Shown here in pieces: positions 1 through 64,000 of a DNA stretch of 64,000 nt. The first letter of the stretch is position 1. Every line of letters begins with the position of its first letter. Made by a program: the position numbers and the translations under genes. The notes below the pieces were generated by a model that was given only the letters and a program-made list of their open reading frames with translations, did not search any database and had not been told where the DNA came from. The stretch comes from Pontixanthobacter rizhaonensis (GTDB taxonomy: Bacteria > Pseudomonadota > Alphaproteobacteria > Sphingomonadales > Sphingomonadaceae): positions 1,477,001 to 1,541,000 of the forward strand of contig NZ_JABCRE010000002.1 in assembly GCF_012972675.1 (NCBI RefSeq), in the 5' to 3' direction.

Positions 1-1895
1 CTGATTTCCGTATCGAGGATCGCTTGCAGGACATCATCGGTGGCTGCATCAAACTGGCTGGTTTGGATCGACCATCGGATCAGATACTGGATCAGTGTTT
101 TGGGTACGCCAGCATTAACGCCGTAATGGCTCATCTGGTCACCCACGCCATAGGTACACCAACCCAGAGCCAGTTCAGACAGATCACCTGTGCCCAGTAC
201 AAAGCCACTATGCTGCCCTGAAAGGCGGAACAGATAATCTGTGCGCAGGCCCGCCTGAACATTCTCGAACGTCACATCATATTCCGGCTGCCCATCTGCA
301 AAGGGATGGCCGATATCTTCCAGCATTTTGGTCGCCGCCGGAACAATATCAATCTCCTCGGCCGATATGCCCATCGCCTCCATCAGTTTCCACGCATTGC
401 TTTTGGTGTAATCGGATGTGCCAAAGCCCGGCATGGTGAAACCTTTGATCATCTTCCGGTCCAGCCCAAGCCGGTCACACGTCTTCGCAGCAACAATCAG
501 CGCATGGGTGCTGTCCAGCCCGCCAGAAATGCCGATTACGATGCTTTTGGCTTTGGTGGCGGTTATCCGCCGCATCAAACCGTCGATCTGAATATTGAAC
601 GCCTCGTAGCAATCCTCGTCCAGCTTGTTGGCGCGATTGGGCACAAAGGGGAAGCGCCGGATCGGGCGGTGCAAGCCGATATCGCCGCCAACTGATTTGT
701 GCTCAAAACTAATGGTACGGAACCAGTTTTCCGGGCAATCCTCCGCCTCCGCAGCGTCGTTGAATGTCTGATTGCGCATCCGTTCCGAAACTATCCGGTC
801 GCAATCCACATCCGCTATGCTGAGCTGCGCGTCCAAGCTGAACCGCTCGCTTTCCGCCAACAAATCACCCAATTCATAGATCATGCCCTGCCCGTCCCAC
901 GCGAGGTCGGTGGTGCTTTCACCATGCCCGCTGGCGGAATAGGCATAGGCAGCGATGGCGCGGCTCGATTGCGCGCGCGCCAGCATATGCCGTTCATCAG
1001 ACTTACCGATCGTGACGTTGGATGCCGACAGATTGGCAAGGATTGTCGCCCCTGCCAAAGCGCCCAAAGTCGATGGCGGATTGGGGCTCCAGTAATCCTC
1101 GCAAATCTCGGCAAAGACTTTGAACCCGGGCAAGTTTGACGCGGCAAAAATCAGATCGGTCCCGAACGGAGCGGTCAATCCGGCCACAGTAATGTCCTGC
1201 CCCTGCACACTGCGACCATGCGCAAACCAGCGTTTCTCGTAATATTCTCGGTAATTGGGAAGGAAGCTTTTGGGGATCACGCCCAGCAATTTGCCGCCCG
1301 CAATTACCAAGGCACAATTGAATATTTTTCCATTCCGCCGCAGCGGCGCGCCGATCATCAGCATCGGTGCCAACTTAGCCGACGCACTCACGATCGCCCC
1401 GATTGCTGTTTCTACCGCATCCAGCAACGCCGCCTGCAAATGCAGATCATCAATGGCGTAAGATGAAACGCACAGCTCCGGATATACCACCAGATCAACC
1501 CGGGCATCATGGGCCCGCTTGGCCTCTGCCAAAATGGCATCACGATTAAACGCCACATCCGCAGTGCGTACCTGCGGTGTGCTGGTCGCGATCCTGACAA
1601 AGCCGTGCGCGTGCGCGTTGTAGAAATCGGAAGTATCGTTGATCATGTGGGTCGGGCTTTCAGGAAGGGTCGTAGTGTCAGCAGGGGCAAGCCAATCGGC
1701 TGGTTCGCAAATACCAAGCTGGGACAAGCGCGTTTGCACGGCAGCGCGGGCAATCTTGCCCTTCACTTCCCAGCCATAGACCGTGCGGCTCGGCCATGGT
1801 TTTGGCGCGCCATATTGCGCCCCGAATTCTTCGGCATTGAGCGGCGGAGAATGGGCCTCCCGCCACAATCGTATTTTTTGACCTGCACTATGCAT
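1..1895 (-). CDS. nadE: NAD+ synthase (glutamine-hydrolysing) with N-terminal HTH extension; C-terminus cut by window edge
   Basis: Makes NAD from deamido-NAD, ATP and glutamine in the cytoplasm. The frame stays open to the window edge, so the C-terminus is missing. The classical NadE part starts near the ATG at 1646: an N-terminal nitrilase-like glutaminase domain (Glu in VYPELC, Lys in IPKSFLPNY, Cys in EICEDYW) and then a synthetase domain with the ATP P-loop GISGGLDST. Codon-by-codon reading upstream of 1646 gives 83 more sense codons with no stop, back to an ATG at 1895; the first in-frame stop is at 1941-1943. Those 83 residues look like an XRE-type helix-turn-helix (GQKIRLWRE, NAEEFGAQYG, SRTVYGWEVKGKI, LGICEPADW). 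No good ribosome binding site precedes 1646, which favours the long form, but initiation at 1646 cannot be excluded. NadE identity is certain; the fusion is inferred from the open frame. Confidence 0.9.
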   Translation of the reverse strand, partial: MHSAGQKIRLWREAHSPPLNAEEFGAQYGAPKPWPSRTVYGWEVKGKIARAAVQTRLSQLGICEPADWLAPADTTTLPESPTHMINDTSDFYNAHAHGFVRIATSTPQVRTADVAFNRDAILAEAKRAHDARVDLVVYPELCVSSYAIDDLHLQAALLDAVETAIGAIVSASAKLAPMLMIGAPLRRNGKIFNCALVIAGGKLLGVIPKSFLPNYREYYEKRWFAHGRSVQGQDITVAGLTAPFGTDLIFAASNLPGFKVFAEICEDYWSPNPPSTLGALAGATILANLSASNVTIGKSDERHMLARAQSSRAIAAYAYSASGHGESTTDLAWDGQGMIYELGDLLAESERFSLDAQLSIADVDCDRIVSERMRNQTFNDAAEAEDCPENWFRTISFEHKSVGGDIGLHRPIRRFPFVPNRANKLDEDCYEAFNIQIDGLMRRITATKAKSIVIGISGGLDSTHALIVAAKTCDRLGLDRKMIKGFTMPGFGTSDYTKSNAWKLMEAMGISAEEIDIVPAATKMLEDIGHPFADGQPEYDVTFENVQAGLRTDYLFRLSGQHSGFVLGTGDLSELALGWCTYGVGDQMSHYGVNAGVPKTLIQYLIRWSIQTSQFDAATDDVLQAILDTEI

Positions 1896-1904
1896 ATCGA
1901 ACAA

Positions 1905-1921
1905 GTATCCCAAAAGGATAC
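1905..1921. promoter_or_regulatory. Inverted repeat just upstream of the HTH-NadE start
   Basis: Perfect dyad GTATCC-N5-GGATAC, 10 nt upstream of the ATG at 1895, in the 133-bp region between divergent nadE and yghU. Its position suits an operator or a 5' leader hairpin, possibly bound by the HTH domain of the downstream protein itself. The structure is seen; the function is inferred. Confidence 0.4.
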
Positions 1922-2028
1922 CGAAAGGCAAGGGCTGCTTCTAGGCAAGCAATCCGATCTTTGCTTGTTCTCGTAACCCGTGCGCTCCACCTATCGAACA
2001 TACAAGAACACGATGCAGGAGAATTCCG

Positions 2029-2877
2029 ATGGCAGATCCGACATACACCCCGCCCGCAATATGGACATATGATAGCGAAAGCGGGGGCCGCTTTGCCGCG
2101 ATCAACCGCCCAACGGCTGGCGCTCAACGGGAAGAGGAATTGCCTAAAGGTAAGCACCCGCACCAACTCTATTCCTTGGCGACGCCCAATGGAGTGAAAG
2201 CCAACATCATCTTTGAAGAACTGCTAGAAGCGGGGCATTCCGATGCTGAATATGACGCATGGATCATCAATATCGGTGAAGGCGCGCAGTTCACCAGCGG
2301 TTTTGTCGACATCAATCCGAACTCTAAAATTCCGGCGATGGTCGATTTTTCTGCCTCATCACCGATCCGCGTCTTTGAAAGCGGCGCCATTCTGATGCAC
2401 ATGGCCGAAAAGTTCGGCAAATTTCTTCCAACAGATGCAGCAGCACGCGCCGAAACACTTAGCTGGCTGTTTTGGCAAGTCGGTAGCGCCCCCTTTATCG
2501 GTGGCGGTTTCGGCCACTTCTACGCCTATGCGCCGGAGAAATACGAATACGCCATCAACCGCTATTCGATGGAAACCAAACGCTTGTTCGATGTGGCTAA
2601 CAACCGGTTGAAGGAAACGCGGTTTCTGGCCGGTGACGACTACACGATTGCTGACATGGCTGCCGCCCCGTGGCTCGCCCCCTTTACCACTGGCGAGATT
2701 TACAACGATGCGAAGACGTTCCTGTCGATTGATGAATATGAAGCGGTGAATCGGTGGGCATCCGAAGTGATGAATCGCCCAGCCGTAAAACGCGCCAAAA
2801 TGGTCAACCGGACCTGGGGTGAAGAAGGAACCAACGTTCCCAACCGCCATTCAGCCGATGATTTTCCCAAGTCGTAA
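2029..2877 (+). CDS. yghU: YghU-type glutathione S-transferase / disulfide-bond oxidoreductase
   Basis: 282-aa soluble GST-fold protein that closely matches the E. coli YghU pattern over its full length. It has an N-terminal extension ending in GKHPHQLYSLATPNG, a thioredoxin-like domain with NPNSKIPAMVD and the glutathione-contacting RVFESGAILMHMAEKFG, and an alpha-helical domain with LSWLFWQVGSAPF, GGGFGHFYAYAPEKYEYAIN and AGDDYTIADMA. YghU proteins bind two glutathiones and reduce disulfides or organic peroxides. The start is supported by AGGAG about nine bases upstream. It is transcribed divergently from nadE and followed by a possible terminator hairpin, so probably monocistronic. The family call is firm; the natural substrate is unknown. 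Confidence 0.92.
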   Translation: MADPTYTPPAIWTYDSESGGRFAAINRPTAGAQREEELPKGKHPHQLYSLATPNGVKANIIFEELLEAGHSDAEYDAWIINIGEGAQFTSGFVDINPNSKIPAMVDFSASSPIRVFESGAILMHMAEKFGKFLPTDAAARAETLSWLFWQVGSAPFIGGGFGHFYAYAPEKYEYAINRYSMETKRLFDVANNRLKETRFLAGDDYTIADMAAAPWLAPFTTGEIYNDAKTFLSIDEYEAVNRWASEVMNRPAVKRAKMVNRTWGEEGTNVPNRHSADDFPKS

Positions 2878-2905
2878 GGCGTAAACGGGCCTAAATTCAC
2901 GAAGT

Positions 2906-2929
2906 GGGGCAATTTGATACGATTGCCCC
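2906..2929 (+). terminator. Hairpin downstream of yghU
   Basis: GGGGCAAT-N8-ATTGCCCC, an eight-bp perfect stem 28 bp after the yghU stop. It is followed by a pyrimidine stretch without a clear U-run, so termination is plausible but not canonical. Confidence 0.4.
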
Positions 2930-3010
2930 CTTCCCTTCCCAGATTGGCGCGCTATATGGGCCGTCCCTGACAACGCTTTGACAGATTCTGTTATAGTATG
3001 GTCAGGCTGC

Positions 3011-3085
3011 TGGGGCGTCGCCAAGTGGTAAGGCACCGCTTTTTGGTAGCGGCATTCGCAGGTTCGATCCCTGCCGCCCCAGCCA
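3011..3085 (+). tRNA. tRNA-Gln (TTG anticodon)
   Basis: Folds by eye as a tRNA. Acceptor strands TGGGGCG (3011-3017) and CGCCCCA (3075-3081) pair perfectly; the discriminator is G and CCA is encoded (3083-3085). The anticodon stem CCGCT/AGCGG encloses the loop TTTTGGT, whose bases 34-36 are TTG (Gln). The T-arm carries GGTTCGATCC. A promoter-like CTGACA and TATAGT lie upstream (2967-2997) with a long 19-bp spacer, so the promoter assignment is weak. The T-arm and acceptor 3' strand are duplicated downstream (see repeat). Confidence 0.96.
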
Positions 3086-3206
3086 TTTTCTTATCGAAAA
3101 TGACAGCGCCGTTCGGGTGGCGCAGGTTCGATCCCTGCCGCCCCAGCCATTTTCTTATCGAAAATGACAGCGCCGTTCGGGTGGCGCAGGTTTGATCCCT
3201 GTCACC
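3057..3206 (+). repeat. 64-bp tandem repeat containing the tRNA-Gln 3' end
   Basis: The 64 bp from 3057 to 3120 (T-arm, acceptor 3' strand, CCA and 37 bp of downstream DNA) are repeated without any mismatch at 3121-3184. A third copy starts at 3185 and decays after about 22 bases. Each unit also holds a small dyad, CATTTTC-N5-GAAAATG. The second copy lacks the 5' two-thirds of a tRNA and cannot be a functional tRNA gene. It may be a local duplication or the scar of an element that integrated in the tRNA 3' end. Confidence 0.9.
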
Positions 3207-3246
3207 GAGCTGTTTTCTTTCATAGATTTGAGGAACGATCCCCGGC

Positions 3247-4155
3247 CTATTCGGATACGGCGCCAGGATCACTATCTGATCCGGCTTCGGCAGCATCTGC
3301 CTCATCCGCATCATCATCGGCAGGCTCTTCAACAGCAGCGTCACGGGGATAATCCTCCGCGAGCCGGTCCTCGACCGCTTTGCTGAGGTCTGCGATCCGT
3401 TCTGCGTTGACGCCCAAATCGCTGGTGCCGACGCGCGAAGTGGATCGGAAATCAACATTTACGCCGCCTTCTACCGCGCGGATACGGGCTACGATGTCAT
3501 CCTGGAAACCGTACCAGAACACGGTTGCTGTGCCTTCTACGGTACCGGCATCCTCATCTGCCACAACGCCAGAGAAGCCGCGCATTTCCATTGCGCCCTT
3601 AACTGCTGCCAGCACGTCTTCAGGACTATGCTGGACATACAGCGTCTCAAGATCGGGATAACCCTCTGCAATCAAAGTTGCGGCGGTCACATCAGCCAGT
3701 TCCGCATTGCCTTTCCACATATCCTGCTGGCCAAGCGGCGCGGCAAAATCGATCATTGGATTAGCACCTGCATCAGCGCGCGCCTTTAGCAAGTCGGCTG
3801 AATAGGCAGGGGCATCATCAGTGTTGGTGGTGATGTCATAGATAAACGGGAATTTAGCCGCAGTGCTTTGCAACCCCGCCAAACCGCCAAAGAAGGCAAG
3901 CGGGACAATCAAGGCCAACAGCGCCGACAGAAAACCGCTGCGCGGCTTCATAACCAGCGATACGACAATGCCGATTAGCGCAAGAACGCCGATAATACCG
4001 GCTGCAATCAGCCCCCAGCCAATTGTCATGGTGCCAAAGGCAAACAGCTTGTCGATCAGGCCAAATTTGGCACCGAACATGGCAATGGCGAGCCAGATAA
4101 CGAAAATAATGGCGAGAGCCAGCGCGAGACGCGGCGTTTTTCTAAGAATGTTCAT
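3247..4155 (-). CDS. DUF1499 family membrane protein
   Basis: 302 aa from the ATG at 4155 (MNILRKTPRL); the frame extends upstream to 4197 but that part looks non-coding. The N-terminal third holds about three hydrophobic segments (ALALAIIFVIWLAIAMFG, GWGLIAAGIIGVLALIGIVV, LSALLALIVPLAFFGG). The soluble remainder has the DUF1499 pattern: DITTNTDDAP, a central alpha/beta stretch and the conserved FRSTSRVGTSDLGVNAERI. The tail is very acidic (Asp/Glu/Ala). Function is unknown. It is the last gene of the minus-strand cluster behind egtB-egtD. Confidence 0.8.
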   Translation of the reverse strand: MNILRKTPRLALALAIIFVIWLAIAMFGAKFGLIDKLFAFGTMTIGWGLIAAGIIGVLALIGIVVSLVMKPRSGFLSALLALIVPLAFFGGLAGLQSTAAKFPFIYDITTNTDDAPAYSADLLKARADAGANPMIDFAAPLGQQDMWKGNAELADVTAATLIAEGYPDLETLYVQHSPEDVLAAVKGAMEMRGFSGVVADEDAGTVEGTATVFWYGFQDDIVARIRAVEGGVNVDFRSTSRVGTSDLGVNAERIADLSKAVEDRLAEDYPRDAAVEEPADDDADEADAAEAGSDSDPGAVSE

Positions 4156-4212
4156 GCGGCGCGTGATGCACCACCAAGCCATCCGTCGCAAGAGCAACGC
4201 AACGCGCAGTAT

Positions 4213-4938
4213 CTAATCAGCAGTCTGTTCCAGCACAGGTTGCGGGTTATTGGGCGTGAGGATCAATGTGCTGTCTTCCACCCGCCATCCTTTCAAACGC
4301 GATAGCAAGTTCATGCCGATGACATTGGTATCACCCAGATTAGGTGCCATGACGGCATCAAGGCCGCGCGCCGCGACATTGCCGAACCGCAATTCATCAA
4401 TTGTCGTAACCTCTGCCGTGATTGTCCCGTTCGCGGTGTTGAGCGTAATCGGGATGCCGCCGCGCCGCGGTTCCAGCCCGGCACGCTCTGCCACAGGCAT
4501 GGAGACTGCCGTCAGCGTTGCGCCAGTATCAATCATGAAATCTACCGGCGTGCCATTTACGTTGGCTTCCAGCCAGTAATGCCCGTCTGGCGCCAGCGGG
4601 ATGCGCGTTTCACCGCCTTCAACCACTTGGTCAGGCAGGCCGACGCCTTCCAATGCAAAATCCAATCGCGGGTCAAAGCGCGACATTTGCAGCACGACCG
4701 TGACCAATATTCCCGCAAGCGCAATCGTGCTGGTGGTCCGGATCAAACCGCCAAGCGGGATTTCTCGACGGGCCATGATGGAACCAAGCCAGCCCATCAA
4801 TACTGCAGCAACGGTGGCGACCAACAGGCCAGATCGCGGCACCGCTTCAATCAGCGCGCTGCTTGTCTGCCACAGATCAGCCAAGTTGCCGGGTACTTCC
4901 ATGGATGTCATATAGGGGCCGCATGGCTGCTGGTCCAT
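4213..4938 (-). CDS. Retropepsin-like aspartic protease (clan AA), membrane-anchored
   Basis: Up to 241 aa; starts at 4938 or 4911 (MTSMEVPGN) are both possible and neither has a clear ribosome binding site. One or two N-terminal hydrophobic segments (LLVATVAAVLMGWLG, TIALAGILVTVVLQM) place the C-terminal domain in the periplasm. That domain has the single-site retropepsin pattern: substrate strand GHYWLEANVNG, catalytic motif FMIDTGATLTAVS, then the second-half strand VIGMNLLSRLKGWRVED. Bacterial single-domain members are expected to dimerise. It lies 21 bp downstream of the FAD oxidoreductase and is probably co-transcribed. Substrate unknown. Confidence 0.8.
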   Translation of the reverse strand: MDQQPCGPYMTSMEVPGNLADLWQTSSALIEAVPRSGLLVATVAAVLMGWLGSIMARREIPLGGLIRTTSTIALAGILVTVVLQMSRFDPRLDFALEGVGLPDQVVEGGETRIPLAPDGHYWLEANVNGTPVDFMIDTGATLTAVSMPVAERAGLEPRRGGIPITLNTANGTITAEVTTIDELRFGNVAARGLDAVMAPNLGDTNVIGMNLLSRLKGWRVEDSTLILTPNNPQPVLEQTAD

Positions 4939-4959
4939 GAACGGGACCGAAAATAGCCG

Positions 4960-5919
4960 CTAAAGGGCCGCAACGACCGCCTCAGCCATTGCCCGGCCAG
5001 ACAGCCAGGCCCCTTCAACTTTGGGCTTGACCAACCAGTCGCCCGCCGCGCCGATACGCCGCTTCTCGTCCCACAATACGCGCGGTGTCGCATTGGGTCG
5101 CGGCATAGAATAGCGCCAACGATGGGCGGTCAGATATGTTGGCGTGACCGCCGTTATGCCGGCCTCTTCAAAGAACCGCGCCAGTAATTTGGGCGCAGCC
5201 ACTGCTGCATCATCTTCCAAATGCTCGCGGGAATAAACAGCCGAAGCCTGTATAACCCAGCTTTCAGGACCGGACCGATCAGGCTTTGCGCTGTTACGCG
5301 ACGCCCATGACACGTCAGCCTTGGGTGCCCAGATCGTATCTGTATCAATCGGTAGCGTCCGATCAAACGCCGCCATCACGGTCCAGCACGGATCCGATAC
5401 CACCCCATCAGCAAATCGTGCCATATCCGGCATGACATCGCTTAACAAATCAGCCGTTTGTTCAGCCGGAATGGCGCATACACAGTGCGAAACCTTCTCC
5501 GCCCCGCCGTCATGCTCGAGCAACCAACCGGCATTCTCGGAACGAACCTGAGTGATCCGTGTACCCCACCGAACATCGAGGGATTTGGCCATATGTTTAA
5601 GCGGCCCGTTCATGCCCGGAATACCGACATAGGCGTTCTCTCCCGCCGCTGGCCAATTCGCGACCACGCCCCTCGCCAGCCATTTGCCAATAGTGGCAGT
5701 GAAGGTGGAATCGTGCGCAGTGAAATATTGGGCGCCGTGGTCAAAGAACAGCATTTCGCCATCATGCTCTGCGCGCCGGGTTGCCATCCGTCCGCCGGGC
5801 CCACGCCCTTTGTCGAACAACACCGTCGGAATGCCCTGTTTATTGAGCTCTGTCGCGCAAGCCAGCCCTGCCATTCCAGCGCCGACTATCCCGATACAAA
5901 CACCGCCCTGATCCGTCAT
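4960..5919 (-). CDS. FAD/NAD(P)-dependent amine-oxidase-like oxidoreductase (renalase-like, COG3380 type)
   Basis: 319 aa from the ATG at 5919, which follows the egtD stop in the arrangement TGA-T-ATG, so translational coupling is likely. An alternative ATG at 5931 would overlap egtD. The N-terminus is a Rossmann FAD site (GIVGAGMAGLACA), followed by FDKGRGPGGRMATRR and FFDHGAQYFTA, typical of small renalase-like flavoproteins. The C-terminal part has HRWRYSMPRP and a second flavin-contact region with AAGDWLVKPKVEGAWLSG. Substrate is not predictable from sequence. Its tight coupling to egtBD hints at a role in ergothioneine metabolism or redox defence, which is inference. Confidence 0.82.
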   Translation of the reverse strand: MTDQGGVCIGIVGAGMAGLACATELNKQGIPTVLFDKGRGPGGRMATRRAEHDGEMLFFDHGAQYFTAHDSTFTATIGKWLARGVVANWPAAGENAYVGIPGMNGPLKHMAKSLDVRWGTRITQVRSENAGWLLEHDGGAEKVSHCVCAIPAEQTADLLSDVMPDMARFADGVVSDPCWTVMAAFDRTLPIDTDTIWAPKADVSWASRNSAKPDRSGPESWVIQASAVYSREHLEDDAAVAAPKLLARFFEEAGITAVTPTYLTAHRWRYSMPRPNATPRVLWDEKRRIGAAGDWLVKPKVEGAWLSGRAMAEAVVAAL

Positions 5920-5920
5920 A

Positions 5921-6919
5921 TCAAGGCGCACTTCGCACGATGCTGGCTTCTGCCAGAATCAATGAAAAACGCCTTTGGCTATCGGTCCAGCGCTGCATCG
6001 GGGTCCACCCCCCTGCGAGCAGCAGAGTATTCGCGCTGCGCCGGTCAAACTTATGGCTGTTTTCGGTATGGATGGTGTCCCCCTTGGCCATTGCAAATTG
6101 CTGACCCGCGACTGTGAATTCTATATCGTCCAATGCTTCGCAGTGCATTTCGATCCGGGCGAAGTCATCATTCCACAATGCAACATGGCGCAGCTGATCA
6201 ACGGGAATGGTCGCATCCAATTCACGGTTTATCCGCCGCGCAAGGTTAAGGTTGAACTCCCCAGTGACACCCGCCGCATCGTCATAAGCGGCGGTCAGGA
6301 CGGCAGCATCCTTGATCAGATCCATGCCGATCAACAGCTGCGCCTTGTCCCCCAAAGTGTCACGCATTGTCCGCAGTAAATCGACCGATGTCCGCGCCAC
6401 CATATTGCCGATCGTTGATCCAGGAAAAAAGCCGAGCTTCGGTAAATCAGTGACTTGGTCCGGCAAGCTGACCTTGCGCATGAAGTCAGCTTCTACGGGG
6501 TGCACCGGCAGCCCCGGAAACTTGGCCGAGAGTTGCTTGGCCGATGCCCGCAGGAAATCGCCTGAAATATCGAGCGGAACATAGGCAGCGGGCGCAATCG
6601 CCGATAGCAGCAGCGGCGTTTTGACCGAGCTGCCGGAGCCGAACTCTACCACCGCGCAGCCCGGCGCAATTGCCGCGGCAAATTCTTCGCCATGATCCTG
6701 CAAAATCTCTGTTTCGGAGCGGGTCGGATAATATTCCGGAAGCTTCGTGATATCCTCAAACAGCTGCGAACCTGCGTCATCATACAGCCACCGCGCAGGG
6801 ATGGCTTTTTGTTCTTGAGACAGGCCTTTTAAAACGTCTGCCCGAAAGGCGCGGTCAACGCCGCTCTCATCCCGGTCAACCAATTCCAACCCTTGTCGTG
6901 CCGTGCTGCTCGTGCTCAT
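5921..6919 (-). CDS. egtD: L-histidine N(alpha)-methyltransferase EgtD
   Basis: 332 aa. EgtD trimethylates histidine with three S-adenosylmethionines to give hercynine, the first step of ergothioneine synthesis. Family features visible: QKAIPARWLYDDAGSQLFE near the N-terminus, LPEYYPTRSE, the SAM-binding VVEFGSGSSVKTPLLL, YVPLDISGDFL, and FFPGSTIGNM. The start is the ATG at 6919, which overlaps the egtB stop by one base (TGATG), a classic coupled junction. The open frame continues 34 codons further upstream but lies inside egtB. Cytoplasmic; the partner is EgtB immediately upstream. Confidence 0.95.
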   Translation of the reverse strand: MSTSSTARQGLELVDRDESGVDRAFRADVLKGLSQEQKAIPARWLYDDAGSQLFEDITKLPEYYPTRSETEILQDHGEEFAAAIAPGCAVVEFGSGSSVKTPLLLSAIAPAAYVPLDISGDFLRASAKQLSAKFPGLPVHPVEADFMRKVSLPDQVTDLPKLGFFPGSTIGNMVARTSVDLLRTMRDTLGDKAQLLIGMDLIKDAAVLTAAYDDAAGVTGEFNLNLARRINRELDATIPVDQLRHVALWNDDFARIEMHCEALDDIEFTVAGQQFAMAKGDTIHTENSHKFDRRSANTLLLAGGWTPMQRWTDSQRRFSLILAEASIVRSAP

Positions 6920-8172
6920 CAAATATCCTTGGCGAGCCTGAGCCCGGTAAATTGCCACCGCTGATGCGGGTGGAAGAAATTGCGATAGGAAGGCCGCGAA
7001 TGGCCGCGCGGCGTCGCGCAACTGGCCCCGCGCAGCACAACCTGCCCGCTCATAAATTTGCCATTATATTCACCAATCGCACCCTCAGCAGGTTTGTAGC
7101 GCGGATATGGCAGATAGGCGCTGCGGGTAAATTGCCAGCAATCACCAAACAGATTGGCATGACCTTCGGGCAGCAAATGATCGGTACCATCAAACTGATT
7201 GCTGGTTGGCGAGGTATTCTGCTCCCGCGCTATAACTTCCCATTCAAACTCGGTCGGCAGGCGGGCACCTGCCCATGTCGCAAAAGCGTCAGCTTCATAA
7301 TAGGAGATATGTGTGACCGGCTGACTGGGCTCCCGCTTGACCCAGCCATAATGGCTGAATTGCTCATGCTGCCCCTCATCATCGTGCCAATAGAGCGGCG
7401 CGGTTATGGCATTTTGCTGCACCCACGCCCATCCATCGGATAGCCACAATGCCGGATTACGATATCCGCCATCGTCGATAAATTCTTGCCACTGCGCATT
7501 ATTTATCAGTCGCCGGGCCAATTCAAACGGGGTCAAAACCACCTGATGCTGCGGCCCTTCATTGTCATAGGCAAAGCCGGCCCCATCATGGCCGATCAGC
7601 ACACTGCCGCCCTGATGGACATAGGATAGTTCATTGTCCTGATACCCGCAGGCGAATACACCGCAGCGATCAAACATGGCCGGGCCAAGCGGGTTCTGGA
7701 ACAGCGCGTGCTTGATATCGGTCAGCAACAATTCCTGATGCTGCTGTTCATGCGCGATGCCCAGTTCTATCAGATCGGTAAATCGCGGATCGTCTAGTAA
7801 AGGCTCCATCGCGTCGTCCACCGCGCTGCGCCATTCGCGGATTTCCGCCACCGCTGGACGGGACAGCATTCCACGTGAGAACCGCCCGATCCGCTTGCCC
7901 TCAGCTTCGTAATAGGAATTAAACAGGAACGGCCAGCGATCATTGTGCAACCTGTATCCAGCCACATGATCACGCAGCAAAAAGGTTTCAAAAAACCAGT
8001 TAGTATGCCCCAAATGCCATTTGGCGGGTGAGGCATCCTCCATCGATTGCAGCGTCGCATCAGCTTCTGATAGAGGTTCTACCAGTGCCGCTGTCAATGC
8101 GCGTGTTTCACGGAACCGGTCCGCCAAACGCGTACCGATTTGCCGTTTTCGGGCTGTATTCACTTGTGGCAA
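6919..8172 (-). CDS. egtB: EgtB-type ergothioneine biosynthesis iron enzyme (hercynine sulfoxide synthase)
   Basis: About 417 aa from a TTG at 8172; a GTG at 8163 is an alternative and neither has a strong ribosome binding site. N-terminal DinB-like domain with iron ligands: KWHLGHTNWFFE (His53/56) and the HX3HXE motif HEQQHQE (His141, His145). C-terminal formylglycine-generating-enzyme-like fold with FELARRLINNAQWQEFI, RLPTEFEWE and LRGASCATPRGHSRPSYRNF. EgtB oxidatively joins hercynine to cysteine or gamma-glutamylcysteine. No egtA, egtC or egtE is in the window, so the final C-S lyase must be elsewhere or be non-orthologous. First gene of the probable operon egtB-egtD-flavoprotein-protease-DUF1499. 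Confidence 0.93.
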   Translation of the reverse strand: MPQVNTARKRQIGTRLADRFRETRALTAALVEPLSEADATLQSMEDASPAKWHLGHTNWFFETFLLRDHVAGYRLHNDRWPFLFNSYYEAEGKRIGRFSRGMLSRPAVAEIREWRSAVDDAMEPLLDDPRFTDLIELGIAHEQQHQELLLTDIKHALFQNPLGPAMFDRCGVFACGYQDNELSYVHQGGSVLIGHDGAGFAYDNEGPQHQVVLTPFELARRLINNAQWQEFIDDGGYRNPALWLSDGWAWVQQNAITAPLYWHDDEGQHEQFSHYGWVKREPSQPVTHISYYEADAFATWAGARLPTEFEWEVIAREQNTSPTSNQFDGTDHLLPEGHANLFGDCWQFTRSAYLPYPRYKPAEGAIGEYNGKFMSGQVVLRGASCATPRGHSRPSYRNFFHPHQRWQFTGLRLAKDI

Positions 8173-8255
8173 TGCACTCTTTCTGTCGCCGCGGTCTATC
8201 CGTATAGTGGCGGATTAGCGTGACATATGAAAGGGCTACTTACTGATAATTGCGC

Positions 8256-9629
8256 TTAAGCAGCGTTGGCCTGCGTGGCCCCTGCTTCTGTCGTCATCAT
8301 CTCCGCCAGCAAGAACGCAAGCTCCAAAGACTGCGCGGCATTGAGGCGCGGATCGCAGTGCGTGTGATAGCGATCACCAAGACGCTCATCTGCAATACCA
8401 ACAGCACCGCCAACGCATTCAGTGACGTCTTGGCCGGTCATCTCGATATGAATGCCCCCAGCATGCGTACCTTCTGCACGGTGCGCTGCAAAGAAGCCCT
8501 TCACTTCGGTCAGAATACGGTCAAACGGACGGGTCTTGTACCCGCTATCCGACTTCACGACATTGCCGTGCATTGGGTCGCAAGACCAGATCACCGGATG
8601 GCCTTCTGCCTTCACGGCCCGCAGCAATTTGGGCAAGCCAGCCTCTACCTTGTCATGGCCAAAGCGGCTGATCAGAGTAATCCGGCCTGCCTCGCGGTTC
8701 GGGTTCAGCGTATCGAGTAGCTTGAGCAAAACGTCCGGCTCCATCGACGGGCCACATTTCATGCCCAGCGGATTGCCGATGCCGCGCGCGAATTCGATAT
8801 GCGCGCTGCCTTCAAAGCGGGTACGGTCGCCGATCCACACCATATGCGCGCTGGTATCGTACCAATCGCCGGTCAGGGAATCCTGCCGTGTCAGGCTCTG
8901 CTCATACGGTAGCAGCAATGCCTCGTGACTGGTGTAGAAGCTGGTCCGTTGCAATTGCGGAACCGTTTCAGGATCAACACCGCACGCTTCCATAAAGTCC
9001 AACGCTTCACCAATCCGGTCGGCTGTCTGCGCAAACTTATCTGCCCACGGGCTGCGCCCCATAAAGTCCAATGTCCAATTATGGACTTGGCGCAGATTGG
9101 CATATCCGCCGCCGGCAAAGGCACGCAGCAAATTCAGTGTGGAGGCAGCCTGCGAATAGGCACGGACCATCCGTTCCGGATCGTTCTTCCGCTGGGCCGG
9201 ATCAAATTCGATCCCGTTGACATTATCACCGAAATAGCTCGGCAGTGTAACGCCGTCTTTTGTTTCAGTATCGCTGCTGCGCGGTTTGGCAAATTGCCCG
9301 GCCATCCGGCCCACTTTGACCACTGGCACTTTGCCAGCATAGGTCAACACAACTGCCATTTGCAGCAGCACGCGGAACGTATCGCGAATGTTGTTCGGGT
9401 GAAATTCTGCAAAGCTTTCAGCGCAATCGCCGCCCTGCAGCAAGAACGCCTTACCCTCTGCCACATCAGCCAAGTCTGATTTAAGCGCGCGCGCCTCACC
9501 AGCAAAGACCAAGGGCGGATAATTAGACAAAGTGGTTTCTGCCGCTGCCAATGCATTGGCATCATCATAGCGCGGCAAATGCCGTGCTTCGTGTGCTTTC
9601 CAGCTATCGGGAGTCCAGTTCTGTGCCAC
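8256..9629 (-). CDS. aroG: 3-deoxy-7-phosphoheptulonate (DAHP) synthase, class II
   Basis: First enzyme of the shikimate pathway, condensing phosphoenolpyruvate and erythrose-4-phosphate. The protein is about 457 aa and matches the plant/actinobacterial class II form: [98 protein letters not shown] and [19 protein letters not shown] choose the GTG at 9629 ([10 protein letters not shown]), which has AGG upstream; a GTG at 9647 is also possible. A strong dyad lies 51-73 bp upstream. The symbol follows the mycobacterial class II naming. Confidence 0.93.
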
Positions 9630-9679
9630 TGTGTACCTGTCTTTCACTACTAATTTTGCGCCGAAATAGGCGGCCTACT

Positions 9680-9702
9680 GTCCAATAGCAAAGCAATTGG
9701 AC
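9680..9702. promoter_or_regulatory. Dyad upstream of the DAHP synthase gene
   Basis: Perfect seven-bp inverted repeat GTCCAAT-N9-ATTGGAC in the 153 bp between the M16 protease stop and the DAHP synthase start. The half-site geometry suits a dimeric repressor; it could also be a leader hairpin. The structure is seen; the role is inferred. Confidence 0.4.
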
Positions 9703-9782
9703 GCGCAAGCGTAAGAAACTTTGGCGTGCATGAAGCGCCGCTTTGCAGTCAAACCGGTGCTTACCCATCGACGGAGCAGAAG

Positions 9783-12700
9783 TTAGCGGCCGATAATTTC
9801 CGCAGCCCGGTTGGCAGAGCTGCCCGTTTCGGATGCCAATTTCTGCCCTTCAGGGATGATTGCGATCCGGTAAGCCCCGTCGGCGGTGAAATACCGTTTG
9901 GCCAAAAACTGCATCGCAGCAGCCGACGTCTGGGTATAATCCGACAATAGTGACCGCACCATTCTGATCCGGCGGGGATCGCTGCTCGACCCTTCCAATT
10001 GCCCAACCCAAAACTGGTTACCGGTCGACGCACGATTGATCAGTTGCCGCAATGGCTCTGTCACGCGCTGCAATTCTTCCGCAGTCGGCGGGTTAATCAC
10101 CAAGTCTTGCGCGATAGCTTCAGCTGCCGCGTAAAACACTGGTACATCTTGCGGGCGCAGTTGAGCAATTGCTGTCACCCGGCCACCGCCATTGATCTCC
10201 ACTGGCCAGCGTGAACCGACATTGGGCGCATAGCTGGCCCCTGCCCGCTCGCGCATCGCATCAATCAAACGGTTGTTGAAGACATCGACCAAAATATCCA
10301 GCTGACGGGATTCGGGCAGCCCGGCGACACCGCCGCCGCTGGGCCAAGCAATCACCGCCGCGGCTTGGTTTGCATCGCCGCGATGTGTCAGAACTTTTAC
10401 CGCTGAGCTGCCTTGTGGGAAGGAAGGAATTCTTGCTGCAACGTCAGCCGGGATCGGATCGCGCGGCGGCAAAGCGCCAACAGTTTTGCGCAATGCCTCC
10501 ACCGCCTGTTCTTTGTCGAAATCACCGAAGATGATCACTTCGACATCACCTTGTTTTAATAAAGGTTCCCACACTGCGCGGAAGCCTTCGGGCGTTGCAG
10601 CCGCAAGTTCTTCAGGCGTTGGCGTGCTGAAACGCTCATCATTATTGCGCAAAATATATTCCAGATCACGGCCCAAAACGCCGCCCGGGCTGGTGGCATA
10701 GCTTTCATAGGCAAGCCGCTGCGCCGCCTTTGCCCGGTTCACCGGATTGACATCCCAGCGCGGCATGGCGAGCTTACCCGCAAACAGATAGAGCTGATCG
10801 GCCAAATCCGCATTGCGCGTGGTCGCCCCGAAGGTGAAATTACCATCTCCGATACCGAAATCAAAGCCGAGCACTCGACCGGTTGAAATGCGGTCCAATT
10901 CTTCCTGACCCAGATCGCCCAAACCAGAACCAATCAACGCCATTTCAGCAAGGCTGATATACGCTGCGTCATTTTGCCCGAAACCGCGATATCCAGAACC
11001 GAAGCGCATTTTGACCGATACCCGGCCGCGTTCGGCGGAGTGGGACCAGATCAAAGCACGCGCACCATTGGCAAACTCTATCCGTTCAATTTCCGGAATG
11101 CCTGTAACGCCCAAGGAAGCACGGGAAACGATCGTTCCCGGCTCACCAATGGGCGGCAGTTCATCGAAAGAAATCGACTTTGCAGCCAGCCGGGCCGATC
11201 CGTCTGCTTCTGCTGGCGCCAGCAAGGCAGCCCTTAGACTGCCCTCATCCGCCTCACCTGACTGCGGGGTTAGATAGGTTCCGCGAATAACGTCGCCTTT
11301 GAACAAAGCCCGCGTGTGTTTCAGCACAGCTTCTGGCGTGATCTTCGCCTTCATCCCGCGAAACACTTTAAGGACCGTGTCCGGCGCTGCAATGGCCTCC
11401 CGAATATCGACAGCCTGAATGACATTATCCGCCAAAGCGCTGCCGGCTTGCACATCCGCTTGCTCCAACTGACTGACAAAAATGGAATCGAATTCAGCCA
11501 CTTCGCGGTTGATCTCTTCCATAGTCGGCGGGGTTGCCAAGGCATCGGCAATAACGCCGCGCACATCCCTCAGGGCTGACTGCCAGTCATTGTCTAGCGG
11601 ACCGACCGAAACGAATGTCGCATCGGTGGATCGGCTGACATCATCTTGGCTCACTTGGGCGTATAAGAATGATCCACCAGACCGGGCGCGCGATTCCAAT
11701 CTGCGATTGATGATCGCTTGGCTAAGCGTATCGATTAGCAAGCCTTCATTATAAACGATGGTGTCTTGGACAGGGCGCCACGGACGCATAATCGCATAGG
11801 TCATGCTGCGGGGCAGATCTGGTTCCACAATGACTGCCACTTCACCGACTGGGTTGGCAGCGTCTGCCCCGGCCGGAGCAACAGGATCACCAAAATTCGG
11901 TTCCGGTGTCAAAGGGCCCTTGCCCTGCCAATCACCAAAATACTTCTCGACCAGCAGCGCCAAAGTTATCGCGTCGGTATCGCCGGCAACCACGACCACG
12001 GCATTTTCAGGGCGGTACCAACGGTCATGGAACGCTTGCATTGCGGGCCCTGTAGCACCTTTCAGCGTTGCCTCTGTACCGATAGGCAACCGGTTCGCTA
12101 GCCGCTGGCCGGTGAACAATATTTGGCGGGATTTCTCAGCAACACGCTGCGCCGCACCGCCCCGCTCACGCTTCTCCGCCAAGACGATGGGTATTTCAGC
12201 GGCAAGGGTTTGGTCCGATAAAACCGGCTCCCGCATCATTCCCGACAGCAATTTGAAACTTTCTTCCAAAGCCGCAGGCGTCGCATTGGGCAGGTCCAAT
12301 TTATAAACCGTATGGGTGGGGCTGGTTTCGGCATTGGTATCACTGCCGAAAGTCGCGCCGAGTTCCTGCCAGCGAGTGATCGCCTCCCCGGCTTTCAAAT
12401 ATTTGCTTTCGCGAAAACTGAGATGCTCCATCAAGTGGGCAAACCCTTGCTCGCTATCTTCTTCGTGCAGCGACCCTACATCCAGCCGGATACGGATGGA
12501 CACCTGATCCGGCGGAACGCCGTTTTCCCGCACCGCATAGCGCAGGCCATTATCCATTTTGCCAAACAGCCATTCCTCGTCCCGGGGGACATCGCTGCCT
12601 TCATAAATCCACGGAGTCTCGTCACCGGTTTGCGCCGCCACCGGCAGCACAATGTCCCCACCGTTGGGATAGTCTAGTGCCGGAGGCTGGATAACGGGGG

Positions 12701-12791
12701 TACGCGCTTGAATAGGGCCCGCAAGAAGCAGAGCAGGAAGAACACAAACAAACGGCCGTACGGCACGGGAAATTTTGATCATAGTCAGCAT
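9783..12791 (-). CDS. Secreted M16 family (pitrilysin-like) zinc protease, two tandem M16 units
   Basis: About 1,002 aa from the ATG at 12791; ATGs at 12800 and 12782 are alternatives. A signal peptide follows (KISRAVRPFVCVLPALLLAG, then QARTP), so the enzyme should be periplasmic or outer-membrane associated. The first M16 domain carries the inverted zinc motif HLMEH in GFAHLMEHLSFRE, with the distal Glu expected in the downstream helix (PIVLAEKRERGG region). A second M16-like half (from about residue 550, VSRASLGVTGIPEIERIEFANGARALIW) lacks the zinc motif, as is usual. Family M16 enzymes degrade peptides. It is transcribed toward the DAHP synthase gene but 153 bp separate them, so co-transcription is uncertain. 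Confidence 0.9.
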   Translation of the reverse strand: MLTMIKISRAVRPFVCVLPALLLAGPIQARTPVIQPPALDYPNGGDIVLPVAAQTGDETPWIYEGSDVPRDEEWLFGKMDNGLRYAVRENGVPPDQVSIRIRLDVGSLHEEDSEQGFAHLMEHLSFRESKYLKAGEAITRWQELGATFGSDTNAETSPTHTVYKLDLPNATPAALEESFKLLSGMMREPVLSDQTLAAEIPIVLAEKRERGGAAQRVAEKSRQILFTGQRLANRLPIGTEATLKGATGPAMQAFHDRWYRPENAVVVVAGDTDAITLALLVEKYFGDWQGKGPLTPEPNFGDPVAPAGADAANPVGEVAVIVEPDLPRSMTYAIMRPWRPVQDTIVYNEGLLIDTLSQAIINRRLESRARSGGSFLYAQVSQDDVSRSTDATFVSVGPLDNDWQSALRDVRGVIADALATPPTMEEINREVAEFDSIFVSQLEQADVQAGSALADNVIQAVDIREAIAAPDTVLKVFRGMKAKITPEAVLKHTRALFKGDVIRGTYLTPQSGEADEGSLRAALLAPAEADGSARLAAKSISFDELPPIGEPGTIVSRASLGVTGIPEIERIEFANGARALIWSHSAERGRVSVKMRFGSGYRGFGQNDAAYISLAEMALIGSGLGDLGQEELDRISTGRVLGFDFGIGDGNFTFGATTRNADLADQLYLFAGKLAMPRWDVNPVNRAKAAQRLAYESYATSPGGVLGRDLEYILRNNDERFSTPTPEELAAATPEGFRAVWEPLLKQGDVEVIIFGDFDKEQAVEALRKTVGALPPRDPIPADVAARIPSFPQGSSAVKVLTHRGDANQAAAVIAWPSGGGVAGLPESRQLDILVDVFNNRLIDAMRERAGASYAPNVGSRWPVEINGGGRVTAIAQLRPQDVPVFYAAAEAIAQDLVINPPTAEELQRVTEPLRQLINRASTGNQFWVGQLEGSSSDPRRIRMVRSLLSDYTQTSAAAMQFLAKRYFTADGAYRIAIIPEGQKLASETGSSANRAAEIIGR

Positions 12792-12892
12792 ATAAGCCAT
12801 CAACTGATGAAGCGATAGTGAATGGAGCACAACTAATTCAGCCGCTTCATTCGGACCTTGTGGCACGGCGCCTTACGACCTACATCAGCGGC

Positions 12893-13471
12893 ATGTTTAT
12901 AGAGACAGAAACCACACCGAACCCCGCCAGCCTTAAATTCCTGCCGGGCCAGCAAGTCATGCCATCGGGCACACGCGAATTTACTTCGCCTGAAGCAGCC
13001 GAGGCATCACCGCTTGCGCAAGCGATTTTTGATACTGGTGAAGTGACATTGGTATTCTTCGGCGGTGATTTCATTTCGGTTACGGCAGCGCCCGGTGTCG
13101 ATTGGTCGGCGCTCAAGCCGCAAGTTGTCTCGATCCTGCTCGACCATTTCATTTCCGAAGCTCCGTTGTTTGTCGGCGGTGATGCATCTGGCATCTCTGT
13201 TCCGGCAGAAGACACAATGGTGGTCGAAGATGATCCGGAGAACGCAGATGTCGTGGCGCAAATCCACGAACTGCTGGAAACTCGCATCCGACCAGCCGTG
13301 GCTGGTGATGGAGGCGACATTGCCTATCGCGGGTTCAAGGATGGAATCGTGTATCTAACGCTACAAGGCGCCTGTGCAGGCTGCCCCTCCTCAACCGCAA
13401 CGCTCAAGCACGGCATTGAAGGGCTGTTGAAACATTATGTGCCCGAAGTATCGGAAGTTCGCGCTGCGTAA
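12893..13471 (+). CDS. nfu: Nfu-type iron-sulfur cluster carrier (NifU family)
   Basis: 192 aa starting [19 protein letters not shown] at 12893, a textbook Nfu N-terminal domain. The NifU C-terminal domain begins near residue 110 ([18 protein letters not shown]) and ends with the cluster-binding CAGC in [20 protein letters not shown]. Two subunits would hold one 4Fe-4S cluster between their CXXC motifs for transfer to apo-proteins. The open frame extends 25 codons upstream but without family similarity. It is divergent from the M16 protease and first of a plus-strand run of housekeeping genes. Confidence 0.94.
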
Positions 13472-13488
13472 ATATATCTGAGGTTACC

Positions 13489-14097
13489 ATGACTAAACAA
13501 TTTCACGACGCCGTTCTGGGCAGCGATGCGCTTGACCAACTGTTCCGCGAAGCACGCACATATAATGGCTGGCTCGGCAAAGAAGTGTCCGAAGGGCAGA
13601 TTCACCAGATATATGATCTGCTGAAAATGGCGCCTACCTCTGCCAATATGCAGCCCGCCCGTTTTGTTTGGGTGCAATCGCCTGAGGCCAAAGCCAAGCT
13701 GGTCGATTGTGTAGCAGAAGGGAACAAGGATAAAGTCCAGGCAGCACCGGTCACCGTGATCATCGGTTTCGATATCGACTTTCACGAGGAACTGCCGTGG
13801 TTATTCCCCCACGCCGACGCGAAGAGCTGGTTTGAAGGTGATGTCGAAGGGCGGAAAGAAGGCGCATTCCGCAATTCAGCGCTGCAAGGTGCTTATCTCA
13901 TGCTTGCCGCACGCGCGGTTGGGCTCGATTGCGGTGCTATGTCAGGTTATGATACAGACGCTGTGAACGCCGCCTTTTTTGCAGACACACCGACTGTCAA
14001 AGCCAACTTCATATGCTCTATCGGATATGGCGATCCGGAATCGATCTTTGATCGCAGCCCGCGTCCTGATTTCGATACATTCAATTCCGTAGTTTAA
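13489..14097 (+). CDS. RutE-like nitroreductase family protein (putative malonic semialdehyde reductase)
   Basis: 202-aa FMN-dependent nitroreductase-fold protein with the RutE/HadB signature: [51 protein letters not shown]-like segment (residues about 93-107) and [24 protein letters not shown]. RutE reduces malonic semialdehyde to 3-hydroxypropionate in uracil degradation, but no other rut genes are near, so the physiological substrate is open. Start ATG at 13489 with GAGG seven to ten bases upstream. 17 bp after nfu, probably same transcript. Confidence 0.85.
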
Positions 14098-14109
14098 AGG
14101 CCGGTTCAC

Positions 14110-14724
14110 TTGCCCCGTACGCTGGCCATTGATTGCGCGACAGAGGCCTGTTCTGTGGCGCTGTTTGAAGAACATCGGCTGATCGCGTTTGACCACAAAG
14201 TTCTGGGCCGCGGCCATGCGGAACGCCTTGTTCCGATGATCGCGGCTTTGCCTGAAAAAGGGCAGGCAGATGATATTCTGGTATCGCGCGGTCCGGGCAG
14301 CTTTACCGGTGTCAGAATTGGCATTGCCACAGCACGTGCGCTGGCATTTGCATGGGGTGCGGCCATCAAAGCCTATCCAACACTGGCCTTGGTCGCGGCC
14401 CTCGCCCGTGCTGAAAAGGGGGATGTTCCGGCCCTCGCCTGTATGACCGGCGGGCATGGCGAATGGTTCATTCAGGAATTTGGCAAAGATGGCTTGCCGG
14501 TCGCTGACCATGCCGCATTGATACCAAAAGAGGCTGTGGCTGCGTTTCAAACCGAGTTAGTGGTTGGAACGCAATCGGAAGCATTCACCGAATTGCGCGG
14601 CTCAGGCACCGCCATCGTGACTACGGCTGATGCTCGCAAAGTACTCTCTATTCCCCGCGAATTGTTCAGCGACGATATTTCGCCGCTCTATGGCCGTGCG
14701 CCTGATGCCAAGCTTCCTAAGTAA
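14110..14724 (+). CDS. tsaB: tRNA threonylcarbamoyladenosine biosynthesis protein TsaB
   Basis: 204 aa, ASKHA-fold partner of TsaD in making t6A37 in ANN-decoding tRNAs. The N-terminus TLAIDCATEACSVALFE is typical and residues 57-67 hold the hallmark SRGPGSFTGVR, followed by IGIATARALAFAWG. Initiation is at a TTG (14110) with AAAGG upstream; no ATG or GTG fits better. Next to rimI, as in many bacteria, and about 12 bp after the nitroreductase stop. Confidence 0.93.
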   Translation: MPRTLAIDCATEACSVALFEEHRLIAFDHKVLGRGHAERLVPMIAALPEKGQADDILVSRGPGSFTGVRIGIATARALAFAWGAAIKAYPTLALVAALARAEKGDVPALACMTGGHGEWFIQEFGKDGLPVADHAALIPKEAVAAFQTELVVGTQSEAFTELRGSGTAIVTTADARKVLSIPRELFSDDISPLYGRAPDAKLPK

Positions 14725-14731
14725 CCCGCTT

Positions 14732-15190
14732 ATGAACGACGATATCGACACGATCATGACCCTGATGGAAGCCAGTTTCGATCCGGTATGGGGCGAAGCA
14801 TGGAATCGCCGGCAATTGTCGGATTCTCTATCGATGCCGCACACCCAATATAGCTTGATCGATGCTGGCGGTAACTGTCCCCCTGTTGGTGATAAAGCCG
14901 CTGGTTTTGCGCTGACGAAATATGTCGCCGGAGAAGAAGAAGTGCTTCTGATTGCGGTCGACCCAGCCCACCGGTCTAAAGGTATTGGCAGCGCGTTGCT
15001 GCGCCAATGTTTCCAAAGCGCCATAACCAGGGGCGCAGAGCGTATCTTTCTGGAAATGCGCGATAATAATACAGCGCGTTCACTATACGAAAGACTTGGG
15101 TTCGAAGCGATCGGCCGCCGTAAAGACTACTATACCAGCGCTAATGGTAGCCGTATCGACGCAATCACATTTGCGAAAACACTGCTATAG
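14732..15190 (+). CDS. rimI: Ribosomal-protein-alanine N-acetyltransferase-like GNAT protein RimI
   Basis: 152-aa GNAT-fold acetyltransferase. The acetyl-CoA pyrophosphate loop is seen in VDPAHRSKGIGSALL, followed by AERIFLEMRDNNTARSLYERLGF, typical of RimI. RimI acetylates the N-terminus of ribosomal protein S18. I start at the ATG at 14732 (MNDDIDTIMTLMEASFDP); an ATG at 14705 would overlap tsaB and is less likely. It follows tsaB by 7 bp, the common tsaB-rimI pair. Confidence 0.9.
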   Translation: MNDDIDTIMTLMEASFDPVWGEAWNRRQLSDSLSMPHTQYSLIDAGGNCPPVGDKAAGFALTKYVAGEEEVLLIAVDPAHRSKGIGSALLRQCFQSAITRGAERIFLEMRDNNTARSLYERLGFEAIGRRKDYYTSANGSRIDAITFAKTLL

Positions 15191-15325
15191 TAAATGTGCT
15201 GGGTGTAACGAGCATTCATTTTGAATTTAAATGCGCATACTTGCCCTGCAAGAATAATTCCGCCAATGGCAGACGAGCCGTGTAAAACGGGTCGTAAAAG
15301 TGGTCGCACACTGATGAGGACAATC

Positions 15326-15766
15326 ATGGATAATTTTGAGAATGATATGGCGGAAACGCTTATTACGCTCACATCAGATATTGTTGCTGCACATGTCAGC
15401 AATAATGATGTTGAGGTAGACGACGTACCGACGCTAATTTCAAATGTTTACGGTGCTTTGGCGTCTCTTGGACAGGATGAGGACCCTGTTGAAGAATTGC
15501 CGGAGCCAGCAGTTTCAATCCGCGCTTCGATCAAGCCAGATTACATCGTTTGTCTTGAAGATGGCGCGAAACTAAAGATGCTCAAGCGGTACTTGCGCAC
15601 CAATTATGATATGACGCCGGAACAATACCGCGCGCGCTGGAGCTTGCCAGCCGACTATCCAATGGTCGCACCAAACTATGCGGAAAAGCGCCGCGAACTG
15701 GCCAAGAAAATCGGCCTTGGCCGGAAACCGGGCCAAAAACGGGGTCGCCGCAAGAAAACGGCATAA
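15326..15766 (+). CDS. mucR: MucR/Ros family transcriptional regulator with degenerate zinc finger
   Basis: 146 aa. Start at the ATG 15326, with GAGGA six bases upstream; the open frame reaches back to 15221 but that part is not family-like. The N-terminal half is an acidic oligomerisation region (LTSDIVAAHVSNN, VPTLISNVYGAL). The C-terminal DNA-binding region reads YIVCLEDGAKLKMLKRYL, then MTPEQYRARWSLP and YPMVAPNYAEKRRELAKKIG, followed by a basic tail. In classical Ros the zinc is held by C-X2-C and two His; here only the first Cys remains and the others read Asp, Tyr and Asn/Tyr. MucR proteins are global repressors of AT-rich promoters. A clear terminator follows, so probably monocistronic. 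Confidence 0.9.
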   Translation: MDNFENDMAETLITLTSDIVAAHVSNNDVEVDDVPTLISNVYGALASLGQDEDPVEELPEPAVSIRASIKPDYIVCLEDGAKLKMLKRYLRTNYDMTPEQYRARWSLPADYPMVAPNYAEKRRELAKKIGLGRKPGQKRGRRKKTA

Positions 15767-15815
15767 CCATCAGAAAAATGCGCGGCGGATTGTTGAAGCC
15801 ATCGCGCTTGAGAAG

Positions 15816-15851
15816 AACGCCCTAGCCCTCTATAGGTCTGGGGCGTTTTTC
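15816..15851 (+). terminator. Rho-independent terminator after mucR
   Basis: AACGCCC (15816-15822) pairs with GGGCGTT (15841-15847) and is followed by TTTTC. The distance from the mucR stop is about 50 bp. It separates mucR from fur. Confidence 0.75.
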
Positions 15852-15865
15852 AATTGGGGAATAAT

Positions 15866-16300
15866 GTGAACCAACGTATCGACTTAGAACAGCTATGTGC
15901 GGAACGCGGCTTGCGAATTACCGAGCAGCGCCGCGTAATCGCCCGCGTCTTGTCGGAAAGCGATGATCACCCGGATGTAGAACTGCTGCATGAACGGGCA
16001 TCGGCCATTGATCCCAAGATCTCGATTGCGACCGTGTACCGCACAGTGCGCCTGTTCGAAGAAGCCGGCATTCTTGATCGCCATGATTTCGGTGATGGCC
16101 GCGCCCGGTATGAGGCCGCACCCGAAGCCCATCACGATCACCTGATTGATGTGGAAAGCGGCGATGTGGTGGAATTCGTGGATCCGGAATTGGAAGCCTT
16201 GCAAAAAGTGATTGCAGAAAAGCTGGGCTATCGCCTGGTCGATCACAGGATGGAATTATACGGCGTCAAAATCGGGCGTGAGAAGGATAACGCTGCCTAA
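15866..16300 (+). CDS. fur: Fur family ferric/metal uptake regulator
   Basis: 144 aa from a GTG at 15866 with GGGGA five bases upstream; a TTG at 15854 is an alternative. Winged-helix domain RGLRITEQRRVIARVL through ISIATVYRTVRLFEEAGI, then the dimerisation domain with metal ligands AHHDHLIDVESGDVVEF and the second site VDHRMELYGVK. The C-X2-C zinc pair of gamma-proteobacterial Fur is absent (DVES instead), which is usual in alphaproteobacterial Fur/Mur proteins; these often respond to manganese or iron. Whether it acts as Fur, Mur or another branch needs a phylogeny. The stop overlaps the start of the acyltransferase gene by one base (TAATG). Confidence 0.92.
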   Translation: MNQRIDLEQLCAERGLRITEQRRVIARVLSESDDHPDVELLHERASAIDPKISIATVYRTVRLFEEAGILDRHDFGDGRARYEAAPEAHHDHLIDVESGDVVEFVDPELEALQKVIAEKLGYRLVDHRMELYGVKIGREKDNAA

Positions 16301-17175
16301 TGGATCAGGCCCTTCGTGATGCAGCCGAACGCGGGGAAAGCACCCCGCTTTCGATCCGCGGATGGTTTCGCTTCACAATGCGGACGCTGGGACTGATTGG
16401 CCTGCTGCTGCTATTTGTGCCGCTCCATTATCTCTACCGTATTTTCAAATATGGCTCCCCCTTCCCCATGCTTTTTCTGCGCTATGCGGGATGGATAGCA
16501 GGCGCCAAAGTACGGAAAATTGGCACCCCGCTGCGGCGTGATGTGTTCTTTATCGCGAACCATGTCTCTTGGCTGGACATTCTCTCACTAGCGGGGGCCA
16601 GCGGAACAGCGTTCGTTGCCAAAGCCGAGTTGAGCGAAGTGCCCGTCATCAGTTGGCTGTGCCGCCTGAACCGGACAGTGTTTGTAAAGCGCGAAAACCG
16701 TTTGGGCGTGGCCAACCAGATCAACCTGCTGCGGGAAGCTCTGGCTGATAATTGGTCAGTCACGGTATTCCCCGAAGGCACAACGACCGATGGCCAGTCT
16801 TTACTGCCCTTCAAAACATCTATGCTCAGCGTGTTAGAGCCACCACCGCCCGGTGTGATGGTTCAGCCCGTCCTGATTGATTACGGCACGGCTGTGGGCG
16901 AAGAACTCGGCTGGGTCGGTGAGGAAAGCGGCATCAACAACGCCAAACGCGTGCTTGGGCGTAAGGGCAGTTTCGAGCTGAGGCTCCACTTCCTCGAACC
17001 CTTCAGCCCCGAAGAATTCCGCGGCCGCAAAGCCATCGGCGCCCGGGCGAGAGAGGCAATAGAGGGTGCTTTGCTGGCATCACTGGACAAGCCGCTACGC
17101 GACTTCAAGCATGATGTGCTGCCCATACGATATGCCGCACCAAAGCATGATCTAGAACGGGAAGTGCAAGACTAA
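16300..17175 (+). CDS. plsC: 1-acyl-sn-glycerol-3-phosphate acyltransferase family protein (PlsC-like)
   Basis: 291-aa inner-membrane acyltransferase. A hydrophobic helix (LGLIGLLLLFVPLHYLY) precedes the catalytic HX4D motif NHVSWLD and the substrate motif VFPEGTTTDG; FVKRENR lies between them. The family transfers acyl chains to lysophosphatidic acid or related lysolipids. Coupled to fur by a one-base overlap and followed by miaB, a gene order common in alphaproteobacteria. The exact acceptor is not certain; it could instead be the OlsA-type acyltransferase of ornithine lipid synthesis. Confidence 0.88.
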   Translation: MDQALRDAAERGESTPLSIRGWFRFTMRTLGLIGLLLLFVPLHYLYRIFKYGSPFPMLFLRYAGWIAGAKVRKIGTPLRRDVFFIANHVSWLDILSLAGASGTAFVAKAELSEVPVISWLCRLNRTVFVKRENRLGVANQINLLREALADNWSVTVFPEGTTTDGQSLLPFKTSMLSVLEPPPPGVMVQPVLIDYGTAVGEELGWVGEESGINNAKRVLGRKGSFELRLHFLEPFSPEEFRGRKAIGARAREAIEGALLASLDKPLRDFKHDVLPIRYAAPKHDLEREVQD

Positions 17176-17215
17176 TCCCGCCTGTCCGCCATTGCGAGAT
17201 GAGCCGTAAGTCCGT

Positions 17216-18553
17216 ATGGGCGCGGCGATGAAACAAACACCTCCCCCCAAGACCTACCGTGTCAAAAGCTTTGGCTGTCAGATGAATGTCTATGATGGCG
17301 AACGCATGGGCGAAATGTTGGCTGAAAAAGGCATCACAGAAGCGCCAGAAGGCGAAGATGCCGATCTGGTGGTGCTCAATACCTGCCACATTCGCGAAAA
17401 GGCAGCAGAGAAAGTCTATTCCGACATTGGCCGGCTGACCAAGGGTAAAACGCAGAAGAAAGCCCCGATGATCGCAGTGGCTGGCTGCGTCGCTCAGGCA
17501 GAGGGCGAAGAGATTATGGCCCGCGCGCCATCGGTTTCGATGGTTGTCGGCCCGCAAGCCTATCACCGCTTGCCCGCGATGATTGATGATGCTGTGTCCG
17601 GCAAACGCTCTACCGATACCGATATGCCAGCCGATGCGAAGTTTGCCGCATTGCCGCAGCGCCGCAAATCAGCGCCATCAGCCTTCCTGACTATTCAGGA
17701 AGGCTGCGATAAGTTCTGTACCTACTGCGTTGTGCCTTATACGCGCGGTGCGGAAATCTCGCGCCCTTATGCGGCGCTGGTGGATGAAGCGAAATTGCTG
17801 GTCGAAGCGGGTGCCAAAGAAATCACCCTGCTAGGGCAAAATGTCAGTGCGTGGACTGGTGAAGATGGCAAAGGCCGCAAGCTGGGCATGGCTGGCCTTA
17901 TTCGCGAGATTGCGAATATCCCTGAGCTTGCCCGCATCCGGTACACAACCAGTCATCCAGCCGATATGGATGACGAGCTGATAGAGACGCATGGCGAGAT
18001 TACCAAGCTGATGCCCTATCTGCATTTGCCTGTCCAAAGCGGCAATGACCGCATTCTGAAGGCAATGAACCGCAGCCATACGGCAGAGAGTTACCTGCGC
18101 CTGCTGGAGCGGTTCCGTGCTGCGCGGCCCGATCTGGCTTTGTCGGGCGACTTCATTGTCGGCTTCCCGGGGGAGACTGACGCCGAGTTTGAAGACACTT
18201 TGAAAATCGTCGACGAAGTGCGTTATTCGCAGGCCTATAGCTTCAAATATTCGCCCCGCCCGGGCACGCCAGCCGCGACGATGGATAACCAAGTCCCGCT
18301 CGAAGTGATGGATGAACGCTTGCAACGGCTGCAAGCCTCGCTCCGCCGCGATCAGCAGGCCTTTAATGACGCAAGCGTTGGTAAAACCTGCGAAGTGCTG
18401 GTCGAACGCAAAGGTAAGATGGACGGGCAATGGCTGGGCAAATCACCATGGTTGCAATCGGTTCACTTCACCGGCGATGTGCAAATCGGTGATCTAGTCA
18501 CCGCAGAATTGATCCAAGCAGGGCAACAGTCTCTTGGTGGACGCTTGGTCTAA
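17216..18553 (+). CDS. miaB: tRNA-2-methylthio-N6-dimethylallyladenosine synthase MiaB
   Basis: 445-aa radical-SAM methylthiotransferase that modifies A37 of tRNAs reading UNN codons. Domains in order: N-terminal UPF0004 domain with the auxiliary-cluster cysteines in KSFGCQMNVYDGERM, VVLNTCHIREKA and VAGCVAQAEG; radical SAM core with the CX3CX2C motif in GCDKFCTYCVVPYTRG; C-terminal TRAM domain ending TAELIQAGQQSLGGRLV. Length is normal. Start at 17216 or at the in-frame ATG at 17228. Confidence 0.96.
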   Translation: MGAAMKQTPPPKTYRVKSFGCQMNVYDGERMGEMLAEKGITEAPEGEDADLVVLNTCHIREKAAEKVYSDIGRLTKGKTQKKAPMIAVAGCVAQAEGEEIMARAPSVSMVVGPQAYHRLPAMIDDAVSGKRSTDTDMPADAKFAALPQRRKSAPSAFLTIQEGCDKFCTYCVVPYTRGAEISRPYAALVDEAKLLVEAGAKEITLLGQNVSAWTGEDGKGRKLGMAGLIREIANIPELARIRYTTSHPADMDDELIETHGEITKLMPYLHLPVQSGNDRILKAMNRSHTAESYLRLLERFRAARPDLALSGDFIVGFPGETDAEFEDTLKIVDEVRYSQAYSFKYSPRPGTPAATMDNQVPLEVMDERLQRLQASLRRDQQAFNDASVGKTCEVLVERKGKMDGQWLGKSPWLQSVHFTGDVQIGDLVTAELIQAGQQSLGGRLV

Positions 18554-18610
18554 GTTGAAACATCCGTGCCATTTACATGACAGGTGAGTGACTTTCCCCA
18601 CATTGAGTAA

Positions 18611-18626
18611 TGGCAATCGCTTGCCA
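18611..18626. promoter_or_regulatory. Short dyad in the miaB-phoH gap
   Basis: TGGCAA-TCGC-TTGCCA, a perfect six-bp inverted repeat in the 129-bp gap before phoH. It could be a weak hairpin or an operator. No recognised regulator site. Confidence 0.3.
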
Positions 18627-18682
18627 GTCTCGCCAGCGGCCTTACATTCCGAATCAGCAATGAAAGGTAATCGCTAAAACGC

Positions 18683-19714
18683 ATGGGAAGAAAACCCACT
18701 AAGGCCGCTGACCCGGCACTCTCCACACCTCCCTCACCGCAGCGGGAAATTCGCCGGGCGCAGGTCGACATGAATTTTGAGAACCAGTCGCTGCTGGTCC
18801 CCTTATTCGGGCAGTTTGATGCCAATCTGGTGCAAATCGAAAACAGACTAGGCGTATTTATCTCAGCGCGCGGTGATACTCTGCATTTGGAGGGGCCAGA
18901 AGATAGCGTCGCACGGGCGCGCGAAGTGTTGCAGTCCCTGTATGACCGGCTTGCAGAGGGTCAAGATTTGGATAGCGGCGCGATTGAATCGGTGATTGCA
19001 ATGTCCAACGAACCTGTTCTTGAAGGGATCGTAAACGCGGATAAGAACGGACCGCCGATCATGATCCGCACTCGCCGCAAAACAATCGTTCCCCGATCCA
19101 AGATGCAAGCAACCTATATGCGGCAATTGGCACGGGAAGACGTTATCTTTGCGCTGGGTCCAGCCGGTACCGGCAAGACCTATGTCGCGGTGGCGCAAGC
19201 CGTCAGCCAGCTCATTACAGGCAGCGTGCAGCGACTGATCCTGTCGCGGCCAGCGGTGGAAGCTGGTGAAAAACTGGGCTTTCTACCCGGCGATATGAAG
19301 GACAAAGTCGATCCGTATCTGCGCCCGCTCTATGATGCTTTGTTTGACTGTATGCCGCCCGAACAGGTCGAACGCAGGATCGCTAGCGGCGAGATTGAGA
19401 TAGCCCCGATTGCATTCATGCGCGGCCGCACCTTGGCAGATGCTTTTGTGATTTTGGACGAGGCGCAAAACACCACGAAGGAACAGATGAAAATGTTCCT
19501 CACGCGCTTCGGCCAGAACAGCCGCATGGTCGTGTGCGGCGATCCAAAGCAGGTCGATATTCCCGGCGGTGACCGAATGAGCGGCCTTGCCGATGCGGTT
19601 GGCCGTTTGGAAGGGGTTGAAGGTATTGGCACCACCCGTTTCAGCGTTGCTGATGTTGTCCGGCACCCGATTGTCGGGAGAATCGTCGAAGCGTATGAGG
19701 GGCCGAATGCATAA
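18683..19714 (+). CDS. phoH: PhoH family ATPase (YbeZ-like)
   Basis: 343 aa. A small N-terminal KH-like region (LFGQFDANLVQIENRLGVFI to about residue 95) precedes the P-loop NTPase core: Walker A LGPAGTGKTYVAVAQA, LILSRPAVEAGEKLGFLPG, Walker B FVILDEAQNTTKEQMKMFL and the sensor GDPKQVDIPGG. PhoH/YbeZ works with the endoribonuclease YbeY, encoded 18 bp downstream, in rRNA maturation and ribosome quality control. The ATG at 18683 has GG-rich context only; no other start fits better. Confidence 0.93.
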   Translation: MGRKPTKAADPALSTPPSPQREIRRAQVDMNFENQSLLVPLFGQFDANLVQIENRLGVFISARGDTLHLEGPEDSVARAREVLQSLYDRLAEGQDLDSGAIESVIAMSNEPVLEGIVNADKNGPPIMIRTRRKTIVPRSKMQATYMRQLAREDVIFALGPAGTGKTYVAVAQAVSQLITGSVQRLILSRPAVEAGEKLGFLPGDMKDKVDPYLRPLYDALFDCMPPEQVERRIASGEIEIAPIAFMRGRTLADAFVILDEAQNTTKEQMKMFLTRFGQNSRMVVCGDPKQVDIPGGDRMSGLADAVGRLEGVEGIGTTRFSVADVVRHPIVGRIVEAYEGPNA

Positions 19715-19732
19715 CGGCCAACGGACATCCTG

Positions 19733-20218
19733 ATGGATATCGAGATTGATGTTGAACATTGGCCAGAACAAGATTGGGGTGATTTGGGGTTAAAAGCCGC
19801 AGATGCAGCCGCTTTGGTTGCGCCGGAAATGGCCCTCAGCCGCTTGTCTGTTAGCTTGCTTTTCACCAATGACGCAGAAGTGCACACTCTAAACCGCGAA
19901 TGGCGCGGCAAAGACAAGCCGACCAACGTCCTGTCTTTCCCCATGTTATCGCGTGAATATCTACTCGGACTCGCCCCGGAAGGCCCACCAGAAATGCTGG
20001 GTGACCTAGCGCTGGCTTACGAAACCTGCGCGCGCGAGGCGGAGGAAAAGTCGAGCCCGCTGGAACATCACGCGGCACATTTGATCATCCACGGGCTGCT
20101 GCATCTGGCCGGCTACGATCATGAAACATCCCCTAAAGATGCCGATGCAATGGAAGCTTTGGAGATTGCGGCTCTTGCGTCTATGGGGATTGCAGACCCA
20201 TATGGGGATCGAGATTAA
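19733..20218 (+). CDS. ybeY: Endoribonuclease YbeY (16S rRNA 3'-end maturation)
   Basis: 161-aa UPF0054 metalloprotein. The zinc motif HX3HX5H is intact in HGLLHLAGYDH, and the upstream LNREWRGKDKPTNVLSFP is characteristic. It acts in 16S rRNA 3'-end maturation and 70S quality control. Located between phoH and corC, the standard alphaproteobacterial order. Confidence 0.95.
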   Translation: MDIEIDVEHWPEQDWGDLGLKAADAAALVAPEMALSRLSVSLLFTNDAEVHTLNREWRGKDKPTNVLSFPMLSREYLLGLAPEGPPEMLGDLALAYETCAREAEEKSSPLEHHAAHLIIHGLLHLAGYDHETSPKDADAMEALEIAALASMGIADPYGDRD

Positions 20219-20250
20219 CATTCCACGCTTAGGAGTACCCACGAAGGGCC

Positions 20251-21171
20251 ATGCCCGACATCGATAATTCCGCCGGAGAACCGGACAGTAGGGGCGGGCT
20301 ATGGCCCGCTATAAAGAAGTTTTTCGGCGCGGAAGGCGATCGCTCTCTGCGTGAGCAACTTGAAGACGTGATCGACGAGCATGAGGACGAGAACCCCTCT
20401 GACGATGCTCTGGCACCCAACAACGGTGATCTATCGGGCGTTGAGCGGCAAATGCTGCGCAACCTGCTCCATTTCAGCGAGCATGATGCCGATGATGTAG
20501 CGATTCCGCGCGGCGAGATTGTCGCTGTTTCTGCGGATGCCACATGGACTGATTTGATCGCCAGCTTCTCCGATAATGGGCATTCGCGGATGCCTGTATA
20601 CCGCGACCAGCTCGACCATGTGATTGGCATGATCCACATCAAGGATGTGTTCCCTTTCCTCGCCACCAAAGCCAAACCGCCCAAGGATTGGACCACATTG
20701 ATGCGCCAACCGATCTACGTGCCGCAATCGCGCGGCGCGCTGGACGTATTGGCCGATATGCGCGCGCGGCGGGTTCATCTGGCAATTGTGGTCGACGAGT
20801 TTTCCGGCACTGATGGCGTGATCACGATCGAGGATCTGGTCGAAGAAATCGTCGGCGAAATCGAGGATGAGCATGACGACGTTCCCGAAGAGCTGATTTC
20901 CCCGATTGGCGACGGAATGTGGGATTGCGATGCACGTGCAGAGCTTGAAGATATCGCGGAGACAGTCGATCCACGCCTGGCAGAGGTGGAAGAATCGGTG
21001 GATACACTTGGCGGGCTTGCCTTCGTACTGGCTGAACAGGTTCCGCAGGTGGGGGCCATCGTTACCCATCCCAGCGGATGGCAGATAGAAATCACCGCTG
21101 CTGATGAAACCCATGTGAAACGGATGCGGCTGCACCCGCCTGTGGAAGTGGAAAACGTAAGCATTCCATAA
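20251..21171 (+). CDS. corC: CorC/HlyC family CBS-domain protein (YbeX-like)
   Basis: 306-aa cytoplasmic protein lacking the N-terminal DUF21 membrane domain. An acidic leader precedes the tandem CBS pair (VAIPRGEIVAVSADATWTDL to about residue 195; MIHIKDVFPFL, IVVDEFSGTDGVITIEDLVE) and the C-terminal CorC/HlyC domain (GGLAFVLAEQVPQVGAIV). The role is in magnesium/cobalt homeostasis and ribosome biology. In most relatives the next gene is lnt; here a LysR regulator follows. A weak hairpin CCGA-N5-TCGG with a T6 run (21174-21197) may end the transcript. Confidence 0.9.
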   Translation: MPDIDNSAGEPDSRGGLWPAIKKFFGAEGDRSLREQLEDVIDEHEDENPSDDALAPNNGDLSGVERQMLRNLLHFSEHDADDVAIPRGEIVAVSADATWTDLIASFSDNGHSRMPVYRDQLDHVIGMIHIKDVFPFLATKAKPPKDWTTLMRQPIYVPQSRGALDVLADMRARRVHLAIVVDEFSGTDGVITIEDLVEEIVGEIEDEHDDVPEELISPIGDGMWDCDARAELEDIAETVDPRLAEVEESVDTLGGLAFVLAEQVPQVGAIVTHPSGWQIEITAADETHVKRMRLHPPVEVENVSIP

Positions 21172-21243
21172 ATCCGAAATAATCGGTTCGATTTTTTGCA
21201 ACCAATCGCATAATTGCGCGTTGAGAGACGTGAGGAGAGTGTG

Positions 21244-22128
21244 ATGCCTATCAGACGGTTACCGCCGCTACGCGCGTTAGAAGCATTTATGCGCACTGTG
21301 CGCCTCGGTTCTGCTCGTGCAGCAGCCGAAGAGCTTGCTCTAAGCCCATCCGCTTTGTCGCGCAGAATTGCCAATTTGGAAGAGTTCACCGGCAAAAAAC
21401 TGTTCACGCGCGCCAAACAGGCAATGAGCTTAACCGATGAAGGCCAAGCCTTTCACGAAGCCATTGCCCCGCATTTGGATGCGTTGGCAATGGCGATCGA
21501 AAACCAGTCTGAAAACCTGTCACTGCTGCGCTTGCGCTTAGGCGTCTTGCCGCTTTTCGGCAGCCAGCGGCTGTTTCCGCATTTGGGTGAACTGCGCAAG
21601 CGCCACCCTTTGCTGCATATCGATATTGATACCGGGCCCCATCTGGAAGACCGCGTCGGAGATACTCTGGATGCGGCCATTATCCTGTCCCGCGGCCCGG
21701 ACACCGCCTTTCATGCGATCCGTCTTGATTATAACCGGGTTCACGCAATTTGTAGCCGCGAGACAGCCAAAGCGCTGGGCAGCGAACCGGATATGGACGC
21801 GCTCTCGAAACAGACTTTTCTCATCCATAACGAGCTTCCCGCCAGTTTCGAGGCATGGAAGCAAGCGTTGGGCTTGGAGAAAATGGAGCCCGCAGCTATC
21901 GACCATTACGATTCCGGACAATTGATGCTGGAAGCAGCAGCTCAAGGGCTTGGCATCGCGATCATGCACGATGATCACATGCGGCGTGCGGCAGACAGCC
22001 GTTTGGCCCATCTGTTCGAGAAAGAGGTTGAAAGCCCGTATAGCTATTGGTTCGTATGCAAGCCGCAGGCACTGGAAAGCCGGCCGGTTCGTTTGTTCCA
22101 CGATTGGCTGGTTGGCGCGGGTCTGTAA
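21244..22128 (+). CDS. LysR family transcriptional regulator
   Basis: 294 aa from the ATG at 21244 (MPIRRLPPLRALEAFM), with AGGAGA about seven bases upstream; the frame reaches back to a TTG at 21214. The N-terminal winged helix is clear: GSARAAAEELALSPSALSRRI, NLEEFTGKKLFTRAKQAMSLTDEG. The effector domain (residues about 95-290) contains the GcvA/AmpR-like QLMLEAAAQGLGIAIMHDD. It is not divergent from an obvious target, so its regulon is unknown. It lies where lnt is often found. Confidence 0.92.
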   Translation: MPIRRLPPLRALEAFMRTVRLGSARAAAEELALSPSALSRRIANLEEFTGKKLFTRAKQAMSLTDEGQAFHEAIAPHLDALAMAIENQSENLSLLRLRLGVLPLFGSQRLFPHLGELRKRHPLLHIDIDTGPHLEDRVGDTLDAAIILSRGPDTAFHAIRLDYNRVHAICSRETAKALGSEPDMDALSKQTFLIHNELPASFEAWKQALGLEKMEPAAIDHYDSGQLMLEAAAQGLGIAIMHDDHMRRAADSRLAHLFEKEVESPYSYWFVCKPQALESRPVRLFHDWLVGAGL

Positions 22129-22155
22129 GCGACCAGTTGGCTAGCTATTCGCGAC

Positions 22156-23061
22156 CTACTCTGCCGGGCTATTTGGCGCATGAACACATAGAATCGGTAC
22201 AGCTACAATACCGGGGTGTTTCTTATCGGCATCACCGCATTCGACTTCCGGTTTTCGGATCGCGTTTGGTTCTATGATCGCTAGAGCTTGCGCATCTCCA
22301 TAGGCGGCGATCCATGTCAGGCAATCTGCCAGTCGCCGGATGCTATGTTTCTGCCCTGCACTGGCAGAAGGATTGCAATTGATCACCAGCACATCTGCTG
22401 CCGGGGGCGCTTTATACCGCCGCAGCACCCGCAAAAACTCACCCCGCTCAGCCACAGACAGCCGATCCATATCGTTGGTCATCGGGTCGCCGCTAAAGAA
22501 GGGTGAGGTGTTGAACACGAATGCCTTTACACCCGGATTGTCGATGGAAATTTGTGTGGCGAGCGCACCACCCAGCGAGTGGCCGGTTACTTCGATGGCA
22601 ACGTGCTGATAGTCTTCAGCATCGAGCCGGGCGCGTTCAGCCGCATAGACCATCCGTGCACCTTCGCGCTGCCCATCCCCTAAAGATCCTGAGAAAATAT
22701 CACTGGTGGAGCCGAACTCGGTCCCGCGAAATGCGATCACCCGGGCTACCAGATCGCCGCGCTTGCCGTCTTTGACTGTGTGCCGGTCAAAGACCGAATA
22801 TGCCAGGCCGCTCTCGTCATTATCGGCGATGTCGCGGGGGAAGAATACCAGCGGTAAAGCTGGATAGGTATCATCATCTTGATACGCATTGCTGCTGAGC
22901 ATGGCATAGCCATAGCTTTGCACAGCCGCATCGCGCACGAAATCACACCACCCGCCGGGTTCCGTCCGGCACGGGCTGCGTGATTGGGTAATATCGGGAT
23001 AGGGCGTGATACAGCCGCTGAGCATCAAAGCGCCCATCAGCCCCACGAGATGGCGGATCAT
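22156..23061 (-). CDS. Lipoprotein with class 3 lipase-like alpha/beta-hydrolase fold
   Basis: 301 aa from the ATG at 23061. The N-terminus is a lipoprotein signal (HLVGLMGALMLSGC, lipobox LSGC), so the mature protein should be anchored in a membrane facing the periplasm or surface. The fold-3 lipase core shows VIAFRGTEFGSTSD and the nucleophile elbow VTGHSLGGALATQ, with FVFNTSPFFSG after it. Candidate acid and His residues lie in the C-terminal third but cannot be fixed by eye. Likely an esterase or phospholipase; substrate unknown. It lies 21 bp downstream of the cyclophilin gene and is probably co-transcribed with it. Confidence 0.82.
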   Translation of the reverse strand: MIRHLVGLMGALMLSGCITPYPDITQSRSPCRTEPGGWCDFVRDAAVQSYGYAMLSSNAYQDDDTYPALPLVFFPRDIADNDESGLAYSVFDRHTVKDGKRGDLVARVIAFRGTEFGSTSDIFSGSLGDGQREGARMVYAAERARLDAEDYQHVAIEVTGHSLGGALATQISIDNPGVKAFVFNTSPFFSGDPMTNDMDRLSVAERGEFLRVLRRYKAPPAADVLVINCNPSASAGQKHSIRRLADCLTWIAAYGDAQALAIIEPNAIRKPEVECGDADKKHPGIVAVPILCVHAPNSPAE

Positions 23062-23082
23062 CACCCTATCCCGATATCAAAT

Positions 23083-23532
23083 TCAGGAAACTGCGGCGCT
23101 GACGATTTTGCCTGGTGCTGCTGGTGGTTCGCCCACTGGCAAACCGTCAATCAGCTCCATACCGCTCTCTACCTGGCCCCAAACAGTGTATTGACCGTCA
23201 AGGAAATGGGCATCGTCAAAACAGATGAAGAACTGGCTGTTGGCACTGTCTGGAACCTGTGTACGCGCCATTGAGCATGTGCCGCGTGTGTGCGGCTCTG
23301 CATTGAATTCTGCTTTCAGATCAGGCTTATCACTACCGCCCATGCCAGTGCCGTTGGGGCAGCCGCCTTGCGCCATGAAACCGGGAATTACGCGGTGGAA
23401 TACAACACCGTTGTAAAAGCCTTCGCCGACCAGTTCTGTAATCCGGGCAACGTGGCCAGGCGCCAGATCAGGACGCAATTTGATAACAACGTCGCCAGTT
23501 TCGAGGGTAAGAGTTAGTTTCTGATCAGCCAT
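23083..23532 (-). CDS. ppiB: Peptidylprolyl isomerase, cyclophilin type (PpiB-like, cytoplasmic)
   Basis: 149 aa from the ATG at 23532, with AGGAG about nine bases upstream; the frame runs 15 codons further but without a signal peptide. Cyclophilin hallmarks are present: VFHRVIPGFMAQGGCPNGTG, AEFNAEPHTRGTCSMAR, NSQFFICFDDAHFLDGQYTVWGQV in two pieces, and a C-terminal strand. The catalytic Arg lies in FHRVIPGF. It catalyses proline cis-trans isomerisation. Confidence 0.93.
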   Translation of the reverse strand: MADQKLTLTLETGDVVIKLRPDLAPGHVARITELVGEGFYNGVVFHRVIPGFMAQGGCPNGTGMGGSDKPDLKAEFNAEPHTRGTCSMARTQVPDSANSQFFICFDDAHFLDGQYTVWGQVESGMELIDGLPVGEPPAAPGKIVSAAVS

Positions 23533-23645
23533 TTTCGGGAATCTCCTGTTGATTTGACAATCGATATAGTGGCTCATGCGCCAATGTCACCTGTTGCGGG
23601 CGCTTGCAGTCTTGCTTTTCAAGCTCACCCGCTTAGACGATCCCC

Positions 23646-25094
23646 ATGGGCGATAACACGCATCCCGATGATGATCTGATGGTGGCGGAACCGCCCATTG
23701 AAGAGAATGTGCGCCCGGACGACCGGATCGATGATGAACGGCTGGATGAAGAAAACACCCTGAAAGCGGATTACGTTCGCAACGTTCGCGGGCTTCTGGA
23801 TGCCGGTGACAAGGGCGGTGTCTACGATCTGGTGGAGCCACTTCACCCCGCCGATATCGCCGATTTATTCGAACTATGTGATGAGAATGAGCGCCGCGAT
23901 CTGGCGGTAGCCATCACCGATTTGATGTCCAGCGATGTGATCGCTGAACTCAACGACTATGTCCGCGAAACCATGATGGAGGCCCTGCCCGCAGAAGCGG
24001 TGGCGTTGATCGCGGAGCAGCTTGAAAATGACGATGCCGTCCAGCTGATCGAAGATTTGGACGTCGCCGATCAGCAAGCCATTCTGGCGGAACTGGCCGA
24101 TGAAGACCGGGTCGCGATTGAAAGCGCCCTCGCCTATCCGGAGGAAACCGCTGGCCGGCTGATGAGCCGAGAAGTCGTGGCCGTTCCAGAACATATGACG
24201 GTTGGCGGCTTGATCGATTTTCTGCGCGAGAACGTCGATCTGGCGAATGATTTTTACGAGGTGTTTGTGGTGGATCACATTCACCATCCCGTGGGCACGT
24301 GTCAGCTCAGCTGGATATTGCGAACCCCGCGTCACATTGCGTTATCGGATGTGATGAAACGCGATCAGACTTTGGTCCCGGTTGGCCTCGATCAGGAAGA
24401 AGTCGCGCTGATGTTCCAGAAATACGCGCTGATTTCAGCTGCCGTGGTGGATGAAAGCGGCCGTCTGGTCGGGCAGATGACAGTGGATGATGTGGTCCAT
24501 ATCATATCCGAAGAAGCGAGCGAAGACGCACTGCTGATGTCCGGTGCCGGCGAAGGCGATATTAACGAGCCAATCCGTGAGGCCTATGGCTCACGCGTGC
24601 GGTGGCTCATTGCCAATCTTGGTACCGCCTTGATCGGCAGCCTCATTATTGCAGCCTTTGGCGCCGCGATTGAGAAACTGGTTGCGCTGGCCATCCTGAT
24701 GCCGATTGTCGCCAGTATCGGCGGTAATGCGGGCACTCAAACTATGGCAGTATCTGTTCGCGCGATCGCCATGAACCAACTGACGGAAGCCAATACGCTG
24801 CGTATTTTGTGGCGGGAATTTCGCGTCGCAGTCCTCAACGGGGTAACTATTGCCGTGCTCATCGGTGCAGCTACAGCGGCGATTTTCACACCAATGCTGG
24901 GCGCCGTTATCGCTGTTGCAATGGTGATTAATATCATCACCGCAGGGCTCGCCGGTGTGTTGGTACCAGTCATATTTGAGCGGTTGAAACAGGACCCTGC
25001 GGTCGCAAGTTCTGTGTTTGTAACCATGATCACCGATTCAATGGGCTTCTTTGCCTTCCTTGGCCTCGCGGTAGTCTCAGGGGTTGCAAGCTAA
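23646..25094 (+). CDS. mgtE: MgtE magnesium transporter
   Basis: 482 aa. The N-terminal MgtE_N superhelix (residues about 40-150: LVEPLHPADIADLFELCDE, LNDYVRETMMEALPAEA) precedes a CBS pair (GRLMSREVVAVPEHMTVG; AAVVDESGRLVGQMTVDDV) and a five-helix membrane domain starting near residue 315 (VRWLIANLGTALIGSLIIA) with the conserved PIVASIGGNAGTQT pore segment. The N and CBS domains act as the magnesium-sensing gate. The stop overlaps the next ATG (TAATG). Confidence 0.96.
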   Translation: MGDNTHPDDDLMVAEPPIEENVRPDDRIDDERLDEENTLKADYVRNVRGLLDAGDKGGVYDLVEPLHPADIADLFELCDENERRDLAVAITDLMSSDVIAELNDYVRETMMEALPAEAVALIAEQLENDDAVQLIEDLDVADQQAILAELADEDRVAIESALAYPEETAGRLMSREVVAVPEHMTVGGLIDFLRENVDLANDFYEVFVVDHIHHPVGTCQLSWILRTPRHIALSDVMKRDQTLVPVGLDQEEVALMFQKYALISAAVVDESGRLVGQMTVDDVVHIISEEASEDALLMSGAGEGDINEPIREAYGSRVRWLIANLGTALIGSLIIAAFGAAIEKLVALAILMPIVASIGGNAGTQTMAVSVRAIAMNQLTEANTLRILWREFRVAVLNGVTIAVLIGAATAAIFTPMLGAVIAVAMVINIITAGLAGVLVPVIFERLKQDPAVASSVFVTMITDSMGFFAFLGLAVVSGVAS

Positions 25095-25489
25095 TGCCGC
25101 TGAACATCACCAAAATCGCCTATCGCAGCGAGAGCATTCATACGCTTAGGGCGTGGCTGGAAAGCCAGCCGCAGGGCGCGTTAATGACCACCCGCTATCT
25201 GCCCAAGCGTCATGAAGAAATGAAAGGCGGATCTTTATATTGGATCCACGATCATTCCATCTGCGCCCGCAGTCCGATTATGGAATTTAGGCAGACCCAA
25301 GACGGCCGCTGGAATATCATTCTCGAACCGCGCCTGATTTTGGTGGAGGCTCGGTATAAACGGGCCCATCAGGGCTGGCGCTATCTTGAAGAAGACAAAG
25401 CGCCCGCCGATTTGGCAGCCGATGCGCAAACCGGCGATGTCTTGCCGGGTAAATTACAGAACAAGCTTAGGAAGCTGGGACTGGTGTAG
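25094..25489 (+). CDS. DUF1489 family protein
   Basis: 131 aa, start fused to the mgtE stop (TAATG). Recognised as DUF1489 by LNITKIAYRSESIHTLRAWL, TTRYLPKRHEEMKGGSLYWI, HDHSICARSPIMEF and YLEEDKAPADL. This is a small conserved alphaproteobacterial protein of unknown function, probably cytoplasmic. Its 3' end overlaps the convergent LuxR-type gene by 23 bp. Confidence 0.88.
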   Translation: MPLNITKIAYRSESIHTLRAWLESQPQGALMTTRYLPKRHEEMKGGSLYWIHDHSICARSPIMEFRQTQDGRWNIILEPRLILVEARYKRAHQGWRYLEEDKAPADLAADAQTGDVLPGKLQNKLRKLGLV

Positions 25490-27218
25490 CGCCCGCCACG
25501 CTCGCCGTGCGTGCTACTTCCGCTATCCGCGCAAAAACCAGCTCCGGTTTTTGATACAGCAATAAGTGCCCGGTTTGCGGCACCGCTTCAAAAGAGAAAT
25601 AGTCATTATCGCGCGCAAAGCCTTCCAACACGCGCGGAGTGTAATGCAGATTGTGCGCGCCGACCAAATTGACCGTTTCCGGACCCGCATTGGCAAACAA
25701 ATGCCCCCAATCGCTGGCAACTTGCATCAGCTCCCGCGTGAACGGTTCATACCCTTGACGCGTGGTCGTTTTGAAAGCGGCGCGAAAAAGATGTTTCACA
25801 TCATCACGGTCGGTAAAGCGCAAATCATACTCGTTGCTGTCCAAGAACTTGTGAATATATTCCTGATCATAACCCGTATCGACCTTGGCCAGAGCGCCAT
25901 GCACCAAATACCTGCCAATTGACGGAAATGCGCGCATCATCTGCATCCGCATCCTTTCGGTCATATCGAGCAACCGCACCTGTCTGCCGGAAATAGTAGG
26001 CAGAACCGGATTAAGGTTGACCACCCCGGTGATGCGATCAGGCATTTCTACTTTGCAAGCCAGCGCTATGATAGCCGAGGTAATATGTCCGACCGTGACG
26101 CAGCGTTCGATACCAAGATGATCAAGTAACGCCCGTGCATCTGTGCAAGCGGTCTTGATATTATCAACCGGGCTGCCAGGTGCCGCTGTGGTGCTCGCCA
26201 TTCCTGGCCGCCAGGGCACAATCAGACGCAGATTGTTATCTTCCACCGCATCCCACATTTCATCAATCATCGCGCTGCCACCAAGCAGTGCCGGATGCAT
26301 CAGGACAGGCAATCCATCCGGATCGCCGATGATGTCATATTCAAGCACTCGATCATCACCAAGCTTGAGTATGTGCGTTTGCTGCCGCGGATCTTCAGCC
26401 AATACCGCCGCTTCGGCTTGCGGAATGTTCCGGAAATTGGCGAACCCAGAATATAGACATGCCAGCTCGGTTTGCGACCGGAGGCCAAGCTTCCCCAGCA
26501 GCATCTTGGTCTGATGCCGGACTGTTTCAACAGACCGTCCTCGCTGCTTGGCCAGCTCGGTTAGCTTGATACCTGTCACAACTGCTTTTGTGATTTCCAG
26601 CTCTACCGGCGTTAATTTGAACAAGGTGCGAAACCGTTCGGCGATTTCGGGAAACCAGCTGATATGGATTGTCGAGACGTGCCCCACCACATCGCCATTG
26701 CCGTCATGTACTTTAGTAAGGGCAAGCTTTGCCTGCTCGTCCCCGCCCAGCACATCCATTGCGAAAACCATGGCGACTTCCTGCAATTGGTGAGTTTCCA
26801 ACCCCTCCAGACGTTCCAGCAAGGCAGACCGATGTCCGGGCTCAAATTGATCCTTATCAGGCCGTTCACCGGGTTTGAGGCCAAGCATAGATTGCGCCAT
26901 CCGGTTGGCATGGATCACACGGCCATCAACCCCGATCAGGGCTGCGGGACTGCTATCGGCATCGATCATTTTTAGGGAATAGCGCGCCGTATCAGACGGG
27001 CGTCCCTGCGATTCGAGCAGAGCCTGGGCATTCTCAAAATGCGGCGCCAAAGAGGCGAAGGCTGTTTCCACTGCCTGCCCGTCGACCACTTCCCCGGTTT
27101 CCTCCACAAACTCGGAATAGCGATCCTGCAATGCGCCGAGCATTTCCTCATACCGAAACGGCCCTACAGAAAGGGAATATGCGATCTTGATGATCTCTTC
27201 GTCGCTGGTTCCGCGCAT
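25467..27218 (-). CDS. PAS-LuxR HTH-alpha/beta-hydrolase-fold regulator with degenerate catalytic triad
   Basis: 583 aa, single frame, ATG at 27218 with AGGGG five bases upstream. A PAS-like region spans about residues 80-190 (ALIGVDGRVIHANRMAQSML, then GDVVGHVSTIHISWFPE). A LuxR/FixJ helix-turn-helix spans about 203-258 (LTPVELEITKAVVTGIKLTE, SVETVRHQTKMLLGKLGLRS). From about 285 to the end there is an alpha/beta-hydrolase fold (YDIIGDPDGLPVLMHPALLG). The nucleophile elbow reads VGHITSA (376-382), putting Ile379 where Ser is expected; the acid position reads Asn523 in LVGAHN; only the late His551 (QTGHLLL) is intact. So the hydrolase part probably binds a ligand rather than hydrolyses it. 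It could still be an enzyme with unusual residues. Divergent from two secreted unknowns. Confidence 0.85.
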   Translation of the reverse strand: MRGTSDEEIIKIAYSLSVGPFRYEEMLGALQDRYSEFVEETGEVVDGQAVETAFASLAPHFENAQALLESQGRPSDTARYSLKMIDADSSPAALIGVDGRVIHANRMAQSMLGLKPGERPDKDQFEPGHRSALLERLEGLETHQLQEVAMVFAMDVLGGDEQAKLALTKVHDGNGDVVGHVSTIHISWFPEIAERFRTLFKLTPVELEITKAVVTGIKLTELAKQRGRSVETVRHQTKMLLGKLGLRSQTELACLYSGFANFRNIPQAEAAVLAEDPRQQTHILKLGDDRVLEYDIIGDPDGLPVLMHPALLGGSAMIDEMWDAVEDNNLRLIVPWRPGMASTTAAPGSPVDNIKTACTDARALLDHLGIERCVTVGHITSAIIALACKVEMPDRITGVVNLNPVLPTISGRQVRLLDMTERMRMQMMRAFPSIGRYLVHGALAKVDTGYDQEYIHKFLDSNEYDLRFTDRDDVKHLFRAAFKTTTRQGYEPFTRELMQVASDWGHLFANAGPETVNLVGAHNLHYTPRVLEGFARDNDYFSFEAVPQTGHLLLYQKPELVFARIAEVARTASVAGATPVPAS

Positions 27219-27263
27219 TAAACACCCCTATTTTGCAAACTATTTTCGCACCCAATTCGGCAC

Positions 27264-27321
27264 TTATCGCTCGCAGCGATAAAGCTGTAGCGGGTTCGAA
27301 CCCATACCCCAACTGGGGTAT
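27264..27321. promoter_or_regulatory. Three consecutive dyads in the divergent PAS-LuxR / secreted-protein promoter region
   Basis: Within 160 bp between divergent starts lie three perfect inverted repeats: TTATCGCT-CGC-AGCGATAA (27264-27282), GGGTTCGAACCC (27292-27303) and, directly adjoining, ATACCCC-AACT-GGGGTAT (27304-27321). The second resembles a T-arm but no tRNA can be folded around it. The sizes suit binding of helix-turn-helix dimers, and the neighbouring LuxR-type protein is the obvious candidate. Binding is inference. Confidence 0.55.
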
Positions 27322-27378
27322 TCGATTAAAAAACACCGCTGACTATTGGGCCTCCAGCACTAACTGGGGAGTACCAAA

Positions 27379-28182
27379 ATGAAATACATTCTACCAATCG
27401 CCGCAGGCCTGATGGTCGCCACAACTATGGCTTCCGTTGATGCCAATGCAGGGCCATTCGACAAACTGCGCAAGGCCGCCAAGAAAGTCGAAAAAACCGC
27501 AGAAGACGTCAATGACGCTGCCGAAGCGGTTGACGATGTCAGCAAAGGACGGGTGCCCGGGACAAGCCGCAGCAGCCGCAGCGCCTCTCCGCGTACGGCC
27601 CGCGCTGAAGGCCATGCCGGCGTCGCTGGTCCAACACCTGCCAAATTCGCATCTGCCACCACCTGCGCCAATATCGGTCTCAGCAATGCCTTTGTTGCAC
27701 GGGCTGGCGACTATACCTTCAGCCAGGGTATCAGCACTCAAAAACGGACCGGTCTTTTGGACCGCAAAAAAGTAACGCCAAGCGGCTGCACTTTCCCTGC
27801 AATGGGCGTGTTTGATGTGCTTTATGTCGAGGTTGATAAGACGGCATACAATCGCGGTCGCTACGCCCTGCAATGCGTTTCCTATGACGGCAGCGAACAG
27901 CTCAACAACACGAATGCGCCGCCGGAAAATAACTACAAAGGCAAAGACGTGATGCTGCACACAGGTAATTCCACCGGTTACACGCCGACGGCAACCGGCA
28001 GCAATTCCTCCCGCTCCGGCCAATACCAAAAGGTTCTGGCTGCACGCGGAAAGGAAATGGTCACATTCAACATGCCCGGCCTGCACACTGACTCTGGCAC
28101 AGACTTCTACTGCCAGCACTTTGACAAGAACACCGGCAAGAGCGCGCTGGCCTTCACCTTCCGCCGCGGACCAACCGGCTAA
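27379..28182 (+). CDS. Secreted protein of unknown function with N-terminal helix and four-Cys C-terminal domain
   Basis: 267 aa; ATG at 27379 with GGGGAG eight bases upstream. A Sec signal peptide (YILPIAAGLMVATTMASVDA, cleavage near ANA-GPF) is followed by a charged amphipathic helix (DKLRKAAKKVEKTAEDVNDA, residues about 28-58) and a Ser/Arg-rich linker. The C-terminal domain (from about residue 90) contains four cysteines (TTCAN, SGCTF, LQCVS, YCQHF) that could form two disulfides. I recognise no family. Divergent from the PAS-LuxR gene and 83 bp upstream of another small secreted protein, so the three may form one regulated unit. A long antisense frame over it is a shadow. Confidence 0.75.
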   Translation: MKYILPIAAGLMVATTMASVDANAGPFDKLRKAAKKVEKTAEDVNDAAEAVDDVSKGRVPGTSRSSRSASPRTARAEGHAGVAGPTPAKFASATTCANIGLSNAFVARAGDYTFSQGISTQKRTGLLDRKKVTPSGCTFPAMGVFDVLYVEVDKTAYNRGRYALQCVSYDGSEQLNNTNAPPENNYKGKDVMLHTGNSTGYTPTATGSNSSRSGQYQKVLAARGKEMVTFNMPGLHTDSGTDFYCQHFDKNTGKSALAFTFRRGPTG

Positions 28183-28265
28183 GTACCACAAAGGGCTGGC
28201 GGTTACCGGATCAAGGCAGCGGTCAGCCCGCTTTTCCAAACTCTCATTTCTAAAAGGATCACATC

Positions 28266-28571
28266 ATGAAAACTGTAATTTCTGCTCTCGGCGCAATCGC
28301 ACTGTGTGTTGGTACAGCACCCGTCGCAATGGCTCAGGCCAGCTCTTCAACTGTCAGCAAAGACGGCGCATGCCCCAAAGGCTTCAAAGCATCAGGCAGC
28401 ACCTGCAAATCAAGCAGCAAAGTTGCCATCGTAAAGCTGGGCTCATGCCCAACCGGCTTTAGCGCATCCGCCAATTACTGCGTTGGCGACAAAGGTGACT
28501 ATGCTGAAGTCCGCAGCGGATCATGTTCCAGCGGTACCAAAACTTCGGGCAAATATTGCGTGAAAAAATAA
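28266..28571 (+). CDS. Small secreted Cys-repeat protein of unknown function
   Basis: 101 aa; ATG at 28266 with AAGGA upstream. Signal peptide (TVISALGAIALCVGTAPVA, cleavage near AMA-QAS). The mature part is three tandem units of about 20-26 residues with the consensus G-x-C-P-x-G-F-x-A-S-x-x-x-C: DGACPKGFKASGSTC, LGSCPTGFSASANYC and a shorter SGSCSSGTKTSGKYC. That gives six cysteines, one pair per repeat, so three small disulfide loops are likely in the periplasm or outside. Lys-rich, basic. No family recognised. A strong terminator follows. Confidence 0.78.
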   Translation: MKTVISALGAIALCVGTAPVAMAQASSSTVSKDGACPKGFKASGSTCKSSSKVAIVKLGSCPTGFSASANYCVGDKGDYAEVRSGSCSSGTKTSGKYCVKK

Positions 28572-28637
28572 GTCTTCCAGCCCTATGAGGCTTCGGGTTT
28601 GTGTCGCACCACAAAGGTGGCACTCCCCAACCTGAAG

Positions 28638-28674
28638 AACCGGGTCGCAGCCGTGAACTGCGACCCGGTTTTTT
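28638..28674 (+). terminator. Rho-independent terminator after the Cys-repeat gene
   Basis: AACCGGGTCGCAG and CTGCGACCCGGTT form a perfect 13-bp stem with a seven-base loop, followed by T4. It ends the 27379-28571 transcription unit. Confidence 0.88.
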
Positions 28675-28761
28675 ATGAAAGACTTAGACCGGAAAGCTCA
28701 GACGGTGCGGTAGATGGATCAGGCCCGCTTACCCTTGGGCGATGCCATCATGAGGATGTAA

Positions 28762-28935
28762 GAGCTGATTGTGGCAGGCGTTTTTGGAGCAATCAATTTA
28801 TCATCGGTGGGCATCTGGACGGCGCTTGAAATTCAAATGCGCCGTTTTGTCATCAATCCGGTCCGGCTCAGACTGTTCAATATTTCGGTCGCATTGCTGC
28901 TGCCCGCTCCGCTCTGCCCCGTACTGGCGGATTGA
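28762..28935 (+). pseudogene. LysE/RhtB-family exporter remnant (C-terminal fragment only)
   Basis: The frame from 28762 to the TGA at 28933 reads ELIVAGVFGAINLSSVGIW, then RRFVINPVRLRLFNISVALL, ending PLCPVLAD. This is the typical end of LysE-family amino-acid exporters (last two membrane segments with the MRRF...P.RLRLFN linker). Only about 57 of about 205 residues remain. An in-frame TAA (28759-28761) lies directly upstream, there is no start, and I could not recognise the rest of the gene. The stretch 28676-29021 otherwise holds nothing I can support; a terminator-like dyad at 28819-28845 lies within this remnant. Confidence 0.65.
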
Positions 28936-29021
28936 GTTTAAGCCACGCTTGTCGCAATCGTTCAAGACCGCGAGCTAAGACACTGATAGGTGCGGGCAAT
29001 TGGTTTACGCGGGAGACAGTC

Positions 29022-29417
29022 GTGGTTTTCAAATACACAATTTTATACGTCGATCAGGTAGTGGACACCATCACCTTCTATGAAACCGCATTCGGGTTCG
29101 CGCGCGGGTTTGTGCACGAAGCGGAGGATTATGGTGAGTTAGTAACGGGCGACACGAAGCTCGCCTTTTCGTCCACGAAATTGATGTCCGACCTCGGCAA
29201 AAATCCCAGCAGACCTGACCCTGACGCTCCGGCTTTCGAGCTTGCTTTCGAAACCGAAAATGTCGGCAGCGCACTTGAAAAAGCAGTCGCAGCCGGTGCG
29301 GTACTGGTACAAGATGCACGGCAGGAACCGTGGGGACAAACGACCGCCTATGTGACCGATCCGAACGGCTATCTGATCGAAATCTGTTCGCCGGTCCAAT
29401 TGCCCAGCGCAGGCTGA
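29022..29417 (+). CDS. VOC (glyoxalase/bleomycin resistance) superfamily protein
   Basis: 131 aa from a GTG at 29022 (MVFKYTILYVDQVVDTITFY), with GGGAG six bases upstream. Single-domain VOC protein with paired beta-alpha-beta-beta-beta modules: FYETAFGFARGFVHEAEDYG, LVTGDTKLAFSS, FELAFETENVGSALEKAVAA and QTTAYVTDPNGYLIEICSP, with the terminal metal-ligand Glu. It is probably a dimeric dioxygenase, isomerase or binding protein; the substrate is unknown. The 3' end overlaps the convergent AraC-type gene by 49 bp. Confidence 0.85.
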   Translation: MVFKYTILYVDQVVDTITFYETAFGFARGFVHEAEDYGELVTGDTKLAFSSTKLMSDLGKNPSRPDPDAPAFELAFETENVGSALEKAVAAGAVLVQDARQEPWGQTTAYVTDPNGYLIEICSPVQLPSAG

Positions 29418-30031
29418 CCCAGCGCATCCATAGCATCTTGGTCCTGCCTCAACTGCGCTAGTGCCTTACCAAACCAGCGTTTGAATTCCCGTGTCATATG
29501 CGCCTGATCGCTATAGCCGCAATCGGCTGCGATCTGGCTGAGACAGGGCGTCTGCGCCAAGAACTGCGCGGATCTTCTGGCGCGGCCCAGCAACCGCCAA
29601 TATTCCGGCGCTGGCAGCCCCAGCTTGCGGAACTGCCTTTGTAATGTACGCGCAGAAACACCGCTATTCTTCACCACCGAACAGATGGTTTCAGCAGTGT
29701 CTGACAGCGCCGCGATCACGGCATCAATCGAACCGCCATCGCTTTGCTCCACCTCAAGGATCTGAGCCGCGTCAGCGCTACATTCTTTGATCGCACGAAG
29801 CGCCGTTTCGGGAACGGTCGTACCGGGACGCAAGCGATACCCCGTCATCGAAACATCGGATCCATGCCAAACCTGGCGGGGCGTAAAGTCCAATTCCGTC
29901 AAAATCACCCGGCATTGATCGGGCCCGCCATGAAAGACAATTACATCGCGGCACCCATCAGGCAGAACCAGAGATTGCCCTGCCGATGATCGTTGATGCA
30001 CCCATGTCTGATATTGTGAAACGCGGGTCAC
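29369..30031 (-). CDS. AraC family transcriptional regulator
   Basis: 220 aa from a GTG at 30031, 5 bp after the SDR stop. The N-terminal sensor part (QSLVLPDGCRDVIVFHGGP, FTPRQVWHGSDVSMTGYRL) is of the short type seen in many AraC-type regulators. The C-terminal double HTH has SGVSARTLQRQFRKLGLPAP and QIAADCGYSDQAHMTREFKR. Last gene of the minus-strand operon 33783-29369, so it may control its own operon or the convergent VOC gene. Confidence 0.88.
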   Translation of the reverse strand: MTRVSQYQTWVHQRSSAGQSLVLPDGCRDVIVFHGGPDQCRVILTELDFTPRQVWHGSDVSMTGYRLRPGTTVPETALRAIKECSADAAQILEVEQSDGGSIDAVIAALSDTAETICSVVKNSGVSARTLQRQFRKLGLPAPEYWRLLGRARRSAQFLAQTPCLSQIAADCGYSDQAHMTREFKRWFGKALAQLRQDQDAMDALGQPALGNWTGEQISIR

Positions 30032-30036
30032 ACGGC

Positions 30037-30849
30037 TTAACCCGATCGCATCTTAGCAATCAGCAGGCGAACGTCGTGCGCCTCATCACCGTCTTGCCGC
30101 GGTGCGTTGCGGGCATAGCTATCGGCAATTGCTTGGTCGCGCTGCTCTTTGCGAACCACATTGTAAGGGTGGCTGACGACGAACCGTTCCCTGGCCAGCA
30201 TCTGTGGTACCACAATGTCAGCGAATTCTGCGGCGGGCATGGCGAGATGGGCCACTTCCTTTGCGCTTAAACCGGATGTGACCCAGCCGGGCATGATTGT
30301 ACCGACATGGACATGATCAGGCATATCTTCGCGGAAGCTTTCGGTCAGGCCCAGTACCGCATGTTTGGACGCAATATAGGCAGCGGATCGCGGCACCGCG
30401 CAAAACAGCGAATTTTCTGAACCGACATTGTAAATCGCGGATGGATGCGATTGATCGGCCATCAAGGGGCCAAAGGCTGCGCAGCCATGCCACACACCCC
30501 AAAAATTGACGTCCATAACGCGCTTGGCATCGGCGATATCTGCCTGATGGAGTTTTGCAGATTGCTGGCTGATACCCGCATTATTGATCAGCAGATCAGC
30601 CCGGCCTTTCCAATCGAAAGCCCGCTTCGCAAGCCGCTCAACCGATTCTGCAACGGTCACATCACAGGTCACACCAAGGGCTTCTATATTGAGCGCCTGC
30701 AAACGCTGTACAGCCTCTTGGACCGCGCTATCTTGCAAATCCGCAGTGACGATAGAAGCACCGCGATTGCCAAGATGCTGCGCCAAGGCCATGCCAATTC
30801 CGCCTGCCCCGCCGGTTATTACCACCACTTGACCGACGAGATCGCTCAC
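30037..30849 (-). CDS. Short-chain dehydrogenase/reductase (SDR), classical type
   Basis: 270 aa from a GTG at 30849 that overlaps the preceding stop by four bases (GTGA). NAD(P)-binding TGGAGGIG in VVVITGGAGGIGMALAQHL, acidic residue after the second strand (TADLQ), NNAG in LLINNAGISQQS, catalytic Ser in YNVGSEN and YXXXK in AAYIASKHAVLG. Asp in TADLQ suggests NAD preference. Substrate unknown. In one compact operon with NudC and a DsbA-like protein. Confidence 0.9.
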   Translation of the reverse strand: MSDLVGQVVVITGGAGGIGMALAQHLGNRGASIVTADLQDSAVQEAVQRLQALNIEALGVTCDVTVAESVERLAKRAFDWKGRADLLINNAGISQQSAKLHQADIADAKRVMDVNFWGVWHGCAAFGPLMADQSHPSAIYNVGSENSLFCAVPRSAAYIASKHAVLGLTESFREDMPDHVHVGTIMPGWVTSGLSAKEVAHLAMPAAEFADIVVPQMLARERFVVSHPYNVVRKEQRDQAIADSYARNAPRQDGDEAHDVRLLIAKMRSG

Positions 30850-31559
30850 GCGGCTGGTTGGGCCGGAAACTTGGCCGCCACACGCCGCAGCGCATTGACA
30901 TACACTTCCGGTGCCTGCGCGCCGGGGATCAACATCTTGCCCTCTACAATCATAGCCGGAACACCGGTGATGTTGAGATCATGGGCCTGTGCCTGTTCCA
31001 TCCGAACGCGGTTGGCTACCTCAGGATCATCCAACACCGCCTTGGCCCCGGCGCGATCAAAGCCGCACTCCTCTGCGACATCAAGCAGGACATCCCGCTG
31101 GCCGATAGTGCGGCGATGGTTGAAATGCGCGGTAAACAAAGCAAGCTTCAGTTCGGTTTGACGCGCGGGTCCGGCACTATCAAGCGCCCAACACAGCACC
31201 TTATGGGCATCGAATGTATTCCACATCATCGCCGGCGGGGCATCACCCTGCCCGGTAAACTCCAGCGATACACCGGCATCCTCGGCGACCGATTTCATTT
31301 GCCCGCGCACAGCCTGCGTTTGTTCAGCCGTGCGATTATATTTCCGCGCAATATGAGCGGCCTGCTCCTCGCCCTCAATCGGCATATCGGGATTGAGCTC
31401 AAACGGACGCCAGCGGATTTCCGCCTCAATTTCTCCGTCCAGCAAGGCCAATCCCTTTTGCAATTGGCCATACCCGATTATGCACCATGGGCACATGACG
31501 TCCGAGTAAATATCGATGGTCATCTTGCGCGGCCCAGCGCTTGCCTGAGGATTAGTCAT
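30846..31559 (-). CDS. FrnE-like DsbA family oxidoreductase
   Basis: 237-aa cytoplasmic DsbA-fold protein without a signal peptide. Active site CPWC in IYSDVMCPWCIIGYGQLQKG, then FELNPDMPIEGEE, the helical insertion, and the cis-Pro loop ITGVPAMIVEGKMLIPGAQ. The family (FrnE / 2-hydroxychromene-2-carboxylate isomerase-like) acts as disulfide isomerase or oxidoreductase under oxidative stress. It starts 9 bp after nudC and overlaps the SDR gene, which supports one transcript. Confidence 0.9.
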   Translation of the reverse strand: MTNPQASAGPRKMTIDIYSDVMCPWCIIGYGQLQKGLALLDGEIEAEIRWRPFELNPDMPIEGEEQAAHIARKYNRTAEQTQAVRGQMKSVAEDAGVSLEFTGQGDAPPAMMWNTFDAHKVLCWALDSAGPARQTELKLALFTAHFNHRRTIGQRDVLLDVAEECGFDRAGAKAVLDDPEVANRVRMEQAQAHDLNITGVPAMIVEGKMLIPGAQAPEVYVNALRRVAAKFPAQPAA

Positions 31560-31568
31560 GATGTTTCC

Positions 31569-32456
31569 CTATTTGCCCTTATCAAGCCACCATTGCAGCA
31601 AATGATGGGCAATAGCCTGTTTTGGGGGCGTGTTCATCGGGGCATCCGCATCGCCCGACATGGCCGCTTGTACTTCATCGCGGGTAAACCAGCGGGCATC
31701 GGCCAGTTCGGTTTCATCCAGAGTGATCTCTGTATCCTCAGCAATCGCGGTGCAGCCCATCATCAGTTGAGAGGGGAACGGCCACGGCTGGCTCGCAATG
31801 TAATGAACCTCGCGCGCGGTGATACCGGATTCCTCCAACACTTCACGCGCAACCGCCTCCTCGATACTTTCGCCCGGTTCAACAAAGCCAGCCAGCGCCG
31901 AATATGCTTTCTCGGGCCAGCCCAAACCTCGACCAAGCAGCAACTTGTCATCATGCTCTACCAGCATAATTGTGACCGGATCGGTGCGGGGGAAATGCTG
32001 CGCCCCGCAATTTGTGCAGTTCCGCTGCCAACCGCCTTTAGCAAGCTCGGTCGAACCGCCACAAGCTGCGCAGAAGCGGTGCCGTGCATGCCAATCGACT
32101 ACGCTTCGCGCACCGCCATAAATGGCTAAATCGTCCGGGCTAAGTGTGGCCATAACCGCCCATAGCCGCGGGTTCGCCATCCGGGGGCTGGCATCGCCAA
32201 CTGCCGGAACCGCGGCAAAGCAGGGTTTGGTTCCGCCGCTTTCATCTGTATCGAGGCCCAGAAAGACCAATTCAGCATCTTCGGCGCAGTCTGCCAGTGT
32301 ACCCCATTCCAGCGCGTTCGTATCGCTGACATGGGGCATCAAACCATCCAACTTGAGCAGCTTGGCACGCCAATTCATCAATCCTGCAAGCGCATCAGGA
32401 TCGTTTCGTATATTATCTGCACGGTCCAGCCGAGATCCGGTAAATGCCAACATCAT
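31569..32456 (-). CDS. nudC: NADH pyrophosphatase / NAD-capped RNA decapping enzyme NudC
   Basis: 295 aa from the ATG at 32456 (MMLAFTGSRLDR); longer open frame upstream lies in the preceding gene. Zinc ribbon CAACGG...CTNCG, complete Nudix box GFVEPGESIEEAVAREVLEE-SG, and the NudC signature SQPWPFPSQLMMG. It hydrolyses NAD(H) to NMN and AMP and removes NAD caps from RNA. It starts 7 bp after the stop of the serine hydrolase gene. Confidence 0.94.
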   Translation of the reverse strand: MMLAFTGSRLDRADNIRNDPDALAGLMNWRAKLLKLDGLMPHVSDTNALEWGTLADCAEDAELVFLGLDTDESGGTKPCFAAVPAVGDASPRMANPRLWAVMATLSPDDLAIYGGARSVVDWHARHRFCAACGGSTELAKGGWQRNCTNCGAQHFPRTDPVTIMLVEHDDKLLLGRGLGWPEKAYSALAGFVEPGESIEEAVAREVLEESGITAREVHYIASQPWPFPSQLMMGCTAIAEDTEITLDETELADARWFTRDEVQAAMSGDADAPMNTPPKQAIAHHLLQWWLDKGK

Positions 32457-32463
32457 CACACGC

Positions 32464-33783
32464 TCAACCCAGCAATTTGTTTTTGAGATCGGCCTGAATA
32501 GCGGCCAAGAACTCTTTGCGTATCGGATAGGCTTCCGTCGGCATATATTGTGTGAACAAACACACCCGCTTGTTAAGACTGAAATCGACACTGGCCAGCG
32601 TTCCTGCTGCCCCGCCCCAGCCGTATTGTTTGCCAACAACGCGGCCACCCGCGCCGTGGCCTTCGCCCGCTATCCAGGTGGTGGATGTATCAACCGCATC
32701 GGGTAACAAGTTGGAAGTTCCAACCCGAACGGCGCTCTCACTCATAACCCGTTCGCCATCAAGCAACCCGTAGCCGAGTACCATCCGCAGGAACCGGTCA
32801 TAATCCTTGGCCGAACTGACCAAGCCGCCGCCGCCCGATGGTACAAACGGAGCGTCAAGGAAGATCGAATTGGCCCCGGTATCGATAGGAAGAGTAAGGC
32901 CCCCTGCGATACCGTAATTTGTGGTGAGCCGCCCTGCTTCACTTTTCGGGACGGTGAAATATGTGCTGCTCATGCCGCACGGATCGAACAGGCGGGTCTG
33001 CAAGAAGCTTTCGAAACTCTGCCCGGATACCACTTCGATCACTCGGCCAAGCAAGTCGATGCTGGCCGAATATATCCATTCCGTCCCCGGCTGCGCCATC
33101 AGTGGCAATGTGGCCAAACGGTCGGCCCATTCCTCCAGATTTGGCGCGGGTGTAACATTTGGTAGGCCTGGAATCGGAAAGCGGCTGACACGCCCGCCAA
33201 CCAAGCCTTGGTCTACAAATGCCTGACCCAGCGGCCCTTTGCTGGTGATCAGATATCCGATGCCGGCTGTATGGGTCAAGAGATGGCGAATGGTAATTGG
33301 CCGATCAGCTGGAACCGTATCTTCCAATGAGCCTTCAGGATCGACGAGCACTTGCATATCGGCGAATGCCGGCAGAATTTCACCCACTGGCTGATCAAGG
33401 CCCAGTAAGCCTTCATCGATCAGCATCATAGTCGCCATACCGGTAATCGGCTTAGTCATTGAATAAATGCGGAACAGCGAATCCTCATCAATCGGAGTGC
33501 TATCACCCAAGGCCAGCGTGCCGCCGCCGATTGTATGGGCATGATCTTCTTGCCCATCGCCCAGTGTCACCAGCATGCTGGCGACTTTCTTGCTGTCGAG
33601 GTAGCTATTCACCATTGTCGAAATGTTCGGCCAGCTTTCGCTGACATCATGGGCAAAAGCCAGACGGCCCATTGGCATGGCCGACATGGCCGCGCCTGCG
33701 GTCAGCCATGCCGAGCTGCGCAATAGTGACCGGCGGGAAAATGCAATGTCGCCACCAGCGCGGCCGAAATCACCAAATGCCAT
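32464..33783 (-). CDS. Tat-exported serine hydrolase of the beta-lactamase/family VIII esterase fold
   Basis: 439 aa from the ATG at 33783. A twin-arginine signal is visible (SRRSLLRSSAWLTAGAAMSA), so export in folded form is likely. Catalytic SXXK is SMTK in LFRIYSMTKPITGMATMM; the Tyr motif is YSAS in TEWIYSASIDLLGRVIE; the third motif region reads YGWGGAAGTLASVD, so the KTG of class C beta-lactamases is replaced as in family VIII esterases. Substrate unknown. First gene of the operon serine hydrolase-nudC-frnE-SDR-araC. The upstream 128 bp contain a 10-bp palindrome CCTCTAGAGG (33865-33874). Confidence 0.9.
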   Translation of the reverse strand: MAFGDFGRAGGDIAFSRRSLLRSSAWLTAGAAMSAMPMGRLAFAHDVSESWPNISTMVNSYLDSKKVASMLVTLGDGQEDHAHTIGGGTLALGDSTPIDEDSLFRIYSMTKPITGMATMMLIDEGLLGLDQPVGEILPAFADMQVLVDPEGSLEDTVPADRPITIRHLLTHTAGIGYLITSKGPLGQAFVDQGLVGGRVSRFPIPGLPNVTPAPNLEEWADRLATLPLMAQPGTEWIYSASIDLLGRVIEVVSGQSFESFLQTRLFDPCGMSSTYFTVPKSEAGRLTTNYGIAGGLTLPIDTGANSIFLDAPFVPSGGGGLVSSAKDYDRFLRMVLGYGLLDGERVMSESAVRVGTSNLLPDAVDTSTTWIAGEGHGAGGRVVGKQYGWGGAAGTLASVDFSLNKRVCLFTQYMPTEAYPIRKEFLAAIQADLKNKLLG

Positions 33784-33911
33784 TAAGAAATCCTCTTTTG
33801 AAACTTTGTTTTACGGCCTTCTGGGCGATCAAAGGTGAACGGTCAATTGCCGGTACTTAGACGGCCTCTAGAGGTCTTGTAATCGGCAGGTGTTGCACCT
33901 ATATAACACAC

Positions 33912-34133
33912 ATGCTCAATATACTCTCATTTCTGACCGGAATTATCTCTCTCATTATCGTCATACCGGCGACAATACCGTTTCTTGGCTGGGCCAATTG
34001 GCTTGCCCTTCCCCTGATAGTGATCGGCGTCATCCTCGGTGCCCTTTCATCCAGTGATGGCGGGCGGAATTTCTGCCTGATTGTTGGCCTGATCGCCGTA
34101 GTACGGCTGAGCTTGGGCGGCGGGATACTCTAA
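33912..34133 (+). CDS. Small hypothetical membrane protein
   Basis: 73 aa, ATG at 33912, ending TAA at 34133, where it overlaps the convergent mutY by four bases. Two or three hydrophobic segments (ILSFLTGIISLIIVIPATI, NWLALPLIVIGVILGALSS, LIVGLIAVVRLSLGGGIL) with few charges suggest an inner-membrane miniprotein. No recognisable family. The amino-acid composition and lack of an alternative gene here favour a real gene, but no ribosome binding site stands out. Confidence 0.6.
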   Translation: MLNILSFLTGIISLIIVIPATIPFLGWANWLALPLIVIGVILGALSSSDGGRNFCLIVGLIAVVRLSLGGGIL

Positions 34134-35164
34134 TCCTGCGCCAACACCAGCCGTGCAGCCTTGGCAAATAATGTCGGCAATCCAGCGGATTCGATCTGAT
34201 CTATCGGCCACCATTCACCGGACCGATTGATCTCGGTAGACTCTGCCAGACCACGCTTAACTGATAACTCCAAAGAGAAATGCGTGAACGTGTGGCGCAC
34301 CACTCCGGCATCTTGCCATTTTGCGGCGTGCGGCGCTTTCCTGTCCCCATCCCCGCCTGAATGCCAGCCATCATCGGGTAATGACCGCATCCCGCCGAGC
34401 ATTCCGGTGCCTTCACGCGTTTCCAGCCATACTTTCCCGTCATGCTCGATCCAGAAAGTCGTCCCTTGCCGGACCGGTTTGGCCTTTTTCACTGGCTTGA
34501 CCGGCAGCCGTGCGGGATCGCCTGTTTTCTGGGCCTTACAGCCTGCTATCAGCGGACATAGCAGGCATTTGGGGTCGCGCGTTGTGCAAATGCCAGATCC
34601 CAAATCCATCATCGCTTGGGCAAAATCGCCCGCCCGCTGTTCCGGCGTTATGCTGGCTGCATCAATCCGGATTTGCTTACGTGAACCGGGCAGCGGTTGT
34701 TCAATCGCGAATAGACGCGACACCACACGCTCCACATTGGCATCGACCACTACCGCGCGCTGGCCAAATGCAATCGAAGCAATCGCTGCTGCCGTGTAAG
34801 CACCCAAACCTGGTAACTTGAGCAACTCTGCTTCGGTTTCCGGAAATGAACCCAATTCCGCAACGGCCCGCGCGCATTTTACCAAATTGCGAGCGCGGGA
34901 ATAATAACCCAGCCCTGCCCACGCCGCCATAATGTCTTCATCCGGCGCAGCGGCCAATGCAAACACATCGGGCCAACGCTCCGTAAATTTCTCAAAATAG
35001 GGCTTCACGGCTGCGACTGTCGTTTGCTGCAACATGACTTCTGACAACCATACGCGGTACGGGTCTGGCAGGGCGGCGCCCGGCTGCGCACGCCACGGCA
35101 ATTCCCGCGCATGAGCATCATACCAAGCCAGCAACGCAGACGCGGTACCGGACTGTATTGTCAT
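34130..35164 (-). CDS. mutY: A/G-specific adenine glycosylase MutY
   Basis: 344 aa from the ATG at 35164 (MTIQSGTASALLAWYDAHAR). MutY removes adenine mispaired with 8-oxoguanine. HhH-GPD fold: WLSEVMLQQTTVAAVKPYFE, LPGLGAYTAAAIASIAFG (helix-hairpin-helix), VVDANVERVVSR with the catalytic Asp, 4Fe-4S cluster CX6CX2CX5C in CTTRDPKCLLCPLIAGC, and a C-terminal Nudix-like 8-oxoG recognition domain (FWIEHDGKVWLETREGTGML). Divergent from the DUF721 gene (41 bp between starts), a common alphaproteobacterial pairing. Confidence 0.95.
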   Translation of the reverse strand: MTIQSGTASALLAWYDAHARELPWRAQPGAALPDPYRVWLSEVMLQQTTVAAVKPYFEKFTERWPDVFALAAAPDEDIMAAWAGLGYYSRARNLVKCARAVAELGSFPETEAELLKLPGLGAYTAAAIASIAFGQRAVVVDANVERVVSRLFAIEQPLPGSRKQIRIDAASITPEQRAGDFAQAMMDLGSGICTTRDPKCLLCPLIAGCKAQKTGDPARLPVKPVKKAKPVRQGTTFWIEHDGKVWLETREGTGMLGGMRSLPDDGWHSGGDGDRKAPHAAKWQDAGVVRHTFTHFSLELSVKRGLAESTEINRSGEWWPIDQIESAGLPTLFAKAARLVLAQD

Positions 35165-35205
35165 CGCACTATTTTCGGGGGTGGTAGGCACGCAGCAGCT
35201 ATGCC

Positions 35206-35811
35206 ATGACAATTCGCAAGATGGAACGGGATACGCCAAAACAACCTGCAAAAGGTGCAGCAAAAGGTGGGAAGCCGAAGGTGAGCAACCCTAAAGCCCG
35301 ACGGCCCAAAGCCGGTCGGCAATGGGAACGCGCGCGCGGCGGTCCGGCGAAGGCAATTTCTGACTTGATGCCGCAAATTGGCCGTACTGCGTTTCGCCGC
35401 TTTGGTTTCGTCCAATCAAATGTGGTTACGCGGTGGCCAGAAATTGTCGGCCCAACCCATGCCAAAGTTTGCGCCCCGGAAGCGATCCGTTTTCCTCCGG
35501 GTGAGAAAGAAGACGGCATTTTGCAATTGGTGGTACTGCCAGCGCATGCGCCGCTGATCCAGCATGTCATTCCTGAAATTATGGAACGTGTGAACCGCTT
35601 CTTCGGCTATCAAGCGGTCGCCCGGGTAAAAATCCGGCAAGGCGAGGTTAAGCCGCCCAGCGATACAGGCCAGCCCAAATCGCCCCCGTCGCTTAAGCCG
35701 ATACCGATGGAGCTGGGTGAAAGCCTGCGGGATATTGGCGATCCTGAACTGCGCACTGTGCTGGAATCTCTCGCACGCAGCTTGGGCGATGATAGCAACA
35801 AAGTGGATTAA
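35206..35811 (+). CDS. DUF721 domain protein (DciA-like)
   Basis: 201 aa; ATG at 35206 or 35221. A basic, Lys/Arg/Pro-rich N-terminus (to about residue 45) precedes the DUF721 domain (ISDLMPQIGRTAFRRFGF, VVTRWPEIVGPTHAKVCAPE, LVVLPAHAPLIQHVIPEIME, RVNRFFGYQAVARVKIRQG). DUF721 is the core of DciA, the ancestral loader of the replicative helicase DnaB; the alphaproteobacterial member next to mutY is a plausible DciA but this is by family only. First gene of the DUF721-dsbA-dsbA-smc row. Confidence 0.82.
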   Translation: MTIRKMERDTPKQPAKGAAKGGKPKVSNPKARRPKAGRQWERARGGPAKAISDLMPQIGRTAFRRFGFVQSNVVTRWPEIVGPTHAKVCAPEAIRFPPGEKEDGILQLVVLPAHAPLIQHVIPEIMERVNRFFGYQAVARVKIRQGEVKPPSDTGQPKSPPSLKPIPMELGESLRDIGDPELRTVLESLARSLGDDSNKVD

Positions 35812-35818
35812 GCATCTG

Positions 35819-36508
35819 ATGAAATTGACACCATTCATGAAAACAACCGGAGCCAAAGCAACTGCCTTGGTGATCGCAGTCGTGCTGACAGTTGCGGCCA
35901 GTAGCAATTGGAACACCACAATCGTCAAAACCGACCGCGCATATCAGGTCGGCAACGAAGCGGCGGAGGTCACTCTGACCGAATTTGTCAGCTATACCTG
36001 CCCGCATTGCGCAACATTCACGAAACAAGGCGAGGCACCCTTGCAGCTCGCCTATATCGGTCCGGGCAAGCTGAAATTGGAAGTCCGTTCCATCATCCGC
36101 AACAATGTTGATCTTGCTGCGACTATGCTGGTCCAATGCGGTGATGAATCTAACTTTCTGAAAAACCACACAATGTTTATGGCCCGGCAGGATACTTGGC
36201 TCAACATCGCCCGCAACGCAACGCGCGCGCAACAGGATGCCTGGTCAAACAATACCCCGACTGCCCGCCGTAATATTGCCAGCGCACTTGGCTTTTACGA
36301 GATGATGGAAACACGGGGCTATGCCCGTACGGATGCCAATAAATGCCTGAACGATCAGGCCAAGGTAGCCACGCTGATTGACAATACCGAAGCCGATTAT
36401 GCCGAGTTTGGGATTCGAGGCACACCGAGTTTTGCCATTGATGGGGAGACGCTCGACGGCATCCACGGATGGCAGGCCCTCGAACCGGAATTGAACAGCC
36501 GCTTCTAA
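35819..36508 (+). CDS. DsbA-like thiol-disulfide oxidoreductase (periplasmic)
   Basis: 229 aa from the ATG at 35819, 7 bp after the DUF721 stop; an in-frame ATG at 35837 (MKTTGAKATALVIAVVLTVA) gives the better signal sequence/anchor. The mature domain has TLTEFVSYTCPHCATFTKQG with the CPHC active site, an inserted helical region with two further cysteines (LVQCGDES, NKCLNDQ), and the cis-Pro loop FGIRGTPSFAIDG. Probably a periplasmic disulfide oxidase or reductase. Followed by a second DsbA-fold gene. Confidence 0.85.
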   Translation: MKLTPFMKTTGAKATALVIAVVLTVAASSNWNTTIVKTDRAYQVGNEAAEVTLTEFVSYTCPHCATFTKQGEAPLQLAYIGPGKLKLEVRSIIRNNVDLAATMLVQCGDESNFLKNHTMFMARQDTWLNIARNATRAQQDAWSNNTPTARRNIASALGFYEMMETRGYARTDANKCLNDQAKVATLIDNTEADYAEFGIRGTPSFAIDGETLDGIHGWQALEPELNSRF

Positions 36509-36611
36509 GGGGATAAGTGTTGGGACAAGCTGTGGATAGGCAAACGCCCCGCTTCACGCTTGCCCACCCTTCCTATACCTTTTTCCTATCTGCGAAGGAT
36601 ACATACAGACT

Positions 36612-37364
36612 ATGACGACATTCCGTAAATTCACGCTCGCTGCATTGGCCGCTCCATTGACCCTCGGCTTGGCTGCGTGCGGATCAACTGATGCTGACGG
36701 CGAAGGCGCAACATCTGGCGAACCGATTGCACCGATCGCTGCACCAGAAGGTACCAGCTGGACCGATGTTGTCACCGTATCGGAAAGCGATGGATACATC
36801 ATCGGCAATCCTGACGCGCCGATCAAATTGATGGAATATGCCTCTCTCACCTGCCCGGCTTGCGCAGCTTTTGCTATGTCGGCCGTGCCGGAACTGAAGA
36901 CAGAATATGTCTCTACCGGCCGCGTCAGCTACGAAATGCGCAACCAGATCCACGGCCCGCATGATTTGGCACTGGCGACATTGGTCCGCTGCGGGACAGA
37001 TGCCAGCTTCCACCCGCTATCCGATCAAGTCTTTGCCAACCAGCAAGCCGTACTGAACCCGATTTTCCAGAATGCGGAGGCGGTTGAACAATCTTTGACC
37101 CTGCCAGAAAACCAACGCCTGATCCGTTTGGCGGAAATCGGCGGCTTCATCGATTTCTTCGCTGCGCGCGGATTGAGCGGTGATCAGGCCCGCACCTGTT
37201 TGGCCGATGTTGAGGCTTACAAGACCATCGCCGAAAATTCTAATACCCAATCACAGGAATTGGGAGTGTCCGGCACACCAACATTCTTCATCAATGGGCG
37301 TAAGATCGACGGCAATAGCTGGGCTCAGATCGAACCGTTGCTGCAACAAGCTGGCGCCCGCTAA
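36612..37364 (+). CDS. DsbA-fold lipoprotein (thioredoxin_4 type)
   Basis: 250 aa. Lipoprotein signal KFTLAALAAPLTLGLAACG with lipobox LAAC, so anchored in a membrane. Then a low-complexity acidic spacer and a DsbA-like domain: NPDAPIKLMEYASLTCPACA with the CPAC active site, EMRNQIHGPHDLALATLVRC, and the cis-Pro loop LGVSGTPTFFING. It resembles the previous gene in layout (active site, Leu-Val-x-Cys segment, late Cys in ARTCLADV), so the two are probably an old duplication. The 103-bp leader contains repeated TCCTAT motifs (see findings). 35 bp upstream of smc. Confidence 0.85.
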   Translation: MTTFRKFTLAALAAPLTLGLAACGSTDADGEGATSGEPIAPIAAPEGTSWTDVVTVSESDGYIIGNPDAPIKLMEYASLTCPACAAFAMSAVPELKTEYVSTGRVSYEMRNQIHGPHDLALATLVRCGTDASFHPLSDQVFANQQAVLNPIFQNAEAVEQSLTLPENQRLIRLAEIGGFIDFFAARGLSGDQARTCLADVEAYKTIAENSNTQSQELGVSGTPTFFINGRKIDGNSWAQIEPLLQQAGAR

Positions 37365-37399
37365 GGGAACCAGCAGCAGGAGGGGAAACAGGTCCGGCG

Positions 37400-40300
37400 A
37401 TGCAGATAAAACGGCTCAAACTCAGCGGTTTTAAAAGCTTCGTCGAGCCTGCCGAACTGCGAATTGAGCCGGGCCTGACCGGCGTTGTTGGCCCCAATGG
37501 CTGCGGCAAATCCAACCTGCTGGAAGCAATCCGCTGGGTGATGGGCGAAAACTCGCCAAAATCCATGCGGTCGGGCGGGATGGAAGATGTCATATTCGCC
37601 GGCACCGAAAGCCGCCCCCCACGTGACTTTGCCGAGGTCATTCTTCATGCGGAGGATGATCACGGCGAAGAGCTGGACGTTACCCGCCGGATAGAGCGCG
37701 GCGCTGGCAGCGCATACCGGGTGAATGGCAGCGACGTTCGGGCGAAAGATGTCTCGCTGACATTCGCAGATGCTGCCACCGGGGCGCATAGTCCGGCACT
37801 GGTTAGCCAAGGCAAAATCGCCCAAGTTATCGCCGCTAAACCTGCCGAACGCCGTCAAATGCTGGAAGAAGCGGCTGGTATTGCCGGTTTACACGTCCGC
37901 CGCCGCGATGCGGAAAGCAAACTTCGCCAAACAGAGACCAACCTCGCCCGGCTCGAAGATTTGATGGCGGGCCTCGATACGCAAATGGCATCGCTGCGCA
38001 GGCAGGCGAAGCAAGCCGAGCGCTACACTCTGCTCACCGATCAAATCAATGTGGCAGATGCCCGCGTCTTGTTTGCCCGGTGGCGCGATGCAGCCGCTGC
38101 TGCCGAAAAAGCGCGCGGGGAAGCCAAAAATGCAGACGCCAAGGTCGCTGCCGTCCAAACCGCCAGCGATGCCGCACAGGCGGCGCAACATACCGCCGCC
38201 GCCGCCTTGGCCGAAGCGAGGGAAGAGCAATCTGACCGCCGCGATGATGCCAGCGCGCATGGCCACCGGATGGCGTCGCTAACCTCTCAGTTGGAAGCGG
38301 CAGAGCAGCGGCTGGCCGATCTGGACCGGCAGAAACTGCGACTGGAAGAAGACCGCGGGGAAGCCGACCGGCTGACGAAAGATGCCGCCGAAGCATTGGC
38401 GCGGCTTGAGCGGGAACTGGCCGACAATGAGAAAACCTTGGCTGGTGACGAGTTGCGCCGCCCGGTTCTGGCCGCAGAATTGGAAGAAGCGGAACGTGCC
38501 GGTCGGGCAGCCGAGCTGGCATTGGCCAAATCCACCGCTGATCATGCAGGCGTTGAAGCGGAATGGCGCGTTGCTGAGGCAGAAATATCGCAATCTCAAT
38601 CCCGACTCATGCGGTTCGACACCGAAATCCAGCGGCAAAACGCTGCGCGGGCGGCACTGACCGAAGCTGGCGATCCGGCAGAGGCTGTGCAGGCCGCGCA
38701 GAGCGCTGTGGCAGCTGCGACTGAAACCCTTAGTCAAAAGCGTGCCGATCTGGAAACCAAGCGTGCCAGCAAACACCAGTTGCAAATTGACCGCGACAAT
38801 GCCGCCAGCGCGCTTGCCACCGCGAAAGCGGAACTGGCCGGGATAGAGCGCGAATATTCCGCATTGGTTCGCGATCGCGATGCGCGGGAACGCCAGCGGG
38901 CACAGCGCAAGGGCTTACCCGCCGCACTGGATGAAGTGCGCGCTGAACCGGGCTATGAACGCGCTTTGGCCGCCGTGCTGGGCCGCGACGCCAAATCACC
39001 CTTAGGGCAGCCTGATGGCGATAGAGATGGCCGGTTCTGGACCGGTGGGGCTGCGCCGCAAGCGGTAGAAAACAGCCTTGCAAGCCATGTAACCCAATGC
39101 CCAGCGCAATTGGCCGCACGCTTGGCCTTGGTCCATGTGGTCGAACATGACGATAGCCGGGAGCTGAGACCCGGCGAGTGGTTGGTCACGGTGGCGGGGC
39201 ATTTACGCCGGTGGGACGGTTTCGTCGCGCGCGGGGAAGGCGCTGCTGAGGCCGCAAGACTGGAGGCGGAAAACCGCCTTGCAAAGCTGGAAAGCACCCT
39301 TCCCGCGTTACAGTATGCCGCCAGCGAGGCGGAGGGTCTGCAAACCAGCACGCAAACCGCCTTGTCCGGTCTTCAACGTGACTTGGTCGGTGCAGAACGC
39401 GGCGTCTCCGAAGCTGCCGAGGAAGAACGCCGCAGCCTGCGGGCGCTGGACCAAGCGGAAGCCGCGCGTGAACGGGTCGCGGCCCGTTTGGAAGAACTCG
39501 CCGCAGCGCAAAGCGATCTGGCAGAGCAACGCGCACAGGCTGAGACAGAGCTGGCAGCCGCTGAGCAGCGCCGCACCAACCTGCCCGATCCGGAGACTGG
39601 CCGGGCGACGTTGGAGGCGGTTCAGGCGAAACATGATGCCGCACGCGCAACCTTACAGGCGGCGACCGCGTCGCTCGCAGCGCATGATCAGGCTCTCGCC
39701 GTTGCGCGCGAACGTACGGCGGCGCAGCGCAGCGATATGGCCAACTGGCAAGCCCGTTCCGGCGAGGCGGCCCGGCGCCTGTCAGACATGGCCCGCCGGT
39801 TTGAAGAAATTGCCGAAGAACGCGCCGTATTTGCGGCAAAGCCGGAAGGTCTGCACCGCGAAATTGAACAAGGCGACATCGTCCGCGCCAGACTGACAGA
39901 AGAGCTTGCCGCGGCGGAAAAGGCTGTTGCAAGCGCGCAAGAAACAGCGCGTGAGGCTGACACCACATTTGCCGCGACGAATGAGGCCTTGTCCGCTTCA
40001 CGAGAAGCGCGTGCTGGATTGGCCGCACGGGCTGAGAATGAAGAAGCTCGCCGCGCCGAAATGGCGAGAATTTCTGGTGAACGCTTCCAATGCCCGCCGC
40101 CAATGCTGGCTGGCCGATTTGAATTCGACGCAGAAAATGTCAAAAATGCAGGTTTGGAACGCGAAGAGCTAGAGCGCCTTACCGCCAGCCGCGAACGGAT
40201 CGGGCCGGTCAATTTGGTCGCCACTGAAGAACTCGCCAAGCTAGAGGAAACTGCCGGATCCAGCGCAGAAGAACAGGCCGAACTGACAGAAGCCGTCAAC

Positions 40301-40825
40301 CGTTTGCGTGGCTCTATCGGCAGTTTGAACCGCGAAGGGCGCGAACGATTATCAGCCGCGTTCGAGCAAGTAGATGGCCATTTCCAGCGTCTTTTCACCC
40401 GGCTGTTTAATGGCGGCCAAGCGCATCTGGCGTTGATTGACAGTGACGATCCGTTGGAAGCCGGCCTTGAAATCTATGCTCAGCCGCCGGGCAAGCGTTT
40501 GCAATCGCTCACCCTGCTATCAGGCGGGGAACAGGCGCTGACCGCCATCGCTCTCATCTTCGCGCTGTTCCTTACCAATCCTGCGCCAATTTGCGTACTC
40601 GACGAAGTCGATGCGCCGCTCGATGATGCTAATATTGACCGGTTCTGTGATTTGCTGGAAGCCATGACGAAGGAAACGACAACACGGTATCTGATCGTCA
40701 CGCATAACGCAGTCACTATGAGCCGGATGCACCGGCTATTCGGCGTCACTATGGTCGAACAGGGTGTGTCCCGTCTGGTCAGTGTAGATTTGGGCGCAGC
40801 CGAAGAATTGGTCGCCGCGGAGTAG
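37400..40825 (+). CDS. smc: Chromosome segregation SMC ATPase
   Basis: 1,141 aa, full length. N-terminal ATPase head with MQIKRLKLSGFKSFVEPAEL and Walker A GPNGCGKSN (residues 31-39), long Ala/Glu/Arg-rich coiled coils (about 165-500 and 620-940), a divergent alphaproteobacterial-type hinge (about 500-610, GLPAALDEVRAEPGYERALA ... LRRWDGFVARGEG), and C-terminal head with signature LLSGGEQALTAIALIFALF and Walker B ICVLDEVDAPLDD. It compacts and segregates the chromosome with ScpA/ScpB. Several long antisense frames over the coiled coil are composition artefacts. Confidence 0.96.
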   Translation: MQIKRLKLSGFKSFVEPAELRIEPGLTGVVGPNGCGKSNLLEAIRWVMGENSPKSMRSGGMEDVIFAGTESRPPRDFAEVILHAEDDHGEELDVTRRIERGAGSAYRVNGSDVRAKDVSLTFADAATGAHSPALVSQGKIAQVIAAKPAERRQMLEEAAGIAGLHVRRRDAESKLRQTETNLARLEDLMAGLDTQMASLRRQAKQAERYTLLTDQINVADARVLFARWRDAAAAAEKARGEAKNADAKVAAVQTASDAAQAAQHTAAAALAEAREEQSDRRDDASAHGHRMASLTSQLEAAEQRLADLDRQKLRLEEDRGEADRLTKDAAEALARLERELADNEKTLAGDELRRPVLAAELEEAERAGRAAELALAKSTADHAGVEAEWRVAEAEISQSQSRLMRFDTEIQRQNAARAALTEAGDPAEAVQAAQSAVAAATETLSQKRADLETKRASKHQLQIDRDNAASALATAKAELAGIEREYSALVRDRDARERQRAQRKGLPAALDEVRAEPGYERALAAVLGRDAKSPLGQPDGDRDGRFWTGGAAPQAVENSLASHVTQCPAQLAARLALVHVVEHDDSRELRPGEWLVTVAGHLRRWDGFVARGEGAAEAARLEAENRLAKLESTLPALQYAASEAEGLQTSTQTALSGLQRDLVGAERGVSEAAEEERRSLRALDQAEAARERVAARLEELAAAQSDLAEQRAQAETELAAAEQRRTNLPDPETGRATLEAVQAKHDAARATLQAATASLAAHDQALAVARERTAAQRSDMANWQARSGEAARRLSDMARRFEEIAEERAVFAAKPEGLHREIEQGDIVRARLTEELAAAEKAVASAQETAREADTTFAATNEALSASREARAGLAARAENEEARRAEMARISGERFQCPPPMLAGRFEFDAENVKNAGLEREELERLTASRERIGPVNLVATEELAKLEETAGSSAEEQAELTEAVNRLRGSIGSLNREGRERLSAAFEQVDGHFQRLFTRLFNGGQAHLALIDSDDPLEAGLEIYAQPPGKRLQSLTLLSGGEQALTAIALIFALFLTNPAPICVLDEVDAPLDDANIDRFCDLLEAMTKETTTRYLIVTHNAVTMSRMHRLFGVTMVEQGVSRLVSVDLGAAEELVAAE

Positions 40826-40829
40826 CCAG

Positions 40830-41357
40830 TTAAGCAGCCAAAGCGCCTGCCAACCGCCCTCTGATATCTTTCAATCGCGCCAATATCTCGGCCCGTGACA
40901 TCGCGTCTTCCTGAACTTCGGACAGCTCCAAAACGGGTTCGGATGGTTGGCTGGTTGCCGCTGGAGAGGTACCGAAGAACTCTCCAACGCCGCCACTATC
41001 GGCAATCGGCGTGGTCAATTCCAATGGAACCGCTTCAGCCTGCGGATGACGTACATACCCCTGCTCTTCCGATTGTTCATCTGGAACGGCGCCGCCGGCT
41101 TTGCCTGACTCAATCGCCTGCTGAGCGCCTTTCAACGTATATCCTTCGCTGTTTACCAACTGGTCAATGGTTTCGATCAACGCGACATCTTCGGGGCGGT
41201 AATACCGCCGTCCACCGCTGCGTTTCAGCGGTTCCAGCATGGGAAATTGCTGTTCCCAATACCGTAGAACGTGGGTCTTGATATCCAGCGCCTTGCTGAC
41301 TTCGCCAATAGTCCGGAGTGCTCCGTCCTCTTTGCCATCGTCAAAATTGGCACTCAT
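40830..41357 (-). CDS. MerR family transcriptional regulator
   Basis: 175 aa. N-terminal winged HTH (RTIGEVSKALDIKTHVLRYW, EQQFPMLEPLKRSGGRRYYR, ALIETIDQLVNSEGYTLKGA) followed by a disordered acidic linker and a short C-terminal helix (RAEILARLKDIRGRLAGAL). No metal-binding cysteines. This MerR member after ihfA is conserved in alphaproteobacteria; target unknown. Its stop is 4 bp from the convergent smc stop. Confidence 0.9.
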   Translation of the reverse strand: MSANFDDGKEDGALRTIGEVSKALDIKTHVLRYWEQQFPMLEPLKRSGGRRYYRPEDVALIETIDQLVNSEGYTLKGAQQAIESGKAGGAVPDEQSEEQGYVRHPQAEAVPLELTTPIADSGGVGEFFGTSPAATSQPSEPVLELSEVQEDAMSRAEILARLKDIRGRLAGALAA

Positions 41358-41372
41358 ATCGGTTTCCTTAAT

Positions 41373-41675
41373 TTAGCTGCCGCGCGCAACGCGCTCCTTC
41401 AGTGTTTGGCTCGCCCGGAAAGTCATAACCCGGCGCGGCGTGATGGGTACTTCTACGCCCGTTTTGGGGTTGCGGCCAATCCGTTCTTTCTTGTCACGCA
41501 ACACGAAGCTGCCAAATCCTGAGATTTTGACATTCTCACCATTGCCCATCGCATCGCACATATGATCGAGAATGGATTCCACCAGGTCGAGCGATTCCGC
41601 ACGCGAGAATCCCATCTTGCGATTGATAGTCTCTGCCAGATCAGCTCTGGTCAACGTACTCACCGAACGCGACAT
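41373..41675 (-). CDS. ihfA: Integration host factor subunit alpha
   Basis: 100 aa. HU/IHF fold: [39 protein letters not shown] and the DNA-intercalating arm [12 protein letters not shown], ending [15 protein letters not shown]. Partner IhfB is not in the window. Part of the rpmF-plsX-fabH-ihfA-merR cluster, 15 bp upstream of merR. Confidence 0.94.
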
Positions 41676-41780
41676 TCACTATCTCCCAATATCAGCGCGA
41701 CCCGATTTCTAGAGCTCTGTGAGTTTTGTATCTAAATTCAAGCGATTGGGCAATGTTTGCCAGAAATTAGCTTAAATCCG

Positions 41781-42746
41781 TCAAATTCGGACAAGCGAAG
41801 CGCCCCAGGTGAACCCGCCACCCATCGCTTCAAACATCACCAGATCACCCTTTTTAATCCGCCCGTCGCGTATGCCTGTGTCAAAGGCCAAGGGAACAGA
41901 CGCTGCCGATGTGTTGGCATGTTGGTCTACTGTGACAATGATTTTGTCCGCCGGTAAACCGAGCTTTCTGGCGGTAGCATCAAGAATCCGGGCATTCGCC
42001 TGATGCGGTACGACCCAATCGATATCATCCGGCGCAACGCCCGCCGCTTCCAAGGTCTCTCGCAGCACACCTGCCAAGTTGACCACGGCATGACGGAACA
42101 CCTCGGGGCCCTTCATCCGCAATTTACCGACGGTTCCCGTGGTTGATGGACCGCCATCGACATAGAGCAACTGATTATGCGCCCCGTCCGCATGAAGTTT
42201 GGTGTCGATCACCCCCGCACCATCCTGCGCGACGTCTTGCGCTTCAAGAACGATTGCACCGGCACCGTCACCAAACAGAACACAGGTGGTGCGGTCTTCC
42301 CAGTCGAGAATGCGGCTGAATGTTTCAGCGCCGATTACCAGCGCGCGCTTCGCCATTCCGGTGCGAACCATGGAATCGGCTGTCGCGAGGGCGTAAAGGA
42401 AACCGGAACAGACCGCCGCAACATCGAAGGCGATGCCCCCATTGCAGCCCAAATTATTCTGCACCACAGTGGCTGTGGCGGGAAATGTTTGATCGGGCGT
42501 GGCCGTTGCCAAGACAATAAGATCAATATCCGCGGCATCGACCCCCGCAGCTTCCAAAGCACGCCCGGCAGCCAATGTCGCCAGCGAAGATGTGGTATCG
42601 CCATCGCCGGCGATATAGCGTTGCCGGATTCCGGTACGCTCGACAATCCACTCGTCGCTGGTATCAACCCGCTGTGCCAATTCTGCGTTGTTTACGGGAA
42701 CGCCAGGAAGCGCCGACCCGCTGCCGAGAATGACAGAACGGATCAC
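41781..42746 (-). CDS. fabH: Beta-ketoacyl-ACP synthase III
   Basis: 321 aa from a GTG at 42746 that overlaps the plsX stop (GTGA). Initiates fatty acid synthesis by condensing acetyl-CoA with malonyl-ACP. Catalytic Cys in [13 protein letters not shown], His in [11 protein letters not shown] and Asn in [14 protein letters not shown] are all present; the C-terminus [17 protein letters not shown] is canonical. Confidence 0.96.
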
Positions 42747-43783
42747 TCGGTTGGAGCGCCTTGAGCGCGGCTTTGCAACGCGTTCAGATCCGCCGTAATA
42801 CGGTCTGTCAAATTCGCTTCGAGTAGCTTCGCTGCAACCGTTACGGCATGGGCGACACCGCCGGCTGTGGCACTGCCGTGGCTTTTCACCACCACACCGT
42901 TCAAGCCCAAGAAGACCGCGCCGTTGTGGTTATTGGGGTCCAAGTGATGCTTCAGCAATTCCGTAGCAGGGCGGGAAACCAAAAAGCCCACTTTGGACCG
43001 GATGGAGCTGGTGAATGCCGCCCGTAACAAATCGGTGACGAACCGCGCCGTGCCTTCAATCGCCTTCAAGGCAATATTGCCGGAGAACCCATCGGTTACA
43101 ACGACATCGACTTCACCGCGATTGATTTTGTCCGATTCGACGTAGCCGTCAAAATCCATGTCGAGGCCAGTGGCCTCTTGCAGTTCCGCCGCTGCATCGC
43201 GCAAGCGGTCGAAACCCTTAATCTCTTCCGTACCGATATTAAGCAGCCGCACGCGCGGCTTACGGCCCAGAATGATCCGGGAATAGGCGGCACCCATAAT
43301 GGCAAATTGGACCAAATTGCGGGCGTCAGCCTCTGTATTGGCGCCCAGATCAAGCATGATGACATCATCATCTTCGAGTGTGGGCATAACTGCTGCCAGC
43401 GCGGGCCGGTCAATTCCCGGCATCGTCCGCAGCGCAAGCTTGCTCATCGCCATAAGTGCGCCGGTATTTCCAGCGCTGACGGCGGCACCGGCATTGCCTT
43501 GCTTCACCGCATTGACCGCAAGGCCCATCGACGTTGTCTTGGCACGCCGCAACGCCTGTGTCGGGATTTCATCCCCGCCAACCACATCATCGCAATGCAG
43601 AATTTCCGAGGTACCTCTTAAATTGGGGTGCTCGGCCAGGGCGGCTTGGATGCGTGTTTCGTCCCCGACCAGCAGGAACTGGAACTGATCATGACGGCGA
43701 CGCGCTTCGGCGGCGCCTTCAATCATTACGCGCACGCCTTCATCGCCGCCCATCGCATCAATTGCGATACGCGGTGTGGTCAT
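42743..43783 (-). CDS. plsX: Phosphate acyltransferase PlsX
   Basis: 346 aa. Converts acyl-ACP to acyl-phosphate for glycerolipid synthesis. Typical features: [59 protein letters not shown] and [17 protein letters not shown]. Translationally coupled to fabH and 24 bp after rpmF. Confidence 0.96.
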
Positions 43784-43807
43784 GAGCGTATTCTCCGGGG
43801 GACGGTC

Positions 43808-43987
43808 TTAAAGACCGACAGCGATGATTTCGCGACCGTTATAGTGACCGCATGCATTACACATGTTGTGCGGGCGCTTCAGTTCACCACAGTTGGAGCA
43901 TTCGTGGAATGCCTCAGGCTTCAGTGAGTCGTGTGAACGACGGATTCCGCGACGGTGCGGCGATACTTTTCTCTTAGGGACAGCCAT
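43808..43987 (-). CDS. rpmF: 50S ribosomal protein L32
   Basis: 59 aa, found by reading the reverse strand: [20 protein letters not shown], then the zinc-ribbon segment [18 protein letters not shown], ending GREIIAVGL and TAA. Two CXXC pairs make it the zinc-containing form. Start ATG at 43987. First gene of the rpmF-plsX-fabH-ihfA-merR cluster; ribosome and lipid synthesis genes are linked this way in many bacteria. Confidence 0.96.
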
Positions 43988-44188
43988 AGCGGCACCTGTT
44001 CCTTAAATAATACGGTCTGTTGTAATGGTCGCTCTAGGCGAAGGCTTCGAACCGCACAAGAGCGCAGAATCGGGCCTCAACCATCACGGCAAGCCGCGCT
44101 ACATAACCAAAAATTCGATCGTTGCAAGCTTTGCGATGACAGCTTAGGCGATGCAACGCGACAAAATAGCAACCTTTGGGGGGACAAT

Positions 44189-44581
44189 ATGATTTTACCA
44201 GTAACACTCTGCACAGCAGCCGCCGCAGCGATCTTGGCAATTTGGCTGATGATCCGGGTCGGTCAGGTGCGTTCTTCAGAAAACGTCAGCGTTGGTGACG
44301 GCGGTAATGAAAAAGTCATTCGCCGGATGCGTGCCCATGCCAATTTTGTGGAAACCATGCCCTTTGCGCTGGCGCTCATTGCAGCAATTGAACTGGCCGG
44401 GAAAGGCAGCACATGGTTGCCATATGTAGCCGGGCTGTTTGTGCTGGGCCGCATCGCCCATGCTTTCGGGATGGATGATGGCGCCTTTCCTAAGGGGCGC
44501 TTGATCGGCACCCTTATTACTATGCTCGTGTTCCTCGGCCTTGCTGTGGTTGCCGTTCTGGCCGCCACTGGCGTTATGTAA
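44189..44581 (+). CDS. MAPEG family membrane protein
   Basis: 130 aa from the ATG at 44189 with GGGGGGA seven bases upstream. Four hydrophobic helices and MAPEG markers: VIRRMRAHANFVETMPFALA after the first helix and VLGRIAHAFGMDD later. Members are glutathione-dependent membrane enzymes in eukaryotes; the bacterial role is unclear. Divergent from rpmF, 201 bp upstream. That gap contains no other gene that I can support. Confidence 0.88.
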   Translation: MILPVTLCTAAAAAILAIWLMIRVGQVRSSENVSVGDGGNEKVIRRMRAHANFVETMPFALALIAAIELAGKGSTWLPYVAGLFVLGRIAHAFGMDDGAFPKGRLIGTLITMLVFLGLAVVAVLAATGVM

Positions 44582-44587
44582 GGATGA

Positions 44588-45256
44588 TCAGCTGAGGGCG
44601 TAATCGCTGACGAATTGGTTCGTCTTACGCTCCTGGCCAAATGTGCTGGTGGGGCCGTGACCGGGAATAAAGGTCACGTCCCCACCCAATGGCCATAATT
44701 TCTGGGTGATAGCGTCGATCAAATCCTGATGGTTACCCATCGGAAAGTCAGTTCGGCCAATCGATCCTTGGAACAATACATCACCCACAATCGCAAACCG
44801 GCTGGGTTCATGAAAGAAGATTACATGGCCCGGCGTGTGCCCCGGGCAATGGATAACATCGAGAGTGAGCTCTCCGACCGTAACGGTATCCCCATCATCC
44901 AGCCAACGATCCGGCTCGAACACTTCACCACGAATGCCGTATTTTTTGCCGTCTTCGTCTAACCGCGAAATCCAGAACCGGTCACCTTCATGCGGGCCTT
45001 CGATCTTTAAGCCCAGTTCTTTGGCTAATATCCCGCTTTCCCCGCAATGGTCGATGTGACCATGCGTGATCAGGATTTTCTCAAGCTCAACACCGGCCTT
45101 TTTTACTCCGGCCTTGAGCTTATCCAGATCGCCGCCGGGATCAATCAGCGCGCCCTTCATTGTCTTGGTACACCAGATCAGGCTGCAATTCTGTTGCAGC
45201 GGGGTTACCGGCATAATCGCGGCACGCATCGGAGGGCTTTTTGTCGCTTCGGTCAT
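44588..45256 (-). CDS. MBL-fold metallo-hydrolase (glyoxalase II-like, YcbL type)
   Basis: 222 aa. Binuclear metal motif THGHIDH in ILITHGHIDHCGESGILAKE, second-shell HCPGHTPGH, and FIPGHGPTSTFGQERKTN with the distal His; DVLFQGSIGRTDFP supplies the bridging Asp region. This pattern is shared by single-domain glyoxalase II-type hydrolases. Likely hydrolyses a thioester such as S-lactoylglutathione; not certain. Downstream of the S24 repressor by 39 bp on the same strand order. Confidence 0.9.
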   Translation of the reverse strand: MTEATKSPPMRAAIMPVTPLQQNCSLIWCTKTMKGALIDPGGDLDKLKAGVKKAGVELEKILITHGHIDHCGESGILAKELGLKIEGPHEGDRFWISRLDEDGKKYGIRGEVFEPDRWLDDGDTVTVGELTLDVIHCPGHTPGHVIFFHEPSRFAIVGDVLFQGSIGRTDFPMGNHQDLIDAITQKLWPLGGDVTFIPGHGPTSTFGQERKTNQFVSDYALS

Positions 45257-45295
45257 GCCTACCTTTTGGTGCCTAAGCCGGGTGATTGCAACTGC

Positions 45296-45946
45296 TCACA
45301 ACCGCCCGCTTTTCCATACAACACGGCCGATGATCTCAACCTCATTCATATCGACGTCGATTGGCGGGTAAGCGAGGTTCTGGCTCAGCAAAGACAAACG
45401 CCCCCCACCTTGCGATGCGACGCGTTTGACCAACAAAGTATCCTCAAGCCGAACGACATGGATGCCATCGCGAAATGGCTGGGTGCGCCGATCCACCAGC
45501 ACTTCATCCCCCGCCCGCAGAAGCGGCTCCATCGAATCGCCTTCGACGGTGATCGCAGAAAGCTCGCCGCCCTCTAAACCCTGTTCGCGCAGCCATCTCT
45601 TAGAGAACCGGAAATTATCAAACGGCAGCTCATCACCAATCGCAGACCCCGGGCCTGCAGACGCGCTTACGGGCAAACGCGGCACATCAACCCAACCACC
45701 CTCCAAAGGTAAGCGTGACGACGAATTGTAGGATTTTTCCTCTGGTCCGCCCAGTTCCGATTCGGGCACTTGAAAAAAGTCCGCCAGCATTCTGCGATCC
45801 CGTTCTTCCAACCTCTTGGGGCTACCCTTACGGATAAACTGCTGCAAATATGTAGTATTTCTCCCAATCATTTCCGATAATCGAGCCAAAGAGCTACCCT
45901 TCTGTCGGGTAAGTTCCAGTAAGCGTTCGCGTGCATTCGACATCAT
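45296..45946 (-). CDS. S24/LexA-type repressor (HTH plus latent serine peptidase)
   Basis: 216 aa; two ATGs at 45946 and 45943, with GAGGG upstream. Short N-terminal HTH (SLARLSEMIGRNTTYLQQFI, then KRLEERDRRMLADFFQVPES), a linker with a possible Ala-Gly cleavage site (SASAGPG), and the S24 peptidase domain: catalytic Ser in VEGDSMEPLLRAGDEVLVD and Lys in LLVKRVASQGG. Such proteins are phage-CI-like or stress-responsive repressors that self-cleave or use the S24 fold only for dimerisation. Its promoter overlaps repeated operators (45964-46006), so autoregulation is likely. Confidence 0.88.
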   Translation of the reverse strand: MMSNARERLLELTRQKGSSLARLSEMIGRNTTYLQQFIRKGSPKRLEERDRRMLADFFQVPESELGGPEEKSYNSSSRLPLEGGWVDVPRLPVSASAGPGSAIGDELPFDNFRFSKRWLREQGLEGGELSAITVEGDSMEPLLRAGDEVLVDRRTQPFRDGIHVVRLEDTLLVKRVASQGGGRLSLLSQNLAYPPIDVDMNEVEIIGRVVWKSGRL

Positions 45947-45963
45947 TGACCCTCATCATCAAC

Positions 45964-46006
45964 ATTTTTCCTATCTACACGATGTATTTTTCCTAGACAA
46001 GTAGGA
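45964..46006 (-). promoter_or_regulatory. Promoter and repeated operators of the S24 repressor gene
   Basis: On the minus strand, TTGTCT (45995-46000) and TAGATA (45972-45977) are separated by exactly 17 bp and fit a sigma-70-type promoter for the repressor. The decamer ATTTTTCCTA (plus strand) occurs at 45964-45973 and again at 45986-45995, 22 bp apart (two helical turns), one beside each promoter element. The second is also half of a dyad TCCTA-N6-TAGGA (45991-46006). This is a layout expected for autorepression. Binding is inferred. Confidence 0.6.
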
Positions 46007-46050
46007 TTTCACGCGCGACGACTCGGGATGTCGGGCGAATCAGAGCACCC

Positions 46051-46065
46051 GGCAGTCGCACTGCC
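46051..46065. promoter_or_regulatory. Small hairpin in the leader of the 46087 gene
   Basis: GGCAG-TCGCA-CTGCC, a five-bp GC-rich stem ending 21 bp before the ATG and close to its ribosome binding site. Possible leader hairpin. Confidence 0.3.
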
Positions 46066-46086
46066 CTTCACATGTAGAGGATCATT

Positions 46087-46275
46087 ATGTTGATACGTTC
46101 TATTGAGAAATTTCTCCGTCAAACTGGTATGCCAGCCACCAAATTCGGCCGACTGGCGACACATGATCCGCGCTTCGTTCTCGATTTGCGCAATGGCCGC
46201 ATCCCCAGACAGGGGACCGAAGAAAAGGTGACAAGTTTCATGCTAGGGTATGAGGGGTCGGCCAATGTCGGCTGA
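46087..46275 (+). CDS. Small hypothetical protein, possible DNA-binding (62 aa)
   Basis: 62 aa, ATG at 46087 with AGAGGA upstream. Sequence is helical and basic (MLIRSIEKFLRQTGMPATKF, GRLATHDPRFVLDLRNGRIP, EEKVTSFMLGY); the middle resembles a compact HTH in which ATKFGRLA and the following basic turn could contact DNA. No family assigned with certainty; small proteins of this type are common in sphingomonads as I recall them. It is divergent from the S24 repressor, the position of a Cro-like partner. It overlaps the next gene by 11 bp. Confidence 0.65.
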   Translation: MLIRSIEKFLRQTGMPATKFGRLATHDPRFVLDLRNGRIPRQGTEEKVTSFMLGYEGSANVG

Positions 46276-46624
46276 CCCCATCACACGCTTTCCGCCAGCC
46301 CGCAAAGCCCGCAGGGGTCCTCGCGATCATTTACGCACTGCCTTGCTGGATATGGCAGTGGGACACGGGATAATCACTGATCATAAAGAACAATCCTGGG
46401 CCAGCATCACTTTCACCGGGACCCGCCATCACTTGAGCATTGTCTTTGACGGCGCAAACGCTGTGGAAGCAGGCGAAAGCATGGTCGCAGCCTTGCCTGA
46501 GCACGAGTTTACGATACCGGGCCAACTAGTGGCAGATGCAACAGTAAGTGCGGCGGAAAGCACCTTGCTGCCCCATCCCAAACTGACGGTTGAATGTGAG
46601 CTATTGCTGCTTGTCGACAGCTAG
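46265..46624 (+). CDS. Hypothetical protein (119 aa)
   Basis: 119 aa from the ATG at 46265 (MSADPITRFPPARKARRGPR), overlapping the previous stop by 11 bp, so translation is probably coupled. After a basic N-terminus comes an alpha/beta stretch (SWASITFTGTRHHLSIVFDG, ESMVAALPEHEFTIPG) and a hydrophobic end (LTVECELLLLVDS). No signal peptide or membrane helix. Family not recognised; context suggests it belongs to the S24 switch locus. Confidence 0.65.
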   Translation: MSADPITRFPPARKARRGPRDHLRTALLDMAVGHGIITDHKEQSWASITFTGTRHHLSIVFDGANAVEAGESMVAALPEHEFTIPGQLVADATVSAAESTLLPHPKLTVECELLLLVDS

Positions 46625-46636
46625 GCGCAGATACGC

Positions 46637-48079
46637 CTAACCGGCATTTTCCCTGCGGATGATCAGATTGCGGATTTCGGACATGTCCTCCATCGCGAAG
46701 CGGATGCCTTCGCGGCCCAATCCAGAATCTTTCACCCCGCCATAGGGCATATTGTCGACCCGGTAAGATGCCACATCATTGACCACCACACCGCCGACAT
46801 CCAGCGTATCCCATGCATCTAGCACCTTATGGATGTCGCGGGTGAAGATGCCGGCTTGTAAGCCGAATTTGGAATCGTTGACCTGCGCCATCGCCTCTTC
46901 AAACGTGCTGAAACGGCTGAGGAGCGCCATCGGTCCGAAGGCCTCTTCACGATTGGCATCGGCTGACGGATCGACATTTTCGAGCAATGTCGCTTGCAGC
47001 ATATTGCCCTCGCATCCGCCACCGCACAGGAGCGTTGCTCCACCGGCAACCGCATCATCAATCCAACCTTTGAGGCGTGTGGCCTCCCCTGTTGAGATCA
47101 TGGGGCCGATGAAAGTATTGCGGTCTTTCGGGTCGCCCGACACCAGCGATTTGGTCTTTTCAACCAGCATCGCTTTGAATGTGTCATAAATATCATCGTG
47201 AATGATAATGCGCTGCACCCCGATGCAGCTTTGCCCGGATTGATAGAACGCACCGAAGATAATCCGCTCCAACGCGTGATCCAGATCAGCGTCTTTATCG
47301 ACGACCACAGCCGCATTACCGCCCAGTTCCAGAATAACCGGCTTCTTGCCCGCTTTGGCTTTCAAATCCCAGCCAACGCCGGGTGAGCCGGTAAAACTCA
47401 GCAGTTTCAAACGTTCGTCCGTGGTGAACAGATCGGCCCCGTCGCGGCTTGCAGGCAGGATCGAAAACGCGCCTTCGGGTAGATCGGTTTCCGCCAGCAC
47501 TTCACCCATGATGATCGCGCCAAGCGGTGTCTTGCTGGCAGGCTTCATCACAAATGGGCACCCCATCGCAATTGCCGGTGCGATTTTATGGGCAGCCAGA
47601 TTCAGTGGGAAGTTGAACGGGCTGATGAAGCTGCATGGGCCGATCGGCACGCGCTTCCACATCCCCATATAACCTTTTGCCCGCGCGGAGATATCAAGCG
47701 GCTGAACTTCGCCGTAATTGCGCACAGCCTCTTCCGCAGCGATTTTGAACGTGTCGATCAGGCGGTCAACCTCACCCTCCGCGTCGTTGATTGGCTTGCC
47801 CGCCTCGACGCACAGTGAATAGGCCAGCTCGTCATAGCGTTCGCGGAACCGTGTGACGCAGTGCTGAAGCACCGCCTGTCTTTCAAAGCTCGCCATTTTG
47901 GCCATCGGTTCAGCCGCACGAACGGCACCGGCAATTGCCTCGTCAATTACATCCGGAGTGGCCAGCGCCGTGCGAAATGCCACTTCGCCCGTAAACTTGT
48001 CTGTGACTTCCAAATCAGTGTTTGGCAGTACTGCCTTGTTATTGAGATAGAGCGGGTAAGTATCTTTGAGTTTGACCAT
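46637..48079 (-). CDS. NAD(P)-dependent aldehyde dehydrogenase
   Basis: 480-aa ALDH-superfamily protein. Cofactor-site FNFPLNLAAHKIAPAIAMGC region, general-base Glu in VILELGGNAAVVV, catalytic Cys in QSGQSCIGVQRIIIHDD, and the terminal PYGGVKDSGLGREGIRFAME. The subgroup resembles the GapN/phosphonoacetaldehyde/lactaldehyde dehydrogenases rather than betaine aldehyde dehydrogenases. Translated 24 bp after the ThDP enzyme gene, so it likely oxidises the aldehyde that enzyme makes or consumes. Substrate not determinable. Confidence 0.9.
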   Translation of the reverse strand: MVKLKDTYPLYLNNKAVLPNTDLEVTDKFTGEVAFRTALATPDVIDEAIAGAVRAAEPMAKMASFERQAVLQHCVTRFRERYDELAYSLCVEAGKPINDAEGEVDRLIDTFKIAAEEAVRNYGEVQPLDISARAKGYMGMWKRVPIGPCSFISPFNFPLNLAAHKIAPAIAMGCPFVMKPASKTPLGAIIMGEVLAETDLPEGAFSILPASRDGADLFTTDERLKLLSFTGSPGVGWDLKAKAGKKPVILELGGNAAVVVDKDADLDHALERIIFGAFYQSGQSCIGVQRIIIHDDIYDTFKAMLVEKTKSLVSGDPKDRNTFIGPMISTGEATRLKGWIDDAVAGGATLLCGGGCEGNMLQATLLENVDPSADANREEAFGPMALLSRFSTFEEAMAQVNDSKFGLQAGIFTRDIHKVLDAWDTLDVGGVVVNDVASYRVDNMPYGGVKDSGLGREGIRFAMEDMSEIRNLIIRRENAG

Positions 48080-48103
48080 CGGGTCCTCCTTAAATGGGCA
48101 ACC

Positions 48104-49762
48104 TCACAACTTCGCTGAAAGTTCCTTGATATCGTGGTTTAGGATCTGATCGTTCTCTGTGTAATCCACTGGACAATCGATCAAATGGACCCCTGGCGTA
48201 TCGCGGCAATGCGTCAGCACTTCTGTCAAATGCGCACTGCTTTCCACGCGGTGCCCTTTGGCGCCATAGCTTTCCGCATATTGAACGAAGTCCGGATTGC
48301 CGTAAGTCAGGCCGTAATCTTTAAAGCCCATATTGGCCTGCTTCCACCGGATCATACCGTAAGCATCATCGCGCAGGATCAGCACTGTCAGGTTAAGACC
48401 GAGCCGAACGGCGGTTTCCATCTCCTGACTGTTCATCATGAACCCGCCATCGCCGCAAATCGCCATCACTTTACGTTCCGGATAGAGCATCGCGCTCATC
48501 ATTGCGGATGGCAGCCCAGCCCCCATTGTCGCCAGTGCATTGTCGAGCAGGACGGTATTGGGAAGATAAGCAGTATAATTGCGGGCGAACCAGATCTTAT
48601 AGACGCCATTATCGAGGCAAATGATGCTGTCTTCCGGCAAAGCATCACGCACTTGCTGGACCAGATGAGGAGGAAAGATCGGGAAGCGTGCATCGGCAGC
48701 CAGCGGCGCAGTGTGCGCCAGTTCTGCGGCACGGTATTCCAGCATCTTGCCAAAATCCCACTTGTCCTGCTTGGTAATGCCTTCCTTGATTTGCCAGACA
48801 GCATTGGCGATGTCGCCGATGACTTCGATCTGCGGGAAATAGACAGGATCAACTTCTGCGGTTTTGGTCGATAGATGCAGCACCGTGACACCATCATCAT
48901 GCATGAAGAATGGCGGTTTCTCGATCACATCATGGCCAATATTGACGATGCAATCGGCATCCTCAATCGCACGGTGACAGAAATCGCCTGCCGACAAGGC
49001 CGCACAGCCGAGGAACAGCGGATGCCGTTCATCAATCACGCCTTTGCCCATTTGTGTGGTGACAAAGGGAATTCCGGTTTTTTCAACCAGTTCCAGCAGC
49101 ATCTTGCTGGTCATTTTCCGGTTCGCGCCTGCACCAATAACCAGCACAGGTTTCTCGGCTTTCTCAATCGCATCAATCGCCTGCTTAACCGCTTTGACTT
49201 CGGCTGACGGACGGCGCGCGATGGAGGGTTTAATCGGCCGGGAATCGCTCATTTCCTCGGCAATGTCTTCCGGGAATTCGATATGCGTCGCGCCCGGTTT
49301 TTCCTCTTCAGCCAAGCGGAAGCATTCGCGCACACGGCTCGGGATATTGTCACCCGCAGCCAATTGCTGCGTGAATTTGGTAATCGGCTCCATCATCGAC
49401 ACCACATCAAGTATCTGGAAGCGGCCCTGTTTTGATTTCTTGATCGGCTTCTGGCCAGTGATCGCCAATGTCGGCATCCCGCCAAGCTGCGAATAGGCAA
49501 CCGCGGTTACCATATTCGTTGCCCCCGGCCCGAGTGTGGCCAGAAAGACGCCGGTTTTGCCAGTATGCCGGCCATAGGTCGCCGCCATAAAGCCCGCGCC
49601 TTGCTCATGCCGCGTCAGAATGAGTTTGATGTTCGAGCCCGATAGCGATTCCAGAAAATCGAGGTTTTCTTCGCCCGGAACACCGAAGATGTACTCGACA
49701 CCCTCTTCTTCCAGACATTCGATAAACAGATCAGACGCTTTTTGAGTCTTGGTATCAGCCAC
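48104..49762 (-). CDS. Acetolactate synthase-like ThDP enzyme (catabolic AlsS/BudB type)
   Basis: 552 aa from a GTG at 49762 with GAGGGGG upstream. The catalytic Glu is in TRHEQGAGFMAATYGRHTG, followed by FLATLGPGATNMVTAVAY. The ThDP/metal motif is GDGGFMMNSQEMETAVRLGL; its end reads LRDDAYGMI, where AlsS-type enzymes have a ND variant and anabolic enzymes NN. The C-terminus HLIDCPVDYTENDQIL is AlsS-like. No small regulatory subunit is adjacent. Could be a catabolic acetolactate synthase or another 2-oxoacid decarboxylase/carboligase. Paired with an aldehyde dehydrogenase. Confidence 0.88.
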   Translation of the reverse strand: MADTKTQKASDLFIECLEEEGVEYIFGVPGEENLDFLESLSGSNIKLILTRHEQGAGFMAATYGRHTGKTGVFLATLGPGATNMVTAVAYSQLGGMPTLAITGQKPIKKSKQGRFQILDVVSMMEPITKFTQQLAAGDNIPSRVRECFRLAEEEKPGATHIEFPEDIAEEMSDSRPIKPSIARRPSAEVKAVKQAIDAIEKAEKPVLVIGAGANRKMTSKMLLELVEKTGIPFVTTQMGKGVIDERHPLFLGCAALSAGDFCHRAIEDADCIVNIGHDVIEKPPFFMHDDGVTVLHLSTKTAEVDPVYFPQIEVIGDIANAVWQIKEGITKQDKWDFGKMLEYRAAELAHTAPLAADARFPIFPPHLVQQVRDALPEDSIICLDNGVYKIWFARNYTAYLPNTVLLDNALATMGAGLPSAMMSAMLYPERKVMAICGDGGFMMNSQEMETAVRLGLNLTVLILRDDAYGMIRWKQANMGFKDYGLTYGNPDFVQYAESYGAKGHRVESSAHLTEVLTHCRDTPGVHLIDCPVDYTENDQILNHDIKELSAKL

Positions 49763-49821
49763 GCATATTCCCCCTCATGATGCCGATCAGGCATTCTTGA
49801 AACCGTTTGCGCGACCTACGT

Positions 49822-49838
49822 CGAGGCTTCGCGCCTCG
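49822..49838. terminator. Hairpin between the hydroxyacid dehydrogenase and ThDP genes
   Basis: CGAGGC-TTCGC-GCCTCG, a six-bp perfect stem 73 bp downstream of the hydroxyacid dehydrogenase stop on the minus strand. No U-run follows, so it could be a Rho-dependent 3' end or a leader hairpin of the ThDP gene. Confidence 0.35.
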
Positions 49839-49910
49839 TATCAATTATTATCACCTATCAAGCCTTCGCCGGAGAGTCACATAGCGATTGAACAGTCAGG
49901 CGGTTGCGTA

Positions 49911-50864
49911 TCAGTATCCGCGCACCGGATCGAACACAGGGTGTAGCGGCTCTCCGGCGACATAAGCTTGGAGATTTTTGACAAAACGTTCCGCCGACCG
50001 GCGAAACATGGAGGCTTGCGCGCGGCCCGACAGGTGCATCGTGACATGCGCATTATCGAGGGTCCACAAAGGATTGTCAGCCGGGAGAGGTTCCGGCGTG
50101 GTCACATCGAGCAATGCGGAGCCAATAGATTTGGCTTCCAAAGCTGCAATCAAGGCCTCTTGATCCACCACCGTCCCGCGCGCCACATTTACCAATATGG
50201 CGCTGTCCTTCATCGCGGCCAATTCATCCGCCCCGATCATACCGTCGGTCTCATCGGTTGCTGGCACTGCCAGGATCACCCAGTCAAATTCGCCCAATTG
50301 ATCGCGCCACTCATCCGGACCCAAGGCGCCATCCGCTGCGGAACGGCGCACAGGCACCACATCGACACCAAAAGCTTCGAGCCGCGGCTTCACTTGCTGG
50401 CCTATCGCACCATAGCCGAGCAAGAGCGCGCGGGTTCCGACAAGTTCCAGCTTGCCCGGCGAATCCATCAGCCACTCATGCTTTTCCTGCGCGCGCACGA
50501 CAGTGCGGTAATCCTTTGCGATGTTGAGCATGCCCATCACCACATATTCCGCGATGGCAACCGCATTTATACCCGCGCCATTGGTGATCCGCGTGCCGCG
50601 CTGGTGCAGCAGATCAAGCGGCAGAAAATCAAGCCCCGCATAGATCGAATTGAACCATTTCATATTCTCTGCGAGCCGAACTGCTTCGGCCATTGGTTCT
50701 TTATCGTCGAGATCAAACCAGCCAATCTCCGCCTCTGGAGCAAGCGCATGCAGCTCCTCAACCGAAGTAAAGAAATGCGCATCGATAGAGGGCGGCAAAT
50801 GCGGTTCCAGCATCGGGCGGATCAGGGCGCTGAGTACAGCTTTGGTCACAGTTTCCACTCCCAT
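49911..50864 (-). CDS. D-2-hydroxyacid dehydrogenase
   Basis: 317 aa; the ATG at 50864 lies inside the last codons of cysS (19-bp overlap), with a GTG at 50849 as alternative. NAD-binding GXGXXG in LLGYGAIGQQVKPRLEAFG, catalytic Arg in VNVARGTVVDQEALIAAL, Glu in DVTTPEPLPADNPLW and His in VTMHLSGRAQ. The family reduces 2-oxoacids with NADH. Substrate unknown; in one probable transcript with cysS. Confidence 0.9.
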   Translation of the reverse strand: MGVETVTKAVLSALIRPMLEPHLPPSIDAHFFTSVEELHALAPEAEIGWFDLDDKEPMAEAVRLAENMKWFNSIYAGLDFLPLDLLHQRGTRITNGAGINAVAIAEYVVMGMLNIAKDYRTVVRAQEKHEWLMDSPGKLELVGTRALLLGYGAIGQQVKPRLEAFGVDVVPVRRSAADGALGPDEWRDQLGEFDWVILAVPATDETDGMIGADELAAMKDSAILVNVARGTVVDQEALIAALEAKSIGSALLDVTTPEPLPADNPLWTLDNAHVTMHLSGRAQASMFRRSAERFVKNLQAYVAGEPLHPVFDPVRGY

Positions 50865-52288
50865 CCCAACGGATCACCGTCCATCAGTTCCACGCCCTTG
50901 GCAGACAATTCATCGCGGATGGCATCGGACGTTGCGAAATCTTTCTCCACACGTGCCGCTTTGCGGCGGGCGATGGCTTCTTCGATTTCCTCACTGGTAA
51001 TCTGCGCATCCTTGGGCCGGATACGTAAATCGGTGCGCGCCAGATCAAACAGGTTGAGGCCGAGAACGCTGTCCATCTGTTCGATCACAGCACGTTTGAT
51101 GCCAGCATCCACTTTCTTAACCGCCAGCGCCTCTTCCAGTGCCGTCAAAGCGATGGCTGTGTTCAAATCGTCCGACATCGCGGCATCGAATTTCTCTAAG
51201 GCAGGCACGAATTTTTGATGCGAAGGATCACCCGCCACAGCATCTGCCAAGCGTTCGGCTTGCATCACCATGCGTTTAAGACGCGTCAGCGCCGCACCGA
51301 GGCCATCCCAGCTGAATTCCAGCTCGCTCCGATAATGCGCCTGCAAGCACATCATACGGTAGGCGAGCGGGTGGTATCCCTTATCCAGCAGCAATTGCAG
51401 CCGCAGAAACTCACCGCTCGACTTGGACATCTTGCCGGAACGTTCGACCAAGAAGTTATTGTGCATCCACATACGCGCGCCGGAATTGGCCGCTTCGGAC
51501 AAACCGCCGCAACCGCAAAAGGCTTGGTTCTGCGCGATTTCATTCGGGTGATGAATCTCACGGTGATCGATCCCGCCGGTGTGAATATCAAACGGGAAAC
51601 CGAGCAATTTCTCGCCCATCACCGAGCATTCCAGATGCCAACCAGGAGCGCCCTTGCCCCACGGGCTGTCCCATTCCATCTGCCGCGTTTCGCCAGCCGG
51701 TGTCCTGCGCCAAATGGCGAAGTCGGCATTGTTGCGTTTGCCAGCTACGGAATCGATCCGGCTTTCCCCATCTTCGGTCACTGCCCGGGCAAGACGGCCA
51801 TAATCCTCGACAGTCGTGATATCGAAATAGAGCCCGCTTTCGCATTCATAGCAGTGCTTGTCGGCAACCTTTTTGCCCCAGGCAATCATCTCATCAACAT
51901 ATTCGGTTGCGCGGGGATGCGCCTTGGGTTGGACGTTGAGCCGGGCAAGGTCTTGCTCAAAATCTTCTTGGTAGAATTTCGCAATGTCCCACGCAGATTT
52001 CCCCTGACGCGCGGCCATTTTCTCCATTTTGTCCTCCCCCTCATCCGCATCGGACGTGAGGTGGCCAACATCAGTAATGTTGATGACATGGGTGAGTTTC
52101 AAACCCTTCCATTGCAGCGTACGCCCCAGCGTATCGGCAAAGACATAGGCGCGCATATTGCCGATATGCTGATAATTATAGACCGTCGGGCCGCAGCTAT
52201 AGACGCGCGCTTCTCCGGGATGGACCGGGGCAAAAGTTTCAATGCTGCGGGTGAGGCTGTTGAATAGCTGAAGCGGAGTGTTACTCAT
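50846..52288 (-). CDS. cysS: Cysteinyl-tRNA synthetase
   Basis: 480 aa from the ATG at 52288 (MSNTPLQLFNSLTRS); an ATG at 52306 is in frame but sits inside a hairpin. HIGH-type motif YNYQHIGNMRAYVF, zinc-site Cys in VYSCGPTVYN and downstream ECS/HPNE region, KMSKS in RSGKMSKSSGEFLRLQ, and the C-terminal anticodon-binding helical domain. Essential aminoacylation enzyme. Its start is only 2 nt from a 10-bp stem-loop. Confidence 0.95.
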   Translation of the reverse strand: MSNTPLQLFNSLTRSIETFAPVHPGEARVYSCGPTVYNYQHIGNMRAYVFADTLGRTLQWKGLKLTHVINITDVGHLTSDADEGEDKMEKMAARQGKSAWDIAKFYQEDFEQDLARLNVQPKAHPRATEYVDEMIAWGKKVADKHCYECESGLYFDITTVEDYGRLARAVTEDGESRIDSVAGKRNNADFAIWRRTPAGETRQMEWDSPWGKGAPGWHLECSVMGEKLLGFPFDIHTGGIDHREIHHPNEIAQNQAFCGCGGLSEAANSGARMWMHNNFLVERSGKMSKSSGEFLRLQLLLDKGYHPLAYRMMCLQAHYRSELEFSWDGLGAALTRLKRMVMQAERLADAVAGDPSHQKFVPALEKFDAAMSDDLNTAIALTALEEALAVKKVDAGIKRAVIEQMDSVLGLNLFDLARTDLRIRPKDAQITSEEIEEAIARRKAARVEKDFATSDAIRDELSAKGVELMDGDPLGWEWKL

Positions 52289-52289
52289 G

Positions 52290-52321
52290 CCCGCTGCCAT
52301 GCACATGCACGTGGCAGCGGG
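52290..52321. terminator. Ten-bp stem-loop between the adhesin stop and the cysS start
   Basis: CCCGCTGCCA (52290-52299) and TGGCAGCGGG (52312-52321) pair perfectly around a 12-base loop. It follows the adhesin stop by 16 bp, so it may end or slow that transcript, though no U-run follows. One arm would also mask the region just upstream of the cysS ATG. Confidence 0.55.
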
Positions 52322-52336
52322 TCAAGAGATCAACTG

Positions 52337-55300
52337 CTATTCAGCGGGTTCCAATGCCTCTCCGGCAAAGCACGCTTCGTCTCCCGGTGCGCATTCATCC
52401 TCACCGATCCACAGATCGTCATTACCGGCACCAGTGACGGGTTCATCAATCAGCAGGTCCCGTTCGCGCTCCGGATTTTGCCGGAATTCAACGACGATCG
52501 ACGCCAGACTATCGGGCAGCGGTGTCGCTGGATCGATCTGCGTATCAATCAATTCCTGGATCGTTCCATCATCTGGATCGGCAGGAGCATTGGGGTTGGT
52601 TGGTGTGGTTGGATTTGTCGGTGTCGTCGGGGTCGGGGCACAGCTCGCTGGATTGGCGATCACGCACCCGTTGATGGTCGACGCTGTATCAAACGAAGAT
52701 GGAACGCCCGTGACCGCGATAGCGTCAATGCCGGTATTGCCGCCAACCACGCCATTGATCACAATGGCAGCCGCAGGATCCGTCGCACTGATCGACAAAT
52801 CATTGGCTGTAATTCCGGCTCTATCAGCAAAGTCGGTGCCGGTGCCGCTATTTTGAATAAGCACGCTGCCATCGACATTCAGTGTCACGCTGTCTGCCTG
52901 AATAAATCCATCCGGACGGGCATTATCGACTTGCCCCAAACGAATATCGATATCCGCAACACTGCTGCCGGCGATATCCGCTTCCGCGGTGCTGCTGATA
53001 GCTGTGATTGTGCTGGCTGTGATACCCAAAGCACCGGCGATATTGCCTGCCGTGTCTTGCAGACGAATATTCCCTGCGTCTGTGCCTATAGCTACGGTAT
53101 TAGCGGCATCGATCCCGACGAAGTTATCCGGCCCAGCCCCGGTGACGGTCATATTTCCGTTCACAAAAACTGAATCATCCGCTTCCAAGAATAGCCCACC
53201 AAAGTTGGCGATGTTTCCATCTGTCGGCGTGCCGGCTCCAGCCGCGACGGCGACGTCCAGAACATCAACAGTGATATTCCCGCCACCATTAGGTCCGGCA
53301 TTGGCAGAAATTGTCAGATCGCCGCCGCTATGGATGCGGGAGAACTCGTCATTATCCAAAGTGAACCCGATTGACGTGGCCCCGGGCAGTCCGCCCAAGG
53401 CGATATCCCCATCGGTACTGATCACGATCTCGTCAGTCGTATCGCTACGCCCAAGCGCGCCTGATGTGGCAATATTCATATCCGCAGAATTGGTCGCAAT
53501 CGTCCGTCCTGCTGCGGTCGCCTGCAAGTCAATAAGATTACCGGCATCCATAGTAAGATCGCCCGCCGCATTCACATCTGAACTGATAACAATATCGGTT
53601 GCGGCAGTGATCGATATGTTTCCGCCATTGGTTGTCGTAATCTGCTGCGTTCCTTGGAACCCAGGCGGCGGCGCAGTGGTAAGCGGGCCAACCGCAGCGT
53701 TGACTGCAGTGGACCCACCGCTGACCAGAGTAATATTTCCAGCAGCATTCGCCCCTTGAACATCCAGATTACCGCCAACGGTGATATCGATATCTCCGCC
53801 TGTTGCGATGGCTGCGACACTCAAATCATCTGAGGCGTTGAGCAATATTTCCTCAGCCTCCGCTTCAACCAAGCCACTCGCAGATATATTGCCTGCAATG
53901 GCGATTGCGCCATCCGCAGCTTCAAGCAGAACAGTGTCCCCGGTCAGAGTGTCAATCGTAACACCGGTAACGCCTTCAATCTCGATCCGCCCTTGTGCCT
54001 CCACATCTGTCACCGCAACCATTCCGGTTGTATTCACATCAATGCCGACACCAGCAACGAGGCTTTCTGCGGTAATCGCGCCGCCATTATCGCCCGACAG
54101 GACAATGTTTTGTCCGGCATCAATAGAATTGCCTGTAATCGCTCCGGCAGAGACAAATCCGGCATCGCCTGTGACCGTCACATCGCGGTAAACAACATCG
54201 CCGCCGCTGCTAATCGAGGCATCGCTGGCGGATATCACATCACGGATCGTGACATCATCGCCCGCATCAATCTGCAATGCACTGGTGCCAGCAGTGACAT
54301 CATTGAACGTCGCAGTCGTGCCAGCATCGATATTGATGCCCAGCCCGGAAATAAGATCATTGGCAGAAACGCTGCCGTTCTGGCCGCTGATGGCAAGGGT
54401 TGTGCCCGCTTGAACATCGCCAGTACCAATAACATTCAGTCCAGCAGATATTGTCGCGGCCTGATCCGCCACGACACTCGTAAATGCAATGCTTCCCCCA
54501 GCATCGGCCTCAAAATCGCCGCCTTGCACATCGGCGGTGGTGAAGGTCAGATCGTTGCCTGCATTCATTTGCAAGCTACCGGCAGCCTCAATCGCGCCCG
54601 TAACAATATTGCGGAAAGCAGTGACAGAACTTGCCCCCAGCCCGGCTGTCAATGCGCCTCCATTGATATCGCCAAGGCCCGCAAATGGACTGCTGGCAAG
54701 TGTCGGATCGGTCGCATTCAGAGTGATCGTTGTGCCCGCAGTCAGCGCGTCAAAGGTGATTTCTGTCGCGGTGACATCGATCAAACCATCCGCTGCTGAG
54801 GTACCCAAATTGGCAACCACGGCATCAATCACAATGTCGGTTCCGGCACTGAGGCCAGCATTGCCGACAGTTAAGACACCCGCCGTTGCAATATCAAAGT
54901 CAGTACCCGCTGTGGCGCTATCCAGAGTGATCCCATCGTCCCCGCGCAGCCGTACAGATGTGCCCGCGTCAATTACACCGCCGCGCACAGTATTGATTGC
55001 ATTGAGATCGGCCGCACCGGTTGCCGTGACAGTTCCAAAGGCTATGTCCGCCGCACCGATTGTGACATCGGTCCCGCTGAGCGTAACAACATCAACTGCG
55101 CTGGCATCAATATCCAGCGTACCCGTGGCGGTAATAGCAGTTCCGCCAATCGCCCCGCCGGAAGTAAAGTCGATATTACCGCTGGCAGAGGCTCGTCCAA
55201 GATTGATTGCACCGCCTGCATTGACTGTGAAATCGCCGCCCTGAGCGTCCAGATCACCGAAACCGACAGAGCCGGCAGCCGTCAAGTCAATGGCACCTGC

Positions 55301-58300
55301 CACTGTGACCGCGCCATTGCCATCAATGTTGCCGGCTGTCGCTGTCAGCGACAAATCACCGCCAATGGCCCCGTTATTGAAAGTAACCGCCGCGCCAGTG
55401 ATGCTGGTGTCGCCGCCGCTGATCGCATTGACGAGCGATGGATTGCCACTGGCAGTTATGGTGATGTCGTTCGCCGCATCGACTATGCCGAAGCTGGCAT
55501 CGCCCGCTGTGGCATTGGCAGAGACTGAACCGTCCGATGTGATATTGCCAACAGCAATCGCTTGCGCTGTCAGCGTGACATCATCATCGCTGTCAATGTC
55601 GCCATTGCCATTATTGGCACCGATGGTCCCGTTCAGCGCGCTCAGCGTGATCGCATTGGGTGATGTGATGCTGTCGAACAGGATATTTGCTGCGCTGGTG
55701 AAAGCGATATTGGTGCCGCTGGCTTCACCAACGGCGATATCACCGCCATCGAGATCAAGCGTACCGCCTGCATCCAGATCACCGCCATTGATTGCACCAT
55801 TTGCGTTAAACAGGATGTTTCCGCTGGCAACCGCGCCGGTAAAGTCGATGGCGCCCCCTGCATCAGCGGTAAAGTTGCCATTTTGCGCTTCCAGACTGCC
55901 AAAGCCGATATCACCGGAGGCATCCAGATCAATCGCGCCGCCCACAGTGACTGTCCCTGTTCCGGCCAAATCTCCGTCTGTAGCATCCAAGGTCAAATTA
56001 CCGCCGACATCGCCGCTATCCAACGTCACATTGTCGCCGCGTAGCGTAACGAATGTCCCGCTTGTGGCAGAGCCAACATCGACATCGCCGGTTGCTGTCA
56101 CTGTCGTTCCGAACAAGGAACCTGTCGCGCCGATCACAGCGTCACCGCCCGTCGCATTCACAATAACCGATTGAGCGGTCGATCCAGCGCCATCAATATC
56201 GATGCTGGCCGCGGTCAAACGGTTGAGGCTGGCAGAAGTGAAATCACCCCCGGTCAATGCGCCGTCTATATTTACGGTCAGCAAGCCATTGCTGCTGGCC
56301 CCGGCAATATCCGCATCACCGCCAACCGTCACGGTCATACCCGGACTGGTCGCTTGCGCGTCCAGATCACCGGAAGTCAGATTACCATCTACGGTGAAGG
56401 TCAAACTACCACTGGAATTGGCATCGCCAACTTGAGCATTTCCGGCGGTGATCAGCGTGATACCGCGCCCTGTTAGAGTATCAACATTGGCATTGGCGGC
56501 AGATGTCACATTGACCCCGAACGCGTCTGCGGTGACATTTCCGGCCACCACATCGCCCAGGGTGGATTCAAGCAGTGCAAAGCCCCCTACGGAACGAACA
56601 TCACCGACATTCAGACTGTCGCCTTCAATATCGACCTGCCCCGCACCTGTAACGTTGCCCCCGCTCACCGCGCCGCCATTAATGGTCACCAAACGGCTGC
56701 CATTGATGCTGGTGTAAGCGATATTGCCGCCAGCGATCAGGAACACATCTGCGACGGTGCCGGTGGTGGTGACTGCGCCAGTGACCAGGTCGCCGCCCGC
56801 ATCAAAACGTGCGCCGAAACCCGTCGCGGTGACATCACCGACAGTTACATCACCGGTTGCGTCAAATGTGGCGACTGCACCTGCTGACACAGTGCCAACC
56901 GTCAGATTGCCCGCGGTTGCATCGACATCAAGGCTGCCACCGGCATTGATATCCCCGACACTGATGAAGCTGCCCTGCAAATCCATCAGGCTGGCCGATG
57001 TCAGCGTTCCGCCGGTGATCCCGCCTGCTTGTGCATCCAGCCTTAAGAAACGTGCGGCAGTGAGATCGGTAAAGCCGACATTATCACCGACCAGATCAAT
57101 ATCGTTTGCACCACTTGCGGTGCCAAGGAATACATCCCCAGCGGCAGTGTTGCTCGCGATCAATGTTATGCTGCGGGTACCGTTAATGTTGATGGCGCCG
57201 AAGCTGTTATCACCGCCAGCGACAATCCGCACATTCAAGTTGCCAAGATCATATTGATCTACATTGATGCTACCGGGTACTGCATATTCAAATTCTGCCG
57301 CACCGCCAACACCGGCAACAGTCGTCAATTGACCGTCCGTATCGATCAGAGCCAGATTGATATTCTGCCCCACATCAATGCCGATATCATTGCTGGAAAT
57401 GAGCGAGCCTGTGCCGAGCAAGCTGCCAGCGGCGTCGATCAAGATTTGGTCACTGGTTACAACCGCATCACGCAGATCGATATCACCTGTCAGGCTGGTG
57501 ATCAGGAACTGGTTGGTGGCTGCAAGTGCCGTCGGAATTCCGTCCGTGCCCATCACGATATTGTCGCGAATGGTGATCAGAATATCATCAGCGGCCACGC
57601 TGGCTTGTTCAACCGTCAGGCTGATCACGTCATTATTGCTGTTCTGCCCAATCGCGATTCTGTTGTCTGACGAAATTGAACCGAGGCATACTGTGCCTTC
57701 CAGACAATTCGCGCTGAGCAAACCGGCATCATTGCTTTGGGGATCACCTGCGTTGGGTGCATTGTCGATATCAATCGAAACAGAGCTTGCGTCGATTGAT
57801 CCACCTAGCCCATCCACCGCATTCGCCGTCATCACAACCGCGAAGTCGTTCGCGATGATATCACCTGCAGCAACGATTGACGCAATCGGTGTCGCGCCAT
57901 TGCCTAGCAATTGCCCGGTATCAATCAATTCGCCGGCAGCGAGTGTCAGATTATTTCCGCCACCAAACGGATTGGCCGTATTTGCCGGACCAGCTGCATT
58001 GGCTCCAGCCTCAATCCGTGCGCCATTTTGGACAATAATATCATCGCCAGTGAAGACAGTAATCCCGTTATCGGAAATAACGTTCGCGCCGTTCACGAAT
58101 GTGGCATTGCCGCCCGCATTGATATTTACAAAACCGGTTGAGGTGACATCGCCCGTAATACTGGCGCTGAAGCTCGGGTCGAACTCGTCGATACTGCCAC
58201 CAGTTTGCAAACCCGCCTGAACCGTCAGGCCGCTAAAGACCGTGACCCCCGCACCGCCAACGAAAGCGGTCGGCGCTCCTGAAACAGTCGCGTTGTTGAG

Positions 58301-61300
58301 AATGACATTCTGTCCGGCATTAATCCGCACATCGCCCACACCGCGTACATCATGCGCTGTGATGTTGCCCAGCACATCTAAAGACAGAGTATTGTCGCTA
58401 CTGATGATCGCATTATCTGTGGATGTGAAATTGCCGTCTGCTTGCGCGTCAAAGCGGCCCGCACTGTCAATAGACAGCACATTGCCGCCATTGTTGGTAT
58501 GGGTGATGATGATATTGGCGTCTGTGTCCAGCAACGTTGTACCGCCAACTATCAGTTGGCCGTTACCGTCAAAATTATAAACAATATCGCCCGCAACATT
58601 GATCGCAACATTGCCAGTCACCGTGGTCGCGCCGCTGCCGCCATTCATGACAAAACCGCCACCTGCGGCAGCAGCTGAGCCGGACGCATCAACATTCAGC
58701 GCCGCAAAACTCATCACGCCCAGCGGATCGGTCGACAGATCATTCATAGTGACCAGTCCGCCGAGATCGCTGCCGGAGACCAAACCACCACCCCCCGCGC
58801 CATTGGCGAGCAAGGTAAGAGTGCCAAAATTCATGATCCCGGGACTGCCCTCGAGCACTTCGACCAGCGGACTGCCGCCCACGCCGTCGCCGCCATTTCC
58901 GCGTGCGCCAATTACGACTGTGCCGTCATTACCGCCCACGCCGCCATCGCCGCCCGTACCGACTGCAGTCAGAGAGACGTCTGCCCCATTGATTGTTCCG
59001 CCAACCGCGCGCAGCGTTGGCGATCCGCCCGTGCCGGTGCCACCGATGCCGCCATTGCCAGCCAATCCGCCAGCAGCCATATCAATGCCGCCACCGGCAC
59101 CGCCGTCACCGCCAGTACCATTGCTAGCCAACACAAACGGCACAGAGCCGCCCGCGAAATCGATTGTCGAACCGCTATTGGCTTGAGTTGTCAGCGTTCC
59201 GCCGGTTGCATCACCACCCGCGCCGCCTACTCCGGCGACACCGCCCGCGAAGTTGCCACCGCCAGCACCGCCGGTCCCGCCAGATGCACTGCTAGTGAGC
59301 GATATTATGGTCGGGTCAAAGTCGAATGTTGCGCCTGCACCGGACAGGGTGAACACCCCGGTTCCCGCGATCCCGCTGCCGCCAGTACCGCCGCCGCCAG
59401 CAGCTATGAGATCATCCCCTTCGCCGCCGGTACCACCTGTGCCGCCAAAACCGCCAGCATCAATGAACATGCTGGTCAAAGACGACAACACTGCGCCTGT
59501 CCCCGTGACATTGACAGTGGCCGTGCCCCCTTGGCCAAGCCCGCCAAGACCGCCTTGCGCAGTGATACCACCTCTGCCGCCAGTCCCGCCATTGGCCGAA
59601 CTGCTCAGACTGATGCTGACAAGGTTGGAGATAGTACCAGCCAGATCGACCGTAACGTCACCGCCCTGCGCAGAACCGCCAGCTTCACCGGCTTCGCCGT
59701 CGGCACCCTGACCACCGCGCCCTGCTGTGCCAAATGTGCCAGCCGTAATACTGCTCACGGCAAAGCTCGAAGTAGCGTCAGAGGTAATAGTCACTGTGCC
59801 GCCAGTGGCGTTGCCGCCTACCGCGCCGGGTGATCCAAATGCGGGGTCGCCATTGCCGCCAGTCGCAGATGCTTCTGCCAGTAAGGTACCGAACACACCG
59901 TTGGCCCCAGTGAGCGTCAAGGCAACCGTGCCGCCTTGCGCATTACCGGCAGAGGCGGTTCCTGATCCTGCGCTGGCCGATGCATCAAGCCGCGTGAAGC
60001 CGGTTACCCCGATCGTTGCATCATTTGTCGCCGTTAGAGTGACGTTGCCCCCGGTGGCATCTCCACCCGTAGAGGCGGTTCGCGCATCTGATGCCGCTTG
60101 AGCGCCTGCGGTAACCGTGAGACCCGTTGCCACATTGATGGCCGTGTCGACACTGTCGGCAGAGAACAATACGCTGCCCCCAGTGGCCGAGCCATTGGCG
60201 CCAAGCGCGCCCAAATCGCCGAAGGAACTGGTACCACCATTGCCGCCCAGTGCGCCGATGGCGTCTGCGCTGAATTCCGCTTCGGTACTAACCGATGTTA
60301 CCGTGACAACACCGGCAGTTTGCGCCAGCACTTCGATCCGTCCGCCCGTCGCGGAACCCGCATTTCCCCCATCACCGGTCAAGCCGCCGGAGAAATCGCT
60401 GCCGCCGTCGCCGCCGCGACCACCGGTGCCATCTGCGCTAATACCGCCATCAACCAACAGGCCCAGCCCACCGCCATCGCTTGCAATAATCTGGATCAGA
60501 CCAGCCGTTCCGTCACCGCCGGCACCGCCATCCCCCGGGCCGGTTCCGGCAGAGAATGGTGAATTGCCATCGGCCCCTGCACCGCCCTGACCGTTCGCTC
60601 TGATGGTACTGGCAAGTACACTCTGTAATCGCCCATCAACGCCGTTGACATCAAGGATGGAGGAACCACCAGTGGCCACTCCGCCATTGCCGCCACTGCC
60701 ACCTTCTCCGTCAGAGAAGCCGCCATCGCCGCCAATGCCCGAGGAATCGATCGTAATACTGGTCAGGCTGACATCCACGTCATTGACGTTAAGCCTGCCG
60801 GTTCCGCCGGTACCAGCACCGCCATTTCCGCCGTCAAGCCCGGTGCCGCCTTGGCCGCCTTCGCCGGTCGCTTCAATGACATAGGTTGGGTCGGTGGCAT
60901 CATCTTGATTGAGGTTGATGGTCGCGATCCCGCCAATACCATCTCCACCGACACCCCCATTGGCGGCCGCATCGCCGGTGCTGAAGCCAAAATTATCACC
61001 ACCATCGCCGCCATCGCCATTGGCCGAAACGGTCAAAGTACCAAACGTGATCGCGCCGCTTCTGCTGTTGAATTCAGCAGATCCAGCCGTCGCAGTACCG
61101 CCATCGCCCGCATATTGTCCGGGCGCACTAACAGAACCGAAAGTCGGCCCAGACCCCCCTCCGCTGCCAGCAAATGCGCTTGCATCAACAATAACATTAC
61201 CCGCCGCAATGGTCGCAGTACCGGTCAGGTTAAATACCGCGCTGCCACCAGTGGCTTGCCCGCCTTGGCCGCCCTCGGTACCTTCACCAAATCCGCCATT

Positions 61301-64000
61301 TCCGCGACTGAAATCGCCGCCGCCATTGGCAGAAACGGTCAAGTCATTGGTCACGGTTAAAGAGCCGGAAAGCGCATTGAAGGTCGCGCTGCCACCCCTG
61401 GCATCGCCGCCATCACCGCCGCGATTATTTGTATCAATGCTGGCCGATCCGCCGACACCAGCGATGCCGTCTGCACTGACATCAAGACTGGTCATTGTTG
61501 CGACAGTACCATCAAGATTGAAGACAACTGTACCGCCGGTTCCGTCGCCGCCGCGCCCGGCCTTGGGCAAACCACTGCTGCCGGGGCCATTCATGGCGGC
61601 CACATTGCCGGAATTAACCGTAAGCCCGCCGGAAAGCGGTGCTACGGTCAGATTGGTGCTATCTCCGCCGGGTCCGCCTTGTCCCTCGGCGCTAATAGAT
61701 ACTGCGCCAGCAGCGAATGTGCCGCCGGTCAGATCAAAGGTGACAGCGCCTGCAATACCGGTGCCGCCATCTCCATCAAAACCGTTGAATCCGCCGAATC
61801 CGCCTTCGCTAAAGGAAAACACAACCCCATCGCTGGTCGCAGACAAACGATCAAAATTCAGAGCGGCCGTGTCCCCTGAAAGAGCGAAACGGACACTGCC
61901 GCCCCGGCCAATACCTGGGTTGCCATCTGCGTCGACGCCTGTCCCGCCCAATCCGGTTGAATTGGTGTTGAGCCGGTCCGTGAACGTGATGGTACCATCA
62001 GTTGCCTGCAGCAAAATATTGCCGCCCGTACCGTTGCCGCCGTTCAAATCCTGCCCTGTGGAACGCGCGTTCAGATCGCCGCGGCCGCCAGAAATCGTAG
62101 CGCCATTTTGCGATGTTAGTGTGATATCGCCAGCAACGAAATCGTTACCGCCCCCGGCACCGAACGATGCCGCACCACTTGGTGATGCAATGGTTTCCAG
62201 ATTGATACTGCCGAAGGAAATCGATGAATCGTCTGCCAAAATAGAGATCGATCCAGCGTAATTATCAGCTGTTTGAGACCCATCTTGAGCAACCGCTTGA
62301 ACCCGCAATTCGTTATCTACGGTCAAGCCACCAGCCGCGCCTGTTCCAGTTGCCGTGACATTGACAACCGTGGCCCCGGTATCCGCGACAATTCCCGCGG
62401 TTGACGTGATAATAGTCAGATCATCCGTGATCCTGAGGAGTGTGTCAGTGCCACTGACTGCAACATCTACCGTTCCGCGTACAGCATCACCGGCGATGGA
62501 GACGCCCACCGCATCAAAACTGCCACCAGAAATCGTCTCTGCATCAACGAATGTCGTACCAAATGTGTGTGTTCCGGCAGTCACATCAATATTTGCAGAA
62601 CCACCGGTAGCAGTGGTCACTTGAGCAACCGTATTGTCAGTTCCGGACGACCCTTCTGCCCGTACACTCAGGAACAGCGACCCAGCAGTGGCTTGTCCGC
62701 CTGCAAGGTCAAGAACAACCGATCCGCCTGTGCTTGTATTGCCAAGCAAACCGGAACCGCCAGCTGTGTCCTTTCCTTCTTGGGCAGAAACCCCGCTGGC
62801 ATCCAAGGTCAAAGAACCGGTCACATCGAGAGTACCCGACGTGACAGACAGATTGACCTGCCCGCCAGTGGATGATCCGTTTTGGTTTTCGCCTTTGCCG
62901 CCTTGCCCTGATGCATCCAGCAGCAGACTGCCGCCAACATTGAGCGCACCGTCATTTTCAACGGTCAGGGTGATTGTACCGCCAGCAGCATCTTCGCCTA
63001 TGCCTGTGCCGCCATTATTGCGGAAAGTCGCAAAATCATCTCGTCCATTGCCGCTGGCATCAATGATCAAATTGCCACCAATATTGATCTGACCGGCATC
63101 GGAAGGGGCCGGAGGTGGAGGCGGACCGCCAGCTGAATTACCCTGTTCATTGCTGGCAGTAACGGTAATCGTTCCGCCGCTGGCACCAGCTGCTTCGGTG
63201 CTCAAAACAAGATCACCAGCGATATCGATGGTGCTGTTATCTTGCACCCCGATGACAATCGCGTTGTCTCCGGTGATGCTCAGATCATAATCGCCGCGCG
63301 CATCGCCGCCGGCTGTGAGCCTCGAATATTCCTGCGTCTGCGGGTTCAACCCGCGCTGGGTGAGATCGACGGTGTCACTGGCATAGACTTCTACATCCGA
63401 GGCGAGTGTCGCATTTTCGATCGCCACGGACGCATTGGCTACTGCGGTATCGCGTTCAATAGTGATACCGGGATTATCCAGCACACCATCCGTGGTGACA
63501 TCGGCACCGGCACTCAGAATAATGGTGCCATTATCGGTCCGCGATGCCATCGTGGCAGCGTCGAAACCAACCGACCCGCCAACCAGCATGGTCATGGCTT
63601 GGTTCTTGGGAACAGCAACCATGTAAATCGCGTGCCGATCGGCATTGACGATGCTGCCGTTGCCATTGACCGAAGCCTGACTGGCCGCTCCGCCAGTGGT
63701 TCCAGTGTGTACTATTCCGTTAGCGTCTTCACTGCCCAACCCGACGGCGATGTCGAACAAACCGTTGTTAATAGTCAATTGCGCTTGTTCGGCTGCTACA
63801 TAAGCAGCGGCGCCATTTACCCGAACCGTACCGCCCTGTTCAATCCGCGGCGCGACCACAGCGACATAGCTGTTTGTATTGTTGGCATTAATGCTGGCAC
63901 CATTTTCGATAACCACCGCGCTATCAGCGCTGCTGGCGCCCAAAAAGTTCATTTGGAAGCCGCCGCTATCGATGCTGTCCAACTGGCTGGTCGAAAGGAC
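52337..64000 (-). CDS. Giant filamentous-haemagglutinin-like adhesin (TpsA-type), 5' part beyond window
   Basis: 3,887 codons are open to the window edge; the N-terminus, including signal and first part of the TPS domain, is missing. The first 120 visible residues resemble the end of a haemagglutination-activity domain (SYVAVVAPRIEQGGTVRVNG, AAEQAQLTINNG). Residues about 630-1745 are an extremely Gly-rich repeat array, and about 1800-3750 are shorter beta-helix repeats (GDVTVGDVTATGFGARFDAG). Then come a Thr/Pro/Asn linker (PTPTTPTNPTTPTNPNAP) and a short acidic C-terminus with DECAPGDEACF. There is no C-terminal beta-barrel, so it is not a classical autotransporter; secretion by a TpsB partner outside the window is likely. 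A large surface adhesin or matrix protein. Confidence 0.85.
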   Translation of the reverse strand, partial: VLSTSQLDSIDSGGFQMNFLGASSADSAVVIENGASINANNTNSYVAVVAPRIEQGGTVRVNGAAAYVAAEQAQLTINNGLFDIAVGLGSEDANGIVHTGTTGGAASQASVNGNGSIVNADRHAIYMVAVPKNQAMTMLVGGSVGFDAATMASRTDNGTIILSAGADVTTDGVLDNPGITIERDTAVANASVAIENATLASDVEVYASDTVDLTQRGLNPQTQEYSRLTAGGDARGDYDLSITGDNAIVIGVQDNSTIDIAGDLVLSTEAAGASGGTITVTASNEQGNSAGGPPPPPAPSDAGQINIGGNLIIDASGNGRDDFATFRNNGGTGIGEDAAGGTITLTVENDGALNVGGSLLLDASGQGGKGENQNGSSTGGQVNLSVTSGTLDVTGSLTLDASGVSAQEGKDTAGGSGLLGNTSTGGSVVLDLAGGQATAGSLFLSVRAEGSSGTDNTVAQVTTATGGSANIDVTAGTHTFGTTFVDAETISGGSFDAVGVSIAGDAVRGTVDVAVSGTDTLLRITDDLTIITSTAGIVADTGATVVNVTATGTGAAGGLTVDNELRVQAVAQDGSQTADNYAGSISILADDSSISFGSINLETIASPSGAASFGAGGGNDFVAGDITLTSQNGATISGGRGDLNARSTGQDLNGGNGTGGNILLQATDGTITFTDRLNTNSTGLGGTGVDADGNPGIGRGGSVRFALSGDTAALNFDRLSATSDGVVFSFSEGGFGGFNGFDGDGGTGIAGAVTFDLTGGTFAAGAVSISAEGQGGPGGDSTNLTVAPLSGGLTVNSGNVAAMNGPGSSGLPKAGRGGDGTGGTVVFNLDGTVATMTSLDVSADGIAGVGGSASIDTNNRGGDGGDARGGSATFNALSGSLTVTNDLTVSANGGGDFSRGNGGFGEGTEGGQGGQATGGSAVFNLTGTATIAAGNVIVDASAFAGSGGGSGPTFGSVSAPGQYAGDGGTATAGSAEFNSRSGAITFGTLTVSANGDGGDGGDNFGFSTGDAAANGGVGGDGIGGIATINLNQDDATDPTYVIEATGEGGQGGTGLDGGNGGAGTGGTGRLNVNDVDVSLTSITIDSSGIGGDGGFSDGEGGSGGNGGVATGGSSILDVNGVDGRLQSVLASTIRANGQGGAGADGNSPFSAGTGPGDGGAGGDGTAGLIQIIASDGGGLGLLVDGGISADGTGGRGGDGGSDFSGGLTGDGGNAGSATGGRIEVLAQTAGVVTVTSVSTEAEFSADAIGALGGNGGTSSFGDLGALGANGSATGGSVLFSADSVDTAINVATGLTVTAGAQAASDARTASTGGDATGGNVTLTATNDATIGVTGFTRLDASASAGSGTASAGNAQGGTVALTLTGANGVFGTLLAEASATGGNGDPAFGSPGAVGGNATGGTVTITSDATSSFAVSSITAGTFGTAGRGGQGADGEAGEAGGSAQGGDVTVDLAGTISNLVSISLSSSANGGTGGRGGITAQGGLGGLGQGGTATVNVTGTGAVLSSLTSMFIDAGGFGGTGGTGGEGDDLIAAGGGGTGGSGIAGTGVFTLSGAGATFDFDPTIISLTSSASGGTGGAGGGNFAGGVAGVGGAGGDATGGTLTTQANSGSTIDFAGGSVPFVLASNGTGGDGGAGGGIDMAAGGLAGNGGIGGTGTGGSPTLRAVGGTINGADVSLTAVGTGGDGGVGGNDGTVVIGARGNGGDGVGGSPLVEVLEGSPGIMNFGTLTLLANGAGGGGLVSGSDLGGLVTMNDLSTDPLGVMSFAALNVDASGSAAAAGGGFVMNGGSGATTVTGNVAINVAGDIVYNFDGNGQLIVGGTTLLDTDANIIITHTNNGGNVLSIDSAGRFDAQADGNFTSTDNAIISSDNTLSLDVLGNITAHDVRGVGDVRINAGQNVILNNATVSGAPTAFVGGAGVTVFSGLTVQAGLQTGGSIDEFDPSFSASITGDVTSTGFVNINAGGNATFVNGANVISDNGITVFTGDDIIVQNGARIEAGANAAGPANTANPFGGGNNLTLAAGELIDTGQLLGNGATPIASIVAAGDIIANDFAVVMTANAVDGLGGSIDASSVSIDIDNAPNAGDPQSNDAGLLSANCLEGTVCLGSISSDNRIAIGQNSNNDVISLTVEQASVAADDILITIRDNIVMGTDGIPTALAATNQFLITSLTGDIDLRDAVVTSDQILIDAAGSLLGTGSLISSNDIGIDVGQNINLALIDTDGQLTTVAGVGGAAEFEYAVPGSINVDQYDLGNLNVRIVAGGDNSFGAININGTRSITLIASNTAAGDVFLGTASGANDIDLVGDNVGFTDLTAARFLRLDAQAGGITGGTLTSASLMDLQGSFISVGDINAGGSLDVDATAGNLTVGTVSAGAVATFDATGDVTVGDVTATGFGARFDAGGDLVTGAVTTTGTVADVFLIAGGNIAYTSINGSRLVTINGGAVSGGNVTGAGQVDIEGDSLNVGDVRSVGGFALLESTLGDVVAGNVTADAFGVNVTSAANANVDTLTGRGITLITAGNAQVGDANSSGSLTFTVDGNLTSGDLDAQATSPGMTVTVGGDADIAGASSNGLLTVNIDGALTGGDFTSASLNRLTAASIDIDGAGSTAQSVIVNATGGDAVIGATGSLFGTTVTATGDVDVGSATSGTFVTLRGDNVTLDSGDVGGNLTLDATDGDLAGTGTVTVGGAIDLDASGDIGFGSLEAQNGNFTADAGGAIDFTGAVASGNILFNANGAINGGDLDAGGTLDLDGGDIAVGEASGTNIAFTSAANILFDSITSPNAITLSALNGTIGANNGNGDIDSDDDVTLTAQAIAVGNITSDGSVSANATAGDASFGIVDAANDITITASGNPSLVNAISGGDTSITGAAVTFNNGAIGGDLSLTATAGNIDGNGAVTVAGAIDLTAAGSVGFGDLDAQGGDFTVNAGGAINLGRASASGNIDFTSGGAIGGTAITATGTLDIDASAVDVVTLSGTDVTIGAADIAFGTVTATGAADLNAINTVRGGVIDAGTSVRLRGDDGITLDSATAGTDFDIATAGVLTVGNAGLSAGTDIVIDAVVANLGTSAADGLIDVTATEITFDALTAGTTITLNATDPTLASSPFAGLGDINGGALTAGLGASSVTAFRNIVTGAIEAAGSLQMNAGNDLTFTTADVQGGDFEADAGGSIAFTSVVADQAATISAGLNVIGTGDVQAGTTLAISGQNGSVSANDLISGLGINIDAGTTATFNDVTAGTSALQIDAGDDVTIRDVISASDASISSGGDVVYRDVTVTGDAGFVSAGAITGNSIDAGQNIVLSGDNGGAITAESLVAGVGIDVNTTGMVAVTDVEAQGRIEIEGVTGVTIDTLTGDTVLLEAADGAIAIAGNISASGLVEAEAEEILLNASDDLSVAAIATGGDIDITVGGNLDVQGANAAGNITLVSGGSTAVNAAVGPLTTAPPPGFQGTQQITTTNGGNISITAATDIVISSDVNAAGDLTMDAGNLIDLQATAAGRTIATNSADMNIATSGALGRSDTTDEIVISTDGDIALGGLPGATSIGFTLDNDEFSRIHSGGDLTISANAGPNGGGNITVDVLDVAVAAGAGTPTDGNIANFGGLFLEADDSVFVNGNMTVTGAGPDNFVGIDAANTVAIGTDAGNIRLQDTAGNIAGALGITASTITAISSTAEADIAGSSVADIDIRLGQVDNARPDGFIQADSVTLNVDGSVLIQNSGTGTDFADRAGITANDLSISATDPAAAIVINGVVGGNTGIDAIAVTGVPSSFDTASTINGCVIANPASCAPTPTTPTNPTTPTNPNAPADPDDGTIQELIDTQIDPATPLPDSLASIVVEFRQNPERERDLLIDEPVTGAGNDDLWIGEDECAPGDEACFAGEALEPAE
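58750..62100 (-). repeat. Gly-rich repeat array within the adhesin gene
   Basis: The translated array alternates beta-rich units (for example GGTVVFNLDGTVATMTSLDV and GGSAVFNLTGTATIAAGNVI) with glycine runs (GGNGGAGTGGTG, GGAGADGN), with a period of about 60-70 residues. DNA shows many near-repeats of GCCGCC/CCGCCA on the plus strand. Its complement gives long proline-rich frames that are artefacts. The limits are approximate. Confidence 0.7.

Follow-up and report, generated by a model that had tools for sequence, protein, structure and literature searches.

P0001, a 583-residue protein of Pontixanthobacter rizhaonensis, is best explained as a one-component activator of secreted proteins that uses a pseudo-hydrolase as its ligand-binding domain and acts through a CCA-NN-TGG site, a reading to which we assign a probability of about 0.6. 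Its reading frame was intact from ATG to stop and was present as a single copy in the genome (2.79 Mb). New here, as predictions from the DNA of the region, are a conserved operator-like site and the linked genes for secreted proteins. Features are listed in Table 1 by their positions in the 64,000-nucleotide stretch that was analyzed (the window). The initial annotation of this DNA gave no strand for P0001, which lies on the minus strand.

Table 1. Positions in the window of the regulator gene, its encoded domains and triad positions, the operator-like site, and the linked genes.
Feature	Position	Strand	Basis or remark
P0001 CDS (PAS-like / LuxR-type HTH / pseudo-alpha/beta-hydrolase regulator)	25467..27218	-	583 aa
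PAS-like segment, residues 88-184	26667..26957	-	sub-threshold Pfam matches
LuxR/GerE-type helix-turn-helix, residues 198-255	26454..26627	-	Pfam, PDB matches
alpha/beta-hydrolase-fold domain, probably without catalytic triad, residues 284-566	25521..26369	-	Pfam, profile, structural matches
Ile379 codon, nucleophile position	26082..26084	-	family alignment, partial model
Asn523 codon, acid position	25650..25652	-	family alignment
His551 codon, sole triad residue left	25566..25568	-	family alignment
Operator-like palindrome ATACCCCAACTGGGGTATTC	27304..27323	+	divergent intergenic region; last bases on presumed -35
-10-like element TATTGG	27344..27349	+	first base 21 bp past site end
Protein A, 267 aa, presumed target gene	27379..28182	+	signal-peptide-like N-terminus (by eye), no family found
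Protein B, 101 aa, presumed co-target	28266..28571	+	signal-peptide-like N-terminus (by eye), Cys-containing repeats

The initial annotation had described PAS, LuxR-type helix-turn-helix (HTH) and hydrolase-fold parts in one chain. Pfam saw all three in P0001, each under its gathering score: PAS_8 (residues 88-119, E 0.0012), GerE (residues 202-255, E 0.0052), and Abhydrolase_1 (residues 304-426, E 3.2e-5). Among 30 family members at E 0.05, GerE matched 16 (best 2.8e-7), Abhydrolase_1 matched 23, and each PAS model matched one or two. The closest relative, L002 from another genus, aligned over its full length at 40% identity; its Abhydrolase_1 match was above the cut-off (28.5 bits vs 25.8) and its PAS_9 match (E 0.0026) below. 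The HTH region of P0001 hit RcsB, NarL and EL222 chains in the PDB (EL222 being 8a5r, E 0.021), and residues R226, T232, Q236 and K243 of the HTH were invariant in a 30-row family alignment. P0001 carries a GerE-type HTH that is detectable by profile. Its Pfam matches up to E 1 included no AHL-binding domain.

A profile of 30 relatives matched solved alpha/beta-hydrolases over nearly the full domain, with the best match to 9wlv (E 6e-32, profile positions 280-549). An AlphaFold model of the domain, built with one distant relative added, had a mean pLDDT of 47.5 and was usable for approximately residues 277-401 only; within this part residue 379 sat between a strand (model positions 97-101) and a helix (model positions 104-115), the arrangement of a nucleophile elbow. 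Compared with known structures, this low-confidence model gave a Foldseek E of 2e-7 and VIA-align Z scores up to 13.1, and HOD, a cofactor-free dioxygenase of the same fold, was among the matches. A full-length single-sequence model of P0001 had a mean pLDDT of 40.1. With a domain-length match and a strand-turn-helix nucleophile elbow, P0001 has the alpha/beta-hydrolase fold.

The family alignment set Ile379 on the nucleophile column (V-G-H-I-T-S-A), Asn523 on the acid column (G-A-H-N), and His551 on the base column (T-G-H), in agreement with the initial annotation. Active alpha/beta-hydrolases combine a Ser, Cys or Asp nucleophile with an Asp or Glu acid and a His base; as aligned, P0001 would retain only the base. 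A structural check of these positions had been proposed. The partial model bore out the elbow at residue 379; the acid and base positions were placed by sequence alignment, since the model was usable in the N-terminal part of the domain only. In the 9wlv profile match the family's Asp column stood against an Asp, and in a single-sequence match to 1ehy the nucleophile and base agreed while the acid Asp fell against Ala521, two residues off. Ser381, two residues past the nucleophile position, had been named as the replacement nucleophile that would overturn the assignment. It was dismissed: the residue is Gly in L002, whose own triad positions read Val-Asn-His. The hydrolase domain of P0001 is very probably catalytically dead, as are, on their aligned residues, those of most of the fused family.

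Relatives of P0001 occurred in 25 of 298 same-family genomes, its own included (single-protein search, E 1e-20), a regulator profile of 30 sequences matched 46 of the 298 (E 1e-30), and a profile matched 44 genomes in a phylum-wide sample of 398 (E 1e-25); these counts are lower bounds, as few candidates were scored per genome, and some of the profile matches were hydrolase-only genes or fragments. One scan of viral contigs found no relatives. An alignment was made of 79 fused chains drawn from several families within the phylum, each starting ahead of profile position 200 and ending beyond position 540 (HTH and hydrolase), with the duplicate of P0001 itself removed and near-identical pairs kept. 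It also took in six stand-alone hydrolase relatives and a hydrolase gene whose regulator is encoded apart (the split pair); the regulator gene of that pair, a 277-aa remnant (L118), and at least one other stand-alone match (G169) were left out. The order of HTH before hydrolase, taken at first for an oddity of P0001, was the usual one in the fused family.

Ser-Asp-His was present in four of the 79 fused chains (L071, L075, L088, L139) and in all six stand-alone relatives in the same alignment run. The survey of homologues that had been suggested thus showed triad loss to be a family trait, and the idea of a catalytically dead hydrolase is supported for P0001 and for most fused chains. The split hydrolase gene read Ser-Asn-Asp and did not keep the triad. 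Six fused chains had a possible active triad (Ser, Cys or Asp nucleophile with Asp or Glu and His) and could still be active. At the nucleophile position the fused chains had Ser (21), Gly (15), Gln (11), Ala (7), Val (5), Arg (4), His (3) and others, with two rows gapped at this column and the placement of distant rows alignment-dependent. The base column held His in 14 chains, P0001 and L002 included, and lacked it in 65; many chains had none of the three triad residues. A quick tree built with the triad columns excluded required at least 11 changes between Ser and non-Ser at the nucleophile, at least 11 between His and non-His at the base, and at least five for the intact triad (stand-alone rows included; direction not inferred). 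The same tree paired P0001 with L002 (Ile-Asn-His and Val-Asn-His) at an SH-aLRT of 100. All 79 fused chains kept the hydrolase domain in frame almost to the end. Given the triad counts and the changes on the tree, the fused family appears to have kept the domain while losing catalysis, either repeatedly or early.

A domain kept in this way could be a protein-contact or dimerization scaffold, touching the PAS-like part or a partner, instead of a small-molecule receptor. This is unlikely, although it survives better than the other alternatives. The available text on RsbQ describes direct contact between that hydrolase and the PAS domain of RsbP (PMC3183031), and the triad columns drift freely, as could be the case if the pocket no longer mattered. 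However, there was no obvious partner gene among the linked neighbors, which encode the secreted proteins A and B.

Less probable again is that some chemistry persists by another mechanism (e.g., His-based, with no Ser nucleophile), which would make P0001 a slow enzyme-sensor like D14 and KAI2. In plants the hydrolase fold of D14, KAI2 and GID1 serves as a hormone receptor, and D14 and KAI2 keep catalysis; HOD relies on a His/Asp pair. Both P0001 and L002 belong to the minority of chains that keep His, and HOD appeared among the structural matches. Against this, the two proteins have Asn at the acid position and Ile or Val at the nucleophile position, Ser381 is replaced in L002, and most chains have no His at the base position.

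Across rearranged loci, the neighbors that followed the regulator were the genes for the secreted proteins A and B. The A of the window, which is divergent from the regulator, was recognized by eye and then confirmed by alignment and profile. Neither A nor B had a match reaching the Pfam or NCBIfam cut-off; B was CC-like (PF04942, E 0.0012, below cut-off) and A had no convincing relative in the PDB (best E 0.092). A crude ORF comparison of 16 picked regions around family members (15-19.5 kb) placed A beside the regulator in eight and B, besides the window, in four (L091, L093, L097, L102). A profile search with A found it in 12 of the 298 same-family genomes, one copy each, and all 12 fell among the 46 with a regulator-profile match (hypergeometric 4.8e-11). 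The gap between A and regulator matches was 114-704 bp between match ends (n = 12) in three relative orientations: same strand with A upstream (eight), divergent (three), and convergent (one). In one genome (G249) the regulator next to A was a remnant. Other shared neighbors, present in up to six of 17 loci, resembled the ordinary synteny of near relatives.

All 12 upstream regions of A contained a 20-bp palindrome with the core CCA-NN-TGG that ended 49-63 bp before the chosen start codon, and each of the 12 promoters had one CCANNTGG site. After single-base shuffling (2000 shuffles) the core occurred in a mean of 1.0 and a maximum of five of the 12 regions. Columns of the site averaged 1.31 bits, with six of them fixed by the search pattern, and approximately 1.1 bits over the 14 columns free of that pattern (summed by hand). 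The 60 flanking columns upstream averaged 0.08 bits and those downstream 0.24 bits; the flanks have therefore diverged and the site has not, the A promoters being orthologous and their sites not independent events. The second base of the -10-like element, an A, was common to 11 of the 12 promoters. Taking this conserved A as base -11 would center the site at -42.5 and put its final ATTC on the -35 position. A consensus scan saw no ordinary sigma-70 promoter before A, which would fit, as weak evidence, an activator-dependent promoter. The palindrome (27304-27323) overlaps the region 27264-27321 that the initial annotation had suggested for reporter assays.

Using a weight matrix from the 12 A sites, loci of the operator clade and of other clades were scanned at a threshold score of 15; the clade was drawn from the tree after a first site scan. 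Scan totals were similar (294,091 and 265,592 bases). Single loci were often longer in the operator clade, where many measured 15-19.5 kb and the window 64 kb; those of other clades measured about 4-5 kb, apart from one of 19 kb. Sites above the threshold were found in five of the eight operator-clade loci outside the training set, 54-66 bp before ORF starts. They preceded a gene with an A-like N-terminus (L043, score 22.1), a 178-aa frame with a B-like later part (L094, 24.5), a small secreted-looking protein (L099, 16.9), a PKD-repeat protein (L021, 21.0), and, in L096, both a regulator (28.0) and a protein with PKD repeats and an autotransporter domain (21.5). The flanks scanned in the remaining three loci (L041, L042, L046) contained no site. 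Hits in other clades came from two of 59 loci: L064 (19.4, with a 265-aa ORF starting 55 bp further on) and L135 (15.3, with no ORF at the right distance).

A strict pattern matched 15 times in the 298 same-family genomes and its reversed control not at all. Twelve of these matches lay 54-66 bp before one of three kinds of gene: A (10), a regulator (one, G239), and a PKD-repeat protein (one, G092). The G092 site was far from the two family regulators of that genome; the PKD-repeat protein that it precedes is the third such protein and has relatives in L096 and L021 (37% identity). The A sites of G037 and G068 fell outside the strict pattern. The matches in G095, G192 and G277 had no ORF start at the right distance and were set aside as chance-like. 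When up to two mismatches were allowed, the genome of P0001 had 19 matches (one perfect, one with one mismatch, 17 with two) vs four for the reversed control. Eighteen of the 19 were examined, the other (L151) being the reverse strand of the perfect site, and among these 18 the perfect site alone suited a clearly secreted protein at the right distance; a wider regulon in this genome was rejected.

The conserved site might belong to another regulator, with the HTH-hydrolase protein merely a neighbor of A, a possibility about as improbable as residual chemistry. Linkage alone cannot name a DNA-binding protein, and L064, from another clade, has a site-like hit. Yet the site follows the operator clade, is rare in other clades, and precedes a regulator gene itself in L096. 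Surface or secreted proteins next to regulators also have it upstream (L021, L094, L096, L099), as does the PKD-repeat protein of G092, which is not linked to either of the two such regulators of its genome. Very improbable is a decaying, functionless remnant, for which the wide variation of the triad columns, the many chains that lost all three residues and the one remnant copy (G249) would speak, since 79 chains, spread over several families within the phylum, retain the domain in frame almost to the end and positions in it are conserved in the 30-row alignment, with G298 invariant and G302, P338 and G550 at 90% or more.

Under the preferred reading, P0001 would be a cytoplasmic one-component transcription activator of a LuxR-HTH/alpha/beta-hydrolase family. 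Its hydrolase domain would have lost catalysis and become an effector-binding domain, with a small molecule bound in the old substrate pocket. The ligand would shift the balance toward or away from an active regulator dimer and so alter the seating of the HTH dimer on DNA. A P0001 dimer would bind the palindrome with its center at about -42.5, overlapping the -35 region, and would recruit RNA polymerase for transcription of the secreted proteins A and B. The sequences themselves show the intact chain, the triad loss in most of the family, the site at near-constant spacing and the proximity of A to the regulator; ligand binding, dimer formation, binding of P0001 to this site and activation, as opposed to repression, are the steps that we infer.

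EL222-type regulators have an N-terminal PAS-type (LOV) domain followed by a LuxR-type HTH and are not known to carry a C-terminal hydrolase; P0001 has a LuxR-type HTH behind a sub-threshold PAS-like segment and adds a C-terminal hydrolase-like domain. The best-known sensors of alpha/beta-hydrolase fold are plant hormone receptors, and the comparison with GID1, D14 and KAI2 in the initial annotation stands as a parallel. D14 and KAI2 chains were weak PDB hits of P0001 (E 0.004 and worse), behind bacterial esterases and an epoxide hydrolase. None of D14, KAI2 and GID1 was among the best 60 of 274 profile hits, and GID1 was not among the best 60 of 75 single-sequence PDB hits. In the structural list, which was flat and came from the low-confidence model, a D14 chain ranked 28th (Z 11.5) and no GID1 occurred in the best 50. 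A special kinship with these receptors is not favored, given the weak sequence hits and the lack of any among the profile hits listed.

Closer in design are two bacterial systems. In NrtR and BtAraR, as described in the available text, a hydrolase-like Nudix domain with an impaired catalytic motif is the effector-binding part of a one-component regulator (PMC4666351). The likeness is one of analogy, an enzyme-derived effector domain on a DNA-binding regulator, and no sequence kinship is claimed. The folds differ (Nudix with winged HTH vs alpha/beta-hydrolase with LuxR HTH in P0001), and that text describes NrtR and BtAraR as repressors, whereas P0001 is expected to activate. RsbQ-PAS systems, according to the available text, also use an alpha/beta-hydrolase and PAS as a sensing module with varied outputs, namely PPM phosphatase, histidine kinase or diguanylate cyclase (PMC3183031). 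In those systems an adjacent gene of its own encodes the hydrolase, whose Ser-Asp-His triad is conserved and required; in P0001 the hydrolase is in the same chain, behind the HTH, and the triad is not kept. The terms 'HTH' and 'LuxR' occur zero times in the available text of that paper. The lux box is described, in the text available, as a 20-bp inverted repeat centered at -42.5 (PMC3376562). If the conserved A is the -11 base, P0001 would share this placement with LuxR activators at lux boxes, with a hydrolase-like domain in the presumed sensor role.

RcgR was considered as a fused relative and rejected, as the available text describes a hydrolase domain alone (PMC9601222). A census of Actinobacteria LuxR proteins contained no word beginning with 'hydrolase' in its available text (PMC3466318). 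Among the open-access literature matches listed, no paper dealt with a fused LuxR-HTH/alpha/beta-hydrolase regulator. By analogy, the best reading is that P0001 would work like NrtR/AraR or RsbQ-PAS and belong to neither, its hydrolase being fused behind the HTH and its triad lost. Enzyme-derived one-component regulators are already known as a kind, and we rate P0001 as one of them, with a new make-up.

More tentatively, and at somewhat less than even odds, the fused family may constitute a class of bacterial one-component receptors that is widespread and undescribed. In this class an alpha/beta-hydrolase pocket that lost catalysis many times would serve as a small-molecule sensor on a LuxR HTH, and one clade would have a CCA-NN-TGG operator at -42.5 and secreted or surface targets (A, B and PKD-repeat proteins, one with an autotransporter domain). 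If true, the class would be a bacterial counterpart of the hydrolase-derived hormone receptors, within the recurring theme of enzyme folds turned sensors. Chains on the tree range from an intact triad through partial to complete loss, the stand-alone enzymes serve as a comparison, and a family with lost triads and a predicted operator and targets would open the step from enzyme to receptor to direct study. With the predicted operator, ligands could be screened by a simple reporter.

A second perfect inverted repeat, TATCGCT-CGC-AGCGATA, was read by eye upstream of the fused regulator (a PAS-like domain, a LuxR-type HTH and a pseudo-alpha/beta-hydrolase in one chain), with the start of the regulator on one side and the operator-like CCA-NN-TGG palindrome on the other. 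This repeat could be an element of the regulator's own promoter, or a hairpin.

Coordinates of features in the window and in related loci
Feature	Location	Description
Second inverted repeat	window 27266-27282	
Gene with relatives beside the regulator	window 17210-18550	
Lipase-like alpha/beta-hydrolase	window 22156-23064	Lipase_3 just above cut-off
Long ORF	window 52337-63982 (-)	3881 aa
Paralogous regulator pairs	L096:7089-10643 and L094:7064-10631	G239, divergent pair; G092, tandem pair
Split regulator (L048)	G026:C1:301951-303620	

In the window, 2.4 kb separate the regulator from the lipase-like hydrolase downstream, which has kept its GHSLGG elbow intact and begins like a lipoprotein; the long ORF reaches almost to the window end.

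Among the relatives, an operator-like site precedes one of the two divergent paralogous regulators of genome G239. A relative of the window gene at 17210-18550 adjoins the regulator in five loci (L091, L094, L097, L101 and L102); in the window the gene itself is about 7 kb from the regulator, which suggests that the block of A, B (both secreted-looking, presumed targets) and the regulator may have relocated.

Split and remnant regulators were also found. At L048 regulator and hydrolase matched separately, with an overlap of 4 bp, and the nucleophile-acid-base positions of the hydrolase were Ser-Asn-Asp. The regulator beside A at L118 (G249:C5) is a remnant whose B-like start reads on toward the end portion of the hydrolase domain, the pattern that a deletion would leave; both A and the operator-like site are retained.

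A more distant fused regulator, with Gly-Asp-Gln at the triad positions, is encoded at L064 (genome G703). A palindrome like the operator-like site (score 19.4 with the weight matrix built on 12 A-promoter sites) lies there 55 bp upstream of a 265-aa ORF, so this type of site may predate the operator clade, the clade of regulators that such sites otherwise mostly accompany.
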